From NCBI GenBank assembly GCA_963969595.1, contig OZ018408.1, positions 6,259,823-6,323,822 on the forward strand: a stretch of 64,000 nt of DNA. The letters are read 5' to 3'. The notes under the pieces are model-generated. The model was not told where the DNA came from and searched no databases. It was given only the letters and a program-made list of their open reading frames with translations. This DNA comes from Neckera pumila (Eukaryota > Streptophyta > Bryopsida > Hypnales > Neckeraceae). The stretch's first letter is position 1. Every line of letters starts with the position of its first letter. A program made the position numbers and the translations under genes. Below are positions 1 to 64,000 of this stretch, piece by piece.

Positions 1-111
1 CCTCCATCTTCTATCAAAATTTCAGCCAAAAATATAGAAGTCTCTAGTCATACGTACCTGCCCAAAAATTCTATATGACCAAAAAACGCATGTTGGTCCT
101 TTAGGGGTTAA
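1..111 (+). mobile_element. Right end of a TTAA-ended (piggyBac-like) element, cut by the window edge
   Basis: The last bases read CCTTTAGGGG followed by TTAA (108-111). The preceding 100 bases are nearly the same as 50101-50215, the right end of a complete copy of the family. The sequence after 111 is Copia integrase on the minus strand, so the element appears to be inserted in the Copia remnant. The left end is outside the window. No coding capacity is visible. Confidence 0.65.
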
Positions 112-2296
112 TAAGAATGGCATATATATATTTGTTGCAATTGAATCTAATGTCCGTTTGTCCAATGGTTGCATAGTTGTATATATATACTTGTTGGAGT
201 TGAAACACATCCAGAAAGAAGCTTTTGTGAAGAAGCAATTTCTACAGATGAAGGACGAAGTTGAATTAGAGTTGCAGCATATAGAACTACATGTCTCCAT
301 ATAGATGGAAGTAAATTTGCATGAAAAAGCAATGGTCTTGTAATAAATTGGATCCGTTTGATAAAAGACTCACTCAGCCCATTTTGAGTATGTTCATATG
401 GAATTGAGTAGGTCAAATCAATTCCCGTTGCAATACAATAATCTTCAAAAAATCGTGATCAAAATTCTGGGGCATTATCCATATGTAACATTTTGATTGG
501 ATAATCCAAAAAATGAACCTTGAAATGGATTGGCATTGAAAGTAAATTGACAAAAACCAAATTTTTTGCTGATAATAATAAGACATAGACTGTTTGCCTG
601 ATGCATCAACCAAAATCAAAAAATAGTGAAACAATTAAGACATAGGATTTATCGGACCACAAATATCATTATGTAACTTTGAAAATATAGGTGGTAGTTC
701 ATGAGGAAGCTTTGATAAGGATGGTTTGGCAATAAACTTGCTTTGCGCATATGCCTGACATAATGTCATGGAATTGACATTTGTTGGATACTAATTATAT
801 CCAGCAATACAGGGAATAACCTTTTTAAATGAAGTAAAATCTGAATGACTCAATTTTTTCACGCCAAAAATAAACTTATTATGTTTAGAAGATAAAGCAA
901 AATTGAATACAATAGGTGGTCAGATTGGAATCCAATACAAGCCATTTGCCGTAGTAAAGGCTGTTTTCACCACTTTATTTTTTGTAAAAAAATCAGAGCC
1001 TCTTGCATATCTAGAATTTTGGTTGAGAGGTGAAAACCATTGGTGCACACATCCCAATAGCTGATTAGGCTTTAGGGCACAGAGGGAGAAAACATAACAC
1101 ACATACATGTCCTGGTGGTGTCCTCAAGGGATATCACCTTTGCTGGTTCTTCCTGAAAACAAATTACATTCGATCTAGCTATAGTCATCAAATTTCTGGT
1201 TTGTCTAGTTGAAAGTTTACATTCATCACAAAAAATTTATCCATAGGATTGTATGAGTAGTTGTAGAATCAAGGAACGTATCACAAAATCTAACAATGGA
1301 GGTCTTCTTAACAACAAGTGTTTTGAAGTCTTCAGCTCCATATAGATTTATAGATGCATCTATGATGTATTTAGGCTTCTCGAGATTGAATTGTTCTTGT
1401 AAAACATCTTTACGGAATATTTTGATGTTTGGCAAATATTTGCCAAGTGGCCCACTCTGTCATACTTGTGACAAAAATGCGTATTTAACGGATGCTTACA
1501 ATGACTATTTCTTTGTGCTTATTGATTATCACGGTTATAATTATGATTACTCGATTTTCTGTAACATTTTTTTCTATGTTTATGTGCTTTAGATTTAACA
1601 TTAAAAACCTTAGCAACATAAGATTCAGGAACCGCAATTCCAACAGGACTAGCCTCTTTGTTGCGCAAAAGGAATTATTTTGCTTTTCAGCAAGAAGTAA
1701 CAAGGATACGAGATCTAAGTGATTCTCGTTTCTTGTTCCTGTATTGTTGTATAAGTATCACAGATGCTGGTGGAAGTGTTGAAAGAATTTTCTCCATAAT
1801 TTTCCCTTTGTTAAATAGTTTGACCACACAATCTTAGTTGTGTTATTATGCGGTATAGTTCATTGTTGAAAATAAAAAGTGTTGGAAAATCCGACACTCA
1901 TAAACGAGTCCAGTCATGAAGGACCTTAGGGTGAAAGATGATTTTTTGATGGCCAAAGAGAAATTTGAACTTATGCCAAAGCTTGTTTGGACTTTCAAGT
2001 TCCAAACATTGATATTGTAAAGCAAAAACAGGATAGCAAGAGTGTAAAAGAAATGCTTTTCAGGAAATATAGGTAGAAATAAAGTCACTTACTTCAGAAA
2101 GTCTGTCCAATGTTTTGCACTCTGACAATCTGCTACGTTTAAATATGCGCTTTTACAGTTTCACCCATAATAGATAATTACCACCATCAACTGCGAATTG
2201 TAGAAAAAGAAGGAGCTGTAGTTGCGGTGGCTCAATATGAATAGCAACCATTGGATTAGTTGTAAACGCAGCAACAAAAAAAGTGGAGGTATTCAT
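112..2296 (-). pseudogene. Decayed Ty1/Copia gag-pol (gag to integrase)
   Basis: Read right to left. A possible start ATG lies at 2296-2294, followed by a gag N-terminus with the pattern G-x-N-Y-x-x-W (GGNYLLW near 2,170). A UBN2-type gag core (about 2,090-1,800) ends in QLRLCGQT. Near 1,470 is a zinc knuckle CHKYDRVGHLANIC in which the second Cys of the CCHC is Tyr. Integrase pieces follow: GPINPM and LVDASGK (about 650-590), then HTQNGLSESFIKRIQ and a WRHVVLYAA-like segment (about 380-270), all typical of plant Copia integrase. Frameshifts and stops are frequent. Protease is not evident, and RT/RNase H would lie beyond the left edge. The element is clearly dead. The Copia assignment is firm; the lineage is not resolved. 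Confidence 0.8.
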
Positions 2297-3158
2297 GATG
2301 GAAATATAAAAGATAAAATGTAGAGAAAAAAATTAAAAATTAGGATTTAGAAATGAAATAGAAAATAGAGATAAATATAAGGTTTAAGATAAAGATAAAG
2401 ATAAAGATGAATAAAGATAAAAATAAAGAAAATAAAAAAAGAGAAATATAAAAATAAAGATAATATAAAAAACTAAAAATTAAAAAAGGATAAATATAAT
2501 ATAGAAGATAAACATAAAGATATCATAATGATAAAGATAAAAAATATATAATGATAAAAAATGAATAAAAATAGATAAAAACAAAAAATAAATATAAAAA
2601 TAAAAATAAAAATAAAAATAAAATAATTGTTGGAGTTTGGAGAAATCGTAAAAAGAGAGCTGGATAGGCAAAGCGGTAGTTAGAGGGGTGTGGATGCAAA
2701 GAAGGAGCTTGAAGTAGAACATGGAAAGGAAAGCTGCGTAAGCAAGGAGAAGAAGAAAAATAAAATAAATATAAAAATTAGAAGCTTGAGGTGTAGGGAG
2801 GGTAGAAGGCAGAAGATAGCCAGAAGGCAGAGGAAGAGGAGGAAAGTTGGGAGGGTGAAGCAATAGGAGACAAAGTTTAGGAGGAGTGGCGATAGAGTTA
2901 CAGGTTGGGGGGTCTAAGAGAGGGAATGGCTGGCTAGAAAGGGGTCTGAGGCGGAAGCTGCAGGGATGGATCGGGCGGGAGAGGGTTCGATAGCGAAGCA
3001 AGCCGAGGAATGGCCACAAGGAATAAAGAGCAGCAGCAGAGAAGGCAGCTTGGAGAAGGGGTTGCAAAGCCTTTTATTGGAAACATAAAATAAATCGAAA
3101 TTAAAAGCACAAGAATCTCAAAACCAAAATACAGAGAGAGCGTGCCAATAACGTGTTA
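2297..3158 (-). other. Long leader of the Copia element with a primer-site-like end
   Basis: Upstream of the Copia gag start is an ~860-bp non-coding leader. Its left part (2,300-2,640) is a simple A-rich tract of GATAAA and AAAAAT runs on the plus strand; its right part (2,640-3,070) is G/A-rich. Near 3,130-3,158 the minus strand reads TTAACACGTTATTGGCACGC, which resembles the ACACGTTATCAGCACGA type leader seen at the start of many plant Copia interiors. The 195-residue Leu/Pro/Phe-rich frame across it (3067-2480, minus) is a product of base composition and is not called as a gene. Confidence 0.45.
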
Positions 3159-3555
3159 AGACTAATAAACTAAACAAAAATAAGAAGTGTCTTTAGGAAG
3201 AAGGTATGAAACATAAACAAGATAGGAAAAGATGAATAGTTTTTTTTTCCTATTTGTGAAAAAGATTTTTATTTAATCATTAGTTGACTAATCAACTATA
3301 TGGCGAGCATAGTAAGATATTAATATAATTTTAATAGTTATCATCTCTAGTGTAGTCAACTAGAATAAAGGTGGAATTTTGTGGTGCACAAAAATCAGCC
3401 AAACTTTTTAAAAAGGGATTTTATTTTTCTGGACCTCTGAAAAAATGAGCAATATTTGCAAGGGGAAAATTAGAAATAGTTTGACAACAAGACTATAGAG
3501 AGAGGCCTATAAAAACTGGGAGGGATCAAAGTTTCTAACTTCATAAAAATTAATT
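3159..3555. other. Spacer, possibly decayed Copia 5' LTR
   Basis: AT-rich sequence between the Copia leader and the split TTAA element. By position it should include the Copia 5' LTR, but I found no second LTR copy in the window to confirm or bound it. No coding frame is seen. Confidence 0.3.
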
Positions 3556-3781
3556 TTAACACCTAGAGGTCTAAGGCCATTTTTAATCAAAAACTAATAA
3601 AAAACTATTCAAAATTGACACTTCTATTGCAAAGAGCAAAAATATTTGAATTTTTTGCATATATAATTATAATGTCTTGCATAAGATTAGTATAAAAATA
3701 TGTGACAAAAATTTCATAAACTTAGGCCTCTGTCACGGATACTCTAGGATCTTCTAAGCTTCTCCATGGTCTTCTAGTACC

Positions 3782-3804
3782 TTCTAGAAACTTCCAGAAG
3801 CTTC
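3782..3804. promoter_or_regulatory. Perfect five-subunit heat-shock element in the 5' LTR
   Basis: The pentamers alternate without error: TTC (3782), GAA (3787), TTC (3792), GAA (3797), TTC (3802), each spaced by two bases. This is the canonical nTTCnnGAAn binding array of heat-shock factors. The same 23 bases recur in the 3' LTR at 7892-7914, so the site predates the later repeat expansion. The sequence match is certain; heat response is an inference. Confidence 0.75.
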
Positions 3805-3840
3805 TATAGTCTTCTAAGAGTCTTCTATAGTCTTCTAAGA

Positions 3841-4560
3841 GTCTTTTAGAAGCTTCCATAGTGTTCCAGAAGCTTCCATAGTGTTCCAGAAGCTTCCATA
3901 GTGTTCCAGAAGCTTCCATAGTGTTCCAGAAGCTTCCATAGTGTTCCAGAAGCTTCCATAGTGTTCCAGAAGCTTCCATAGTGTTCCAGAAGCTTCCATA
4001 GTGTTCCAGAAGCTTCCATAGTGTTCCAGAAGCTTCCATAGTGTTCCAGAAGCTTCCATAGTGTTCCAGAAGCTTCCATAGTGTTCCAGAAGCTTCCATA
4101 GTGTTCCAGAAGCTTCCATAGTGTTCCAGAAGCTTCCATAGTGTTCCAGAAGCTTCCATAGTGTTCCAGAAGCTTCCATAGTGTTCCAGAAGCTTCCATA
4201 GTGTTCCAGAAGCTTCCATAGTGTTCCAGAAGCTTCCATAATATTCCGGAAGCTTCCATAATATTCCGGAGCTTCCATAATATTCCGGAAGCTTCCATAA
4301 TATTCCGGAAGCTTCCATAATATTCCGGAAGCTTCCATAATATTCCGGAAGCTTCCATAATATTCCGGAAGCTTCCATAATATTCCGGAAGCTTCCATAG
4401 TATTTCGGAAGCTTTCATAGTATTCCGGAAGCTTTCATAGTATTCCGGAAGCTTTCATAGTATTCCGGAAGCTTTCATAGTATTCCGGAAGCTTTTATAG
4501 TATTCCGGAAGCTTTCATAGTATTCCAGAAGCTTCTGTAGTATTCCAAGAGCTTCCATAA
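3841..4560. repeat. 20-bp tandem array (about 36 units), each unit an HSE trimer
   Basis: Unit GTGTTCCAGAAGCTTCCATA. Nineteen identical units run from 3861 to 4240. They are followed by about eight units of the form ATATTCCGGAAGCTTCCATA (one is 19 bp), then about six with GCTTTC in place of GCTTCC, then degenerate ones. Each main unit contains TTCnnGAAnnTTC in perfect phase, and because the unit is 20 bp (four 5-bp subunits) the phase carries on from unit to unit. The 3' LTR has only about four degenerate units here. Long frames through the array on the minus strand (GTLWKLLEHYGSFWNTMEAS repeats) are artefacts of the period. Confidence 0.95.
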
Positions 4561-4669
4561 TGTTCCAGGAGCTTCCATAATCTTCTAGAAGATGATATAT
4601 TGCATTGAAAGTTTTCAATAGAGTTCTAAAAGCCTCCATAGAGTTCCAGAAGAACCTCTTAGGTAGTAG

Positions 4670-4711
4670 TATATAAGGAGTCGAGACTGAGATAGTCCTC
4701 AGTCTCAACAA
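4670..4711 (+). promoter_or_regulatory. LTR TATA box and inferred transcript start
   Basis: TATATAAGG lies at 4670-4678. The inferred start is about 4701 (AGTCTCAACAA), 31 bp downstream, chosen because the equivalent 3' LTR sequence (8131-8141, AGTCTCGACAA) is complementary to the primer site at 4832-4842. The heat-shock array ends roughly 110 bp upstream of the TATA box. Confidence 0.6.
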
Positions 4712-4831
4712 CACATCTCTTAAGTGTTATTCTTGTTATTCAAGTTTCAGTCTTGTACTCTTTTTGACTTTAATAGCAATCTTGTTTCTAAAAACTTATC
4801 TTGTTTTGTTCTCCTTGCCGTCCGTAACAGT

Positions 4832-4842
4832 TTGTCGAGGCT
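4832..4842 (+). other. Primer-binding site of self-priming (Tf1) type
   Basis: TTGTCGAGGCT begins two bases after the 5' LTR. It pairs over all 11 positions with AGUCUCGACAA, the predicted 5' end of the element's own RNA (3' LTR copy, 8131-8141), with one G:U wobble. Tf1 and sushi-type elements prime reverse transcription in this way with the first 11 nt of their mRNA. I did not recognise a match to a plant tRNA 3' end here. The 5' LTR copy of the start carries one substitution (CTCAACAA). Confidence 0.6.
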
Positions 4843-5211
4843 GCTTTCAAAACTTTGCTTGCAAAGTTTTTTCTAAATTTTCTTGCTTTAGCAAACGGAC
4901 AAGTTTTAGTTTTGTTTAAGGCCTATTCTAATTCTTGTTTTTTGATACAACCAAGCAGAAAACTAATACCGGAACTTGATTTTTTCTTGATAGAGTGTGG
5001 ATTACCCCTCTTCTTGAAAACTCTGAAGTGTTTAGGGGTTGTAGATTATCCTCCTCTAAACTAGTATTATTTTTGCTCAACAAAGTTTTTTCTCGATTGT
5101 GAGCGGTTTACCGTCCTTCTTGAAAACAACCTTGACATTTAGAGATTGTGGATTACCCATCTCTAAATTGGTTTGTCAAATTAGCTAGTCATCTTTGCCG
5201 AGTGAACTAAG

Positions 5212-6210
5212 ATGTCAGGAACTACAAACACAAATACCGCGGAGACTCAGTTAGACCTTATATTGAAAACCATTGAATCTTTATCTATGAGAACAAATAT
5301 TTTAGAGGATTTTGTGGCAAAAGTTGATATTAATCAACGAGCAACGGAGCCACCAGCTACCTCAACACCAAGAGCAATGATGCCTACTCAAGGCTTCGAT
5401 CCAATTCTATTAGCTGCAAAAGAACCAAGAATCAGTCTTCCCGAAAAATTCGATGGTTTTCGCTCTAAATTTCGAGGGTTTGTAAATCAAGTACAGTTGA
5501 TTATTGCCCTCCAACCTCAACGATATCCTACGGACAAATCACGAGTCAGCTTGGTTGGAACTTTGCTTACTGGACAAGCCTTGTCTTGGTTTGCACCACT
5601 ATTTGAAGCAAGGTCTCCTATTCTGAGTAACTTCGAAACGTTTCTAGCAATATTTGCCGAAGCATTTGGAGAACATGATAAAAATCGCTGGGCAAAAACC
5701 AAGATTCGTACTTTGCGACAAGGATCACGCTCGGCTTCACTATATGCATCCGAATTTCGGCAGTTGGCTTGTGACATCAACTGGGGCGAAGAAATACTCA
5801 TAAGCCAATTCCAATGGGGCATACGCGACGATGTGAAGGATCTATTATTATTGTTTTCTGATCCTCAAACAGTGAACGAAACAATAAGTCAAGCTGTGAA
5901 GTGCGACAATCAATTATTCCAACGGCGTCAAGATCGACGTTCTTGGACTACATCAACTTTACAAACATTTCCTTTGGTCAAGGCAACACATGTCACAAAT
6001 ATATCTTTTCAAGGACCAGAAGATATGCAGATTGATGCAGTAAAATTTGGGTCTCTTACTAAATAAGAAAAGAAACGACGACTTGATGAAGGCTTATGCC
6101 TATATTGTAGAGACTCTGGCCACAAGGCAATCAACTGCCCTAAGAAGCATAAAACAAGGACTTTATTACGGATTTACCTCCATCAGCATTTTTTGATTCC
6201 ATTTACGTGA
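5212..6210 (+). pseudogene. Chromovirus gag with premature stop before the zinc knuckle
   Basis: The ATG at 5212 opens 284 codons to TAA at 6064. The capsid-like region (residues about 60-235) has the sushi/PEG10-type signature: LPEKFDGFRSKFRGFV, LLTGQALSWFAP, FGEHDKNRWAKTKIRTLRQG, YASEFRQLA. Reading on in the same frame past the TAA gives EKKRRLDEGLCLYC and then CLYCRDSGHKAINC (6097-6138), an intact CCHC knuckle. The TAA is therefore an internal nonsense change and not the natural end. The frame then reaches TGA at 6208, just past the deletion junction. A nonfunctional copy of the structural protein. Confidence 0.85.
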
Positions 6211-7206
6211 TCGTAGATCGTTTTACCAAAATGGCTCACTTTTCTCCATGTTCAAAAATAATCACCAGTGAAGAAACAGCAAGGCTATTTTTTGACACTA
6301 TTGATCGATATCATGGCTTACCTGATGATATCATATTTGATCGAGGACCGTAATTTGTCTCCAAATTTTGGAAATCTCTTTTTGAAACCTTGAAGGTGAA
6401 AATTAATTTTTCTTCTGCTTTTCATCCACAGACTGATGAATAAACAGAACGTATGAATCAAGTACTAGAGCAATACCTACATTGTAACATCAACTACCAA
6501 CAAGACGATTGGACTTTACATTTGACTTTGGCGGAATTTGCATACAACAATACCATCCATACTTCTACTCATGAAATGCCATTCTACGCCAATTATGGAC
6601 ATCATCCCAAATTTGATTTATTCAATGTTTCTCAAATGGACAATCCAGCAGTCAAAAATTTAACTTTAAAGTTATCAGAAATTCAAGAAACTATGAAACT
6701 TCATCTTCAAGAAGCTCAAGAACGTTACAAAACAACAGCAGATACATTGCGTAAAGAATCGTTTTCATTTCAAGTTGGGGACAAAGTATGACTTCTTTGA
6801 CGCAACATCAAGACTACTCGATCGTGTGACAAATTGGATTATCGACGACTAGGACCGTTTCCTATAGTCAAACAAATCAATGCTGTTGCCTATTGTTTAG
6901 AGCTTCCAGTCGCTATGAAAGTACATCCAGTCTTTCATATTTCTCTTCTTGAAATATACAAAGAGTCTAAATTACCTGGACGAAATCAACTGCCACCGCC
7001 TTTCATTGAAATCGACAATAATGTAGAATATAAGGTGGTAAAGGTGCTTGATTCACGATGGCGACTTGGCAAATTGGAGTATCTTGTCGATTGGCGTGGC
7101 TATGATATTAATGTACAAACATGAAAAACAACAAAAAATTTAGTTAACGTGCCGCAAAAGGTACATGAATTCCATCAACTTTATCTTGATAAGTCACAAC
7201 CTATAT
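6180..7206 (+). pseudogene. Chromovirus integrase core and chromodomain remnant
   Basis: The remnant starts inside the integrase core (FDSIYVIVDRFTKMAHF) and therefore lacks the HHCC finger and the first catalytic Asp. The second Asp (IIFDRGP) and the Glu (TERMNQVLEQYL) remain. In-frame stops lie near 6351, 6440 and 6789, and one stretch reads through a frame change. The C-terminal region (RLGPFPIVKQINAVAYCLELP, VHPVFHISLL) leads into a chromodomain, EYKVVKVLDSR then KLEYLVDWRGYD (about 7,026-7,112), of the kind that targets chromovirus integration to marked chromatin. A stop follows at 7122; downstream residues KVHEFHQLYLDKSQP match the usual integrase tail. Not functional. Confidence 0.85.
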
Positions 7207-7339
7207 AATTAGTAGCTTCTTTAAGAAGCTTTCTCTTCTGAGAATTGATATAAGAAGGGGAGAGTCACTATAAAAACATTCACTTCAAAACTTCAATAGT
7301 TCTTAGATAGCTATTATAATATCTCCAACATCTCTAATA

Positions 7340-7788
7340 GGAGGGTTTTTAGAGACTTTTTAGAGCCTGAGGTAAAATCCGAGCCTGAGTTTAAACTTGA
7401 ACTTGAACTTTCTATGTTACAATTACCAAACCGACCTTTACAACTTTCAGCTCCTTCAGCATTACAATCTGAAGAAGAAGGTGGATTTTCGGCACAACGA
7501 AAGTGACCTCGTATAGATCAACCCTGGCACGGCAATCTTCAATCCGATGCAAGAGCCTTGGTAATATTGTTGCAAGTTGGTAGTCTTGAGCCCAACAGTC
7601 CAGAAATAACATTCCAAGGATGTTTTGAAGGTTTGAATATTGAGCACTATCGCCCTGGAGTTTGCCCTATAGAAGGAGGACGTGGTCACAATCGTTGGCT
7701 CCAAGAACCAGTACATCTACCTTCAGAGCAAAGAGCAACTTATGTTGCAGATACTCTTCATTGTATGCTTAATTTTTTACAAATGTAA
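7340..7788 (+). pseudogene. Accessory ORF between chromodomain and 3' LTR (copy 1)
   Basis: I do not recognise this family. The N-terminal part is acidic (EPEVKSEPEF, LELELSMLQLP); then comes a basic patch with a TGA (7504-7506) just before PRIDQPWHGNLQSDARALVI. The core continues LLQVGSLEPNSPEITFQGCF, EGLN, and PIEGGRGHNRW, ending CMLNFLQM at 7785. The copy at 36243-35686 (minus) has the same order: acidic part, KKPR, WHGN, DARALVILLQV, EVTFEGSFEGLN, KGSRGHQHR, LKFLKM. Order and spacing are conserved over about 140 residues. No membrane segment or known nucleic-acid fold is visible. Position matches where other Gypsy lineages keep extra ORFs. Its TGA corresponds to Arg/Lys in copy 2, so this copy is probably broken. 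Confidence 0.7.
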
Positions 7789-7840
7789 AGTATGTATAAC
7801 ACAAGCTCCTCTTGAAATTCGTCGCTAGAGAGGGAGGTGA

Positions 7841-8259
7841 TGTCACGGACACTCTAGGACCTTCTAAGTTTTTCCATGGTCTTTTAGTACCTTCTAGAAA
7901 CTTCCAGAAGCTTCTATAGTCTTCTAAGAGTCTTCTAAAAGTTTCCATAGTGTTCCAGAAGCTTTCATAGTGTTTTGGAAGCTTTTATAATGTTCCAGGA
8001 GCTTCTATAGTATTTTAGAAGATGATATATTACATTGGAAGTTTTCAATAGAGTTCTAAAAGCCTCCATAGAGTTCCAGAAGAACCTCTTAGGTAGTAGT
8101 ATATAAGGAGTCGAGATTGAGATAGTCCTCAGTCTCGACAACACATCTCTTAAGTATTATTCTTAATATTCAAGTTTCAGCCTTGTACTCTTCTTGACTT
8201 TAATAGCAATCTTGTTTCTAGAAACTTATCTTATCTTGTTCTCCTTGCCGTCCGTAACA
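7841..8259 (+). repeat. Chromovirus 3' LTR (419 bp)
   Basis: It begins TGTCACGGACACTCTAGGA and ends GCCGTCCGTAACA, followed by TSD GCCTC (8260-8264). It carries the five-subunit heat-shock element (7892-7914), about four degenerate 20-bp units (7915-8020), the TATA box (8100-8107) and the inferred transcript start (8131). It lacks the large array of the 5' LTR, so it probably shows the ancestral LTR length. Confidence 0.92.
7892..8131 (+). promoter_or_regulatory. Promoter region of the 3' LTR with HSE and TATA
   Basis: A perfect TTC/GAA pentamer array (7892-7914) stands 186 bp upstream of TATATAAGG (8100). Degenerate TTC..GAA..TTT units lie between. This promoter would fire outward into the right flank if active, but only non-coding TTAA-element sequence follows. 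Confidence 0.55.
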
Positions 8260-9001
8260 GCCTCATTGATTGCAAGATAATTACACTTAAAATGAAAAAT
8301 AAATAAAAATTGGACCTTACGAAAGTTGGATACAAGACTTTGAATCTCTTCAACTTTTAATATTGCATTATAATTTTAGAGGTTAAAAATCTTTATAGTG
8401 GAGAATTGAGTTCAAAATCTAAAATTTTTTTATTAAAAAAGACTTGATTTATTGTGCTTCAAAAAATTGTTCAACAGAAATAGATATGCAATAGGAAAAA
8501 AAATCCTTAATTGCTCTAAGATGAAATTGAAACATACTAATTCCAATAGTGAAATTATTATTAATAGCAAGTGAATTGTACCTTGTAGAATTTTAAATTT
8601 TGAAAAATTGTAAAAATTCAATTCAAAATTGAATTTCAATATTTACAGAAAAGACTATAATTGCCTCGAAACCAAAAAACTCCATAATTTTGCATCACTA
8701 ATTTAGATAGAATGAATCAAACCTTTTCATATAGGAAAAAAGTATAATCTATAAAAAAAAAATTAAAAATTTTATTCCATTTTTTGAGGATGTTATACCT
8801 ATCTATCAAAACAATTTTGGGGCTTATGCTACCATAACTCTTGCTCTTATGCATCAATTCAGACAGAAGTTATATTCCCATAAATTGAATGTATATTTCT
8901 ATCTTCTGAAATATTTCAAAAAATAATATTAAATTGTCTTATTGTCAATCTAAAAGGCAACCCAATATAGGGGTTAACATTGGACTTATTTTAGGGGTTA
9001 A

Positions 9002-10135
9002 TATTGGAACATATAAATTTGTCATTTTATAAAATACAGGATAAGGCCTATTTCATTTAGATTACATTGCAAACTTTTAAGAATGGATGATGAATTGAAT
9101 GGGGCCATAGATTCAAAAGTAATGCGTAGAGTATTTTCAACTTCTAAATTTTGTTTTCCACATCCACGTGCACTTATTTTATGACTCATGAATTTGTTGT
9201 TCTCTAAAATACAAGGCAAGGTCCATTTCTTTTAGGTTTCCCTGTCGCAATTGGGTGCAATATTGACTCAGAACTGCATTTAGTGATAAAATTTTAAGTT
9301 CTAAATTTAATTTGAATTCAATCTAATCTCAAGCAAATTTTATTAATTAAGTTTTTTCCTTCAAATGATATACACAGTAGCTTTTATTTACCTAAAATAT
9401 GAGTAATTTGCATTTTGATGGACTTTTACTATCTTCAGTTGTAAGTTAATTATTCTTCACTCCAATTATACTACTGTATTTAGACTATTTCTTTGGTCAA
9501 ATTAGCGTATTTCATTTCTATTTCACTATTAACAATATAGTTTTTTCTTTTATTTCACTCTTGCTTATATATAGCACTTTTGAAAGAATGAAAATAAGAT
9601 TTTTTTGTATTTAAGAAAAAACTATCCTAAGATCTCAACTCAATTCTTAAATATAAAATCACTTTAAATTCAAACTTCCAATGAAAAATTTAAGTTAAAA
9701 AGACTCATAGATTCCTATTTTAATTTGTCAAGGTACCAAATAATACATTTTATTTTATTTTACTACACATACATCTTGCATTTTAGGTGGTCAAAGTCTT
9801 GTAGCTTCTAATTTTCTACCCTCAAACATTCTCTTACAATAGTATGTTGATTTGAAAAGATGTAAAAAAAATTTCAAATTTTTTTACAATATAGACTATA
9901 AGATATTAACATTTTAATTAATAAAAAATCTTTTCTTGGTGCTTCAAAAAAATGGATGTTCCTCAAATGCAGTACACCTCATGTTATTGCAATTAATCCA
10001 AGATTTGATTCACAGCGTTGTTATGATGGAAATTCTTTCATCATGTAAAAATTAGTTTTAATCTTTATTAATTTTATATACAATATTTAATAAAAATGGT
10101 TTGGTCGTGTTGAGAACCACGATTATTAAGAGTAG
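9002..10135. other. Gene-free AT-rich DNA
   Basis: No coding frame, RNA gene or clear repeat boundary recognised. Confidence 0.5.
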
Positions 10136-10350
10136 TTTGCACCTTATAGGCGCTCACTGTTTTTGTCACATGCACAGCTTAGGGAGTAGATAGCAAGTTG
10201 GCTAGTACAACTTTCCTGCCTCACTAGCGTGCCAAGCTGTGGGTCGCCCAAGCCAATTAATGAGCCATCGGGATTTGAACCCGAATTGATGGATTTCGGG
10301 CCAGACCAGCTAACGACTTTTGACCACCGCTTCTCCAGCCAACCAAGTCT
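10136..10350 (-). mobile_element. tRNA-derived SINE-like sequence
   Basis: On the minus strand TAGCTGGTCTGG (10312-10301) resembles a Pol III A box, and GGTTCAAATCC (10281-10271) is a perfect B box. The B box sits in a T-arm-like hairpin, CGGG-TTCAAAT-CCCG. The anticodon arm is not tRNA-like, so this is a tRNA-derived head and not a working tRNA. A G/C-richer body with no coding sense continues to about 10136. No target duplication or tail could be fixed, so the ends are approximate. Confidence 0.5.
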
Positions 10351-11305
10351 ACGATTTGGCAACTGAAGATTTATTTTAGAACCTTTAATACAACTTTACA
10401 GCATATAGAGGCCTTTGATAGGAATCTTTAGTAATCCCTTAGTTTTATTTTATTAGGTTCAGATTGGAGATGGTTAAAATATTGGCCTTTTGATTAAATA
10501 AAATGATTAGGAAATGCAGATTTATAGTAGTGTGACGGCAAAAAAATACATTTATCTTTTGGATGGACTTTAGGAATAAGAGTATGGGTTGATGTGCTTC
10601 ACTTTCACATTAGAAAGGGGAAAAAGAAAGACAAGAAGATTTCTTGTGTATGTTAAAGGTGTGTGAAAAGGTGTATGTGTGTAGTTTTTTTTTTTGGAGA
10701 GAACCGAATTTTGAGAAAAGATATCTCCATATGTATGAAAGTTTTTGAAATGAAATTTTGTGAATTTGTTCCTTGTAAAATTAGCTTTTCAAAAGTGAGT
10801 TTGCAAGCTTGATTTGAAGGATTATTGAGGGAATTGTGATAGTTTGAAGGTAGAAAGTTTGCAGTTACCTAACTAAGAGCAGTCGAGACTTTCGAGGCCT
10901 ACAACAAATGGGCAGTAGTTTGAATTTGTATGAGATTTTATGAAATTGAAGATTATGTAACTAGCTTTTCAAAAACTTATTATATTTCATAATTGAAATA
11001 TTTCTGAGGGAGATATGGAGATTCGAAGGTGGAGAGATCTACTGCCTTTAGAGAATGAAGGCCGAGATTTGTATTGTCTATAGAATCTGGACAGTAGCTT
11101 AGAATGAACAGAATTTTAGAGGAGTGTTAGTATATGTTGTTAGCTTTCCAAAAAGCTAAGATACTTAACATTTGAAATTGTAAGGCATCTATAGCATTAG
11201 TTTGAAGTTCAGAGGTATTTTGGAATTAGTTTTTGGTGTGTTTTTTTGGGTGTTCGAACACTTCAAAAATATAAAACAAGGAGAAATGAAGAGATGAAGA
11301 TTTGA

Positions 11306-11310
11306 AGACC
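11306..11310. other. Target-site duplication AGACC (left)
   Basis: AGACC at 11306-11310 and again at 25280-25284, immediately outside TGTAGAT and ATCTACA, the inverted LTR termini. Confidence 0.95.
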
Positions 11311-12910
11311 TGTAGATAGGTGTTTCTTCTATTTTTCTTATTTTTTTAGTATGTGTTTTTGACGTTTTTGACTGGCTGTATGTGTATTTGTGTGCCAATT
11401 TGGAAGTTTTGTCTTGTGAATAGCCAAATTGGAGTCCTTTTCCAGTGAAGATTGATTAATTGAGTGGGTCCTAGTTGGTTTAATAATGGCCAGTTGGTTG
11501 CGGTTTTTGTCCAAGTTGGTATGATTGAGTTCAAGGGGGTCTTATTCCGAATTGGTTTTGCCAGTGAGTTGTGGATGAATGTGGATGCCGAGTTGGATGT
11601 TTTGTTTTTGTTCCTATTTGGTTGTGTGTGGCGGTTCCGAGTTGGGGTCTGAGCTGTTAGGTTGGTTATCTCCGAGTTGGTAACTGCCAGTTTTGGAATT
11701 CCTATTTGGTTGTCGATTTTGTGGTCATTTCTACCCACTGTCGAGAGCGAGTCCAGTGTGTGTCCCAGCCAAATTGTGCTGTGTAATTTTTGTGTTTCTA
11801 GTTCTTTTGTGTGTGATTTTGTCTCTGTGAGTTCAAGTTGTTGTGTGTGTGTGGTTTATGTGTTTGTGTGTGTCTGAGTCCGAGTCGGATATGTTTGGTG
11901 ATAGCGGTGTAATGTGAATGAGTGCTAATTGGAAATTTGTCGTGTAAGGATTGGACATGGAGATCTTTGTTTGAATGCAGGAAGTTGAAGAGATAATCCA
12001 ATTTGTGGAAGTTGAGTTTATTGGAGTGGTGATTTCAAGTCAGTGAAGAAAGATTCCTATTTGGTGGAAGTGAGCACCAGTGCGAGTGGATGTTGAAGCA
12101 ATTGGAAGTTAAATTGAAGCTTAAGTTAGTGGTGTGAGGTGATTATGAAGTTAAGTCCAAATTGGAGATCAGAAGAGAGGACTTAGAATTAGAGCTTACA
12201 ATAGTGTTTAGAGCGCTGAGAATTTTATTAAGCTGTGGAGCTTTTATGTTGTATCAACGGTGATTTGTCACCAAGTTGGTTAAATACAAATTGGAAATAT
12301 TATGTCAAAATGTGGTGCTGTGATGGATGTGTTACGTGAGAAGTGATTGATTGTGTTTTTATTGATTCCAGTTGGTGAAGTTCCAATTTGGTTGAATCAG
12401 AGTGGGTGCTGTGAAAGTAAAGTCGAAATCCAAATTGGAGATGTGAAGCTTAAACATTGTCTGTCTGGCTTTCCGATTTGGTTATGCATTGTCATGTGTC
12501 ATGTGTTTGAATGAAGCCTTTTAACGAGGAGGAGTGACTGAGAATCCAAGTTGGCGATGGAAAATTCTATTTGAAAAGCGAATAGTTCCAACTTGGAATA
12601 AGAAATGTCAATTTTGCAATAAATTGAAATTATACAAAAATGAAGTGTGACATGACAAGGGAGTAAGCAAAATTAGTAGGTGGAGTTTAAAATCCAAATC
12701 GGAGGTCTGAGGAGCCAGGCGCAGTGAGCAGCTGGAAGAGCCGAGTTGGAAGAAGGACAGCCCGATTAGGTGGTGGTCCCTGTGCCAGTGCGGAACCGAG
12801 TTGGTGGAAAGAACATGAAGACCGACTTGGCATTTGGGAGATTGGCTTAACCTCTTTGGGTGTTAAAAAAATTAATTAAAAATTAAAATATTAAAATTAA
12901 AATTGAAAGG

Positions 12911-12953
<43 letters not shown>

Positions 12954-13119
12954 TAAATTATGGATAGTTGGGTCGATTTTCTTTCTTGCTTGGTGTTTGT
13001 AGTGTCCTGTTAGGCTACTAATTGACTAATTAGAAACGAACCTATTAGACAGACCTCCCTGGATCGAACATAAACTATAAGTTGGGTAAATTCCAAGTTG
13101 GGTTCCAACGCAATCTACA
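11311..13119 (+). repeat. 5' LTR of the Athila/Tat-like element
   Basis: 1,809 bp, TGTAGATAGG to CGCAATCTACA. It contains roughly 30 close matches to the CCNANTTGG motif and a TA tract at 12914-12952. Several short frames (for example 11346-11738 minus) recur in both LTRs but look non-coding. I could not place a convincing TATA box. Confidence 0.95.
12914..12952. repeat. TA dinucleotide tract in the 5' LTR
   Basis: About 20 TA units. The matching tract in the 3' LTR (about 25064-25113) is 10 bp longer, which accounts for most of the LTR length difference. Confidence 0.9.
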
Positions 13120-13122
13120 TTT

Positions 13123-13140
13123 TGGCGCCGCTGCCGGGGA
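13123..13140 (+). other. Primer-binding site (tRNA-Asp type)
   Basis: TGGCGCCGCTGCCGGGGA starts three bases after the LTR. It differs by one base from TGGCGCCGTTGCCGGGGA, the tRNA-Asp complementary site common in Athila elements. Confidence 0.85.
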
Positions 13141-13211
13141 GGCGAAATAATAGGTATTATTTTTTCTTTTTCTTCCTCTTTTCTCAGACTTTATAGGTAT
13201 GATGCTCGGTA

Positions 13212-16200
13212 ATGAGCAATATCTCTTTAAAATCTGAGGCTAGTAAAAAAGCTAGAGCTGAAAGAGTGAGGAAAAGAGATGCGAAGAAAAATCGCGAATT
13301 GGTTTCTAAAACTGAGTCAGAACCAGCATCTCCAAGTTGGAGGAGCTCGTTCCAATTAGGACAATTCTTTGGACAAAATCCTGAGAGTAGTCATAATCAA
13401 GGACAGGATGACCGAGTAGAAGAAAATATCCAAAGTAGGATAGAGAATATAAAAAACAATAAAAATATTAAAGAAGGTTTTGAGAAGCACCATTTGTTGT
13501 GTGAACCAATTTGTGTATCAAATCTTCCATCACCAAAGGATTCACCAAGAGAATCTGGTGACGAGGGTCAGCCCAAATTGGAAGAGGTCGGGGAAAGTAA
13601 TTTAGTATTACCTGACCCACTATTAACTGATTCCCCATTAGGATCTTTTAAAGGAAGATCTAGTCCAGTAGTGGGGGAAGAAGAGAATTCAAGTAGGCGT
13701 AAAGATCCAACTTGGAAGTCGGAAAGGAGAAAAATTCAAATCCCTTTAGCTTTTCAACAGGAGTTCGATTTGGAAACAGTAAGACGGAATTTAGAGGAAA
13801 CACTTTTCTCCGATTTGGGAAGAAATAACCAAGTTGAAGAAAGAAGGGTAGTAATGGCAGCCCCAGTGGCTGAAATCCCAGTAGTAATGAGGCAAGGTGA
13901 TGAGGCTGATAGGCCCTATGCACTTATGCCATTTCCGGTTTTTAATGGCCGAATGGGAGATGACCCAGATAGTCATGTGCATCAGTTTTTGACTTGTTGT
14001 AATGCCAACAATGCAAGAACTGAGGCACATTTTTTAAGTATTTTCCCTGGTACATTATGTAATCAAGCTAACAATTGGTTTCAAAGACAACCAATAGGGC
14101 ATTTTACTACGTGGACAGGGTTGAAAGACGAATTTTTAACTCATTTTCGTCCCGCTGCATATCAAGAAAAATTATTTGAGAAATTGGCCGAGTTGCATAT
14201 GGTAAGTGGGGAACGCATAGACAGTTATTATGGTAGATTAGAAGAAATTATGCTTCGATTACCAAATCATGATTATCCTGATGCGCATTTTATGCGTCAA
14301 TTCATAAATGGGTTGTACCCACCTAAACTAAAGGCTTTTGTCAAGGAAGTTAGTCCTGCTAATTTACCAACAGCCTTCCAAAGAGCTAAGTTGTGGGAAG
14401 AAGTACATTTAGGTGAGACATATATAAGTCCTACTATAGTACAACCTAGTTATTTGGACCAAATAGGAGTGCAAAGAGAAGATTTACCAAGTGCTACTAT
14501 ACCTATCTATAGGCAACCGGATTATGTTAATGTTATTCCAATGACCCAGACTCAAGTATCTTCTATTAGGGAACCAAATAATAGGAACCCAATAGGAAAT
14601 GTTCCTCATCAAATTCAACCAATTGTAAAGGAACCCAATTCGGCTGTAGAAGCTCAATTAATGGAATTAACTAAACAATTGGGAAATTTGCAAGTAAACA
14701 TGGCAAAAACAACTGAGAAAAAGGGTCAACCAAATGATGACCGTGCACACATTTGGTGCACAAATTGTAGAGGACATGGGCATATGGCACCTGATTGTCC
14801 TTCCCCACAAAATCAACCTTTAAAGTGTAGATTTTGTGGTGGGAAGCATGACACACTTGCATGTAGGAATTTACAAGCTAGTTTAATAACTCATGCAAAT
14901 AATTTAAATAAAAGTGCTCAAGTATACCAAGTGGATTCTAATTCAAATAATGGTCCAATGAATAATCAAAATTGGGGAGATAATCAAAATTGGAATAATA
15001 ATTATAACCGGACAAGAAGAAGGAATTTTAATTCTAATCCAAATTGTAATTCACCTAACTCAAATTTTACTCCAAATAATTTTAATAATGGAGGATATAA
15101 TAATAATCCCAATAGGTTTAATCCTCAAATACCAATTGGGAATAACCAGGGTTGGTCACAATTACCCTATAGTAATGTCAGTCAAAGACCTCCTACTTAT
15201 GGAGGCAACATTCCAAATTGGGGTGGTAACCAAGTAGGAGGAAATAGGAACATTATTTGTTACCGTTGTAATCAACCCGGTCATATAGCTACTAATTGTA
15301 CTAATGCAAGAGCTAGTGAGCAATATGCTCCCCTATGTGGGAATTGCAAGCAATCCGGTCATACGGCCGAGGAATGCAATGGCCTACGTAGGAATGATTC
15401 ACAACAAGGTTATAATACCAATAGAAGGGATAATAGTCCAAAAATAGTCCAATTGGATGAAAATGAAAATCCTCCAAATAATAAAGATCGTGCTTCTTTT
15501 TTAGTTCAAGTCGATACTAATGATAATTCAGTTCCTAATAGGAAAGAGAAAAGAGTTCAAAAAGTCTCTACTAGGAACCAAATTGTAAAAGAAAATCCTC
15601 AGGGTAATTTAGAAATTTTAAAAGAAAAAGAAATTACGCGTAAAGAAGCACAGCAATTGTTAAATCAACGCAACCAATTGGGTTTAAATTTTATGTTGGG
15701 AGGACAGTCTAATAATTTGTTAAGGAGTCCTATTGGAAAAGAAGAACAATCAAATAGGGCCGAGAATAATTTAAGTACTATCATTAAGAAGCCTAATGGG
15801 AAGTCTGTGCAGTTTGGTGCAGTCACATCAATGACTGTACCAAAGCAGACTAATATACCAAATGGGATCATAGTACCAGGAATTAATTCCCTGCCCGATT
15901 CGGTTGAGAAATCAAATACTAATGATGAGGAGCCATTAGTTATACCACCTATTTGGTTGGAGCCTGAAGGCTTGGTTGACCAGGCTGAGTCCGATTTGGA
16001 AGTTGATCCCGAAATTCATTCGGATACCAAGTTGGGCGAGTCAGGTCTGCCTAATAGGAAAGCCCGAATTGGGAAGTTAAAATCACCCATTAAGAGGAGA
16101 GGTTTAAATAACCAAATAGGAATTATTGATGAGACTAATCCTTATAATGTTATTGACAATTTGGGTACTGTCAAGGCTGACATTTCTATTCGGCAGTTGT

Positions 16201-16349
16201 TAGGAATTTTCCCTTCCTGTCGGGCAGCTCTTAAAGCCAAATTGGTTAGGAAACAAGTTAGACAAGTTCATGAAGTAGCATTAAGTCCCGATCCGGGAGC
16301 TCCTGTAATTAATGTTGAGATTGAAGGCCTAATTGTATCCGGTGTTTAA
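13212..16349 (+). CDS. ORF1: Gag with four CCHC knuckles, running into protease
   Basis: 1,045 residues from ATG 13212, 92 bases after the LTR. Residues 1-230 are charged and poorly ordered. The capsid-type gag domain spans about 230-395 (FPVFNGRMGDDPDSHVHQF, NNWFQRQPIGHFTTW, LTHFRPAAYQEKLFEKL, RQFINGLYPPKLKAF). CCHC zinc knuckles lie at about 515 (CTNCRGHGHMAPDC), 540 (CRFCGGKHDTLAC), 683 (CYRCNQPGHIATNC) and 709 (CGNCKQSGHTAEEC), with an Asn-rich linker (about 575-680) between the second and third. The C-terminus is a protease N-terminal segment (APVINVEIEGLIVSG). The frame stops at TAA (16347-16349), one codon before the protease Asp-Gly-Gly. Gag packages the element RNA into particles. 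Four knuckles is more than the usual one or two. Confidence 0.88.
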   Translation: MSNISLKSEASKKARAERVRKRDAKKNRELVSKTESEPASPSWRSSFQLGQFFGQNPESSHNQGQDDRVEENIQSRIENIKNNKNIKEGFEKHHLLCEPICVSNLPSPKDSPRESGDEGQPKLEEVGESNLVLPDPLLTDSPLGSFKGRSSPVVGEEENSSRRKDPTWKSERRKIQIPLAFQQEFDLETVRRNLEETLFSDLGRNNQVEERRVVMAAPVAEIPVVMRQGDEADRPYALMPFPVFNGRMGDDPDSHVHQFLTCCNANNARTEAHFLSIFPGTLCNQANNWFQRQPIGHFTTWTGLKDEFLTHFRPAAYQEKLFEKLAELHMVSGERIDSYYGRLEEIMLRLPNHDYPDAHFMRQFINGLYPPKLKAFVKEVSPANLPTAFQRAKLWEEVHLGETYISPTIVQPSYLDQIGVQREDLPSATIPIYRQPDYVNVIPMTQTQVSSIREPNNRNPIGNVPHQIQPIVKEPNSAVEAQLMELTKQLGNLQVNMAKTTEKKGQPNDDRAHIWCTNCRGHGHMAPDCPSPQNQPLKCRFCGGKHDTLACRNLQASLITHANNLNKSAQVYQVDSNSNNGPMNNQNWGDNQNWNNNYNRTRRRNFNSNPNCNSPNSNFTPNNFNNGGYNNNPNRFNPQIPIGNNQGWSQLPYSNVSQRPPTYGGNIPNWGGNQVGGNRNIICYRCNQPGHIATNCTNARASEQYAPLCGNCKQSGHTAEECNGLRRNDSQQGYNTNRRDNSPKIVQLDENENPPNNKDRASFLVQVDTNDNSVPNRKEKRVQKVSTRNQIVKENPQGNLEILKEKEITRKEAQQLLNQRNQLGLNFMLGGQSNNLLRSPIGKEEQSNRAENNLSTIIKKPNGKSVQFGAVTSMTVPKQTNIPNGIIVPGINSLPDSVEKSNTNDEEPLVIPPIWLEPEGLVDQAESDLEVDPEIHSDTKLGESGLPNRKARIGKLKSPIKRRGLNNQIGIIDETNPYNVIDNLGTVKADISIRQLLGIFPSCRAALKAKLVRKQVRQVHEVALSPDPGAPVINVEIEGLIVSGV

Positions 16350-19340
16350 GTTGATGGTGGTTCCAGTGTGAACCTGATGAACCAGGATACAATGTTGGGA
16401 CTTCACCTAACAGGATTACAAGAGACCAAGTTGGTATTACGCATGGCTGACCAGAGTAGGGTCAAGCCATTAGGCATTTTACCCAAAGTTAAAACTAGAA
16501 TAGCCGGGTTAATATTTATGATAGATTATATTATATTTCAACCTAATACCCAAAATGCTTCCTATCCCATCCTATTAGGTAGGCCCTGGTTGTATCAAGC
16601 CAAGGCAAAGGACGATTGGGGGAAGGGACTTATGAAGATTGTCCAAGGTAATCATACAGTTAGTATTGCCATGTATGCTAATAAATATCTTGGTGAAACC
16701 CAATGGGAGTCCCCTGGCAATACTAGTGATTTTGGTTATGATTCCGAATTGGAGGATCTGCATACTAATAGAATAAATATAAAAAATAAGGAAAAAAATA
16801 TAAAAGATCAAGTAATAAAAAAATATAAAGAACTAGCTCCAGGGGAATATATGATCCCTTGTGAGGACGAAGATAATTCGGATAAGGCCATTTATGGTTG
16901 GTTAACCGATAAGGTAGTATATGGAATTAATTCCGATTGGGAAGTTGAAGAGAGTAGTGAAGAGTATTATTCAGATAAAATGGCTGATGTCCCTATTAGG
17001 TCATATGTGGCTAAGGATCAGTGTCAAAATGTGAATATTGGGTCTTTGATAGAAGAAAAAAATATTCAAATAAATAAGGATTTAAAACCTGAAGAATTAG
17101 CCAAGTGGGCTCGATTCTTTGAGACTCATATTACTACATTTGCTTGGTCTTATAAAGACTTGAGAGGGGTTTCACCTAAAATATGTGAACATCATATTGA
17201 TTTGGAGGATGGAGCTAAGCCAGTTAGGCAAAGGCCTCATCGTCTAAATCCTAAATATTCATTATTAGTAAAGGAAGAAATAGAAAAATTAATTAATATT
17301 GGTTTTATTTATCCTGCTCCAAATAGCGAGTGGGTAAGTCCTATAGTAATTGTGCTAAAGAAAGATGGACGTATTCGTATATGTCAAGATTTTAGGAAGT
17401 TAAATGCTGTTACTAAGAAGGATGGATTTCCATTACCCTTCACTGACAGTATTTTGGATACGGTGGCCGGCCATGAATGTTATTCATTCATGGACGGTTT
17501 CTCTGGATATAATCAAATCCAGATCGCTAGGGAAGATCAAGCTAAAACAGCTTTTGTAACCGATTTGGGTATATATGCGTCTAGAGTCATGTTATTTGGA
17601 CTTTGTAATGGGGCAGCCACGTTTCAACGTGTGGCTACTTTAGCCTTCCAAGACTATCTTCATAAATTCATGGAGATTTTCTTGGACGACTTTTGTGTGT
17701 TTGGTACCAAATTGGACCATGCTAATCATTTGGCATTGTGTTTCGAGAAATGTAAGGAGTTTGGCATTTCTTTAAACGCCTCAAAATGTCAATTTTTAGT
17801 ACCTTATGGCAAATTACTTGGTCATATTGTAAGTGGTGAGGGAATTAGAATGGATCCCGATAAAGTGGCTAAAATATCCAAATTGCCTATTCCCTCTACT
17901 ATTACTCAAGTACGTGGATTTCTTGGTCATGTTAGCTATTATCGTCGGTTCATTAAAAATTATGCCCAAATAGCCTTACCTCTGACCGGTCTTCTTAAAA
18001 AATTAGAAGTGGGCACTAATCCTGTGTGGACACCTGAGTGTGGTGAGGCATTTTTAATATTAAAACAAAAATTAATGACGGCTCCGGTATTGATTTCACC
18101 TAATTGGGAAAAATCTTTTCATGTATATGTGGACGCCAGTAATGTGGCAATGGGGTGTATCTTGAGTCAAAAAGATGAGTTTGACAAGGATCATCCCATA
18201 TATTATGCTAGCCGCCAATTTGTACCCGCTGAAAGAAATTATACTACTACCGAGCGGGAGGCCTTAGGTATGATTTATGCGGTACAAAAATTTCGTCATT
18301 ACCTACTTGGGTATAAGTTTACGTTTTATGTTGATCATGATGCGTTTAAGTATGTTATAAATAAGCCACAATTAAGTGGGCGTTTGGCTAGGTGGGTGTT
18401 ACTTTTACAAGAGTTTAATTTCGATATAGTGGTTCGCCCAGGTAAACAACACTCTAATGCAGATTTTCTTTCCCGGTTAGAGGATAAAGTAGATCCAAAT
18501 GGGTCACCGGTTGAGGATGATATTCCCGACGCTGCCCTATTTGAGGTAGATGTTATTTCTACCGAATATGCGGATATTTTAAGTTATTTAAGTACTAATT
18601 TGTTTCCTAGTAATTATAGTGCTAGGCAAAAGTCTGCCCTAATTAGGAAGGTTGCTCCTTATACATTGATAGACAAAACTTTGTATAAGGTAGGTCATGA
18701 TGGTGTGCTTAGGCGGTGCATTTATAGGAGTGAAGTTCATGATATCCTACAAAGTTGCCATTCGGATGCGTGCGGTGGCCACTTTGCAGGTATATCTACA
18801 GCACAAAAAGTTTTGCTTGCTGGCTATTGGTGGCTGTCCCTATTTCGGAATGCTCACGAATTTGCAAGGCGCTGTGATCCGTGTCAGAGGGTGGGTAAAC
18901 CCTCACCTTCCATGGCAATGCCGTTAATTCCTTTAATGGCCTTAGCCCCATTTGAAAAATGGGGAATTGATTTCGTAGGCCCCATTGCCCCAACTACAAA
19001 ACATGGCCGTAAACAATATATTTTAGTGGCGACTGATTACGCTACCAAATGGGCTGAGGCTATGGCCGCCCGTAATGACGATGCCAAAACGGTGGCACGT
19101 TTTTTATATGAAAATATACTTTCACGATTTGGGTGCCCTCGGGAATTAATTAGTGACCGGGGCACACATTTCTTAAATACTACTATTGAGGAATTAACTA
19201 CTAGGTTTTTAATTAAGCATAGGAAGACGGCCCCTTATCATCCTAGGGCTAACGGGCAAACTGAGAAAACAAATGGGATATTGTGTAAAATTTTGACTAA
19301 GACAATAAGTGGGGCTGCTACTAATTGGGATGAAAAATAA
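16350..19340 (+). CDS. ORF2: protease, reverse transcriptase, RNase H, integrase (first part)
   Basis: The frame is the same as ORF1, separated only by one TAA. The protease active site DGGSSVNLM starts at 16353, before the first ATG (16368), so ORF2 makes sense only as a continuation of ORF1. RT occupies about 17,220-17,800 (SEWVSPIVIVLKKDGRIRIC, MDGFSGYNQIQI, LCNGAATFQR, and FLDDF in place of YxDD near 17,680). RNase H is about 18,110-18,490 (VYVDASNVAMGC, TTEREAL, VDHDAFKY). The integrase HHCC finger is near 18,755-18,890 (GGHF..CDPCQR). The catalytic Asp, Asp, Glu are in GIDFVGP (18,966), ISDRGTHF (19,150) and QTEKTNGI (19,258). A second in-frame TAA ends it at 19338-19340. Catalytic residues look intact. 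Confidence 0.88.
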   Translation, partial: VDGGSSVNLMNQDTMLGLHLTGLQETKLVLRMADQSRVKPLGILPKVKTRIAGLIFMIDYIIFQPNTQNASYPILLGRPWLYQAKAKDDWGKGLMKIVQGNHTVSIAMYANKYLGETQWESPGNTSDFGYDSELEDLHTNRINIKNKEKNIKDQVIKKYKELAPGEYMIPCEDEDNSDKAIYGWLTDKVVYGINSDWEVEESSEEYYSDKMADVPIRSYVAKDQCQNVNIGSLIEEKNIQINKDLKPEELAKWARFFETHITTFAWSYKDLRGVSPKICEHHIDLEDGAKPVRQRPHRLNPKYSLLVKEEIEKLINIGFIYPAPNSEWVSPIVIVLKKDGRIRICQDFRKLNAVTKKDGFPLPFTDSILDTVAGHECYSFMDGFSGYNQIQIAREDQAKTAFVTDLGIYASRVMLFGLCNGAATFQRVATLAFQDYLHKFMEIFLDDFCVFGTKLDHANHLALCFEKCKEFGISLNASKCQFLVPYGKLLGHIVSGEGIRMDPDKVAKISKLPIPSTITQVRGFLGHVSYYRRFIKNYAQIALPLTGLLKKLEVGTNPVWTPECGEAFLILKQKLMTAPVLISPNWEKSFHVYVDASNVAMGCILSQKDEFDKDHPIYYASRQFVPAERNYTTTEREALGMIYAVQKFRHYLLGYKFTFYVDHDAFKYVINKPQLSGRLARWVLLLQEFNFDIVVRPGKQHSNADFLSRLEDKVDPNGSPVEDDIPDAALFEVDVISTEYADILSYLSTNLFPSNYSARQKSALIRKVAPYTLIDKTLYKVGHDGVLRRCIYRSEVHDILQSCHSDACGGHFAGISTAQKVLLAGYWWLSLFRNAHEFARRCDPCQRVGKPSPSMAMPLIPLMALAPFEKWGIDFVGPIAPTTKHGRKQYILVATDYATKWAEAMAARNDDAKTVARFLYENILSRFGCPRELISDRGTHFLNTTIEELTTRFLIKHRKTAPYHPRANGQTEKTNGILCKILTKTISGAATNWDEK

Positions 19341-19814
19341 TGGGGTGCCTTGTGGGCATACCGAACTGCCTACAAGGGTACAACGGGGTTTTCCCCATTC
19401 CAATTGGTATATGGCCAAGAGGCCATTCTTCCCATTGAATTTGAAATTCCTAGTCTTAGGATTGCTATAGAAAATAAATTGGGGGATGATGAGAGTTTAA
19501 GGGCACGACTCACAAATTTGGAAGCTTTAGATGAAAAGCGGTGTGAGGCCTATTTAAATACTTTAGCTACCCAAAATAGGCGTAAATCCTATTATGATTC
19601 TAAGTTGAGGCCTAAAGAATTTAAAGTTGGAAGTTTGGTTCTTTTATATGATAGCCGATTCTTTAAATTTCCGGGGAAATTAAAAATGCATTGGTTAGGC
19701 CCATATGAAGTGGTTGATGTTAATCCTAATGGGTCCTTGCAACTAAAAGATTTTAAAGGCAATTTGCTTCCAACTAGGATTAATGGTTATCGGCTGAAGC
19801 CATATGTTGTTTAA
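19341..19814 (+). CDS. Integrase C-terminal part after the second in-frame TAA
   Basis: It continues the same frame: WGALWAYRTAYKGTTGFSPF, QLVYGQEAILPIEFE, then the GPYEVVDVNPNGSLQLKDFK-type C-terminal fold, ending LKPYVV at 19811. In related elements the position of the TAA is usually Leu (DEKLPxALWAYRT), so TTA to TAA is a likely change. No chromodomain follows. Alone this fragment would not be translated unless by readthrough or reinitiation. Confidence 0.8.
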   Translation, partial: WGALWAYRTAYKGTTGFSPFQLVYGQEAILPIEFEIPSLRIAIENKLGDDESLRARLTNLEALDEKRCEAYLNTLATQNRRKSYYDSKLRPKEFKVGSLVLLYDSRFFKFPGKLKMHWLGPYEVVDVNPNGSLQLKDFKGNLLPTRINGYRLKPYVV

Positions 19815-20583
19815 ATGCCGAGGGCGGCATTAAATTTTATGGGGGGCCTATTTGTGTTTGAAAATAAAAAATAAAAAATAAAATATATAGAGAGAGAACA
19901 TAATAATATTAAAAAATAAATAAAAAATAAAAAATAAATAAAAATATGTTGAGAAATGCCAAGTCGGAGTACCAATTCGGAGGTGACATACCAAATTGGA
20001 GGAGGTGGCAGGGGCCACTCACTGAAAGACAGGTATCATTTCAAATAGGCATCATGTTAAGCCGCCAAGTTCCAAATCGGCGGGATTGTCATCATCAGAC
20101 CGAGTTGGTTTGTTACGAGGCGAAGAGGGAAACCAAATTGGAAGATGAAAGCAGTTTGTGTGTTGTGTAACCTTTGGCAATTTGGTGTGTGTGCACATAA
20201 TATTGAGAGAGTTGTCGTGTGCTTGAGCATTGGTGAGACCGAATTGGACGTCGTTTGAGTTGATTTTTGTTTTGAGGGAGTGAGGGTTGTTGTCTGAGTC
20301 CGAGTTGGAGTGATTCAGGCTGGTATTGGTGTTTGTTACGAGGGCTGAGAGGTTGAGAGTTTTGAGTTACAGATTTGGAGGCCAATTAGGGTTTTCTGTG
20401 CGACATTGAGTGTAGTGTTTCGAGGTGGGGCGTCGTTGTAGTTGTGATCCAAGTTGGGCGCACTGTGAGCAAAAATAACCAATTAGGGACGGAGAGAAGC
20501 AATTTTTCCGAGAGAAAGTGAGGTTTTCGTTCCAAATTGGGAGCATTCGCCGAGAGAACTTAAGGTTGTGGATTGCAGGTACA
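19815..20583 (+). other. Motif-rich spacer between pol and ORF3
   Basis: The first ~130 bp are an A-rich AAATAAAA run. From 19,946 the sequence is packed with CCNANTTGG matches (CCAAATTGG, CCGAGTTGG, CCGAATTGG and near forms). The end, GTGGATTGCAGGTACAATG, has an AG that could serve as a splice acceptor for an ORF3 subgenomic RNA; a donor was not located. Confidence 0.5.
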
Positions 20584-23424
20584 ATGACGGATTCCGCTGA
20601 CAAGGGGAAAAACCCAATGGAGTCAAAAACCGAATTGGTGGAGCCGGAGGTGCAAAAAGAAAAGAAACCAAGATTGGGGGATGACCAGCAGGCACCTATT
20701 GCCCTGTCCAATGTCGAGTTTGCTGTGGAGCAAGGTGGGGCAGTAGAGAAGGTGGATTGGAAAGAGGAGGAGCTGTTGAAGATTCGTGAAGCCGGGTTGT
20801 GGGATTATTTCCAACTGGTATCGACTTTGGAAGAGGGAGATCTCAATAAGTTGGAGGTTTTCACAATGTCGTATATAGTTCCGCAGCGACAGGGATTGTT
20901 TCGTGGTGAGCCGGTGGAATTGAACCCCAGTCGGATAGCGGAAGTGTTTCTATTATCTAAGTCGGGTTTGTCCGTGCGAGCTGTGGGGGAAGATGGTACC
21001 AATTCGGTGTTAGAATGCTTCATTGGAAACGTAACGGAGGAGCAGTCTTCTCAGGATGCGTGGGAGTTGCGGTTAATAGAACCAAGTTGGCATCCATGGA
21101 TTGAGTGGGTGAAGACCAATTTGTTATTGGAGCCGACAGAGGGAGCGGTTTCTAGAAGTAGCCTCCGAGTTGTAATGGCCGTGAGGAAAGGCGTGGAGAT
21201 TAATTGGGGGTTGTTTCTTTCAAGGAAGTTGCACGCAGCGGTGGTAAATTTCAAGAAGATGCCGAGTGAAGCTTTGAAGGGAGCTAAATTATTATCCTAT
21301 TTGGTAGAGGCGAGTTGTAAGAACCTGCCTGAGTCTCAAGCGGTTCCTAAACCAGAGGCAGGGCAGCCAAGTAGGGAGAGGCCTCCGCAGACGGTGGGGC
21401 AGTTTAAGTCCCAGTTGGAGCAGATGATGACCAATTTGGATCAGTTTGACCCTGCCAAGTTGGAGAGCGTTCAAAAGGAGAACGCTGCATTGTTGCAGGA
21501 GGTCTCAAAGCTGAAAGCCGAGTTGGCTGATTCTCAAGAAGAGCGGATCCAGTACGAGATCCAAGTCGCGAGTGAGCAGCAAGATCTGTTGGACCAAGTT
21601 GGGGAATTAAAGGAGAAAGTGAACCGGCTAGGGAGGAAGGTGGAGGTAGAGCAGAGTGCCAAATTGGAGTTGCAGGAGCGGATGCATTTTATAGAGCGCC
21701 AGTTAGAAAATTGGGAGGTGAAGGTGAAGCAAGCTCTGGCCAAGTCGGAATCTGAAGAGGAGGAGGAGCTTATTTCACTAAAGCAACCCGAATTGGTGGG
21801 ACTTGAGGCGGAGGAGCAGCGGGTACGAGAGTACTACAAGGATTTGCATGCATCGAGTAGCCATGCCCAAGAGAAGTCCACTCCAATTCGGAAACGCCAG
21901 CGAGTACTTCACGCGGAGGACTTGGCCGTGTTGAATTTGCGAATTCCGCCTACTTCCAATTTGGAATTCGCTTATGCATGGGAGCGGGAGGTGTTTTTTC
22001 TTCATACAGGGCTGCAGATGAACGAAGTCCTTCCGAAGGCAAAGTTTAAAACAATTTGGAGTAGGGCTATTCAGCTGAAGTGTGAAAATTTGGTGGCCGA
22101 GATCGTGGCACGAGGGGAGATGGTGCCAAAAGACAAATTGGCTGCGTTGGCGCTGGTGGGGGATTACGGGGCACGGAGCTTGCTCTTTTATTCCGAATTG
22201 GAGGCAGCATTGGCCCAGAGGCGGCGGATGGCGTATACCTATTCGGCGAAGAGAAGGGAGTGTGTGGGTTCCCAGTTGTTGGACGGGGTGGCCCAGGCTT
22301 TATCTGCCTCGGGGCTAGCTTTGCAGGTAATTGATGCCGAGTGGGTAAAGGCAATTACGAGTTTGGAAAAGGAGTTTCAAGCCCCAGATTGGCTGCATGA
22401 GATGATTACAAATGTCCAAGATCGGTGTATGGAGAGCAAGATGGTGGATGTGCATCCTGCCACTTATGTAGCCAAATTCGGGTCGGTGCGTGAGAGTTTA
22501 GCAGGTAAACTCCAAGTTGGAGGGTTGAGGAAGGTTCCTATTTGGAATACGGAGGCGGAGTTGAGTTACAGGCGGCCCCAAATTGGTGATGCCTGGATAG
22601 ACTTGCCCGGTTTGTCAAGTACTCTAATTACGTGGAAGTTACCTAAGTGTTCTTATTCGGAGTTGAAGGACCGATTCTCGGGCTGTTATGAAGTCCTATT
22701 TGACAAGCTTTCAGATGTTCCTTTTCCAAGTTGGAGTGCGGTGTTTTGGCTAGGGCGTGATCACAGTGAGGTGCACAGGGCCCCACTTGTGGCGTTGGAT
22801 AAGTTGGATCACATGGAGCGTGCTTCTCGAGTGGATCATCTTCCCAATTTGGTTGCTGCTGATCCGAGGTTTTGTCCTTGCCCACGTTGTTATTTCTGGA
22901 GGGCAGATGCCAAGTTGGATTCGCTTTGGTACAACTGGCCGGTGATTCAGGGCAAGTTTACTACCTACCAAGAGTGTGTGGATTCCTATTCGGAGTTTGC
23001 AGCCCAGCATAGATGCCACAAGGATCCCGTGTGCTTTAAGGCTAGTATCTTTGCGGCGATATTGGCGAGTTGGTGCAAGGAGTACCAATTTGTGGTTGAT
23101 TACCGAGTGGGGGCGCGTCTTAGTACCGACATGGAGATTTTTTCCAAGATTCATTACCATTCGGCGAAGCGGATGAGGTTATTAGAACTGATGTGTGTGA
23201 CTCAATTTTTACCAGGTGCTCATAATGTTATGATTTCAGATGCGTGTGTGGAGTTGGAGACTCGTCGAGGTCCGGTGTTTCAGTTTTATGATAATCAAGT
23301 GCTGATTTGGAAAGAGCGTGCTGCTTTGGCAAAGAGGTTGCGAGAGGCGGCAGGGAATCCTACGACTAGGCAATTGCTTCCTCTTAAGCGTGGGGTGGCT
23401 CGGACGTTCAAGTTGAGGAAATAA
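20584..23424 (+). CDS. ORF3: 946-residue accessory protein with coiled coil
   Basis: ATG 20584 (MTDSADKGKNPMESK) is preferred over an upstream GTG. Residues about 60-250 resemble the large post-pol ORFs of Athila/Tat elements, called putative plant transposon protein: WDYFQLVSTLEEGDLNKLEV, VPQRQGLFRGEPVELNPSRI, then WELRLIEPSWHPWIEWVKTN and LRVVMAVRKGVEINWGLFL. A long coiled coil covers about 290-395 (LQEVSKLKAELADSQEER, LLDQVGELKEKVNRLGRKVE) and ends in an acidic run. The C-terminal half contains a Cys cluster CPCPRC (about 762) and HRCHKDPVCF (about 815), which could bind a metal. No clear transmembrane segment or signal peptide is seen, so a viral-type envelope is unlikely. It ends 37 bp before the 3' LTR. 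Function unknown; DNA binding is a hypothesis. Confidence 0.75.
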   Translation: MTDSADKGKNPMESKTELVEPEVQKEKKPRLGDDQQAPIALSNVEFAVEQGGAVEKVDWKEEELLKIREAGLWDYFQLVSTLEEGDLNKLEVFTMSYIVPQRQGLFRGEPVELNPSRIAEVFLLSKSGLSVRAVGEDGTNSVLECFIGNVTEEQSSQDAWELRLIEPSWHPWIEWVKTNLLLEPTEGAVSRSSLRVVMAVRKGVEINWGLFLSRKLHAAVVNFKKMPSEALKGAKLLSYLVEASCKNLPESQAVPKPEAGQPSRERPPQTVGQFKSQLEQMMTNLDQFDPAKLESVQKENAALLQEVSKLKAELADSQEERIQYEIQVASEQQDLLDQVGELKEKVNRLGRKVEVEQSAKLELQERMHFIERQLENWEVKVKQALAKSESEEEEELISLKQPELVGLEAEEQRVREYYKDLHASSSHAQEKSTPIRKRQRVLHAEDLAVLNLRIPPTSNLEFAYAWEREVFFLHTGLQMNEVLPKAKFKTIWSRAIQLKCENLVAEIVARGEMVPKDKLAALALVGDYGARSLLFYSELEAALAQRRRMAYTYSAKRRECVGSQLLDGVAQALSASGLALQVIDAEWVKAITSLEKEFQAPDWLHEMITNVQDRCMESKMVDVHPATYVAKFGSVRESLAGKLQVGGLRKVPIWNTEAELSYRRPQIGDAWIDLPGLSSTLITWKLPKCSYSELKDRFSGCYEVLFDKLSDVPFPSWSAVFWLGRDHSEVHRAPLVALDKLDHMERASRVDHLPNLVAADPRFCPCPRCYFWRADAKLDSLWYNWPVIQGKFTTYQECVDSYSEFAAQHRCHKDPVCFKASIFAAILASWCKEYQFVVDYRVGARLSTDMEIFSKIHYHSAKRMRLLELMCVTQFLPGAHNVMISDACVELETRRGPVFQFYDNQVLIWKERAALAKRLREAAGNPTTRQLLPLKRGVARTFKLRK

Positions 23425-23447
23425 AGTTTGGCGGGGACGCAAACAAA

Positions 23448-23461
23448 TCGGTGTGGGGCTA
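23448..23461 (+). other. Candidate polypurine tract
   Basis: CGGTGTGGGGCTA directly precedes TGTAGAT of the 3' LTR. It is G-rich but interrupted by pyrimidines, so it is a weak tract; GGCGGGGAC at 23,431 is an alternative. Confidence 0.35.
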
Positions 23462-25061
23462 TGTAGATAGGTGTTTCCTCTATTTTTCTTATTTTTTTAG
23501 TATGTGTTTTTGACGTTTTTGACTGGCTGTATGTGTATTTGTGTGCCAATTTGGAAGTTTTGTCTTGTGAATAGCCAAATTGGAGTCCTTTTCCAGTGAA
23601 GATTGATTAATTGAGTGGGTCCTAGTTGGTTTAATAATGGCCAGTTGGTTGCGGTTTTTGTCCAAGTTGGTATGATTGAGTTCAAGGGGGTCTTATTCCG
23701 AATTGGTTTTGCCAGTGAGTTGTGGATGAATGTGGATGCCGAGTTGGATGTTTTGTTTTTGTTCCTATTTGGTTGTGTGTGGCGGTTCCGAGTTGGGGTC
23801 TGAGCTGTTAGGTTGGTTATCTCCGAGTTGGTAACTGCCAGTTTTGGAATTCCTATTTGGTTGTCGATTTTGTGGTCATTTCTACCCACTGTCGAGAGCG
23901 AGTCCAGTGTGTGTCCCAGCCAAATTGTGCTGTGTAATTTTTGTGTTTCTAGTTCTTTTGTGTGTGATTTTGTCTCTGTGAGTTCAAGTTGTTGTGTGTG
24001 TGTGGTTTATGTGTTTGTGTGTGTCTGAGTCCGAGTCGGATATGTTTGGTGATAGCGGTGTAATGTGAATGAGTGCTAATTGGAAATTTGTCGTGTAAGG
24101 ATTGGACATGGAGATCTTTGTTTGAATGCAGGAAGTTGAAGAGATAATCCAATTTGTGGAAGTTGAGTTTATTGGAGTGGTGATTTCAAGTCAGTGAAGA
24201 AAGATTCCTATTTGGTGGAAGTGAGCACCAGTGCGAGTGGATGTTGAAGCAATTGGAAGTTAAATTGAAGCTTAAGTTAGTGGTGTGAGGTGATTATGAA
24301 GTTAAGTCCAAATTGGAGATCAGAAGAGAGGACTTAGAATTAGAGCTTACAATAGTGTTTAGAGCGCTGAGAATTTTATTAAGCTGTGGAGCTTTTATGT
24401 TGTATCAACGGTGATTTGTCACCAAGTTGGTTAAATACAAATTGGAAATATTATGTCAAAATGTGGTGCTGTGATGGATGTGTTACGTGAGAAGTGATTG
24501 ATTGTGTTTTTATTGATTCCAGTTGGTGAAGTTCCAATTTGGTTGAATCAGAGTGGGTGCTGTGAAAGTAAAGTCGAAATCCAAATTGGAGATGTGAAGC
24601 TTAAACATTGTCTGTCTGGCTTTCCGATTTGGTTATGCATTGTCATGTGTCATGTGTTTGAATGAAGCCTTTTAACGAGGAGGAGTGACTGAGAATCCAA
24701 GTTGGCGATGGAAAATTCTATTTGAAAAGCGAATAGTTCCAACTTGGAATAAGAAATGTCAATTTTGCAATAAATTGAAATTATACAAAAATGAAGTGTG
24801 ACATGACAAGGGAGTAAGCAAAATTAGTAGGTGGAGTTTAAAATCCAAATCGGAGGTCTGAGGAGCCAGGCGCAGTGAGCAGCTGGAAGAGCCGAGTTGG
24901 AAGAAGGACAGCCCGATTAGGTGGTGGTCCCTGTGCCAGTGCGGAACCGAGTTGGTGGAAAGAACATGAAGACCGACTTGGCATTTGGGAGATTGGCTTA
25001 ACCTCTTTGGGTGTTAAAAAAATTAATTAAAAATTAAAATATTAAAATTAAAATTGAAAGG

Positions 25062-25114
<53 letters not shown>

Positions 25115-25279
25115 TAAATTATGGATAGTTGGGTCGATTTTCTTTCTTGCTTGGTGTTTGTAGTGTCCTGTTAGGCTACTAATTGACTAATTAGAAACGA
25201 ACCTATTAGACAGACCTCCCTGGATCGAACATAAACTATAAGTTGGGTAAATTCCAAGTTGGGTTCCAACGCATCTACA
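23462..25279 (+). repeat. 3' LTR of the Athila/Tat-like element
   Basis: 1,818 bp, TGTAGATAGG to CGCATCTACA, followed by the target duplication AGACC (25280-25284). Nearly identical to the 5' LTR. Confidence 0.95.
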
Positions 25280-25640
25280 AGACCCTTTTGTGTTGTTGTT
25301 TGTGGCCCGATTTGATTATTTGTTATTCCCAGCCAATTTTGGAGGCTAATTGTTTTTCCTTTCTGTATTGTGAACTTGTTGTGGGCTTTGTAGGAATCCA
25401 AGAGTAGTCCCATTTTGTGTTTGTAACAACGAAATGGGATTGATTACCCACATAGTCGATTTTATATATTGTTCCTACTGATGAGGCACGATTGCTGGTC
25501 ACCGTAGGTTTGAAGTTTAGGAGCCCATCATCCGGCCGAACCCTGACCCGTTTAGAATCAACACAGGATAGGCCAACGGGGAGGAGTTTGAAGATCAAAG
25601 TTTGAAGATTGAAGATCAGAAGACACGAAGGTTGTTTGAA

Positions 25641-27504
25641 GTCCTTGGCTAACTTATCCCAGTTGCAGCCAAATACCCTGTGTATTTCCAAAACGCGCTC
25701 CTCTCGACCCAACAGTGTTGTTCACCCGTTTTCTTGGACCGGTGATACGAGGGACACCTTCTTCGAGTCGAAGCTGAAGGTGATATGAGGGAGAAGGCAT
25801 GTGCATTATATTGGTTTTTAGGTTTTGTCATTGAAAAGCCCATCCAAAATGTAACCCCAATGCGTTTTAGGCATGATGATATTCTTAAAAGGCTTGCAAT
25901 ATTGAATGAATACATACTACAAAACAGAATTATAAAAATAGAAGCAATTCTTAGAAAGGTAGTATATACTACAATAATATTTTGTAGTAGAATTTTGATT
26001 AGTCTAAATATAATTCTTGAATATCTTGTATATGATTATTTATGCAATCTTATTAAATCTTTACTTCACAATTCCATAGGTAATTCCTCATCAAGGTTTT
26101 TTTTTAGGCCTCATGAGGCCCGATTGTAGCATTGTGGCAAATTCATAGTCTAAATTTGGAAGGAATATCCTCCATTCACTGTATGGTGCATTGTTGACAC
26201 AAAAAAATACTAGAATCCTCACATATTGTTTTTTTCATAAAAAAAATCACAGAACTTCCATTCAAAAATGGGATTTTGAAGTCAAAGATATTTTCCTTCC
26301 TTGCATCAAACTTGAATTTCCATGTAGGCTCTGACTTCCACAATTTTGGTACATCAATTTTAAGCTTGTGTAGCATACAAGCTTGACTTGGCACATTGGC
26401 AAGAACATGAAACATCCCTTAGTTTGAAAAAGTTTTGTAGTTCTATCTATATTTTCAAGAAAAGATTATAATTTTTTTAATTAAACAACTTGAATAAAAT
26501 TATATATTTTTTATGCAACTATCCAAGGAACGCAAAATTTGTCAAACCTATTGAGCAGTGAAAAGGATTTGCCTGAGGGTCATGAATCTCAGACGTCCCA
26601 TGGCCATTAAGCCATACAGTTCATTCAAAACAACAACAATTACAATAATTAGGAATAATATCATTGACTTTGTATTTCATAGCCTCAATATCTATTAAAA
26701 AATGAAGTGTATAATAAACAAAACAAAAATCATGAAAAAATAAGCAATATGTTTTAAATGAATATGAAAATGAAAAAACAAGGACAAAATGTTTTACATT
26801 TGACTTAAATCCTAAACCCTCTAATGCCTTTTTATACCCTTTTGATATCCTGTTAATACCCTTTTGATATCTTGTTAATACCCTTTTTGTGCATGTGGGT
26901 CAAACCACACTCAAAAGTATCATTGAGATTACTTTTGTAGGACAAGACTTGAGTCCTTTTTTAAACTTTTGAAGCTCTCAATTATTTTGTTGCTGTTATT
27001 ATTTAAAAAAAATTTATGGATGAATAATACAGAAATGCATTTTCTTAAAGGGATGAAGAAAAAATTTCTTAAAAGAAATCTTTCAAAAGAAGTAAATCAC
27101 TAGTTTTGAAGTTAAACTTAGTGTCTTTGTTACAAAATAGTACTTTAAATAGATTTTTTATTCCAATTTTTGTAACTTTTCAAACATACAACTATGAAAA
27201 AGAATTTCTAGTGATTAAATTTTGGACTAAAAGCAGTATAATTTTTTAATCAATTTATTGATTTTTGACACATTCTTGATTTAATCTTTAAAAAAATTTA
27301 AACATTCAATATCAAAAATTGATTTCATACAGACCTTCATGTGAATAATATAAACACTTTTTATTTTATCATAATCATTATTTGAATTAGTTTTTCTATT
27401 GAAAAGGACGTTCACATGTTTTTACTTATGAATATTATTGAAAAGGAAAAAATATTCAAATTGTAGCAAATGATTCCTTTTCTACTCTATCATATAAATA
27501 TATA

Positions 27505-27560
<56 letters not shown>

Positions 27561-28914
27561 TTTTTGAAAATTTCATCACATTATTATTCATTAGAAATTA
27601 AACCCCTTTTCTACCATTGAAAACCCTGACAGGCTGACATCTGAACTTCAATTTGAACGTTAATAAAGAAGTTTAGATTTTTTTGTAAATAAGACATATT
27701 AGTCTTAACATGATTTGGACTACTAGTGGAAAATGACTAAAATGACTAAATTTAATAGATAATTAGCATTAAAAATAATACCTACAAAGAAGATACATTG
27801 CAAATGTCAATATGTATGATCCCTTTTTTGGTCCATTTGAGTGAGATTTGACTCATATAGGAAGATAAAGTTGTCCGAAGTACAAAAGTTACCATGACCC
27901 TTAGAAAAATGGATATTCTATTTTAGTTTAGACTAATAATAAATTGTAGTACACCAATTACTTGCAAATGCTTTGGATTTTACAGATGTGGAAATTCCCA
28001 CCACAAACAGAAGTGTAGAAGTGATACACAAATCAAAAATTGAAGCATTAAGAAAGTTTGCTTTGCTTTATAATGTTGCAAATTTACAATCTTTCAACTA
28101 AGAGTTTAAAACAAGCCTAAAACTAAAGTGAGTAATCACTACTAACAAACCACCTTTAAGCTGTAGGCTTCATAAAACTTTAATACCAAAGTTTTATTAA
28201 TCATCATCCACAAATTTAATTGTTCATACTCAACTCACATGAAAATGTGGTTTTTTTCACGTGCTAGCGTCAAGAAGACAAAAAAGTAACCTTCTGCATA
28301 ATGTTGCTGTTTAACAAAGCAAAAGCCTGCAAGCATCAATCTGCCAAACATTTTAGAAGCAATCCCTTACTCAATACATATAACCAACAACGGAGACATG
28401 ATGCATCATTAGGACTGCACATCACAAAAGCTAGTACAAGATATGAGATAATGTTTTACAGACAAAATTGAAAATAAAAAAGGGCAGCTTTCTATCGCTA
28501 AACCCAATATTCTTGAGATCATACAACTGGAATACCACAACAAAGCAGCAGGTTAATCTAGCATGTCAATCTAGCAGAGTAGGTTTATAAAAAATTTAAG
28601 AAGTAATGGAATAAATAATATAAGTGCGTTATATAAAGTAATATAAGTCTTTTACGCGAAATGCCATCAAGAAATAAACATACATTCTTGAATGACTTTT
28701 CGCAGTTTTGTCACCGCTCTAGAATATCTCTTACGCGTTTAGGTCCAATTTCTTATAAATTCAACAACGGTGTGGTTAGGCTCAAACACTTAGTTGATGT
28801 AAATGTTGAAGTTGTGATACATGACAAAAAAGAAACAACTATTTATATCAAGAAATAAAAAATTAAATATGAGTTAAAATACCTTGAGTTGCAAGAGCTC
28901 CTGTAGTTGTTTGT
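25641..28914. other. Gene-poor AT-rich DNA
   Basis: No recognisable gene. It holds a 22-bp tandem repeat of ACCCTTTTGATATCCTGTTA-type units (about 26836-26888) and a TA-rich microsatellite (about 27500-27557). A minus-strand frame at 26415-26176 (VPKLWKSEPTWKFKF) looks protein-like but I cannot place it. Confidence 0.4.
27500..27557. repeat. TA microsatellite
   Basis: About 25 nearly uninterrupted TA units. Confidence 0.9.
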
Positions 28915-30145
28915 TTGTAGGCCAGTGCACTGTTGTATCCTATCAAGCAGTACATGAAGACATTAAAGGATTATGTTTGTACGTACGCATGCCCAGAAGG
29001 CAGCATAGCTGAGGGATATAGAAATGAAGACACACTTGGCTTCTGCACAGGGTACATGAAAGATTATGAAGGAACAGTTGAACGAGTGTGGGATGCTAAA
29101 GAGGACGCCATCATGAACAACGAAATGATCCATGCCAGAGCGCCTCAACGCGGCGAATGTCAGAAGAAATGCGCAAGCATGCACATGCATTTGTCATTGA
29201 CAACGCACCATGCTTGGAAACTTGGAGACAGTGAGTAATATAGAATTGTCTAGCTTGAATGTCCACTACAAGAAAATACAAACTTGCATGCATATTTTTG
29301 CATTTTTTCTTGAACATACTACCAACGAAGGTGTCATGCACCATTATTGGCGGATGTTATGTAAATAAAGGCAACTTCTTATTTTGATTGTGCAAAGAGT
29401 ACATCGAATACATAATCTAGAGGTGGGAGCAGCGAGAGTCTTTTCGTCAGTAATTTAGGCACTCACATCCAAAAAGACTTGTCTGGTATCCTGAAGAACT
29501 ATATAACTTCCCACCTTTCACGGAGTGGTTGACGTCTACAGTGACAAGAGCTCAACGTTTTGGACATCACGTCGAATAGGATGTTGTCCAGTACATGCAA
29601 CCTCTAGAACAAGATGCAACATCACACCGTCAAATGTACTGTTACGGGAAGCATTTTCTTATCCGCAACTCTGAGGCAAGCTTGGTCATGCGGGACTTAG
29701 CTGTGGTATCAAGTTTTTTCCGTCAACTTTGATGGGGCGTTTACAACGGGAGGCCTGTAGAAGCCGTGCAGGAATATGTGGAGTACATTGAAGAAATATT
29801 GGTTTTAGATTATAGAAACCATTGTGTTACAGTGCTCTTATGTGATTGGGTAAGGGGGACATGTGACGCATGGCAACCAAGCATAGAGAGAGATTCATAT
29901 GGCTTCAGCATCACAAACTTCAATTACATGGATGGGTCCATCCTGATTCATTTGTCTTTCCTCTGCATTGCCAATAGGTTTTCTTCTCGGATGATCCACA
30001 TCATCCTGGGTGGAAAGTGGTGTGCTGCACAGAGGTTAGGGGTAGACGTACAACACAACAAGATGCCGATGTCATGCCAGAGATGCTTGTAGTGCACAAC
30101 AATGACAACTTTGTGGCACTGTAACCAATAGCAAGAGAAGCAGAA
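28915..30145 (+). pseudogene. CACTA (En/Spm) transposase remnant
   Basis: The first block, YPIKQYMKTLKDYV followed by CPEGSIAEGYRNEDTLGFC (28,945-29,045), matches the DUF4218 part of TNP2-type transposases. The second block, EYVEYIEEILVLDYRNHCVT, then VLLCDWVRGTCDA and DSYGFSITNFN (29,770-29,930), followed after a frameshift by QVFFSDDPHHPGWKVV (29,975-30,025), matches DUF4216. Frameshifts and stops separate the blocks and the N-terminal DDE-like core is absent. A canonical CACTA terminus, CACTACAAGAAAA, sits between them at 29263-29275. Dead transposase. Confidence 0.78.
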
Positions 30146-32029
30146 CTAGTATGACGTCCAAGGAAAGACGTGGAGGATTTGCTTGACATGTTTGATGACA
30201 ATGTTGAGTCAGAGGATGAAAGATAACTCCGTTTGGACCGCCTCTAGCAGGCGACTGAGACATCAAAAGGATGTCCATGACGACACCTGAAAGATGTAGG
30301 GCACTATTGACCATGATATCTATCATGACTTTTGCTGTCCAATTTAGAGGATGATTTTGTAGAATATGCACGCATCTTGATACATTAATGTGTAGTACGG
30401 GGAATGAGCAAATTCAATTTTTTTGTTTGAATTGAACGGTGCATGTCATTCATTTAAAAAGCTTCAACTTAGTCAAGAGGTACAGTGCTTGAAGTGCTCA
30501 ATGTGTTTCAGATACAAATGAAACGTTGAAGACGGATGTACATAGCAAAGCAGCCACTAATAAGATAATGGAAATGGATAATGTCATTGTTAGGAAATAC
30601 TCCCTTGTTCGTTTACTTTGTTGTTCAGGCTGCTCACTCTTCACTAAACTAGTAGAACAACTGTGCCGCAAAGAAAATAGTGCAGTGCATTCTGGCAATG
30701 ATGTCAAAATGAAACCAACATATCTCAAGACATTTACATATTATTGTTAACATCAGCATGAACACCGTATAGTGAGCCAGGAAGTCCCTACCTTAGTCAG
30801 TCATTTCAAGAGACATCCATACTAACATGCATATGTCATCTGAGACATCGAAGAAGACGTCATGACACTTAAACATGTAATTTGAGGTTGTTGGAAACAA
30901 GAAGGTCAACATCGTATTGCTTGTACAAAAGTCTCCAAAAATGTGAGGACATTGCAGTTGACCTCCACACTAACATTGAGATGTCCTTTGAAACATGTAA
31001 ACAAGTGTTACAACGTCTCAGCAAATACCGTCAAGAGGAACAAGGAAGCCACTAAGCTCAATGCTTCAAAATATGTGCTGACGTGGCCAAGCCACGTTAG
31101 CAAAAGTTTTGCCAATTTAGCAAATTTTTTTCCATCTGGCCATGTCATCTATCACGTCAGCATGTCTATAATTTTTTCAGACAAAGCACTGTCCGCCCTC
31201 CTTTTTTTCAAGGCAGGCAAACATTTTAATTAAACAAAAAAAAAATTAAAATTATTGCTGATGAAAAAAGGTCAACGATGTTGACGTGGCAATTCCAATT
31301 TTTACGGATACTACTGCGGACATGCTTATGTTTGCAAGCATGTTAAAAGAAAGGGATATGTCAGTGGAAACAAAAAGCTGTTATCACCAAAATTTGGGCC
31401 TGTCCGCTGCAACAGCCATTCAAATCTGTTAGAAATGGCAAACCATTTTCTAAACACAAAGACATCTCCTTGGACATAGTGTGTCCAACCTCAAACACTC
31501 TACGTTGAGTGCCCAATGTCAAAAAAAAACACGGGGTTCTTTTAGTGATAAGATGCCCCTTCTTTAGACTACTTGTTCCTCACTCTAAATAGTTCCTAGA
31601 TAAGTAGACGAGTTCAATGGCCTTTTGATTATAATTGCTATGAAGTGTAGAATTGGTGGTCTTAAAACTCATATTTAAGCATGTTAAACTTTTGAAGAAA
31701 GAGTTTGCATGAGATCAGTCATGAATGTTAGCCCCCTTTCTCTCCTTTGCACTGAAATGGAGAAGTATTTAGAGCTGATTTTCAATGTTTAATGAAGCGA
31801 TATCTTATTCAAACTTAGGGTGACATTAAAAATAACTCAAGATTATCAACATAGTTGCGTTTATAATTGATTACTGTTATCTTCTTGAATATGAATTATT
31901 TGCTAATTGTTTTGATTGTGGGTGTTGGCTGGTTCCTCTATAGTATTCTTAGAGGAGTTTTAGCCACATTTTGGAAGAGGGATCGTTTTCTAAAGTTTGC
32001 TAGCGTTTGTTATTGAGCAGCTACTTTGA
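30146..32029. other. Intergenic DNA with CACTA-like subterminal character
   Basis: Several short GACATG/ACGTCA-like words recur between about 30,780 and 31,350 (for example GACGTCATGAC, TGACGTGGC, CACGTCAGCATG), as expected of the subterminal region of a CACTA element; the right terminus is not certain. No gene is seen. Confidence 0.35.
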
Positions 32030-33149
32030 CTCAATAGTCAATTTATTGTTGTACCTACACATAGACCTTACGCAAAGGGCTTGTGGATGTGGAGTTTCCC
32101 TGTGAAGAGGACCGCTCTTGATGGTAGTGAATACTGTCTGTTACTTCTCGACAGTGAAGAAATATATGCCTATAATCAAACTACAAATCTTCTCGCTCTC
32201 CCAAGTTTAGAGGCAATTCTGTTTTTAGATTCTAATACTTAACGGTAGATATTGCTTGCTGGAGAATAGTTCCACAACTCCTCTATTTGTGGTACTTACT
32301 GTGGCGCATCTGCAACTTTTGACAGGCAACATATTGCACAAAGATCTTCTCCTTGGCCATCTTGCTATCAACTATGTTTGTTTACGATTAGGTCAACCCT
32401 TCTTATGTGTAGTACTAGATTGCATATTTTTTTTTTTTTTTTAACATCATTTTTGGAGTTTTTTGATACTTTGAGCGCTTTGGTAATCTAGTTGTATGCA
32501 TCATTTTGGCTTCTACAGATGGTTGGCATTGATGAAGCAGCTTTGGACAAATTAATTCTTGTGGCAGAGATAACTAAACATATTTGAGTTCAGGTATCAT
32601 CATCTTCGAAAGGATCCTTGACTTTTGAGCTCGGACAATTCTCTCCACTTTTCCTGTGGTTACTTCAGATGAGTTTCACCTTTCTTCAGCTTGTTATTGA
32701 ATTAGGTTTGCAGGCTATGAACATAAATTTGCCATGGATAACATAAAGTTGCATGTTTTTTTTCCATGCTTGGTTGGTTTACTGTTCTTGTTGTCACACT
32801 AATATGTTTCAACTACTTGTGAGATTCATTTGGGTGCTCGTTGCAGGATTTCTACCTGGACTTGACTGAAGATGGTTGTCATATCACTCCAAAGAACTAT
32901 TTGGAGTCAGCTCTGCACCCTATTCCTAGCACTAGTAAAGCCATTGCTTCAAAGAACAAGGTTCGTCTTTTACATTCATTTTCTAGAACTGCAAAGTTGT
33001 TTTCCGTGATGTATATTGTAATATATGGAATCAGTATACTCTAAGTGATTCTCATGTTTAGTAAAATTGCTTGTTTCTTTGAAACCTGTAGATTTGGAAT
33101 TCATTTCGAGCTTTATATCATGAGCGTGATTGTTTTACACTTGTTCGGC

Positions 33150-33281
33150 CACTAGTAGAAAATTTAATTTTTCTGTTGTTTTGGTTGCATTGATCCAGTC
33201 AAAAAATTTGATAGATTTTTGTCAAATTTTGATCGGATCAATGCGACCAAAACAACAGAAAAATTAAATTTTCTACTAGTG
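33150..33281. mobile_element. CACTA-type MITE (132 bp) inside a GBP pseudogene exon
   Basis: 47-bp terminal inverted repeats, CACTAGTAGAAAATTTAATT at the left and its complement at the right, agree at 46 of 47 positions; the centre is also partly self-complementary. It splits the exon between CTTGTTCGGC and CTCTAAACAATGAGG, so the frame LVRP-LNNEEEL closes when it is removed. A 3-bp target duplication GGC/AGC (one mismatch) fits CACTA insertion. Transcribed, it would fold into a near-perfect hairpin. Confidence 0.85.
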
Positions 33282-34139
33282 AGCCTCTAAACAATGAGGA
33301 AGAGCTACAGAAACTTGACCAAATCAGTGTGAATCCAGCTATACCTCATTAGTGCTTGTTATAATATGATAATTGTTAAACTAATTCTTGAAATTGCATT
33401 TTGAGTTGTAGGATATGTTTTAATTTTTTAATCCGTATTAATACATTTTAATTTGTCATTAATGCAACTTGTATGTTGATGGTATTTTCAGATAGAGAAA
33501 ATGAGACCAGAGTTCTAATTAGGATTAGATAATTTAACCAAGTACATACATATTCAAGAGGACAAGACCAAAACAGCTTGACTCTTTTGTGATGAATGGG
33601 CCCATGTTTGCTAGATAAACCCAATTGTTTTTAGATGCCATTAATGTCGGTGCCATCTTGAACATAACAACATCTTGGTAGATTAGTTTGAGTCAATTTT
33701 AAGCCTAAATTAGCTTCAAAGAAGAAATTTGACTTTCCTATGCTACAACAGGATGCATGCATAGTTGCTACTTCTATTGGTTTGTGTGTACCTTCTACTA
33801 ATAAGCTATACTACTTATTGATGGTTATTAACTGGGTATGACCCCAGGTATGAAAAGTAGGTTTGGTTTATTTGTTTTCCAGGAAGTATGGACTATTAAG
33901 TGTGCGAGTAGAATGTCAAAGAGAATGAGTGCTGACGCGCCTATGACTTGGCTGTTGAGAAGTACAACGAAGTCTTTAGGAAGGATGCTATTTCTAATGA
34001 GGTGAGACAACAATACGTTTTCCAGATTAGATGAAGATGGTTATGGCATTCAGTACTTATTTCACGCTGTCGAGTTGAGAGAGTTTAGTTTGGGAAATCA
34101 CGAGGATTCTGGTTGCGACTAGGAATAATCTGCTATGAG

Positions 34140-35540
34140 TTCAATCAAATCTTCAAATCTTCGATCTTCAATCTTTAGTCTTCAATCTTCAATCTCCTCT
34201 CCGTTGGCCTATCCTGTAATGGCTCTATAAGGGTCAGGGTAAAGGTATGTGATACGAACCCACGGCCTCGGACGGGTAAAACGGGACAGTATAACACGAG
34301 ATGCTATCCGGATGATGGGCTCCTAAACTTCAAACCCACGGTGACCAGCAAGCGAGCTTCACCAATGGGAACAACATATAAGATCGACCATGTGGGTGAT
34401 CAATCCCACTTCGTCGCCACAAATACAAAATGGGACTAATCCTGAGTTACCTCATAGTCCGCAACAAAGTTTACAAAGCAGAATTGAAAACAACGAGCCT
34501 CCCAAACTGGCTAGGAACAAAAAAATGACAACGAGCCTCCAAAGCCGGCTAGGAATAACAAGCCACAAGCCACAACACACGAATCTTTATGTCTTTATGT
34601 CTTTATGTCTTCAAACTTGGAATCTTCAAGAAAAGTTGAATGAAATTTCCACAACCAAACTCTAATCTAGCTGCGTTTTTAGATCTACTGCCAAAAATGA
34701 CTCCAAGCTCCAAATATTAAGTGCAATAGCAATTTGGAAAGCTGGTGTAGTAATCTAACACCTCTCAAAATTTCAAGTTGAAGTAAGATATTGTTCAAAA
34801 GATATAGACAATTAAAGCCTCGACCTTCTCTTTTGAAAGGCAGCAGACCTCTCCTATCTCCAAATCCTATATCTCCTTCAATTCCTATTCAAATCCCAAG
34901 TGTGATGGCTTCTTGGAAAACTAAATTTACAAACTAACTTCCTCTCAAATCTTAAATTGATTTAAGACACTGTCCAAAAAAATATGGACAAGCAAAGTCT
35001 CAGCCTTCTCTTTTGAAAGGCAGCAGACCCCTCTTCCTTTAGCACATCATAACTTCTTTTATACTTCTTTATATCCTAAGTGTAATAGCTTCATAGAAAG
35101 CTAATATCATAAGCTGCCTTCTCTCCAAATTTCACTCAAAGATGTTTACTTGAACAAGAGTTAAGAGCCTCAAAAGTTTTAGTTGCTTTTATTGAGTAGC
35201 CACAAACTCCGTCACCTTTGAACTTCCATAACTTTCTCAATACAAACTCAAATCAAACGTGCCAACTCATTTTAGAAAGGCAATTTTACAAAGAACAACT
35301 CCTCCAAATTTCATTCAAAAAACTTTCATACTCACAAAGATATGACCGTTTCAACTTTCGGTCTTTCAAACCCTATTCTTCCTCACTTCCAAAACAACAA
35401 CAACAACTTGACTCCTCAAAACCTGACTAAAGGGGAAGAAGAAGATGCTTACCAAGCCTCTAGATCCCTAAGGTAGGTGGAATCAGTCCATGCATACATC
35501 ACATGGACCTCCAAACACCATTGGCTCAAGAAAAACATCC
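34140..35540 (-). repeat. Family R LTR (copy B) with ~180-bp internal tandem units
   Basis: Between about 34,685 and 35,420 the phrase CTTCTCTTTTGAAAGGCAGC recurs at 34825 and 35005 (period 180), with two more diverged units to the right. The left part shares AGGAGCCCATCATCCGG-type blocks (on the minus strand) with copy A, and ends in a run of GAAGATT/TTGAAGA words near 34,150-34,195. The LTR ends are not fixed precisely. Confidence 0.65.
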
Positions 35541-35685
35541 TAAGATAAGTTTCTTTTCACCCCCTCCAAGGCCAATGAACCTTAAAAGTCAAAATTAAAA
35601 AGGCAAACAACTTGTAAGTCCCTAATTTTCAATTCATAACATCCAAATAGAGTATAAAAAACTATAACTAATAGTGAAACTTTCA

Positions 35686-36243
35686 CTAAAACCAATTGGA
35701 GGTAAAAATTGAAGTCAAAGATGAGTCGTATTCCATCTTCAAGAACTTGAGGATGCGCTTGACGGTGTTTGCGACGTAATCTGCATGCTCGGCCTTTGTC
35801 AAAGGATTAATCGGACCTTCTAACCGATGTTGATGGCCACGACTCCCCTTAATTGGCCTAACCATACAATAGTATTGATCATCGTTTAAGCCCTCAAAAC
35901 TCCCTTCAAATGTCACTTCTTGGGTGCCTGGTTCAACACATCTAACTTGAAGCAAAATCACCAAAGCACGAGCATCTCTTTGGAAATTACCATGCCAACG
36001 TAGTTCCACACGAGGTTTTTTAAGTGGACGAGAAGGTCCAACCTCATCCTGCGAATGGATTGGCAATGGTGTGGAAACCTCTGGCTGAAATGATTGAATC
36101 GGCAATTGTGACAAAAAAAACTCTAGTTCAGCCTCCGGTTGAGACTCTGTATCTTGCGACTCCATAAAAATCTTCCAGTTTGACATTTTAGAGTCGAACT
36201 TCAATCCAAACACAACTTCTATTAAACTGAAGAAATATTTCAA
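35686..36243 (-). CDS. Accessory ORF of a chromovirus (copy 2, open)
   Basis: The open frame is 185 residues. A second Met (MSNWKIFMESQ, residue 20) is a plausible start. The acidic part (SQPEAELEFF) leads to a basic patch PLKKPR that could act as a nuclear localisation signal. The core is WHGNFQRDARALVILLQV, then EVTFEGSFEGLN, PIKGSRGHQHR, ADYVANTVKRILKFLKM. The same blocks in the same order occur in copy 1 (7340-7788). The next features downstream are a purine tract and an LTR, so the gene lies between integrase and 3' LTR as in copy 1. It is open although the rest of its element is truncated. I know no function for this family. Confidence 0.65.
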   Translation of the reverse strand: MKYFFSLIEVVFGLKFDSKMSNWKIFMESQDTESQPEAELEFFLSQLPIQSFQPEVSTPLPIHSQDEVGPSRPLKKPRVELRWHGNFQRDARALVILLQVRCVEPGTQEVTFEGSFEGLNDDQYYCMVRPIKGSRGHQHRLEGPINPLTKAEHADYVANTVKRILKFLKMEYDSSLTSIFTSNWF

Positions 36244-36985
36244 ACTGGTGAAATTTGTCTAAAGCTTCTGTCTTTTTAATAGCTTCATTGGTAACAAACG
36301 TCATCTTGAAGCCATTGAAAGCGTCACCTTGAAGCATGTCCTCCAGATTCTAGAATCTCTCCAAAATACAAAATTAGTACACGTTTTATATAGTGTACAT
36401 ATTTACATCACGACAGCACTTGACATATGCATGCAAAGAGCTTGGCAAGAACAAACTTATGATAGATTGTAAGAAATTTAGCTTGTGAATGTTATTATTC
36501 CTTAAATGTAGGTTGCTTTGTAAGAAGCCCAAGAAGAAGTAGTGCAAGCAACATTTGCTGCATATAACTCTTGAGCAAGCTGTCGGAACTGGAGCTGTTC
36601 ATAGAAACCACGAAAAGCAACTGAATGCCAATTTAGAGCGTCAATTTGAAGTACCGCTTTGTGCAGTGAAGAATAATTCTTTAAGCTTCTTTGTTTTCCT
36701 TTTTATTATGATTTTTGAGGTTTTAGTTTCTAAAATATTTAATTGCACAAGTTCATTCTTACGTAACTGTAGGAGTTCAAGAGAAAATTGTCCATGGAAG
36801 CGAAGCTCAGATGTTTAAGGGCAGTGAACACGATGGAAGAGAAGTTGAGAAATCTGCTTCCTATCTTAAGTAGTTGAAGATAGTTGCTATAACTCCATGA
36901 AGAGACTGCAGAGAAGGATTTCTTGGAAGTAGTTGAAAGAGTTTTGACTTCTTTCTACGGAATAGAGTTCATGTGACTAGTTGAT

Positions 36986-39900
36986 AGAGCTTCTTGTTAG
37001 TGTTTCAGCAGCTTGAGATTGACTACATCATTGAGAGAGCCACAAGGAACTCTGTCCTTACAAAAATGGACTAGTTGCATTGCTTTGCATATTTGGAGTG
37101 ACACAAGAAGATGAAAATCACCTTCCTCTAATGAATCAATTTTAGATTTTGTTGACTTTTGATTTCGTGATACTTTCTCTAAGACTGGCATTCATAATGA
37201 CCAATTTGAATGATATAATTGCAAGATGATACCATCATTTATGAATGTTCCTTGATAGATATTGGATTGTCATGAAAGTCACCGAAGGTGTCATCGTTGT
37301 GGGAATCTAGAAACTCTCGACACAGACTAATGTTCCAAAGTACTGTTGTGTACCTGCTGTTTTGAATTTAGTGTGACACCCGATTGCTGCTACTATTTGA
37401 AATGATGCAGGAAACAAAGTTTGTTGCAATGTGCATGGATTTGGACCCTATTTTTGCATCAGCTGTCTCAATGGCATTGAGCCTAACGATGTTCCTGAAT
37501 TTTGAAGCACGTTGAGGTGAAGAACTTTGTTAATTATTTTGTTAACCCCTCACTGCCTCGCAGTTGTTAAGTAAGATAGGAATCAGGGCCAAAAACGTCC
37601 ATTTGGGCAGTGAGGGGTTAAATTGTGCTGATCCATGGTTTAAAATCCGAGATATGGATTGCTAGGCATCTTGATTCTTATCTGAAGTGCACCCATCAAT
37701 AAAATAATCAATGCAATATGATTTTGATTGAGAATGTACAAGAGAAAGGTCAAATAGGTCAAACCAGCTTTTGAGAAACTGAGGTCCTTTAACCACACTC
37801 TAAGTATGGAAGTAATGTGCATGTATGAGAGGTAGATAGAAATAGCAAATTACAAAATTTTATTACCGAGATCAAGGTTACAGTTTAGAAAGTGTAATGT
37901 ACTATGAAATGTTGAAAGCTCAGTTCATCTTGAAGGATTTTGTCACTTTGCGGACTAATGGTGTGTGGCTGTGGCAGTGTGAAGGTATAAATAGAGAATA
38001 AATTTAAATTCTAACAAAGACAAGGCAATTTGATCAGCAGCTTCAAGAAGAGATCTAAGGCATCTCTTATATTTGTAAAAAGCAAATATTGTTATAAAAT
38101 GCAAGGGACCATGTCTAACTCATGTCCACTTAATCGTCTGCAAAATTAGAGACGAACTGGAATAGTTGATCTTGCAAACCTTCTCTTTTATCTTCCAGGG
38201 ACGCATTTGGATTTTTTGGCCACTGAATTTAATGCTAAATTCTAGCCCTAGAATCTAGTCTCGCATACCGCCTACAATCAGAGAGGTAGCACAATTTTTA
38301 CAACACTCAATTGATATGCAATAGAGTATATAGCCCAAGCTACCCCAAGAGCGGAAAACAGATTACATAACGAGGATCCAAAGTCACGGGATCTAGCACT
38401 ACTACTAGCAAGTGGAAGTGGAAAGGCATTGGCTCGCTTGGGGCCTTCAAAGAGAAAAATATTGAACTGAATAGAGGGCAAGGACGAGTAAGAAGCGGAG
38501 CAAGTCAAACCCTGCTAAACGTCCAAGAATAACCGGGAATACAAAACCTGCACTGATTGATCTCTCAAGAGCAAGAAAAGTGCTTTCCAAACTAGCTAAA
38601 GACCATGAAAAGTTCACTGTATACCAGAAGGATTTCTGGGACTATCATAATGTAGGGGTCAACATTGCAAGAAACTACAACAAAAGCTACTCGCAAAATG
38701 TAGTTTCTTTCTATTCAAATAGAAGTGTAGACATTATAGAAGTTAAATCTTTCAATTTTAACTTCAAAAAATTAGAAAATTGCTTTCCAATTCCCACTTC
38801 ATATTGAAGTCTGGTTATCATGTAGGCTTGTGTGCTGCATAAAAATTGGGAAACAATTTAACTTTTTTAAATTAGAAGTTCTTTCTCCAAGTTTCATAAT
38901 GTCTGCACTTCAATCTATGTAAGAAGCAGGAAACTAAATTATAGGAAAGTTTTGCCTTGTTGTCTAATCTAAAAGCAATAGAAGAATTCAAGTCAAATAG
39001 ATACGCTTTTGCAATGCGACACCGTACTGCTGGAATTATTGAGTTTTATAAGACGTGATTCAAAAGTTTCCCAAGTCTTGTAACGTCAATATATGTACAA
39101 AACATTCCCAGCCCACGAGGCAAAAAAAACATTTTGTATTTTGTCAAAAGTCATCATTGTCAAGACATGACAAAAGAAAATTTCAACAATTCATGTTACT
39201 TCTCTCTACTTTCCTATTTATCAAAAGATATTGACGTGCTAAATGAGGGATGGCTTCTTTATTGCCAATGCACAAGTGGTCCAGTTATCTACAAAAACCG
39301 ACAAACGTCATTGCTAAGGAGATCTGGCTGTTCCCTTCTATACATCATCTAGAAAATGGATGTTGACCGACTAAGGGGTTAAGCCAATTTGCAAAATATT
39401 ATTAAAGGTATGTCCAATGTTCATGCCTCTATGTCCATAAATGATCATCTTTTGCACATTTGAACCATTTTAGAACCACATTGGTTTTCAACCTTTTCTT
39501 AAGGGAAATCAATCTAGTAAAAGATCCTATCACAAACACCTAGACAATTAAATTGCCTTACCTAGAAAAGTAACTCATACATAAAAGTTACCTCATGATT
39601 CACCACTTGTCCACTTTAAGGTGCATGTGACTTTTTGAATAGTAGACCCTCAACTGGTGCACCAACGCATGCCACACATATAATTTGTAATTGATGAAGA
39701 TTGTTGCATCTTTATACAATAAGAAAAATATTTATACAGTATAAAATGTCAAGAAAATTAACAAATGGCAATCTAATTTCACTATTTAGTATACAAAATG
39801 CCCTAATAAAGTCTTGCATCAACCTCAAATAGACTTTTTCAATAAATGAGATCATTAAATTAGAACACAGTAGGTAGTGGCTACAATCAATACCTTAAAT

Positions 39901-40300
39901 GATAGTGATGGAGTAATTAGTGACGACAATAGGAACTTCCACCTTTCAAATATAAATTCACCACAAAAATAACTTTTTTAGCCTTTGTGTTGTGGCCATG
40001 TTAAAAGATATTGAAATTGCTTCAAGTGAGTAAGATGACCATTATGGACACAAATTTTGTTGGTTTTGGTGTAGTCTAGAGACTCTTTTGGGTCAATTGG
40101 GCAGTACAGTTAAAAAGTTCATAACAAATTCATACTTTGTCCAAGATATAAAATTTCAACTGCCCTCCCCATTTCTCACATTTATTTTTACGTGGATTTT
40201 TTTTATTTTTTTATTTCAACAATGCCAAGAGGGCAAACCAGTCATTCTGCCTGTCATAGGCTGGTTTACCTTACGTAGCCTAAGTTAGCGGAAATTTCCA
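36986..40300. other. Intergenic DNA between the GBP pseudogene and CCT delta
   Basis: Contains the 80-bp TTAA element at 37542, an isolated TTAA-type terminus CTAAGGGG-TTAA at 39371-39382 with no clear partner, and short exon-like stretches (about 38,400-38,820) that I cannot assign. No intact gene is seen. Confidence 0.4.
37542..37621. mobile_element. 80-bp TTAA-ended MITE
   Basis: TTAA-CCCCTCACTGCC at the left and its exact complement GGCAGTGAGGGG-TTAA at the right (16 of 16 including TTAA). The 48-bp centre shows no coding. The first bases CCCCT match the ~0.9-kb TTAA family but the rest of the inverted repeat does not. Confidence 0.75.
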
Positions 40301-40327
40301 GTGGCGACCCAGAGTATAGAACAGTTG

Positions 40328-40353
40328 TAGGGTTTAGAGAGGGATTAGGGTTT
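40328..40353 (+). promoter_or_regulatory. Two telo-box motifs upstream of CCT delta
   Basis: TAGGGTTTA (40328-40336) and TTAGGGTTT (40345-40353) are reverse-complement telo-boxes (AAACCCTA), common in promoters and leaders of plant genes for translation and growth. They lie about 200-225 bp upstream of the start codon. No clear TATA box was found. Confidence 0.6.
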
Positions 40354-40407
40354 CACAGTTGCCCGAACGGTCTTCACCTCTGCTTCGGTTGTAGTCTCCT
40401 GCTGGCT

Positions 40408-40437
40408 ATGGTGTTGCACTTGTCCTTCATCCTCTAA
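40408..40437 (+). CDS. Possible 9-residue upstream ORF in the CCT delta leader
   Basis: ATG 40408 to TAA 40437 encodes MVLHLSFIL, 114 bases upstream of the CCT delta ATG. It matters only if the transcript starts before 40,408, which the telo-box positions suggest but do not prove. Confidence 0.3.
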   Translation: MVLHLSFIL

Positions 40438-40551
40438 CTGATCTCTGGCTTTCACTTCCATCTTCGTCTTCAGCTCCATTTCAATCTTCTTCGTCTACTT
40501 CCTTGTTTTGTTTCCTGCGCATTCTCATCAGGCGATCGATCCGAGGTCGCA

Positions 40552-43500
40552 ATGGCGGGAACCAAGGCGCGGAGCAACACGGAGAAGTACGTGGACACGA
40601 AGCGGAAAGATGACATCCGCCATGCCAACATGGTGGCCGCCAAGGCCGTCGCCGATGCGGTGCGCACCAGTTTGGGCCCCCGCGGCATGGACAAGATGTT
40701 GTCCTCGGCCAACGGCGACGTTATCATCACCAACGACGGTGCTACCATTCTTGACAAGGTGCGCCTCGTCGTCTGTTTTTTTTTTCACGATTGTTTTGCA
40801 CTATGAGGGTTTAGGGTTAGCAAGTTCTAAGTTGTGAGCGATTGGGAAGTCTGAGTGCGCGTGGTTTCTGTTTTCCGGCGCCTGTAGATGGAAGTTGTGC
40901 AGCCTGCTGCGAAAATGCTTGTAGAGCTGTCGAAGTCGCAAGATATTGTTGCTGGTGACGGCACTACTACAGGTACACCACTTACTCCTCATTTCTGTTC
41001 TATCTATCGATGAGCGTAACAGACGGCAAGACACCGAAATCGACACCGAGCATTTTTACGATTACGAGGTTGTCGAGATTTTGTTATTTTCTTGTTGGCG
41101 ACTGAAAGAGGATCCGAACACACCAAAAGCATGCATTATTTGGAGACTGTATGTCAAAAGTGTAGGAGGTCAAAATTTTATCGGTGGATGCTCTAAAATG
41201 GCTTCTTCAGCAATACGTACATATTGAAGAAGGGGATGCTCACCGAGCAGCTGATCAAGTGGCGCTTTTGAGTGTCCCTATTTTAGTCGTTCATTGAATG
41301 GAGGATTACAGGTGGCCATGGTCTGTGCTGATTTAGGGTGTGGGATTTCCACTCTGCAGTCGTGGTGTTAGCAGGAGCGTTATTGAAGCAGTGTTTGAAC
41401 CTTTTGGGGAAAGGCGTTCACCCCACCACAATCTCTGAAGCTCTTCACAAGGCGTCTGAAAAAGCTGTCGAGGTGAGACTGGCTTCATTGTTTTGGCAAT
41501 CTCTCTTGTGGTTGTCAAAATATTCCAGAATTTTCTTGTAGGTGGTGGCACCACGGCACTATCCTCAGCATGGGTTAAGCATTTTCAGCCTCTATTGTAT
41601 GTTTAGGTCAGAGAAGTGTTTCGGTAACACTATGTTAATACCGCATTGATTTGATGTTTGGGGACGCAGGTTATTAAGTTTATGGCCATTCCTGTCGAGC
41701 TTACTGATCAGGATCAACTTATTAAAATCGCAAGCACTTCTCTTAACAGTAAGGTATGTGTACCGAATGACAATTTTGAACTTTTTTTCCTGTTCATATG
41801 GGCGATGTTTATGTAGATTTATCTTGTTTAAGCTCTAAATACCCATATTTCTAAAGGCGGCTGCATCCATACCTGTAGGAGTTATAAATAAATCATTTAG
41901 GAAGGTTCAAGGAAGGTAAGAAATGTACCAATAGAAAGAACAAAACATGCCCTACATTCTTGTGTGATAGAAATATGTTTTAAAAGTCCCTATTTTCAAC
42001 TATTAGCTATCAAAGCGGACAAAGTGAACTTTCTATTTAGATTGGTCCCGTTGGTGTTTAGAGCGGAGGTTGCCTGGTGTCTACCAGTTTAATATAATGG
42101 ATGCGGTGAGATGTACGGCATCCTTCCCTGGACTCACGAGAATTCATGCAGGTTGTGAGTCAATATTCATCACTGCTCGCACCATTGGCAGTGAATGCGG
42201 TGCTAAACGTGCGCGATCTTGATCGACCTGACAGTGTTGACCTCAGAGATATCAAAGTTTTGAGGAAGCTTGGGGGAACGGTAAGCTTAATTAGATATTT
42301 TTCTGTGGTATCGACCTAATTGCTTGTTTAGATTGCAGTTGTTGTTCTGTTGAATCTGTTGTTTGGTTAGTAGTTTCTATGCTAAGCATCCTGGTATCAA
42401 GGTGTTGAACAGGTTGATGACACGGAGTTGGTGAAAGGTCTTGTGTTCGACCACAAAGCAAGTCATACAGCTGGTGGACCCACGCGTATAGAAAATGCCA
42501 AAATTGGTTTGATTCAGTTTCAGATTTCTCCCCCCAAAACTGATATTGAGCAGAGTGTCATTGTGTCTGATTACACCCAAGTAAGTCCATTTCACCAATC
42601 TCGGTTTCTATTTACATTTGACCAAACAATGCAAAGTGAATAGTGTAACGTCTCATTCTTACCAATCTTTGCCCTTTTTACAGATGGACAGAATTCTCAA
42701 GGAGGAGAGGAACTACATTTTAGGTATGATTAAGAAGATTCGGGCTACAGGCTGTAATGTTCTACTTGTACAGAAGAGTATCCTGCGGGATGCAGTGACA
42801 GACCTGTCATTACATTATCTTGCCAAAGCAAAGATTCTTGTGATCAAAGATGTGGAGCGAGAGGATATTGAGTTCATTAGCAAAACATTGAATTGTCTTC
42901 CCATTGCAAATATTGAACACTTCCGTGTTGAGAAGCTTGGACATGCTGACCTGGTTGAGGAGGTCCCTGTCGGTAATGGCCGGGTAAGCCTCAAATCTGT
43001 CATTTTGTTTAACGCTACTAGCATGCTCGCTTTAGGTTTGTGTTCAATAAGTCAGGCTGTGTTTACCTGACGAATTTTGTGTTTATCTTCTCTGGCATTG
43101 CTTGTCGCATTTTGTGTCTGCTTATGGTACTTTTGCTTAAATAATCTTGGCTATTCTGGCTTTCATGCAAATAATATTAAAGATCTCATTAATTTTTGTG
43201 AAGAGCATTTGAGACGAGTTGGGAAGCTGGGATTGATGCCCGATTCTGTTGTGGATGATTTTTAACAGGTTGTGAAGGTGACTGGGATCAAGAACATGGG
43301 ACGCACAGTTTCAATCATTGTTCGAGGCTCAAATGCTTTGGTATGCCATTGATTTTAGTCCGACTTCCTTTGCCTTCCAAATTCTTTGATGTAGTTTAGA
43401 TTATAAAGTTGGAAATCATGGAATTGCAAGTTTTCCTGTTTCTCAATTGCCTTCCGTCTCTGTATCAGGTTCTTGATGAGGCAGCTCGGAGCTTGCACGA

Positions 43501-44409
43501 TGCATTATGTGTTATCAGGTGTCTGGTTAATCAGCGATATCTTATTGCAGGTTGAGTTTCCGTTCATTATGTTGTGTTTTCGATGTGTTGATGATTTTGG
43601 ACTTCATAGCATGCTAGTGCACTATTACTATCGTTTTGTGTTGCGCAAAGCTCATTCCACTTTTAACAACACTGGTGCGCAGGTGGTGGTGCACCGGAGA
43701 TTGAGGTTTCTAGGCGTTTGGGTATATGGTCTAGATCATTACAGGGCATGGAAAGTTACTGTGTGCGTGCGTTTGCCGATGCCATGGAGGTAATCTTTGT
43801 TCGAAACTGACCACATATTGTCGTTTATTACTTTTGACTTTTGACTCTTCCCCTTAAATGATGTAGGTTCAGATTTGCTTCTTGACTATTATCCAGGGAT
43901 TCTCCACTTTTTGTTCGTGCTATTTGTAATAGCCTTCAGACAGGCTGTTCTTGAGATTTCAAGGTTTTCCCGTTATTTATCATTCTGTTACCACTTCCCG
44001 ATGTTGACCTAACAACTTGCTGCTTATTCCTTGTTTGAATTGCTTTGCTGTGTAGGTGATTCCCTTTACGCTAGCGGAAAATGCTGGTTTGAACCCAATA
44101 GCTATTGTAACTGAGCTTCGTAATCGACATGCAAATGGAGAGGTATGTTCGGTTGGCATGAATTTTGATTTGCCAAGTGGCCTTGTGGGTATGGATTCTG
44201 ATTTTCAAGCCTGTTGGGATGAAAAGCTTACAGTAACTCTTTTGTTCTTCCAGATAAACACAGGCATCAATGTGAGAAAAGGACAAATTACCAATATATT
44301 GGAAGAAAATGTGGTACAGCCAATGCTCGTGAGCACCAGCGCGTTATCACTAGCTACTGAATGTGTTCGCATGATTCTGAAGATCGATGATATAGTGTCC
44401 ACTCGGTGA
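40552..44409 (+). CDS. CCT4: T-complex protein 1 subunit delta (CCT4), 12 exons
   Basis: Delta subunit of the cytosolic chaperonin CCT/TRiC, which folds actin, tubulin and other proteins with ATP. Exons: 40552-40758, 40888-40972, 41360-41472, 41670-41753, 42152-42280, 42413-42580, 42684-42983, 43269-43340, 43469-43550, 43683-43789, 44056-44142, 44254-44409; all introns GT-AG. They join to 1,590 bases, 529 residues, close to the usual ~535. Motifs: [32 protein letters not shown] (nucleotide site), [30 protein letters not shown]. Phases agree at every junction, and there is no stop or missing key residue. The start is chosen for [13 protein letters not shown], typical of plant delta subunits. 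It is the only clearly intact host gene here. Confidence 0.96.
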
Positions 44410-45153
44410 TTATGAAGGAGCCGGTGTATCACTGGTCGCGTTCCTCTGGAAGGAAGAAGTTGGTGATTAACACAATGTGTACCGCACATGTTGGGATGCA
44501 TGGTTTATTTTTGAATTCCCATTAGGTCCGAATGTTCTAAATTCAGATGTCTTGTAAGGGCTTTGAGTAGATCTGAACGTTCGGAGGTTGTAACACTGGG
44601 ATGAAGTGTTTACTCTTTACTGTTCTTGAATGTAGACTCGACTCTTTTTGTATACCCAAATATGAATGTTTTTGGCCCTTGCAAGCTACTGGAAGGCATG
44701 CAATTACTGTGGGTCTACAATTACTGGGCCTCGAATATACTGTAGGTTGCAAACTCTTTAAATTGCAGGGTATCTTCAGATTTTTTTATCTATTATATGT
44801 AGAGATATTTAGTTTATTTTAAATCGATGATTTGAACAAATAAGCTCTTGAAGAATTTCTCCACTAAGCTTGCTAGCAAAGATAAGGATGTGGTAAATGG
44901 ACAAATGCGTAATGCTACATCATATGTCAAATTTTGGCACACCAAAATGGTTATTCATTACAGGGACTATTTATATTTATCATGGGATATCTTCTTGAAG
45001 AAATAATTTACAAGATTATTTCTCAACTCAATTTTGAATATTTTCCAAAACAAAAATTATGACTATAGGAATGTAGATTGCTTGCTATATGAACTTCACC
45101 ATTATGATTGTCATATTTCAATTTTATTTCTCTAAGGTAGGTAAACTGGCTAA
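44410..45153. other. CCT delta 3' flank
   Basis: About 200-400 bp probably is 3' UTR (TGTA and A/T-rich signals near 44,630-44,800), then AT-rich intergenic DNA. The poly(A) site cannot be fixed. Confidence 0.4.
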
Positions 45154-45384
45154 ATGTAAGGTAGACGTACCCAATATTGACTGCTAATCTAATTCCATCC
45201 AAATGTAGGGCTGTCATTGATTCTAGAGTAGGAATCTATGATAGTAGTACATGCCTTAACTTCACAATAAATGAAGTTAAGGCAAGTACTTGTGTTGTAG
45301 ATTCTCATTCTATAATTAATGAAAGGTCCTACATTTGGGTGGTATTAGGTAGGTGGTTGGTATTAGGTATGTCTACTTTAACAT
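45154..45384. repeat. Fold-back element, ~105-bp arms
   Basis: ATGTAAGGTAGACGTACCCA at the left pairs with the complement of TGTCTACTTTAACAT at the right; the arms stay aligned inward with mismatches (CCAAATGTAGG against its complement CCTACATTTGG) to a perfect 13-bp core, TGCCTTAACTTCA (45252-45264) and TGAAGTTAAGGCA (45272-45284) around a 7-base loop. It has no coding frame. Probably a MITE; RNA from it would form a long hairpin. Confidence 0.7.
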
Positions 45385-46929
45385 GAGAAATTTAGGGATC
45401 CTTGAAAAATGTCCTAAATGAAGGCATAGGTGGATGCAAAGCAAATAGGTGGGGTTTCTTAAAGTTATCATGGTCATGGGGTTGCCATTTGCGTAGGGAA
45501 CACGACAAGAATAAGAAGTAGGTTTGGCAAAGAAGCCATAGTGCGATGGTGGATTTGCGTGAGGAGGACTATTGTAGGAAGATTAGTCTTGTTTAGATTA
45601 GAATTTGTCAAAAACAAACATAGAACGCCATAGACTCAAATTCCATTTTGTCAGCTTTGCATAGATTCTTAGAATGGCCAATTTTATTGCATTGCCAAAC
45701 AATAGACAAATACTAAAATTTCTACAAGAACGAGCAGAGTTTGCAAATGGAATGCATTTTCCAGTCCCCTTGGCATCATTGTACATGGTTTCAATTTGTA
45801 TTCAACATAGTTGTAAATTAAATCTTGTGGTTCGTGAGGTCCTTGTCATCTTCAGTTGAGTGTGAATTCGCAAAGATTGCTGTAGCTGTGGATCCAACTT
45901 TAGTTACAGGAATACTTGTTTTGCATTACCTATGAGCCTGAATTTCAACAAGGTTGGATAATTTAGGAAGACGCTTTTGTCATACTTCCCTAGACAATCT
46001 GTCATATTTGTAGGGGCGTATTTGAAGAGACCACTTGCTCAACATTATTGTGCAGAGATGGTAACGTCAAATATATAATTGACAATTCTATTGAATTAAA
46101 GGCATTTATTTGCACAATCTTCTTCAAGCATAACATTCAGTAGCGTATAGAGAGGCTAACTTTTCCTCTCCAGAGTCCTCATCTACAAAATTCATCTGCA
46201 CATCATGGAGATTTAAAGTAAGCTTTTGTAACATGATAGTGGTAGAACATTTATGGTGTGTTCCATTATTTTTGCTAATTCTGGGACCAGTAAAAAAACA
46301 AAACATATAAATATTAAGTTGGTTTGCCAAAAATCCAAAATATCCACTGAGTCAAATACCAACATCATTGAACCATCATACTACTAAAATCACAACAACC
46401 TCTATAATATCACAATTAATTTTGAATAATATTATAGAAATTCAGTTGCTTTTGTAATAGCCATAGGATACTTTCTACTATATATTATATATTCATTTTG
46501 TGAAATATTTGAAAATCAAACGGATACTTCTAAAAGAACTTCAAAGAAACTTTTCAGACAACAAAACTGTAGATAAATTCTATGTCTTTTTAAAATGTGA
46601 TATTAAATAATAAGGAAGCACCAACCGCTAGCGTTGCTTTATATATTCAAATGTGAAGATTCTACTTACATTTGTTCACTTGATTAAGTTATTCTTATTG
46701 CAATGTTTTCATCTTTGCAAAGGTTATTTTGTAAAAATTATGATATAAAGATTTTCTTTAATTACTTTATATTGTACTATATAAATTTTTTCAAAGAATA
46801 TTATATGAGGATGTCAATATTTTCATTTAAAGATTATACATACTTTGTTTATCTACATTCTATCACATGAAAAATTGATGAAAGTAATATATTTAACGCG
46901 TAGCAAAGCAAGCGCCAATCTCTAGTCTC
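45385..46929. other. Gene-free DNA
   Basis: No gene or clear repeat recognised. Confidence 0.45.
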
Positions 46930-47690
46930 CTATAAAAATAAAAATCATTGGCAAAATGAAGAGATTGCTTCATTGATATTTGTAAGAATGAAGGGTAGAA
47001 ACTTGATTTTTTTTATTGAAATCTATTTTCCATCATGAATCTTGAAAGGTATGGGATATTTGAAGATGAAAGCTTGACTCAAAACGTGTAGGAATTATAT
47101 TTGAAGTAGAATTTTAGACCTCATTTAGGCATGGTAGAATAATTCGTTTCAAAAAATTTCAAGTTTAAAAAAATTGGTAAATGAAGCAAAATTTCATCTC
47201 CAAAAAACAATTTGTAATTTTGAGACTTCAATTGAAAATCATGGACAAAATTAGAGAGGATGTTTGGAACTATCAAAGAAAATGTCTCTTCCAACCATCT
47301 TTAAAATTTGTTCATGAATTTTGATTGGAGGCTTGAAATCTCAAATAATTTTTTGGATATGAAATTTAACTTGATTTCCCAACTTCTTGTATGTTCAAAT
47401 GTTTTTGAAAAAAGTTATTCAACTATATCTAAATGAGGTCTAAAATTCTACTTCAAACACAATTCCTTGCTTGAAGTAGAATTTCAAACTGTGAGTAGTT
47501 GAGCCCCTACTAATTTTAATTTACATATTGTACATTGGTTGTTTTACCTCCTACCACCATTTATATATATTTATAAATAAAGAGCTTGTCTTCTCTAAAT
47601 ACAAATAATGAATGGTTTCTAAAGCAAAGTGAGGGAACTTTGTTGTTGAATTTATTGATTTCAATGAACTGAATGTTGTTTGAAAGCCTT
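46930..47690. repeat. Repeat family M, uninterrupted copy with fold-back core
   Basis: The centre (47091-47466) is an inverted repeat: GGAATTATATTTGAAGTAGA at the left against TCTACTTCAAACACAATTCC at the right, with arms of about 185 bp. Flanking sequence on both sides (ATCTTGAAAGGTATGGGATA at the left; AATTTACATATTGTACATTG at the right) also matches the second copy at 49,090-51,700. It contains no TTAA element, so it offers an approximate empty site for both insertions there. Confidence 0.65.
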
Positions 47691-49089
47691 ATTAAATAAT
47701 ACTAAAATTTATTTTGCTATTGAATGACTTGCAGTGTACAGTTATGACCTAGCTAACTTCTATTCAAATTTCTAACATCTTTGACACGTAGCCTTTTAGT
47801 TGTTGATAGGTTGTGGAATATTCCACATCATTTTGTTGGGAGGAGGGCAATATTGCTAATTGCTATTGAATGTTACGGTGATAGAATTCCTTCCCTATTT
47901 TTTTTTCCATATTCCCTTAAAACCTGTATAGAAATTTGTAGTTTAGAGTAAGTGCACCTACGCAACTGTTTCCACCAAATTTGATTATATTCTTACAAAC
48001 TTACAAAAATACAAAACCACTATCTTAATGTTATATTGATCATTATTGTTAACATAAAAGTATAGATGATTACATTGGATGTCATCTAAAATTTGTCACC
48101 TAAAACATATGGTTATTATATTATTTTAGAACTATTAACCATTGGATTTTCCTTCCATCTATTACTTACTTTGCCTTAACAATTTTTTAATGAATTAATA
48201 TTATTAACATTATTTTTGGGATTTTTCCCCTACATTTCCAGCATAATTCATTGCTACAAAGGTTTATACCTCAAAACTTTGTTGGGCAAAAGTTATGCTC
48301 TAAGTTATGACTTTAACCTTCATAGGACAAGGATATAGTATTCTTTATAGAGAAGGGTGCAATGGATAGGAGGGACATATAAATTGATTTGACCAATTAT
48401 ATAGGTTGTAAAGAGAGGTATTGATTTTCAAGAGGAAGCTTACTTAAGTGGGTGAATTTTTTTATTTTGATTACAACTTTTAAACCAAAGATTAAATATT
48501 GTAGACAACTAAGGTAAACCAACCCATTGTGATCAAACTTTGGAGTCATGTCATTACTGAAATCTTTCAAATTTTTTCCTACACAAAGATAAGTGTGAGA
48601 GATAGTGAGGACTTTTGAAATTGTATTTTTTGGACCAAGTATAAATTAGTTTTGAACTTTTGAAGTGATCAACCCGTAGGGGTCTGTAAGCCACCTCATG
48701 ACCAACAAAATCTGAATCCAATATGGTCATCTTCCTACCCAGTGCACTCACAATATTTTCAAACATAGAAGACCTTAAAAATCAATTTTCGCAAAGGATT
48801 TTACACTGAAAAGTTGGAAGTACCTATTGAGGTCACTAATTACTCTATAACTACCATGTAAGGCATTGATTGTGGTCTGAAAGACCACAAAGGATCATTA
48901 GGTATCCATCATGGGCCATTTGACCGCAATGGGATATTTTACCTTAGCATGTTCAACAAAAAGTAATTCTAAAAATTAATGTCAATTTTTTTGGAAACTA
49001 ATGGATACATCAACTGGAATCAAGTCAAATTCAAGTCAAATAATTTTGAAAATTTGATGAATATCAAATGCACCATCAAATATCAAGAC
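47691..49089. other. Gene-free AT-rich DNA
   Basis: No coding frame or clear repeat boundary recognised. Confidence 0.45.
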
Positions 49090-49285
49090 ATTTTTGTATG
49101 GTAACATGAAGTGCTAAATACATTATATAATGTTAAAAGGAGAGGTGGAGAGGTATTCATTGTAGTGAAGTTCATTGTTCTTCATCAATCTTCAAAGGAT
49201 ATGGGACATTTGAAGCAAGGTGGGAGCTTAACCACTCATAAAAAAAATGCAGTAATTGTGTTCATTACGGAACTCCAGACCTCAT

Positions 49286-50215
49286 TCAACCCCTAAAGTT
49301 CCATAACTATGTTTTTACCAAAAGAGGCTCAAAAATTGCAATTTTTAGTACAAGTACCCAATTTTTGAAAGAAAAAAATTTGACGCATGTAACGATAGGA
49401 GCTTGTAGTATGCTGACTTGAGAATATATGGTAAATATTTCAAAAATATTCACTGCATGGATTGTAAGATATAAGCATTCAAATTCACTGGAACTATTTT
49501 TTTGGCCCTGTGAAAAATAGGGAAGCAGCACTTCACAAGCTCAATTTTACATGAAAAAATGTCCAAAATGATGGTGCTTCTTTAGATTTTTTTCTAGATA
49601 AGTTGGCTACATGCTTGAAAATTTTCACTTCATTTGGAATTGTATAACATATAGGAAAAATATAGTAAGTAGATAGTAGTAGATAATGATTCAAAATACT
49701 AAATTGTCAAGAATTTAATTATAGAATTGAAAAATGCCACTCCCAATGATTGCATTGTTGTATTAAATAATCTACATCCTATGATTTTATTTTTTTCAAA
49801 AAATATTGAAATTTGAGTAAGATAAAGGACTTCAAAGTTTATTCAGAGTAGAGAATCCATAACTGCCCGCAAACTTAAAATCTTCATAACTTTTGACTCA
49901 TTGATAAAAATGGGATGGCTCAAAGCTTTTTACGTATATATAATTCCAGAAAACTAATTTCAAATTTTTTGTTTCTGAAAAAGTGATTTTTTTTTATCTG
50001 CTTGGATTGCCCAATTATTAAAAAAAACTAACATACTAGGCCATAACTTTTGACTTACATTTCCAAATGTCATGAAATTTAGTGCATATGAAAGATATTC
50101 CTTGCGCTCACCTTCTACTGAAATTTCAGCCTAAAATATAAAAATCTCTAGTCACATGTACCTGCCAAAAATTTCTATACAGCCAAAAAACACATGCTGA
50201 TCCTTTAGGGGTTAA
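49286..50215 (+). mobile_element. TTAA-ended (piggyBac-like) element, 930 bp
   Basis: Left end TCAA-CCCCTAAAGTTCCATAAC (TTAA with one change); right end CTGATCCTTTAGGGG-TTAA. The AT-rich interior has no long frame. It is the same subfamily as 59027-59906, which is inverted relative to it. Confidence 0.75.
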
Positions 50216-50291
50216 GAATTTGTAAATCAACTTTTCTCAAATTGAAAAATTCTAAAAAATTGAGTTTAATCATATTAAATCATTTCATCTA

Positions 50292-51221
50292 TTAACCCCT
50301 AAAGTCCCAAGGCCCTTCTTTCATCAAAAACCACTCAAAATTATCATTTCTATAGCAAAGAGCAAAAAAAACATTTAAATATGTTTTTTGCATATTTAAC
50401 CATAGGATCTTGTACTACATTAGTGTAAGAATGTGTGGAAGAAATTTTAGAAACTTTGACCATGTAGATTGCAAGATATTTGCATTTAAAATGAAGGAAT
50501 CAAGTTTTTTTGCACCTTGTTCAACTACATTTTTTGGCTTTGAACCTTCTTAACTTAAAATTCTTGCTCTAATGATTTTGAATTTTGAATTTTATGTGAT
50601 GAAGAATTGAGTTGAGAATCTAGGAAAAAATATTCAAAAAACACACACTTTGTTTTCACTCTTTAAAAATTTATTAAGTAGAAATAGGCTCAAGATTGAA
50701 GGAAAAATGAAATTATTGATAGCTCTAAGATAGGGTTGAAACATACAAATCTCAATGGTGAGATTGTTCTAGCAAGAAATCTTAACCTTGTGAAACCTTT
50801 TTTTTTTAAATTGTCAAGATTGAGTTCAGAAAGGAATCTTACAAGTTATTTTTTCAAGAAGATGCTCTAATTGCCCAAAAAATAAGATTGTCTATAACTT
50901 TTGCATGACAACTCCAAATGGAATGAATCAAAGCTTTCCATGTAGATGAAAATAAAATCTATATGGAAAAGAATTTAAAATTTTTAGTATAAAGTTTTTG
51001 TGAAGGTTATTTTCTGCCTGCCAAACTAAAATTTGGAGATTTACTGCCATAACTTTTGCTACCGGGCACCGATTGAAATAAAAATTACATTTTTAGAAAG
51101 CTAATGTGATTCTCTATCTTCATTAAAAAAATTCAGAAAATCACAACAAATATTGAGACCGTAGGTGCCTTCCCAAAATCCATTTTGTCCCCTAAGGGGA
51201 CAATGGGACTTTAGGGGTTAA
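50292..51221 (+). mobile_element. TTAA-ended (piggyBac-like) element, 930 bp, best-preserved ends
   Basis: TTAA-CCCCTAAAGTCCCAAGG at the left and AATGGGACTTTAGGGG-TTAA at the right: the first 13 bases inside TTAA (CCCCTAAAGTCCC) are exactly complementary to the other end (GGGACTTTAGGGG). Next to the right end is a short hairpin CCCCTAAGGGG. piggyBac elements insert at TTAA and have CCC..GGG termini. No transposase is encoded, so it is non-autonomous. Confidence 0.8.
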
Positions 51222-51700
51222 AATCCGTTTGTGATTTGGAGTCTCTAACTGAAAGTTATGGACAATTGTAGAGGCAACATATGAGAGTATTCTTTCCTAC
51301 CTTCTTCTAAACTTTTTCCATAATTTCTAACTGAAGGCTCCAAATTACAAACAAATTCTTAGAGATGAAATTCAACTTCATTTCCCTCATTTCTTACGGC
51401 AACCAAATTTTTGGAATTTTTTATTTTACTATACTCAAATGAGTTCTGAAGTGTAGCTGTGAAATCAATTAATGCATTTGACTTGACTATTAGCCAGTGG
51501 GCCCTTCATATCCTAATTTACATTTCTCACATAGATTGTTGTACCTCCAACTTCCCCACTTCTATAAAGCACTTGCCTTCACTTTAGAAATCAAGCATTA
51601 GGTAATTTGTAAGGATGTGTGAAAAACACATGGACAAAGCACCTTGCCAATTTCTAAATTAATGAGTTTAAATCAATAAGTGGATGTTGAACCTACTTAT

Positions 51701-53235
51701 TCTACTTTTGATAATTTTTTGACCAGTATGTGTCAAACTTGCTATTGCCTACAATACTTGCAAAAAGCAAAAACCATGAAAAAGTCCACTTCAAGACACA
51801 AACATTATCTAAATCATCTTTCTTTTAAACTGAAAACCAACCATTTGTAAAAGACAAAAAGCCGAAGAAAAGGTCCATTCAAGACATGTGCATCTTCTAA
51901 CTCTCATCTTCCTTTAGGATGTTCTAGATTGACTAATTAATTACAAATCACTCAACAAATACTTACTAAAGTTGACAAAATGTACAATTGACAATTTTAA
52001 TGAGAAAACCTTCAATTTTTTCACATTATTTCATACATAAGGGTTCATTGTATATTAGACCTGCAAAATACAACAATTTATTGTTTACAAAAATGATTAC
52101 TTCTTCCACATATTTAGACAATACAAAATCATTAAACGTCGATACATACATAAACCTAAGTAAGTGTTTTATAAGTCTTCACTTCTTTTATAGATTCAAT
52201 CACAGACAATGAAAATTCCACATGGAATAATATAAATCATAATAATTTTAAGTCTTTTGTTCTTAAATTCAAGATGGTTCTTAAATACAAAGCCATGCTA
52301 GTGACTTATTCATTCATGAAATAATTTACACCATGCAATGGTTGTAAGTGAACCTAAAAAAATACATATAAAAACTAAAAGTCAAGTAAAGACTACAATG
52401 ACAATTCAATCAATTATTTTGTAGAGTTAGACTTGAAGTTTCTATGGTTAAAAGCTTCTAAAGTGTACATGGCTACTACTAGCTTAAGGCGTTCATAGTG
52501 ATAATAGCTGATCTAGCTTTTTCAAAAACAAATGAGCTCAAGCAACTTTTCTCTTCTTTGGAGCCAGGAATTTGGACAATTTTATATTCAACTTGTAAAT
52601 AGTAACATGAAAACTACACTAGAAAATTACATCAATATTATGACATTAGAGTTGTCAATTGCTTAAGCTCTCTTTGCAATCACTTTGCCCATGGGTATTG
52701 TAGATAGAATCCTCAGGAGATCACTATTGATTTTCAGAAAACTACGTGAGTTAAAAGATAAGGGTCCATATAATTCAAAGCAAGATAATTTTATATAATA
52801 TGTAGGACTAGAATAGGGTCTATAAAATGCTACACACTCTAATATATATAAATTAGGCTATGTGAAAACATCATGTAGGAAGAGTCTTTTATTAATAAGC
52901 TAGCCTTGACAAATAGGGACCGTGCAAATTTTTCATATATTACGATGAGTATAGATGTAGGCAAATAATTTCATATAGGATATAAAATGGACATAGTCAA
53001 GAAAATCAACAATAAAGGGTGGTTAATTGAAATTATACCACAATATTTGTATTGTATATATCAAAAATATTAAGGCTAAATATAAGACATTAACCAAAAG
53101 TGGCAAAAAAATTTACATTGCATGAATAGGGAAATTTACCACTTTACCTTAGTAGATTCAACAAATCAAAAATTTACAACAACACAAGGATAGAATTTAT
53201 AGTCTATTTAACTCCAATCTTTGAAGCCATATGTT
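51701..53235. other. Gene-free AT-rich DNA
   Basis: No gene or repeat boundary recognised. Confidence 0.45.
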
Positions 53236-54160
53236 TTAACTCCTAAAGTCCCAAGGCCATTTTTCTATCAAAAATGACTCAAAATTGCTAATTTGGTTGT
53301 ATTCAACCAAGAAAAGAAGAAACATATTTTTCTTAGAATCTTACTATATGATCTTATACTTAACTTATTTCAGATTATGTGGTAAACATTTCATAAAGTT
53401 TGACAGCACAAATTAGAAGATCTTAGCATTCAAAGTTGGAAAATTTTAGTTTTTTGAATACTAGCTTGCAACTTCAGATGACTTTGACAGCCATTTGTAA
53501 AAAAAATATGCAAGCAAACTTTTAATTTAATTTTATTTATACTGAAGAATTGAGTGGAAAATCTAGAATAATTTTTTTCAAAAAAATGACACTTGGTTTT
53601 CATTCTTTAAAAAATTATTAAGTAGAAGTAGGTCCAAGATTAAAAGAAAAACTCAATTGTTAATAGCTCTAAGATGGGATTAAAATAGTATAATTCCAAT
53701 GGTGAGATTGTTGTAGCAAGAAAATTTAGTCTTATTAAACAAATTTTTTGGAAAAATTGTGAAAATTGCATCCAAAAATAAATCATGTAAGTTATTTTTT
53801 TGAGAAGATGCTCAAATTGCCCCAAAAAACAAGAATGTCCATCACTTTCACATAACAAGTGGAATGAATCAAAGCTTCCCATATAAATAAATAACAATCT
53901 ATAACAAAAAATAAAATAAAATAAAACTTTTCTTTTTGTGTGAGGAGATTTCTGCCCACCGCACCAAAAAAAAAGAACCTTTTATGCCATAATGTTTGCT
54001 TTCGGGCATCAATTAAAATAAAAATTATATTCCCCAAAAGCTAGTGTGTTTTTCTATCTTCACAAAAAGTTCAAAAAATTGTGATGAAATACTGAGGGTG
54101 TAGGAGCCTGCTTGAAATCCATTCTGTCTCGTGAGGGGACAATGGAACTTTAGAGGTTAA
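53236..54160 (+). mobile_element. TTAA-ended (piggyBac-like) element, 925 bp
   Basis: TTAA-CTCCTAAAGTCCCAAGG at the left and AATGGAACTTTAGAGG-TTAA at the right. It aligns along its length with 50292-51221, including GTGAGGGGACAATGG near the right end. Confidence 0.78.
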
Positions 54161-54223
54161 TTACTTATACTGAATGAGATGTTCATGGGGTAGTTTCTGT
54201 AGATCCTAATGTATTTAATGTCA

Positions 54224-55133
54224 TTAATTTCTAAAGACCAAAGGATGCTTTGGAAGAGGAAAATCCTAAACTTCCAATTTTTATTTCATTGTCTAAAATA
54301 TTTGTTTTTGTTTTTTTTGTTCTTGAATTCCAATCATAAAGAAGTGTGAGGAAAAAATTTCAGACCATCCAACCATATGGATTGAAAGATCATAATGTTT
54401 GAAATAAGAAAAAAAACTTTTTTTTAATTTTTATGAACTAAGGTCAACAAACTTTGATCTTTCTTGGAATAAAATTTTTAGTCTACATTAAAATGAGTAT
54501 TTTGACTATTCATAAGTATATGATATTAGATTCATCCACGAAAAATTTCAAAAGCAAATATAAAGTCTCTATTACTCTAATCAACCCGCAATGCAAGGAG
54601 GTTAAGTACATTAGCAATATACAAATCATTTTTTGATGATTTCTTATGCAATGAGGAAATTTTTTTATTTCAAATCAAAATGGTGAAAATTTAGAGACAA
54701 ACATTTGGAATATATAGAAAAAATTCAAAAACTTTGACTTCATTTATTGCAAGATAATAGGGCTTGAGGTTAAGAAAAATATTTTTTCTTGAAATCACCA
54801 GGTCCAACATAGCTAATAAAATTTGAGTCCTCTTAGAATGTGATTTGAGAACTAAGTTTTTTTTTTACAATTGTACGCCATATTTTAATAGTTACATAAA
54901 TGCCAAATTTCAATAGTTGATGAGAATTTGGAGCAAAGATTTCCAAAAGATGCCCACATTGCTTGGCTACCAAAAAAATTAAGTGTGGAAAAAAACACTA
55001 TATTCCCACTACGGGGATACAAGTTCACATTGCATGTCAATAATTTCATGAACATTTGACCAAAATTGACTTCATAGGAATCTATCCGGATTTTAAATTA
55101 TTTGTTCAATGGACAATTGGCCTTTAGGGTTAA
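54224..55133 (+). mobile_element. Diverged TTAA-ended element, 910 bp
   Basis: TTAA-TTTCTAAAGACCAAAGG at the left and TTGGCCTTTAGGG-TTAA at the right. It lies 63 bp from the previous copy. Termini are weaker but length, end motifs and orientation fit. Confidence 0.55.
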
Positions 55134-58100
55134 AAACTACCACTTGGCCAATTGTGGCACTTGAATTGAATTGATTGTTGCTGTTTTCATGGTGTATATC
55201 CTATACACATATGTAGTAGAGGAAAGAAAAATATTGTGAAAAGGGTGGAGGTGGAAAAAATTTAGACACTTAAATTTTATATTTACAATAGCTCTAATTT
55301 AAAAACCGCATGAATAAATTTATAAAAGCGATAGGGTATTGGAAATATGTCCCGCGTAGCTTTTATATTAAAATATAATCATCTTAAATGCAACAATTAA
55401 GGAAAATAGTCCCACATCAAATACTTTCTTAACTCAGGTGTATAACTTAAATTACAAAGAGTGATCTCTTTGGAGATAGAATATTTCTATGGCATGCATT
55501 ACAACTTGAAATGGAAATTGTTGCCCTATTTTGTTAATTAGTAATTGTGTTAGTATTGCATAATCCAAGAGAAAGAATTTTAAAATACATAACATAAAAA
55601 ATTGTTGTACAAATGAAAGCAATTTTCCATATATTAATACAAGTCTTATTATTCCTAGTTGATAGAGAAATTACCAGTCCATTGGATTTTGTTATTTGCC
55701 TCCAAGCTCGCGAAGACATCAAAACCTTCAGATGCACAATTATTCATAGTACAAATCATCTTGTCATTTGCCACAAGTGCAAGCTATTGAAATGGGTCAT
55801 TCAAATCAACCTTCCATTTGATGTATAATTACTAGCAGGAGAAATCCAAAAGATTTGTAAAATTTGGTCAACCAAGTATGCAATACCTTTTTTTGTTATG
55901 AAAGTTGAATAAAGACATCCTTTACAGGTCATGAGTACAATCTCAAAGTTATAGACATATACATTTTTATTTTGAGCAAATGTGACAATAATATTTAGTA
56001 TATGTAATAAAGGTATAAAAGTTGTAATAATAAGAAAAGATATAGAGGTCCTACAAGAGTGTTCAATATTTATGCCACGTATAAAATTCAAGTTAGAAAT
56101 AACTTTCCATACACCACCTCTTATTAATGTATATTTTTTTAAATAGAAACAACTTAACCAAAACCTTAAAAAATCACTCAAAGCCGCAAAAAATACACTT
56201 TAAAAGGGTGTATCTTACCTCCACCATATTATTTCCATTAAGGTCAACTTGCAATTATGTAAGCAATACTTTAGTGCACTTTGATAGAAGCAAACAAAGT
56301 TGTTTCACTAGTAAAATCTAAACTATTACCTCAAAAATACCGGGCTTTAGATCCTTCAATCGCATGGACTTTGTGAGCTTTTGATATTCAAAAAGTATTT
56401 TGGGTCTCTTATTGAAATAAGACTTTGCTTCACATATCAATGTACACAAACATGGGTTGCACATTGAGTGTCTTGATCTCTAGATTGCAACTATGGGTCA
56501 TGCAAATAAACCTCTATACAAACAAGTGCAAATTTCATTTGCATTTGCTTTGTTGCACAAATGAAGTAGCCTTGGAGTAGATTACCTTATTAGCATCAAA
56601 AAACAATTGTGTCCCTTTAATATTCTATAAAGTAGTTAATGTCTCATATAATCTCCAAGTCTTTTAACATCATTTGTGTAAGATTGTAAGAATTCCATGC
56701 CCCATTTAATCTATTTATTACAAGATGTAACACAATCATGTGAAAAAATTGTATACAATTCTCTATTGCCAATGCGCACATGAATATACAAGTTCCATTG
56801 TCTCCAACAGTGCCGACAATGTCGTATGCAAGTGCCACAAAATGGAAAGCCAACAAAAAAATTTCATTGTACCAATCACTTGGGCTATATAAATTCAGTC
56901 ACCTTTTGACAAGAGCCATTACTAGTTTACTACAATTCTAAATACCACTTTCAACCTCATAAATTATAAATATATAATTTTTTGAATTTTGTTGCCTTTG
57001 CACAGACACTATGTCTTGCATCTTTAATCACCCTAGTACAAGTAAATGTAAAATCATTGAAATAAATCCCCTCTAATCACTAAGAGTATAACTAGTCTGG
57101 ATTTGATGATTTTGTGACCATGAACTTCAAACCACTAAATCTCAACAGCATGATCTTTTGAATGTTAGGAAACACTGGCTTTGAGCTTTTTATCTTTTTG
57201 AAGAAAACTTTTAGCAATACAAGCCACAAACTAGACAATGAAGCATTGTTTCATAATTGTAAGGTACCAAACATTCACATTCAGATGATGATTTCTTTGT
57301 TCTCATCATTGAATCAATTCTTTTAGGACATCAACTAAAGAAAACATTAAATTTTTCTTCAAGAAAATATATTTTTTTGAACACTTATTATAGCAATGGT
57401 TATAGTTTACCATTTGGTGATTTTTGAATGTTGAATTTGGGACAAGATATTCATTAATATCCATAAGTGCACTTCTGTAGGTGCATCAAATGGATATTGG
57501 ATAATAAAATTTGGTTAGGATCCATCTAACAAAATTGAAGCCAAAGAACTTCTAAAGCAATATATATTCAATATTGGAATTTATAATTAACATTTTATAA
57601 TTACTTCCAATTAGAAAAAACTTGTGATAGCAAATGTTTTTATCATCAATTGTTGAAGAACTTGAGAAAATGGACATTAAAAAAAACAATAATTTATTAC
57701 TTGCTCCTTTGTTGATCTAAATAATAATATTTATGTTTTTAAAATTTGCTTAAGGGAGACTTTAATAGAAACCGCAATTTATAGGAAGTAGTTTTGCTTG
57801 CAATAGTAGAGGATGATCATACTTGATGTATTTTAGCACTTAAAACATGTCAAAAATACTCTTTTGACGTGCGAGTGCTCTTCAATATTTGCAATATAGA
57901 GTAACTAGCGGCGTTCGCTTAGGTTTGTTATTAGGTAGAAGCAAATAAAAACCCCAAGCATGATAAATATAGACAAAGTATAGTCAATCTCGTTGTTTAG
58001 TAGATCAGGATCCATAAATAATTCTAAAATTCTAGCTTCAAACTTCAACCTTTCAAAAAGTTAGAATTGTTAATTCAATATAATCTCTTAATATCAAGAA

Positions 58101-59026
58101 TGGTGATATTACAAATTTTAAGAACTCCTTGGAAGGTATACTCAACAGCCATACATGTAGCTGCACTCACACAAAGCAAAATAAATTTTCAAGATACCAT
58201 TACAAAGAGAAGAACTAACCAACAAACTTGCTACAAAGTGAAAAATCCAAAGTGCAATAGATATAGAAGAATAAAGTGCAAGAAAAAATAAACAAACTTC
58301 AACAATACACCTCCATTCCATTTTAGAAAAAAGCACAATTTTTCACAATTTGATCTGAAGGAATCTATAAGAATCCATGTCACCTCGTGTACCAAGCCAT
58401 TATAAATTTCAATTTCAAAGTTTTCAAGTCACAAAAGATTATCACATGAAGAGGTGCAACATTTCAAAGATAAATATTAAAGCCTTTATATGTTGAGGGA
58501 TAAAACTCTTCAACCTCTAATTAAAGTATTTTGGGAGCTTTTAGAATTCATTTTTGGGTTTAACTAAATGTCATAGGTGTTGACCCAATTTTTTGGTCAT
58601 TAAATTATTGGATTGTAATCTAGAAGTGTTGTAGATTATATAGGAAAAGAAACTTTAAAAATAGAATGAAAACATAACAAATAAACAAAATTACAGTTTT
58701 CAATTATATATAGAAGTTGAATTAATTCATTCTTTTTAATACTGATCCAAACATTTTAGTCATTTATATATATACCATAGCATGATAGCATACTTGACAT
58801 ACATAAGGCAAATAATTCAAGTGACGACCTTTGGATAGGAATGGTTTAGGCCTTTTAAATCAAACTCTCAATTTTTAATCTACAAGTGGGTCTTTGATGA
58901 AGCACAAGTACACTGAAAATTCTCTTAAGAAAACACAAGTGCAACTTGCCTGTTTTAAATTCTGTGGTTGACCATGATTGACAACTCGCCTATCTTTTAA
59001 TCAAAGATCAAAGATTTTTTATTTCA
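55134..59026. other. Gene-free AT-rich DNA
   Basis: Several minus-strand frames of 60-126 codons occur (for example 56181-55801 and 56856-56644), but they are hydrophobic, low in complexity and match no family I know. No RNA gene is seen. Confidence 0.4.
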
Positions 59027-59906
59027 TTAACCTTTAAAGGACCAACATGGCTTTTTGGGCTACATAAAATTTTTGGGCACATATGTGTTATTAGAGATTT
59101 CTATAATTTTGGCCCAAATTTTTATAGAAGTTGGGAACAAGGAATATCTTTCATATGCACTAAATTTCATGACATTTGGAAATATGAGCCATCCTAATAT
59201 GTTAACTTTTTTCGTAATGAGGCAGTCCGGAAAAAGTAGAAAAAATCGCTTTTTTCAAAAACAAAAATATTAAATTGGTTTTCTAGAGTTATATACATGT
59301 AGAAAGCTTTGAATCATTCTATTTTTATCAATGAATTAAATAAAGTGATGAGGATTTTTTGCAAGTATGGATAAAATAAACTTTGAAGTCCTTTATCTTA
59401 CTCAATTTTCAATATTTTTTGAAAAATAAAATCATAAGATGTATATTGTTTACTACAATATTGCAACCATTGGGATTGGCATTTTTCAATTCCACAACTA
59501 AATTCTTAACAATTTCGTATTATCTACTTACTATTTTTTTCCCTATATGTTGTACAATTCCAAATGATGTGAAAATGTTCAAGCATGTAGCCAACTTGCC
59601 TTGAGTAACAAATTAGTTACCACCAATTTGGACATTTTCCATACAAAAGTGAGCTTGTGAAGTGGAGCTGCCCGATTTTTCGCAAGGACAAAAAAAAGGT
59701 TTTTGTCAATTCAAATGCTAATATCTTGCAATCCACATGGTGAAAATTTCTGAAATCTTTTTCACATCTTTTCAAACTAGTGTATTATAAGATCCTATAG
59801 TTACATGTGTCAATGTTTAAAAGAAATTAATTTGGTACTTGTTTTTAAAAATGACAGTTTTTGAGCATTTTTGGTGAAAACATAGTCATGGAACTTTAGG
59901 GGTTAA
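59027..59906 (-). mobile_element. TTAA-ended (piggyBac-like) element, 880 bp, inverted
   Basis: TTAA-CCTTTAAAGGACCAACATG at the left and GGAACTTTAGGGG-TTAA at the right. Its reverse complement follows 49286-50215 through most of its length (for example the phrases for CATAACTATGTTTT and CCAAATGTCATGAAATTTAG). Confidence 0.75.
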
Positions 59907-61201
59907 ATTTGAGGTAGTTCATAAAGTATGAACTAAAAGCTATTTTCATTCATAGATAAACCAATGTATGGAATATTTTAGGCAAGATAGAAGATTTTTT
60001 GAAATGGCATTTGTTTTGAACTTCAAGGAGATTTTTATTAAAATTTACCTAAAATATACATATTTATAGTTAATTTATTCTTGAAAACTTTCTTGAAAGG
60101 GAATTTTAAATAATCATCCTACTATAACTATATTTAATTTCTAAAAGACCGAGGGTGTTTTCAACAAGAAATTGTCAAAAAATTCCATATTTAGTGTGAA
60201 CCAACTAGGGAACATAGTCCAAATTCAAACTCAAGGTTGTCTTTAAAATTTAGAATTGACAATTTGACATTTAGAAACTACAAAAAGCGATGCTTTAGGG
60301 AACTTATATATTAGACATTTATTGTCCTAGCCAGCTAACCTAATCTCTTTATCATTGACAAAAGTCTAAAATTTTTCATTGGTCCCCCATCTGGTAGCAT
60401 GAAAAAAAGTGAAGACCTAGCTTGTATGCTTAATATAAAAATCATTTTGTAGGTTTTGTAAATTTGTCAAAGTGGAATGCATTTAGATTGATTTGAAATT
60501 TTATTTTTTATTTTTTTCTTTCAAATTTGAAGATGTACATACAATTTCAAATTATGATGCATAATACAACTTCTTTTGATAAAATTTTCAAAATAATTAT
60601 AAAATACATTCTTGATATCATTTGTCCAAGACCCATTTGGTCATAAGGATCATCAATAATAAATTGTGCTTCAAAGACATTTGTTAATAATATTTAAACT
60701 TTTTGACAAGACCCAAACAATGTTTTCAAAGTTTTATTTTGGATTAATATTTAAGAAAAGATTAGTGTTAAACTTCATATCTTACTTTAAAATATCTATT
60801 AAAATTAAAAATAAAAATATATGAAATCAATATGTATGGTTAAACATTGAATGAATAAGAAGCACATTCTGGACTTTTGCATTTATTAGAGAAGCCCTTG
60901 CAAAACCAACATTTTGTTCTTTTCAAGCACTAGTTTGATCAAGAAAATGTCTGGGAATGATGAAGAAAAACATATTTTTTAAATCTCAAAAATCAACATA
61001 CACTACTAAACATTATCATTCTTGATTATTTTTAACATTGAATTGGAAGATCATGTAGCTTGTTCTTTAATTTACATTGCATTATAACTATTTACTAGTT
61101 AGAAACCTTATTGATGGTAAGATATTTGTATTGAAACTTTGAAAAACATTTCTTTCAACACGACTTACAAAGACCTAGTTCATCTTTCAATAAAACTAAA
61201 T
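59907..61201. other. Gene-free DNA with a lone TTAA-type left end
   Basis: TTAA-TTTCTAAAAGACCGAGGG at about 60134 looks like a left terminus, but no matching right end was found before 61,202. No gene is seen. Confidence 0.35.
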
Positions 61202-62103
61202 TTAACCTCTAAAGGACCAAGAAGCCCACTTTGGGCTTTTTGAGAATTTGGATAGCCTTAATTGACTTCATAATTTGATTTTTGCAAGATTTTTTAAAAA
61301 TGGATGCTACTCATCATAATCTACCTATAAAGTTTTATTACTTGTCATTTCGATTAATATTGCAAAAGTTAGAAGGATTATTTTTATTTCAATATCAAAT
61401 CAAGCAGCTTAAATAATATTCTAAGAAAATAAAAGTTATTTTCTTAGAATTTTAAAGATTAATACCTACTCAAAAATAATTAAACCATTCAATTTTGAAT
61501 AATGAAGTAAGAGTTATAAAAAGTTTTATTTTACAAGCAATGAAGGTATAAAAAACATATCATTTTTGAAAGTATTCAAATAAAAATAAAAAGAGGAAGG
61601 ATACTAACTGTTAATTAGAACATTTACACCATTGGAATTAGGAATTTTTAATTTCTTGTAAGAATTATTAACAAATTAGTTTTTTCTTTCATTCTACATT
61701 ATCTTCAATTTTATAATTTTTTTAAGATGAATATGAAAGTATTTTTGTTTTAAATTTTTGTCATATATTTTCAATCCATTTTTCATAATATGGACTAAAA
61801 TGCACAAGTTATAGGACATACATATTTTTTTCTAAAAATGTTGAAAGACAAAATTTCACCTTTCGGAAACGCTAGAAAAGTCTATATTTTGAAGTTTAGT
61901 TACTTTGAACTTGCAATCAGTGTGGATATTCATTCTAAATTTTTTGGACAATATAGATATATAGTTAAACAAGTTAACTAAAGGATCCTATAGTTGTTGA
62001 AAACGTTAGAATATAAATGGTGATGAAGATTTAACCTTGCTTTAGAAATGAGTATTTTGAAGCAATTTTTGGCTTGTAAACACATTGGTCCTGTAGAGGC
62101 TAA
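61202..62103 (+). mobile_element. Diverged TTAA-ended element, 902 bp
   Basis: TTAA-CCTCTAAAGGACCAAGAAGC at the left and TTGGTCCTGTAGAGG-CTAA at the right (TTAA with one change). Length and termini fit the family. Confidence 0.58.
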
Positions 62104-64000
62104 TGTATGTGTCTCACAATTTGTGCAAGTCAAATATGACTTACTTTAAATTTAGTTGGAAATCCAAAAAATTATTTTAATTGAATGGCTATCTTAATCA
62201 TCACAAATTATTAATTAAGTTTACATAAGAATCTCATCTAACATTCATGAAATATTCTACTTCTAGCCAATTTTCATTCTTTTATCCAACTTTTGTCCAA
62301 ATATTTACAATTATTAAACCAAATTCATCCAAAATTCACTCATTTAATACCTTGCTCTAATTGAATTAAAGTTAGTAGTTACCATATCCAGTGGTAATGA
62401 TTGTCAAAAAAATTCTAATAATAGATTTTAAAACTTCTAGAAATTAATTTTATAAGAAACTATTTTTTGTGTGGACAGAAAAAAGAAGATTTGACAAATA
62501 TTGACAGATCATTTGTAGTTTTCATCAAATTAAACAATTACTTGGCAAAGAATGTTTAATCTTTCTTTAAAGTCTGGTACATAATTATCTTCTAAAAGAA
62601 CCTTGGGAATGTTGATTTGGACCTACCTGGGACAAAATGAAATATAAATTGATAAGATTCCAAAAATATAATCTTCATTTTTGCAAGTTTTTTTCCCTTT
62701 CTCATCCAAACATAAATTGATCCAATCCTTTGAACAAACTTAGGAAGAAATGAGTGACTAAGCGGCTAATCACATTACTTAAAAGTATTCTACAAAACAT
62801 TCATCATCCACCCATAGTATACATTCAAGCTCTTTTAAGGGTTAAGGCAAAAAGCATTAGATGACATTTGAGGGCATTGGAGGGTCGTTCCAAGCCTGTT
62901 CCCAAATTTGGCCTGATTCTACAAACAGCCAATATAGGCTGTCAAACTTTTTTTTCTCTCAAATATCATTTTAAGCAACAACAATAAAAAAATTCTTTTC
63001 TTAGTACATCTCCTTATTAAAAGAGCACTGATCTGATTTCTTCTTCTCTTAAGCAAAATAGCTTTCTAAATTGGTTTTTCTAAGGAACATATTTCAAACT
63101 TATCCAATTTCCATTACAGCATATTGTGTGCAAATTGTAAAGCTATATAGACAACTTGTAGTAAACATCAGTAAGTAAAGAGAGGCCAGTTAAGACATAA
63201 TATCACCTAATGTATAAGGTGTAAAATCAACTCACATTTATGTGAAAAAGAGTATGTTTCTTAATAGAACATGATCCAGGTTCAATGAAGTGATATAAAG
63301 TAGCTTACACTAAAGCAATAGAAACTTTAGGACACATTGTCACCATCGTACTATACATACTTTTTTCTTTGATAGGACTAAAAGGACTATAGGAGTATAG
63401 AAAAATCCCTGTTTGTATACTCTAAGAGATTCCATGAGGACTAGGGCCTCACCTGCACCCATGCACCACAACAAACCGTTAGTTGGTCAAGGTACGTATG
63501 CAAGGTGTCTTCAACCCTAGGTCACTTGTTATCGTTTTCACAGAAAATAACTTAGAAACAAACAAGCAGTCCTACAAAATCCAACTACCAAGAGCAATAG
63601 AACCAAAAACCAGAATCTGAGAGCTTAGAGTAGACTGTGACGAAGTCATGTTTGCAAGAAAAAATCCATGTTTTTAGTTACAGATCTAAGGAACAGAAAT
63701 TTGCAATCAACAGCAGGAGCAAAGAGGAGCAACACTCTAGCTGAGTGAGAACTCTAGTGAAAATCGCACAGCAGAATGGCTAAAGCATAGTAAAGTAGCA
63801 GTACTTAAAGTAACCAAGTCACATGTACAGCCAAGCCTTTAGTTCCAAAATCTCAAACAAAGAAACTTTGTAATTTTGGAGGGAATAGATGTCTCATTTG
63901 AAATAATACATCCATCCACCCATCATGGGAACAATTTAGTGATGTCAGTGAGGTAGATTACAGCCTTCAGTGTAATCCATACCTATGGCCTCCAAATTAA
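62104..64000. other. Right flank, nothing assigned
   Basis: From about 62,800 the sequence becomes less AT-rich and resembles transcribed or intronic DNA, but I find no exon or family that I can name. Confidence 0.35.

Follow-up and report, generated by a model that had tools for sequence, protein, structure and literature searches.

Organization of the element

The window, by which we mean the whole 64-kb stretch of Neckera pumila DNA analysed here, contains a plant-type Ty3/gypsy LTR retrotransposon, recognizable by its two LTRs and target duplication, gag, and the order reverse transcriptase (RT)-RNase H-integrase. An earlier sequence-only reading had placed the retrotransposon at 11311-25279. 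These limits are exact: both ends match the LTR termini (TGTAGAT...ATCTACA) and are bordered by the target-site duplication AGACC (5′ copy at 11306-11310, 3′ copy at 25280-25284). The 5′ LTR (11311-13119, + strand) and the 3′ LTR (23462-25279, + strand) differ by one substitution (11327) and two indels, a 10-bp AT-repeat and a single base pair. The composition of the LTR + strand is unusual, with C at 11%. The primer-binding site read from the sequence (TGGCGCCGCTGCCGGGGA, 13123-13140, + strand) presumably resembles the 3′ end of plant tRNA-Asp; Rfam and tRNA scans returned nothing.

All coding frames described here lie on the + strand. The frame at 13203-16346 carries gag (Retrotrans_gag and zinc knuckles in Pfam) and the start of protease, the latter label being a reading of the sequence without a Pfam hit. 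The remaining protease, RT, RNase H and the integrase core occupy 16350-19337, bounded by in-frame stops at 16347-16349 and 19338-19340, and the C-terminal part of the integrase frame (19341-19811) is labelled from frame continuity, with no Pfam hit. Over the element, Pfam returned a single RNase H region, of RT type, and no hit to a chromodomain; within the OTA (Athila/Tat) lineage of Ty3/gypsy, an extra RNase H domain would be expected for Tat. The named pol hits among the 120 matches listed include Riccia, Marchantia, Rosa and Malus. A spacer (19815-20478, + strand) precedes ORF3 (20479-23421), a sense ORF of 981 codons from stop to stop that is placed between pol and the 3′ LTR and encodes a candidate binding protein.

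Distribution and form of the motif

The element had been described as saturated with a near-palindromic 9-bp motif, CCNANTTGG or its complement CCAANTNGG. Our counts make the saturation even stronger than first claimed: 108 of the 111 distinct starts in the window (both LTRs counted) fall between 11395 and 25254, and these dispersed sites extend over 11395-25262. No start precedes 11395 and three lie downstream (59623, 60201, 60632), which places the flanks of the element at chance (0 vs. 0.73 and 3 vs. 2.95 expected). Recounting returned the same ten starts within 11395-11709, and the ORF3 sites named earlier (20630, 21082, 21594) are all present. The order of magnitude of the chance rate assumed at the time (one per 8 kb) is correct, and the rate is if anything high for such AT-rich DNA. 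The motif itself is real, but its full form is a symmetric palindrome, CCNANTNGG, found 105 times in the 12,151 bp of unique element and 4 times in 50,031 bp of flank. The 5′ LTR holds 25 of these sites, most crowded at 11395-11701 and 12383-12822.

When all 256 palindromic half-sites were ranked under the same rule, CCAA came first with 85, followed by CCGA, CCTA and CCCA, which overlap CCAA; the next best reached 11. Half-site spacing is nearly strict, as masking the 105 sites leaves 10 at spacing 2 (about 1.9 expected from the flanks) and between 1 and 5 at each of the other spacings. No helical periodicity was seen in the site-to-site spacing. The flanks of sites are no likelier to be alike than those of random positions (best match 15.0 vs. 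15.1 of 30), and on this ground an origin by tandem repeats was rejected.

The inner free positions bear on a role of the motif in RNA, be it packaging, dimerisation or translation. All sites do lie in the transcribed region, and the inner pair G-T, a wobble pair in RNA, is more frequent than A-C (20 vs. 8). The inner positions nevertheless vary independently, with 40 complementary pairs against 39.7 expected and 62 against 58.0 once wobble is allowed, which is no clear excess, and we therefore see no selection for strand pairing. T-T and A-A are near equal (9 and 8), and a hairpin is impossible with a 1-nt loop. Since the inner positions show no selection for pairing, an RNA motif was rejected as very unlikely.

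Enrichment and conservation of the sites

Enrichment was estimated with one LTR counted once, using a dinucleotide expectation for noncoding DNA and 2000 codon-preserving shuffles for each coding region. Against the dinucleotide expectation, the LTR has 23 sites where 0.18 are expected (127-fold), and the pol-ORF3 spacer, the densest region with 10 sites in 664 bp (15 per kb), exceeds its 0.09 by 106-fold. The coding regions exceed their shuffles 3.9- to 7.3-fold, with 18 sites in gag by the original motif definition (shuffle mean 4.67, maximum 12), 9 in pol (2.14, maximum 7) and 24 in ORF3 (3.31, maximum 9). The integrase end (157 codons) has 1 site vs. 0.33, and no site falls in the 90-bp leader or in the 36 bp that follow ORF3. 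Shuffles that preserve codons, proposed earlier as a check, thus fall short of the observed density in gag, pol and ORF3, so that a by-product of codon use or composition was rejected. Among the 120 pol relatives, 93 proteins span the region and have a mean peptide compatibility of 0.74; the 5 of these with identity of at least 64% score 1.6-2.8, an excess that is suggestive only because related proteins have residues in common.

The sites are also conserved among family copies. Across 25 LTR sites and 38 other LTR copies, the fixed bases are kept at 93-98% (0.935, 0.932, 0.979, 0.981, 0.955 and 0.944 by position) and the three free positions at 80-89% (0.807, 0.798 and 0.887). Of the 406 sites observable in the 18 LTR copies below 82% identity, 303 are intact, compared with 4911 of 18500 like-spaced control sets. 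The ORF3 copy L188 (78% identical) retains 10 of 13 sites vs. 3.3 expected from phase-matched controls, and its third-codon mismatches number 1 of 26 at fixed bases and 122 of 305 elsewhere (Fisher p 7.7e-5). Closer ORF3 copies are less informative (L187, 10 of 14 intact vs. 8.3; L165, 4 of 5 vs. 3.6). The comparison of family members that had been suggested thus finds sites kept well beyond expectation in the LTR and in L188, the most diverged ORF3 copy tested.

In ORF3 the motif falls in all three codon phases (6, 14 and 4 sites), as noted before. The earlier view that the pressure is on DNA and not on protein is borne out by the excess over shuffles and by the conservation of fixed bases, including the third-codon positions of L188; judged from these sequence comparisons, selection is acting at the DNA level on the motif copies. 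That the motif arose without function from codon use, base composition or tandem duplication has next to no probability, for although the LTR + strand composition is odd, the shuffles, the site conservation and the unrelated site flanks contradict it. The sites of the element are very probably selected protein-binding sites.

Palindrome dialects in related elements

Related elements of this genome that also have an ORF3 carry the palindromes CCNATNGG, WCNATNGW, ACNANTNGT and, weakly, GCNTNANGC, which are built on a like grammar. One of the ten fetched elements shows no dialect palindrome; no dialect was detected in the element at C1:0.55 Mb, which has an ORF3 homologue (24% identity) and LTR-like repeats that are 99.7% identical. 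A dialect was defined as the best of 192 patterns, scored for each element. The best patterns were CC.AT.GG (57 vs. 2.9 expected), TC.AT.GA (29 vs. 3.8, with AC.AT.GT as runner-up at 20 vs. 2.7) and AC.A.T.GT (30 vs. 1.2 and 26 vs. 3.1), where five elements (C9, C2, C11, C3:21.99 and C3:43.4) lack an LTR pair and the scoring intervals are post hoc for those with limits set by eye, because these were drawn from density profiles, and where the three C10 copies, about 97% alike, are not independent. The four clear dialects have the grammar xC-N-A, 0 or 1 free bases, T-N-Gx′ in common.

Codon shuffles were applied here as well; for the elements with limits set by eye, the intervals used in these shuffles and in the densities per kb below were likewise chosen post hoc. 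The observed counts were reached in 0 of 2000 shuffles for the CCNATNGG ORF3 (21 sites vs. 3.2) and for the WCNATNGW ORF3 frame (15 vs. 3.3). Coding enrichment is modest in the ACNANTNGT family (reached by 8 and 4 of 2000), the sites of which lie chiefly in ORF3 and the 3′ part of the element, and weak for GCNTNANGC (80 of 2000). In 10-kb upstream pieces, ACAANTTGT occurs once (C3:43.4) and four times (C3:21.99). The WCNATNGW core C[AT]AT[AT]G is itself kept more often than controls at three levels of divergence: at 77% identity 115 of 158 cores survive, compared with 157 of 418 controls; at 91% identity the figures are 82 of 101 and 52 of 116; and in the ORF3 part, at 68% identity, they are 28 of 49 and 6 of 47.

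The site is swapped between homologous pol stretches: CC.A.T.GG occurs 15 times in the stretch from the window element, 0 times in three of the four WCNATNGW-family copies counted and 5 times in the fourth (C9). The dialects partly overlap. In the window family and in three tabulated WCNATNGW copies, CC.AT.GG reaches 0.8-0.9 per kb, compared with 0.10 in the flanks; in the CCNATNGG family, CC.A.T.GG reaches 1.4 per kb, compared with 0.08.

These dialects bear on whether the sites are instead bound by a transcription or chromatin factor of the host, a separate factor or paralogue having captured each family. Dimeric transcription factors typically bind palindromes of comparable size, and the pattern search found further repeats with the window dialect outside the LTR family, among the matches listed of 107 and 73. 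We nonetheless consider a host factor quite unlikely: the common grammar of the four clear dialects points to readers from one protein family, the flanks of the element in the window carry sites at chance only, and a promoter role would need no sites across gag, pol and ORF3.

The ORF3 protein

ORF3 consists of an N-terminal region, a long helical stretch and a conserved C-terminal region rich in Cys, His and Trp. From modelling, the helical stretch (approximately residues 325-460) is probably a coiled-coil; the AlphaFold models of ORF3 and of its C-terminal part (mean pLDDT 36.6 and 34.2) are both unusable, and even so the middle of the poor ORF3 model is mostly helical. Pfam and a profile search of solved structures gave no recognizable DNA-binding domain in ORF3. 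No Pfam family exceeded the cut-off for ORF3, and none was convincing for seven aligned relatives; these Pfam comparisons brought up no sequence link to VANC. The best solved-structure match (E 0.017 in 6 rows) was set aside together with the others as chance coiled-coil matches. Searches for ORF3 protein relatives gave none at E ≤ 0.001 (7993 candidates scored) and none at 0.1 (7994), and no pol relatives were confirmed in viral and genome contigs. Co-occurrence with a dialect fails to single out ORF3, because gag and pol are family-specific too.

Gag or integrase, or ORF3 in the cytoplasm or particle, might bind the sites for cDNA compaction, nuclear delivery or tethering and leave chromatin state aside. 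Coverage of the whole element fits the coating of a linear cDNA, and each dialect family with an aligned pol has a diverged pol of its own. Gag zinc knuckles, however, are typically RNA binders, and the anatomy of the element fits a cDNA role and a chromatin role alike if ORF3 is the protein. We regard this reading as unlikely, and favour ORF3 as the candidate reader of the palindromes, which we think it likely to be.

Proposed role of the sites

The sites would be DNA-level targets of a protein that reads the palindrome as a symmetric dimer, with CCNA as half-site and one free base separating the halves. They may have arisen by point mutation across the element and be kept by selection, even against codon choice. 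The likeliest reader would be the element's own ORF3 product, a predicted coiled-coil and putative homodimer, which would coat the DNA of its own family and pass over other DNA because its recruitment would need a high local site density. In related families ORF3 and site would have diverged together, and each family would therefore mark itself with its own dialect. The likeliest benefit is that the whole element, genes included, would stay out of silent chromatin, as VANC achieves for VANDAL; anti-silencing as the effect of the sites is tentative. Taken as a whole, an ORF3 dimer that coats own-family DNA, co-diverges with its site and confers an anti-silencing benefit seems to us somewhat probable. 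For the dispersed binding platform first suggested, density, conservation and dialects support selected sites, while we infer the binder and the effect.

VANDALs are MULE-type DNA transposons, unlike the reverse-transcribing LTR element of the window. VANDAL21/VANC21 and VANDAL6/VANC6 are anti-silencing systems of Arabidopsis, and the VANC21 motif YAGTATTAY is described, in the portions of these accounts that deal with it, as mostly noncoding, with copies that share one orientation in arrays and have spread through tandem repeats (PMC5735166; PMC10398659). In both those descriptions and the window element, a single element family is dense in a short motif that is otherwise rare (with partial overlap of dialects here), density seems important, and related families have different motifs and diverged element proteins. 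The parallel with VANDAL/VANC drawn earlier is strengthened by the homologous elements with different palindrome dialects. Compared with the VANC21 targets as described there, the window motif is palindromic, lies also in gag, pol and ORF3, and has unrelated flanks without tandem-repeat spread. New relative to VANC would be the LTR retrotransposon host and palindromic sites that lie also in genes and lack a tandem-repeat origin.

Repeated short binding sites within a mobile element are also present as the TnpA subterminal motifs of Spm/En and the Su(Hw) sites of Drosophila gypsy. These are limited to element ends or a single leader region, and Su(Hw) is a host protein. Athila-type Ty3/gypsy elements are like the window element in their gag-pol order, sense ORF downstream of pol and noncoding spacer; the function of their 'env-like' eORF is called unclear or speculative, and the relevant sections of these accounts make no mention of an element-wide motif (PMC7264820; PMC6317226). 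The Retand Ty3/gypsy elements of plants likewise encode a candidate DNA-binding protein between pol and the 3′ LTR, though from antisense ORFs with predicted DNA-binding capacity and alongside short tandem repeats, and a family-specific dispersed palindrome goes unmentioned in the corresponding parts of that description (PMC11963269).

On balance we lean towards the ORF3 ('env-like') proteins of this retrotransposon group forming a family of dimeric DNA binders that diversifies fast, each evolving with a private palindrome that runs through its element, genes included, and labels it as self along its length, with at least four dialects. If ORF3 reads the palindromes, the role of plant 'env-like' extra ORFs becomes directly testable. 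If true, this reading would mean a self-recognition code in LTR retrotransposons and a function for this ORF class; a mobile element would have inscribed a binding code in its coding sequences, with selection for it competing against protein coding. Four clear dialects of one grammar in one genome would form a natural experiment on protein-site co-change, and the elements would supply new dimeric proteins with sequence-specific DNA binding.

Site clusters were also sought more widely. Genome-wide CTATAG clusters (118 vs. 102 for the control, per strand) are uninformative. In viral contigs the cluster pattern gave at least 120 loci, judged on site density alone, the largest among the matches listed being L037 (11 sites in 1026 bp) and L084 (12 sites in 8710 bp).

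Structure of the element and its palindrome

The element at 11311-25279 of the window is a Ty3/gypsy-type LTR retrotransposon encoding gag with zinc knuckles, RT, RNase H and integrase (Pfam), flanked by a 5-bp target duplication in a genome of 339.5 Mb (18 contigs). A further ORF of 981 codons on the sense strand, ORF3, lies 5′ of the 3′ LTR. The two LTRs, 1.8 kb each, differ by one substitution, a 10-bp AT-repeat indel and a 1-bp indel, so the insertion is young despite in-frame stops at 16347-16349 (protease frame) and 19338-19340 (integrase frame). Because these stops interrupt gag-pol, the copy may rely on others, and it probably moved with their help. Among the 120 pol relatives listed, identity reaches 60-71% at the top and the named organisms are plants (e.g. 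Riccia, Marchantia, Rosa, Malus).

The 9-bp near-palindromic motif CCNANTTGG described in the sequence-only reading was recovered, but it is one face of a fully symmetric palindrome, CCNANTNGG, which occurs 105 times in the 12,151 bp of unique element sequence vs. 4 times in 50,031 bp of flank. Positions 1, 2, 4, 6, 8 and 9 are fixed and positions 3, 5 and 7 free, with A and G most frequent and C least frequent at position 3. Half-site spacing is nearly strict: once known sites were masked, 10 sites remained at a spacing of 2 (approximately 1.9 expected from the flanks) and 1-5 at spacings of 0, 3, 4 and 5. All 24 of the 500-bp bins of the element hold at least one site, with a median of 73 bp for the gaps. 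Counted as CCNANTTGG, density per kb is highest in the pol-ORF3 spacer (15) and the LTR (13), lower in ORF3 (8) and gag (6), and lowest in pol and the integrase end (2-3), the ranking of noncoding over coding DNA expected if protein coding limited the number of sites. Eleven CCNANTTGG-type sites were also seen in a 1026-bp stretch of an IMG/VR viral contig (L037).

Codon use, duplication and base pairing

The element has 29 CC.A.T.GG sites in ORF3, 26 in gag and 13 in pol, vs. 4.8, 5.83 and 3.05 expected from codon-preserving shuffles (2000 per frame), the check proposed in the sequence-only reading, and not one shuffle reached these counts; the density is not a by-product of codon use. Spread of the sites by duplication was ruled out because their 30-bp flanks are no more alike than random positions (15.0 vs. 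15.1 of 30). Paired free positions vary independently, 40 of the pairs being complementary where 39.7 are expected; this disfavours selected RNA or cruciform pairing and fits a separate reading of the two half-sites.

Conservation of sites among copies

When the first 590 bp of the LTR were searched against the same genome, 41 matches of 73-100% identity were obtained. Two are the LTRs of the window element itself and a further two share one place; the 38 other places were fetched and aligned. Conservation in these copies is 93-98% at fixed bases, 80.7, 79.8 and 88.7% at the free positions and 73-91% in the flanks. Restricting the count to the 18 copies with less than 82% identity leaves 406 observable sites, of which 303 are intact, vs. 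4911 of 18500 like-spaced control sets. Copies 72-80% identical (best aligned block) still have 8-27 sites apiece, or 9-15 per kb.

Three copies were testable in coding DNA. The ORF3 stretch of the most diverged, L188 (78% identity), keeps 10 of 13 sites vs. 3.3 expected, with third-codon mismatches at 1 of 26 fixed bases vs. 122 of 305 elsewhere (Fisher p = 7.7e-5). For L187 (91% identity) the whole-site test is unconvincing (10 of 14 vs. 8.3), with third-codon differences at 0 of 28 fixed bases vs. 43 of 325 elsewhere, and L165 (pol) adds little (4 of 5 vs. 3.6). Family members thus keep the sites in the LTR copies and in L188, the closer copies being less informative; this comparative evidence shows that the sites are maintained by selection.

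A separate repeat with a TATA-like stretch between two window-type palindromes was found, among the matches listed, at C1:8495566, C2:42556610, C3:22278592 and C3:25031379 (contigs of the same genome), and is absent from the 41 LTR matches. It is perhaps a further family, or comprises dependants sharing the window's code.

Palindrome dialects of ORF3-bearing families

ORF3 as a query found at least 49 matches in its own genome, with identity down to 24%. Ten distant ORF3-bearing places were sampled, with two stretches fetched from each and 192 palindromic patterns scanned per element, and most carry a palindrome other than the window's, here termed a dialect. The CCNATNGG family (C4:5.95 Mb) has CC.AT.GG (57 vs. 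2.9); the WCNATNGW family (C10:18.7, C10:15.1, C10:4.94, C2:34.2 and C9:2.94 Mb) has TC.AT.GA and AC.AT.GT as its top two patterns (e.g. 29 vs. 3.8, 20 vs. 2.7); and the ACNANTNGT family (C3:43.4 and C3:21.99 Mb) has AC.A.T.GT (30 vs. 1.2, 26 vs. 3.1), with most sites falling in ORF3 and the 3′ part. Together with the window's own, this makes four clear dialects, all built on the grammar xC-N-A, 0 or 1 free base, T-N-Gx′. GC.T.A.GC at C11:7.39 Mb is weaker (12 vs. 1.2) and departs from this grammar, with T and A where the others have A and T. At C1:0.55 Mb (L185, L186), an element with an ORF3 homologue and direct repeats 99.7% identical, none of the 192 patterns emerged as a dialect (best log10 P −2.3); this place is either a natural negative control or has a dialect of another form.

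Densities peak where family and site correspond: in the window family its own site reaches 8.64 per kb vs. 0.33-0.82 for the other three clear dialects. Exclusivity is incomplete, with CC.AT.GG at 0.8-0.9/kb in the window family and three tabulated WCNATNGW copies vs. 0.10 in flanks, and window-type sites at 1.38/kb vs. 0.08 in the CCNATNGG family. In homologous pol stretches (approximately 67% identity), CC.A.T.GG occurs 15 times in the window and 0 times in three of four WCNATNGW copies, while CTATAG occurs 12-13 times in those three vs. 2 in the window; the remaining copy, on C9, has 5 and 10, respectively. Where a dialect-bearing element has an LTR pair (four cases, C4 and three on C10), density drops to background beyond the pair.

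The WCNATNGW core C[AT]AT[AT]G is conserved at 115 of 158 sites vs. 157 of 418 controls (77% identity), at 82 of 101 vs. 52 of 116 (91% identity) and, in the ORF3 part, at 28 of 49 vs. 6 of 47 (68% identity). Codon shuffles (2000 each) never reached the counts of the CCNATNGG ORF3 (21 vs. 3.2) or the WCNATNGW ORF3 frame (15 vs. 3.3); they did so in 8 and 4 of 2000 for the two ACNANTNGT frames and in 80 of 2000 for C11. A window-dialect cluster at C1:38068178 lies about 5 kb upstream of a 47% identical ORF3 homologue (C1:38060476-38063328), which suggests continued use of the window's dialect by this relative.

ORF3 and its possible role

An alignment of seven complete or partial ORF3 frames (several are partial) has 26 invariant columns, most of which lie in a C-terminal region where Cys, His and Trp positions are conserved; identity to the ORF3 protein of the window element is 23-32%. 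Pfam gave no family above cut-off for the window ORF3 and none convincing for the seven frames, no relative was among the scored candidates in 5.8 billion clustered proteins, and single-sequence structure models were unusable. A putative coiled-coil dimer would be compatible with a palindromic site.

We propose, as the most probable reading, that ORF3 dimers bind the palindromes of their own family, which span integrated copies end to end, and that bound ORF3 would shield such copies from silencing. Coating or delivery of cDNA, or recognition by a host factor, are alternatives. For shielding by ORF3, the nearest known logic, as the sequence-only reading had suggested, would be that of the VANC systems (PMC5735166, PMC10398659). 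VANC21 is described as binding noncoding motif arrays, from which its effect spreads across the whole element, and its authors call its role in coding regions enigmatic (PMC10398659). The palindromes of the window element lie within genes as well, and such an effect would therefore not have to spread. Coevolution between VANC structure and its target DNA is suggested by unpublished work cited in a 2026 meeting report (PMC12859917), and reviews treat what extra ORFs do in plant LTR elements as unclear or speculative (PMC7264820, PMC6317226). Among titles and abstract openings, mostly outside subscription journals, we recognised no description of an LTR retrotransposon that carries one palindrome throughout its length or encodes a protein reading it.

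Other features of the window

A 20-bp tandem repeat, AGAAGCTTCCATAGTGTTCC, is present in about 37 copies at 3848-4591, and related repeats lie a few kb away; the tracts (3731-4591 and 7841-8260) flank another Ty3/gypsy gag ORF (5206-6066) on both sides. An exon of a TCP-1/cpn60 chaperonin gene lies at 42585-43067 (Pfam E = 2e-20). One inverted repeat of 82% identity (25315-25535 and 34308-34526) has its first arm directly past the 3′ end of the element. Another, of 77% identity, has arms at 49284-50218 and 59023-59908, about 9 kb apart; its second arm contains one stray CCNANTTGG site (59623), and the other two stray sites (60201 and 60632) are less than 0.8 kb from that arm.
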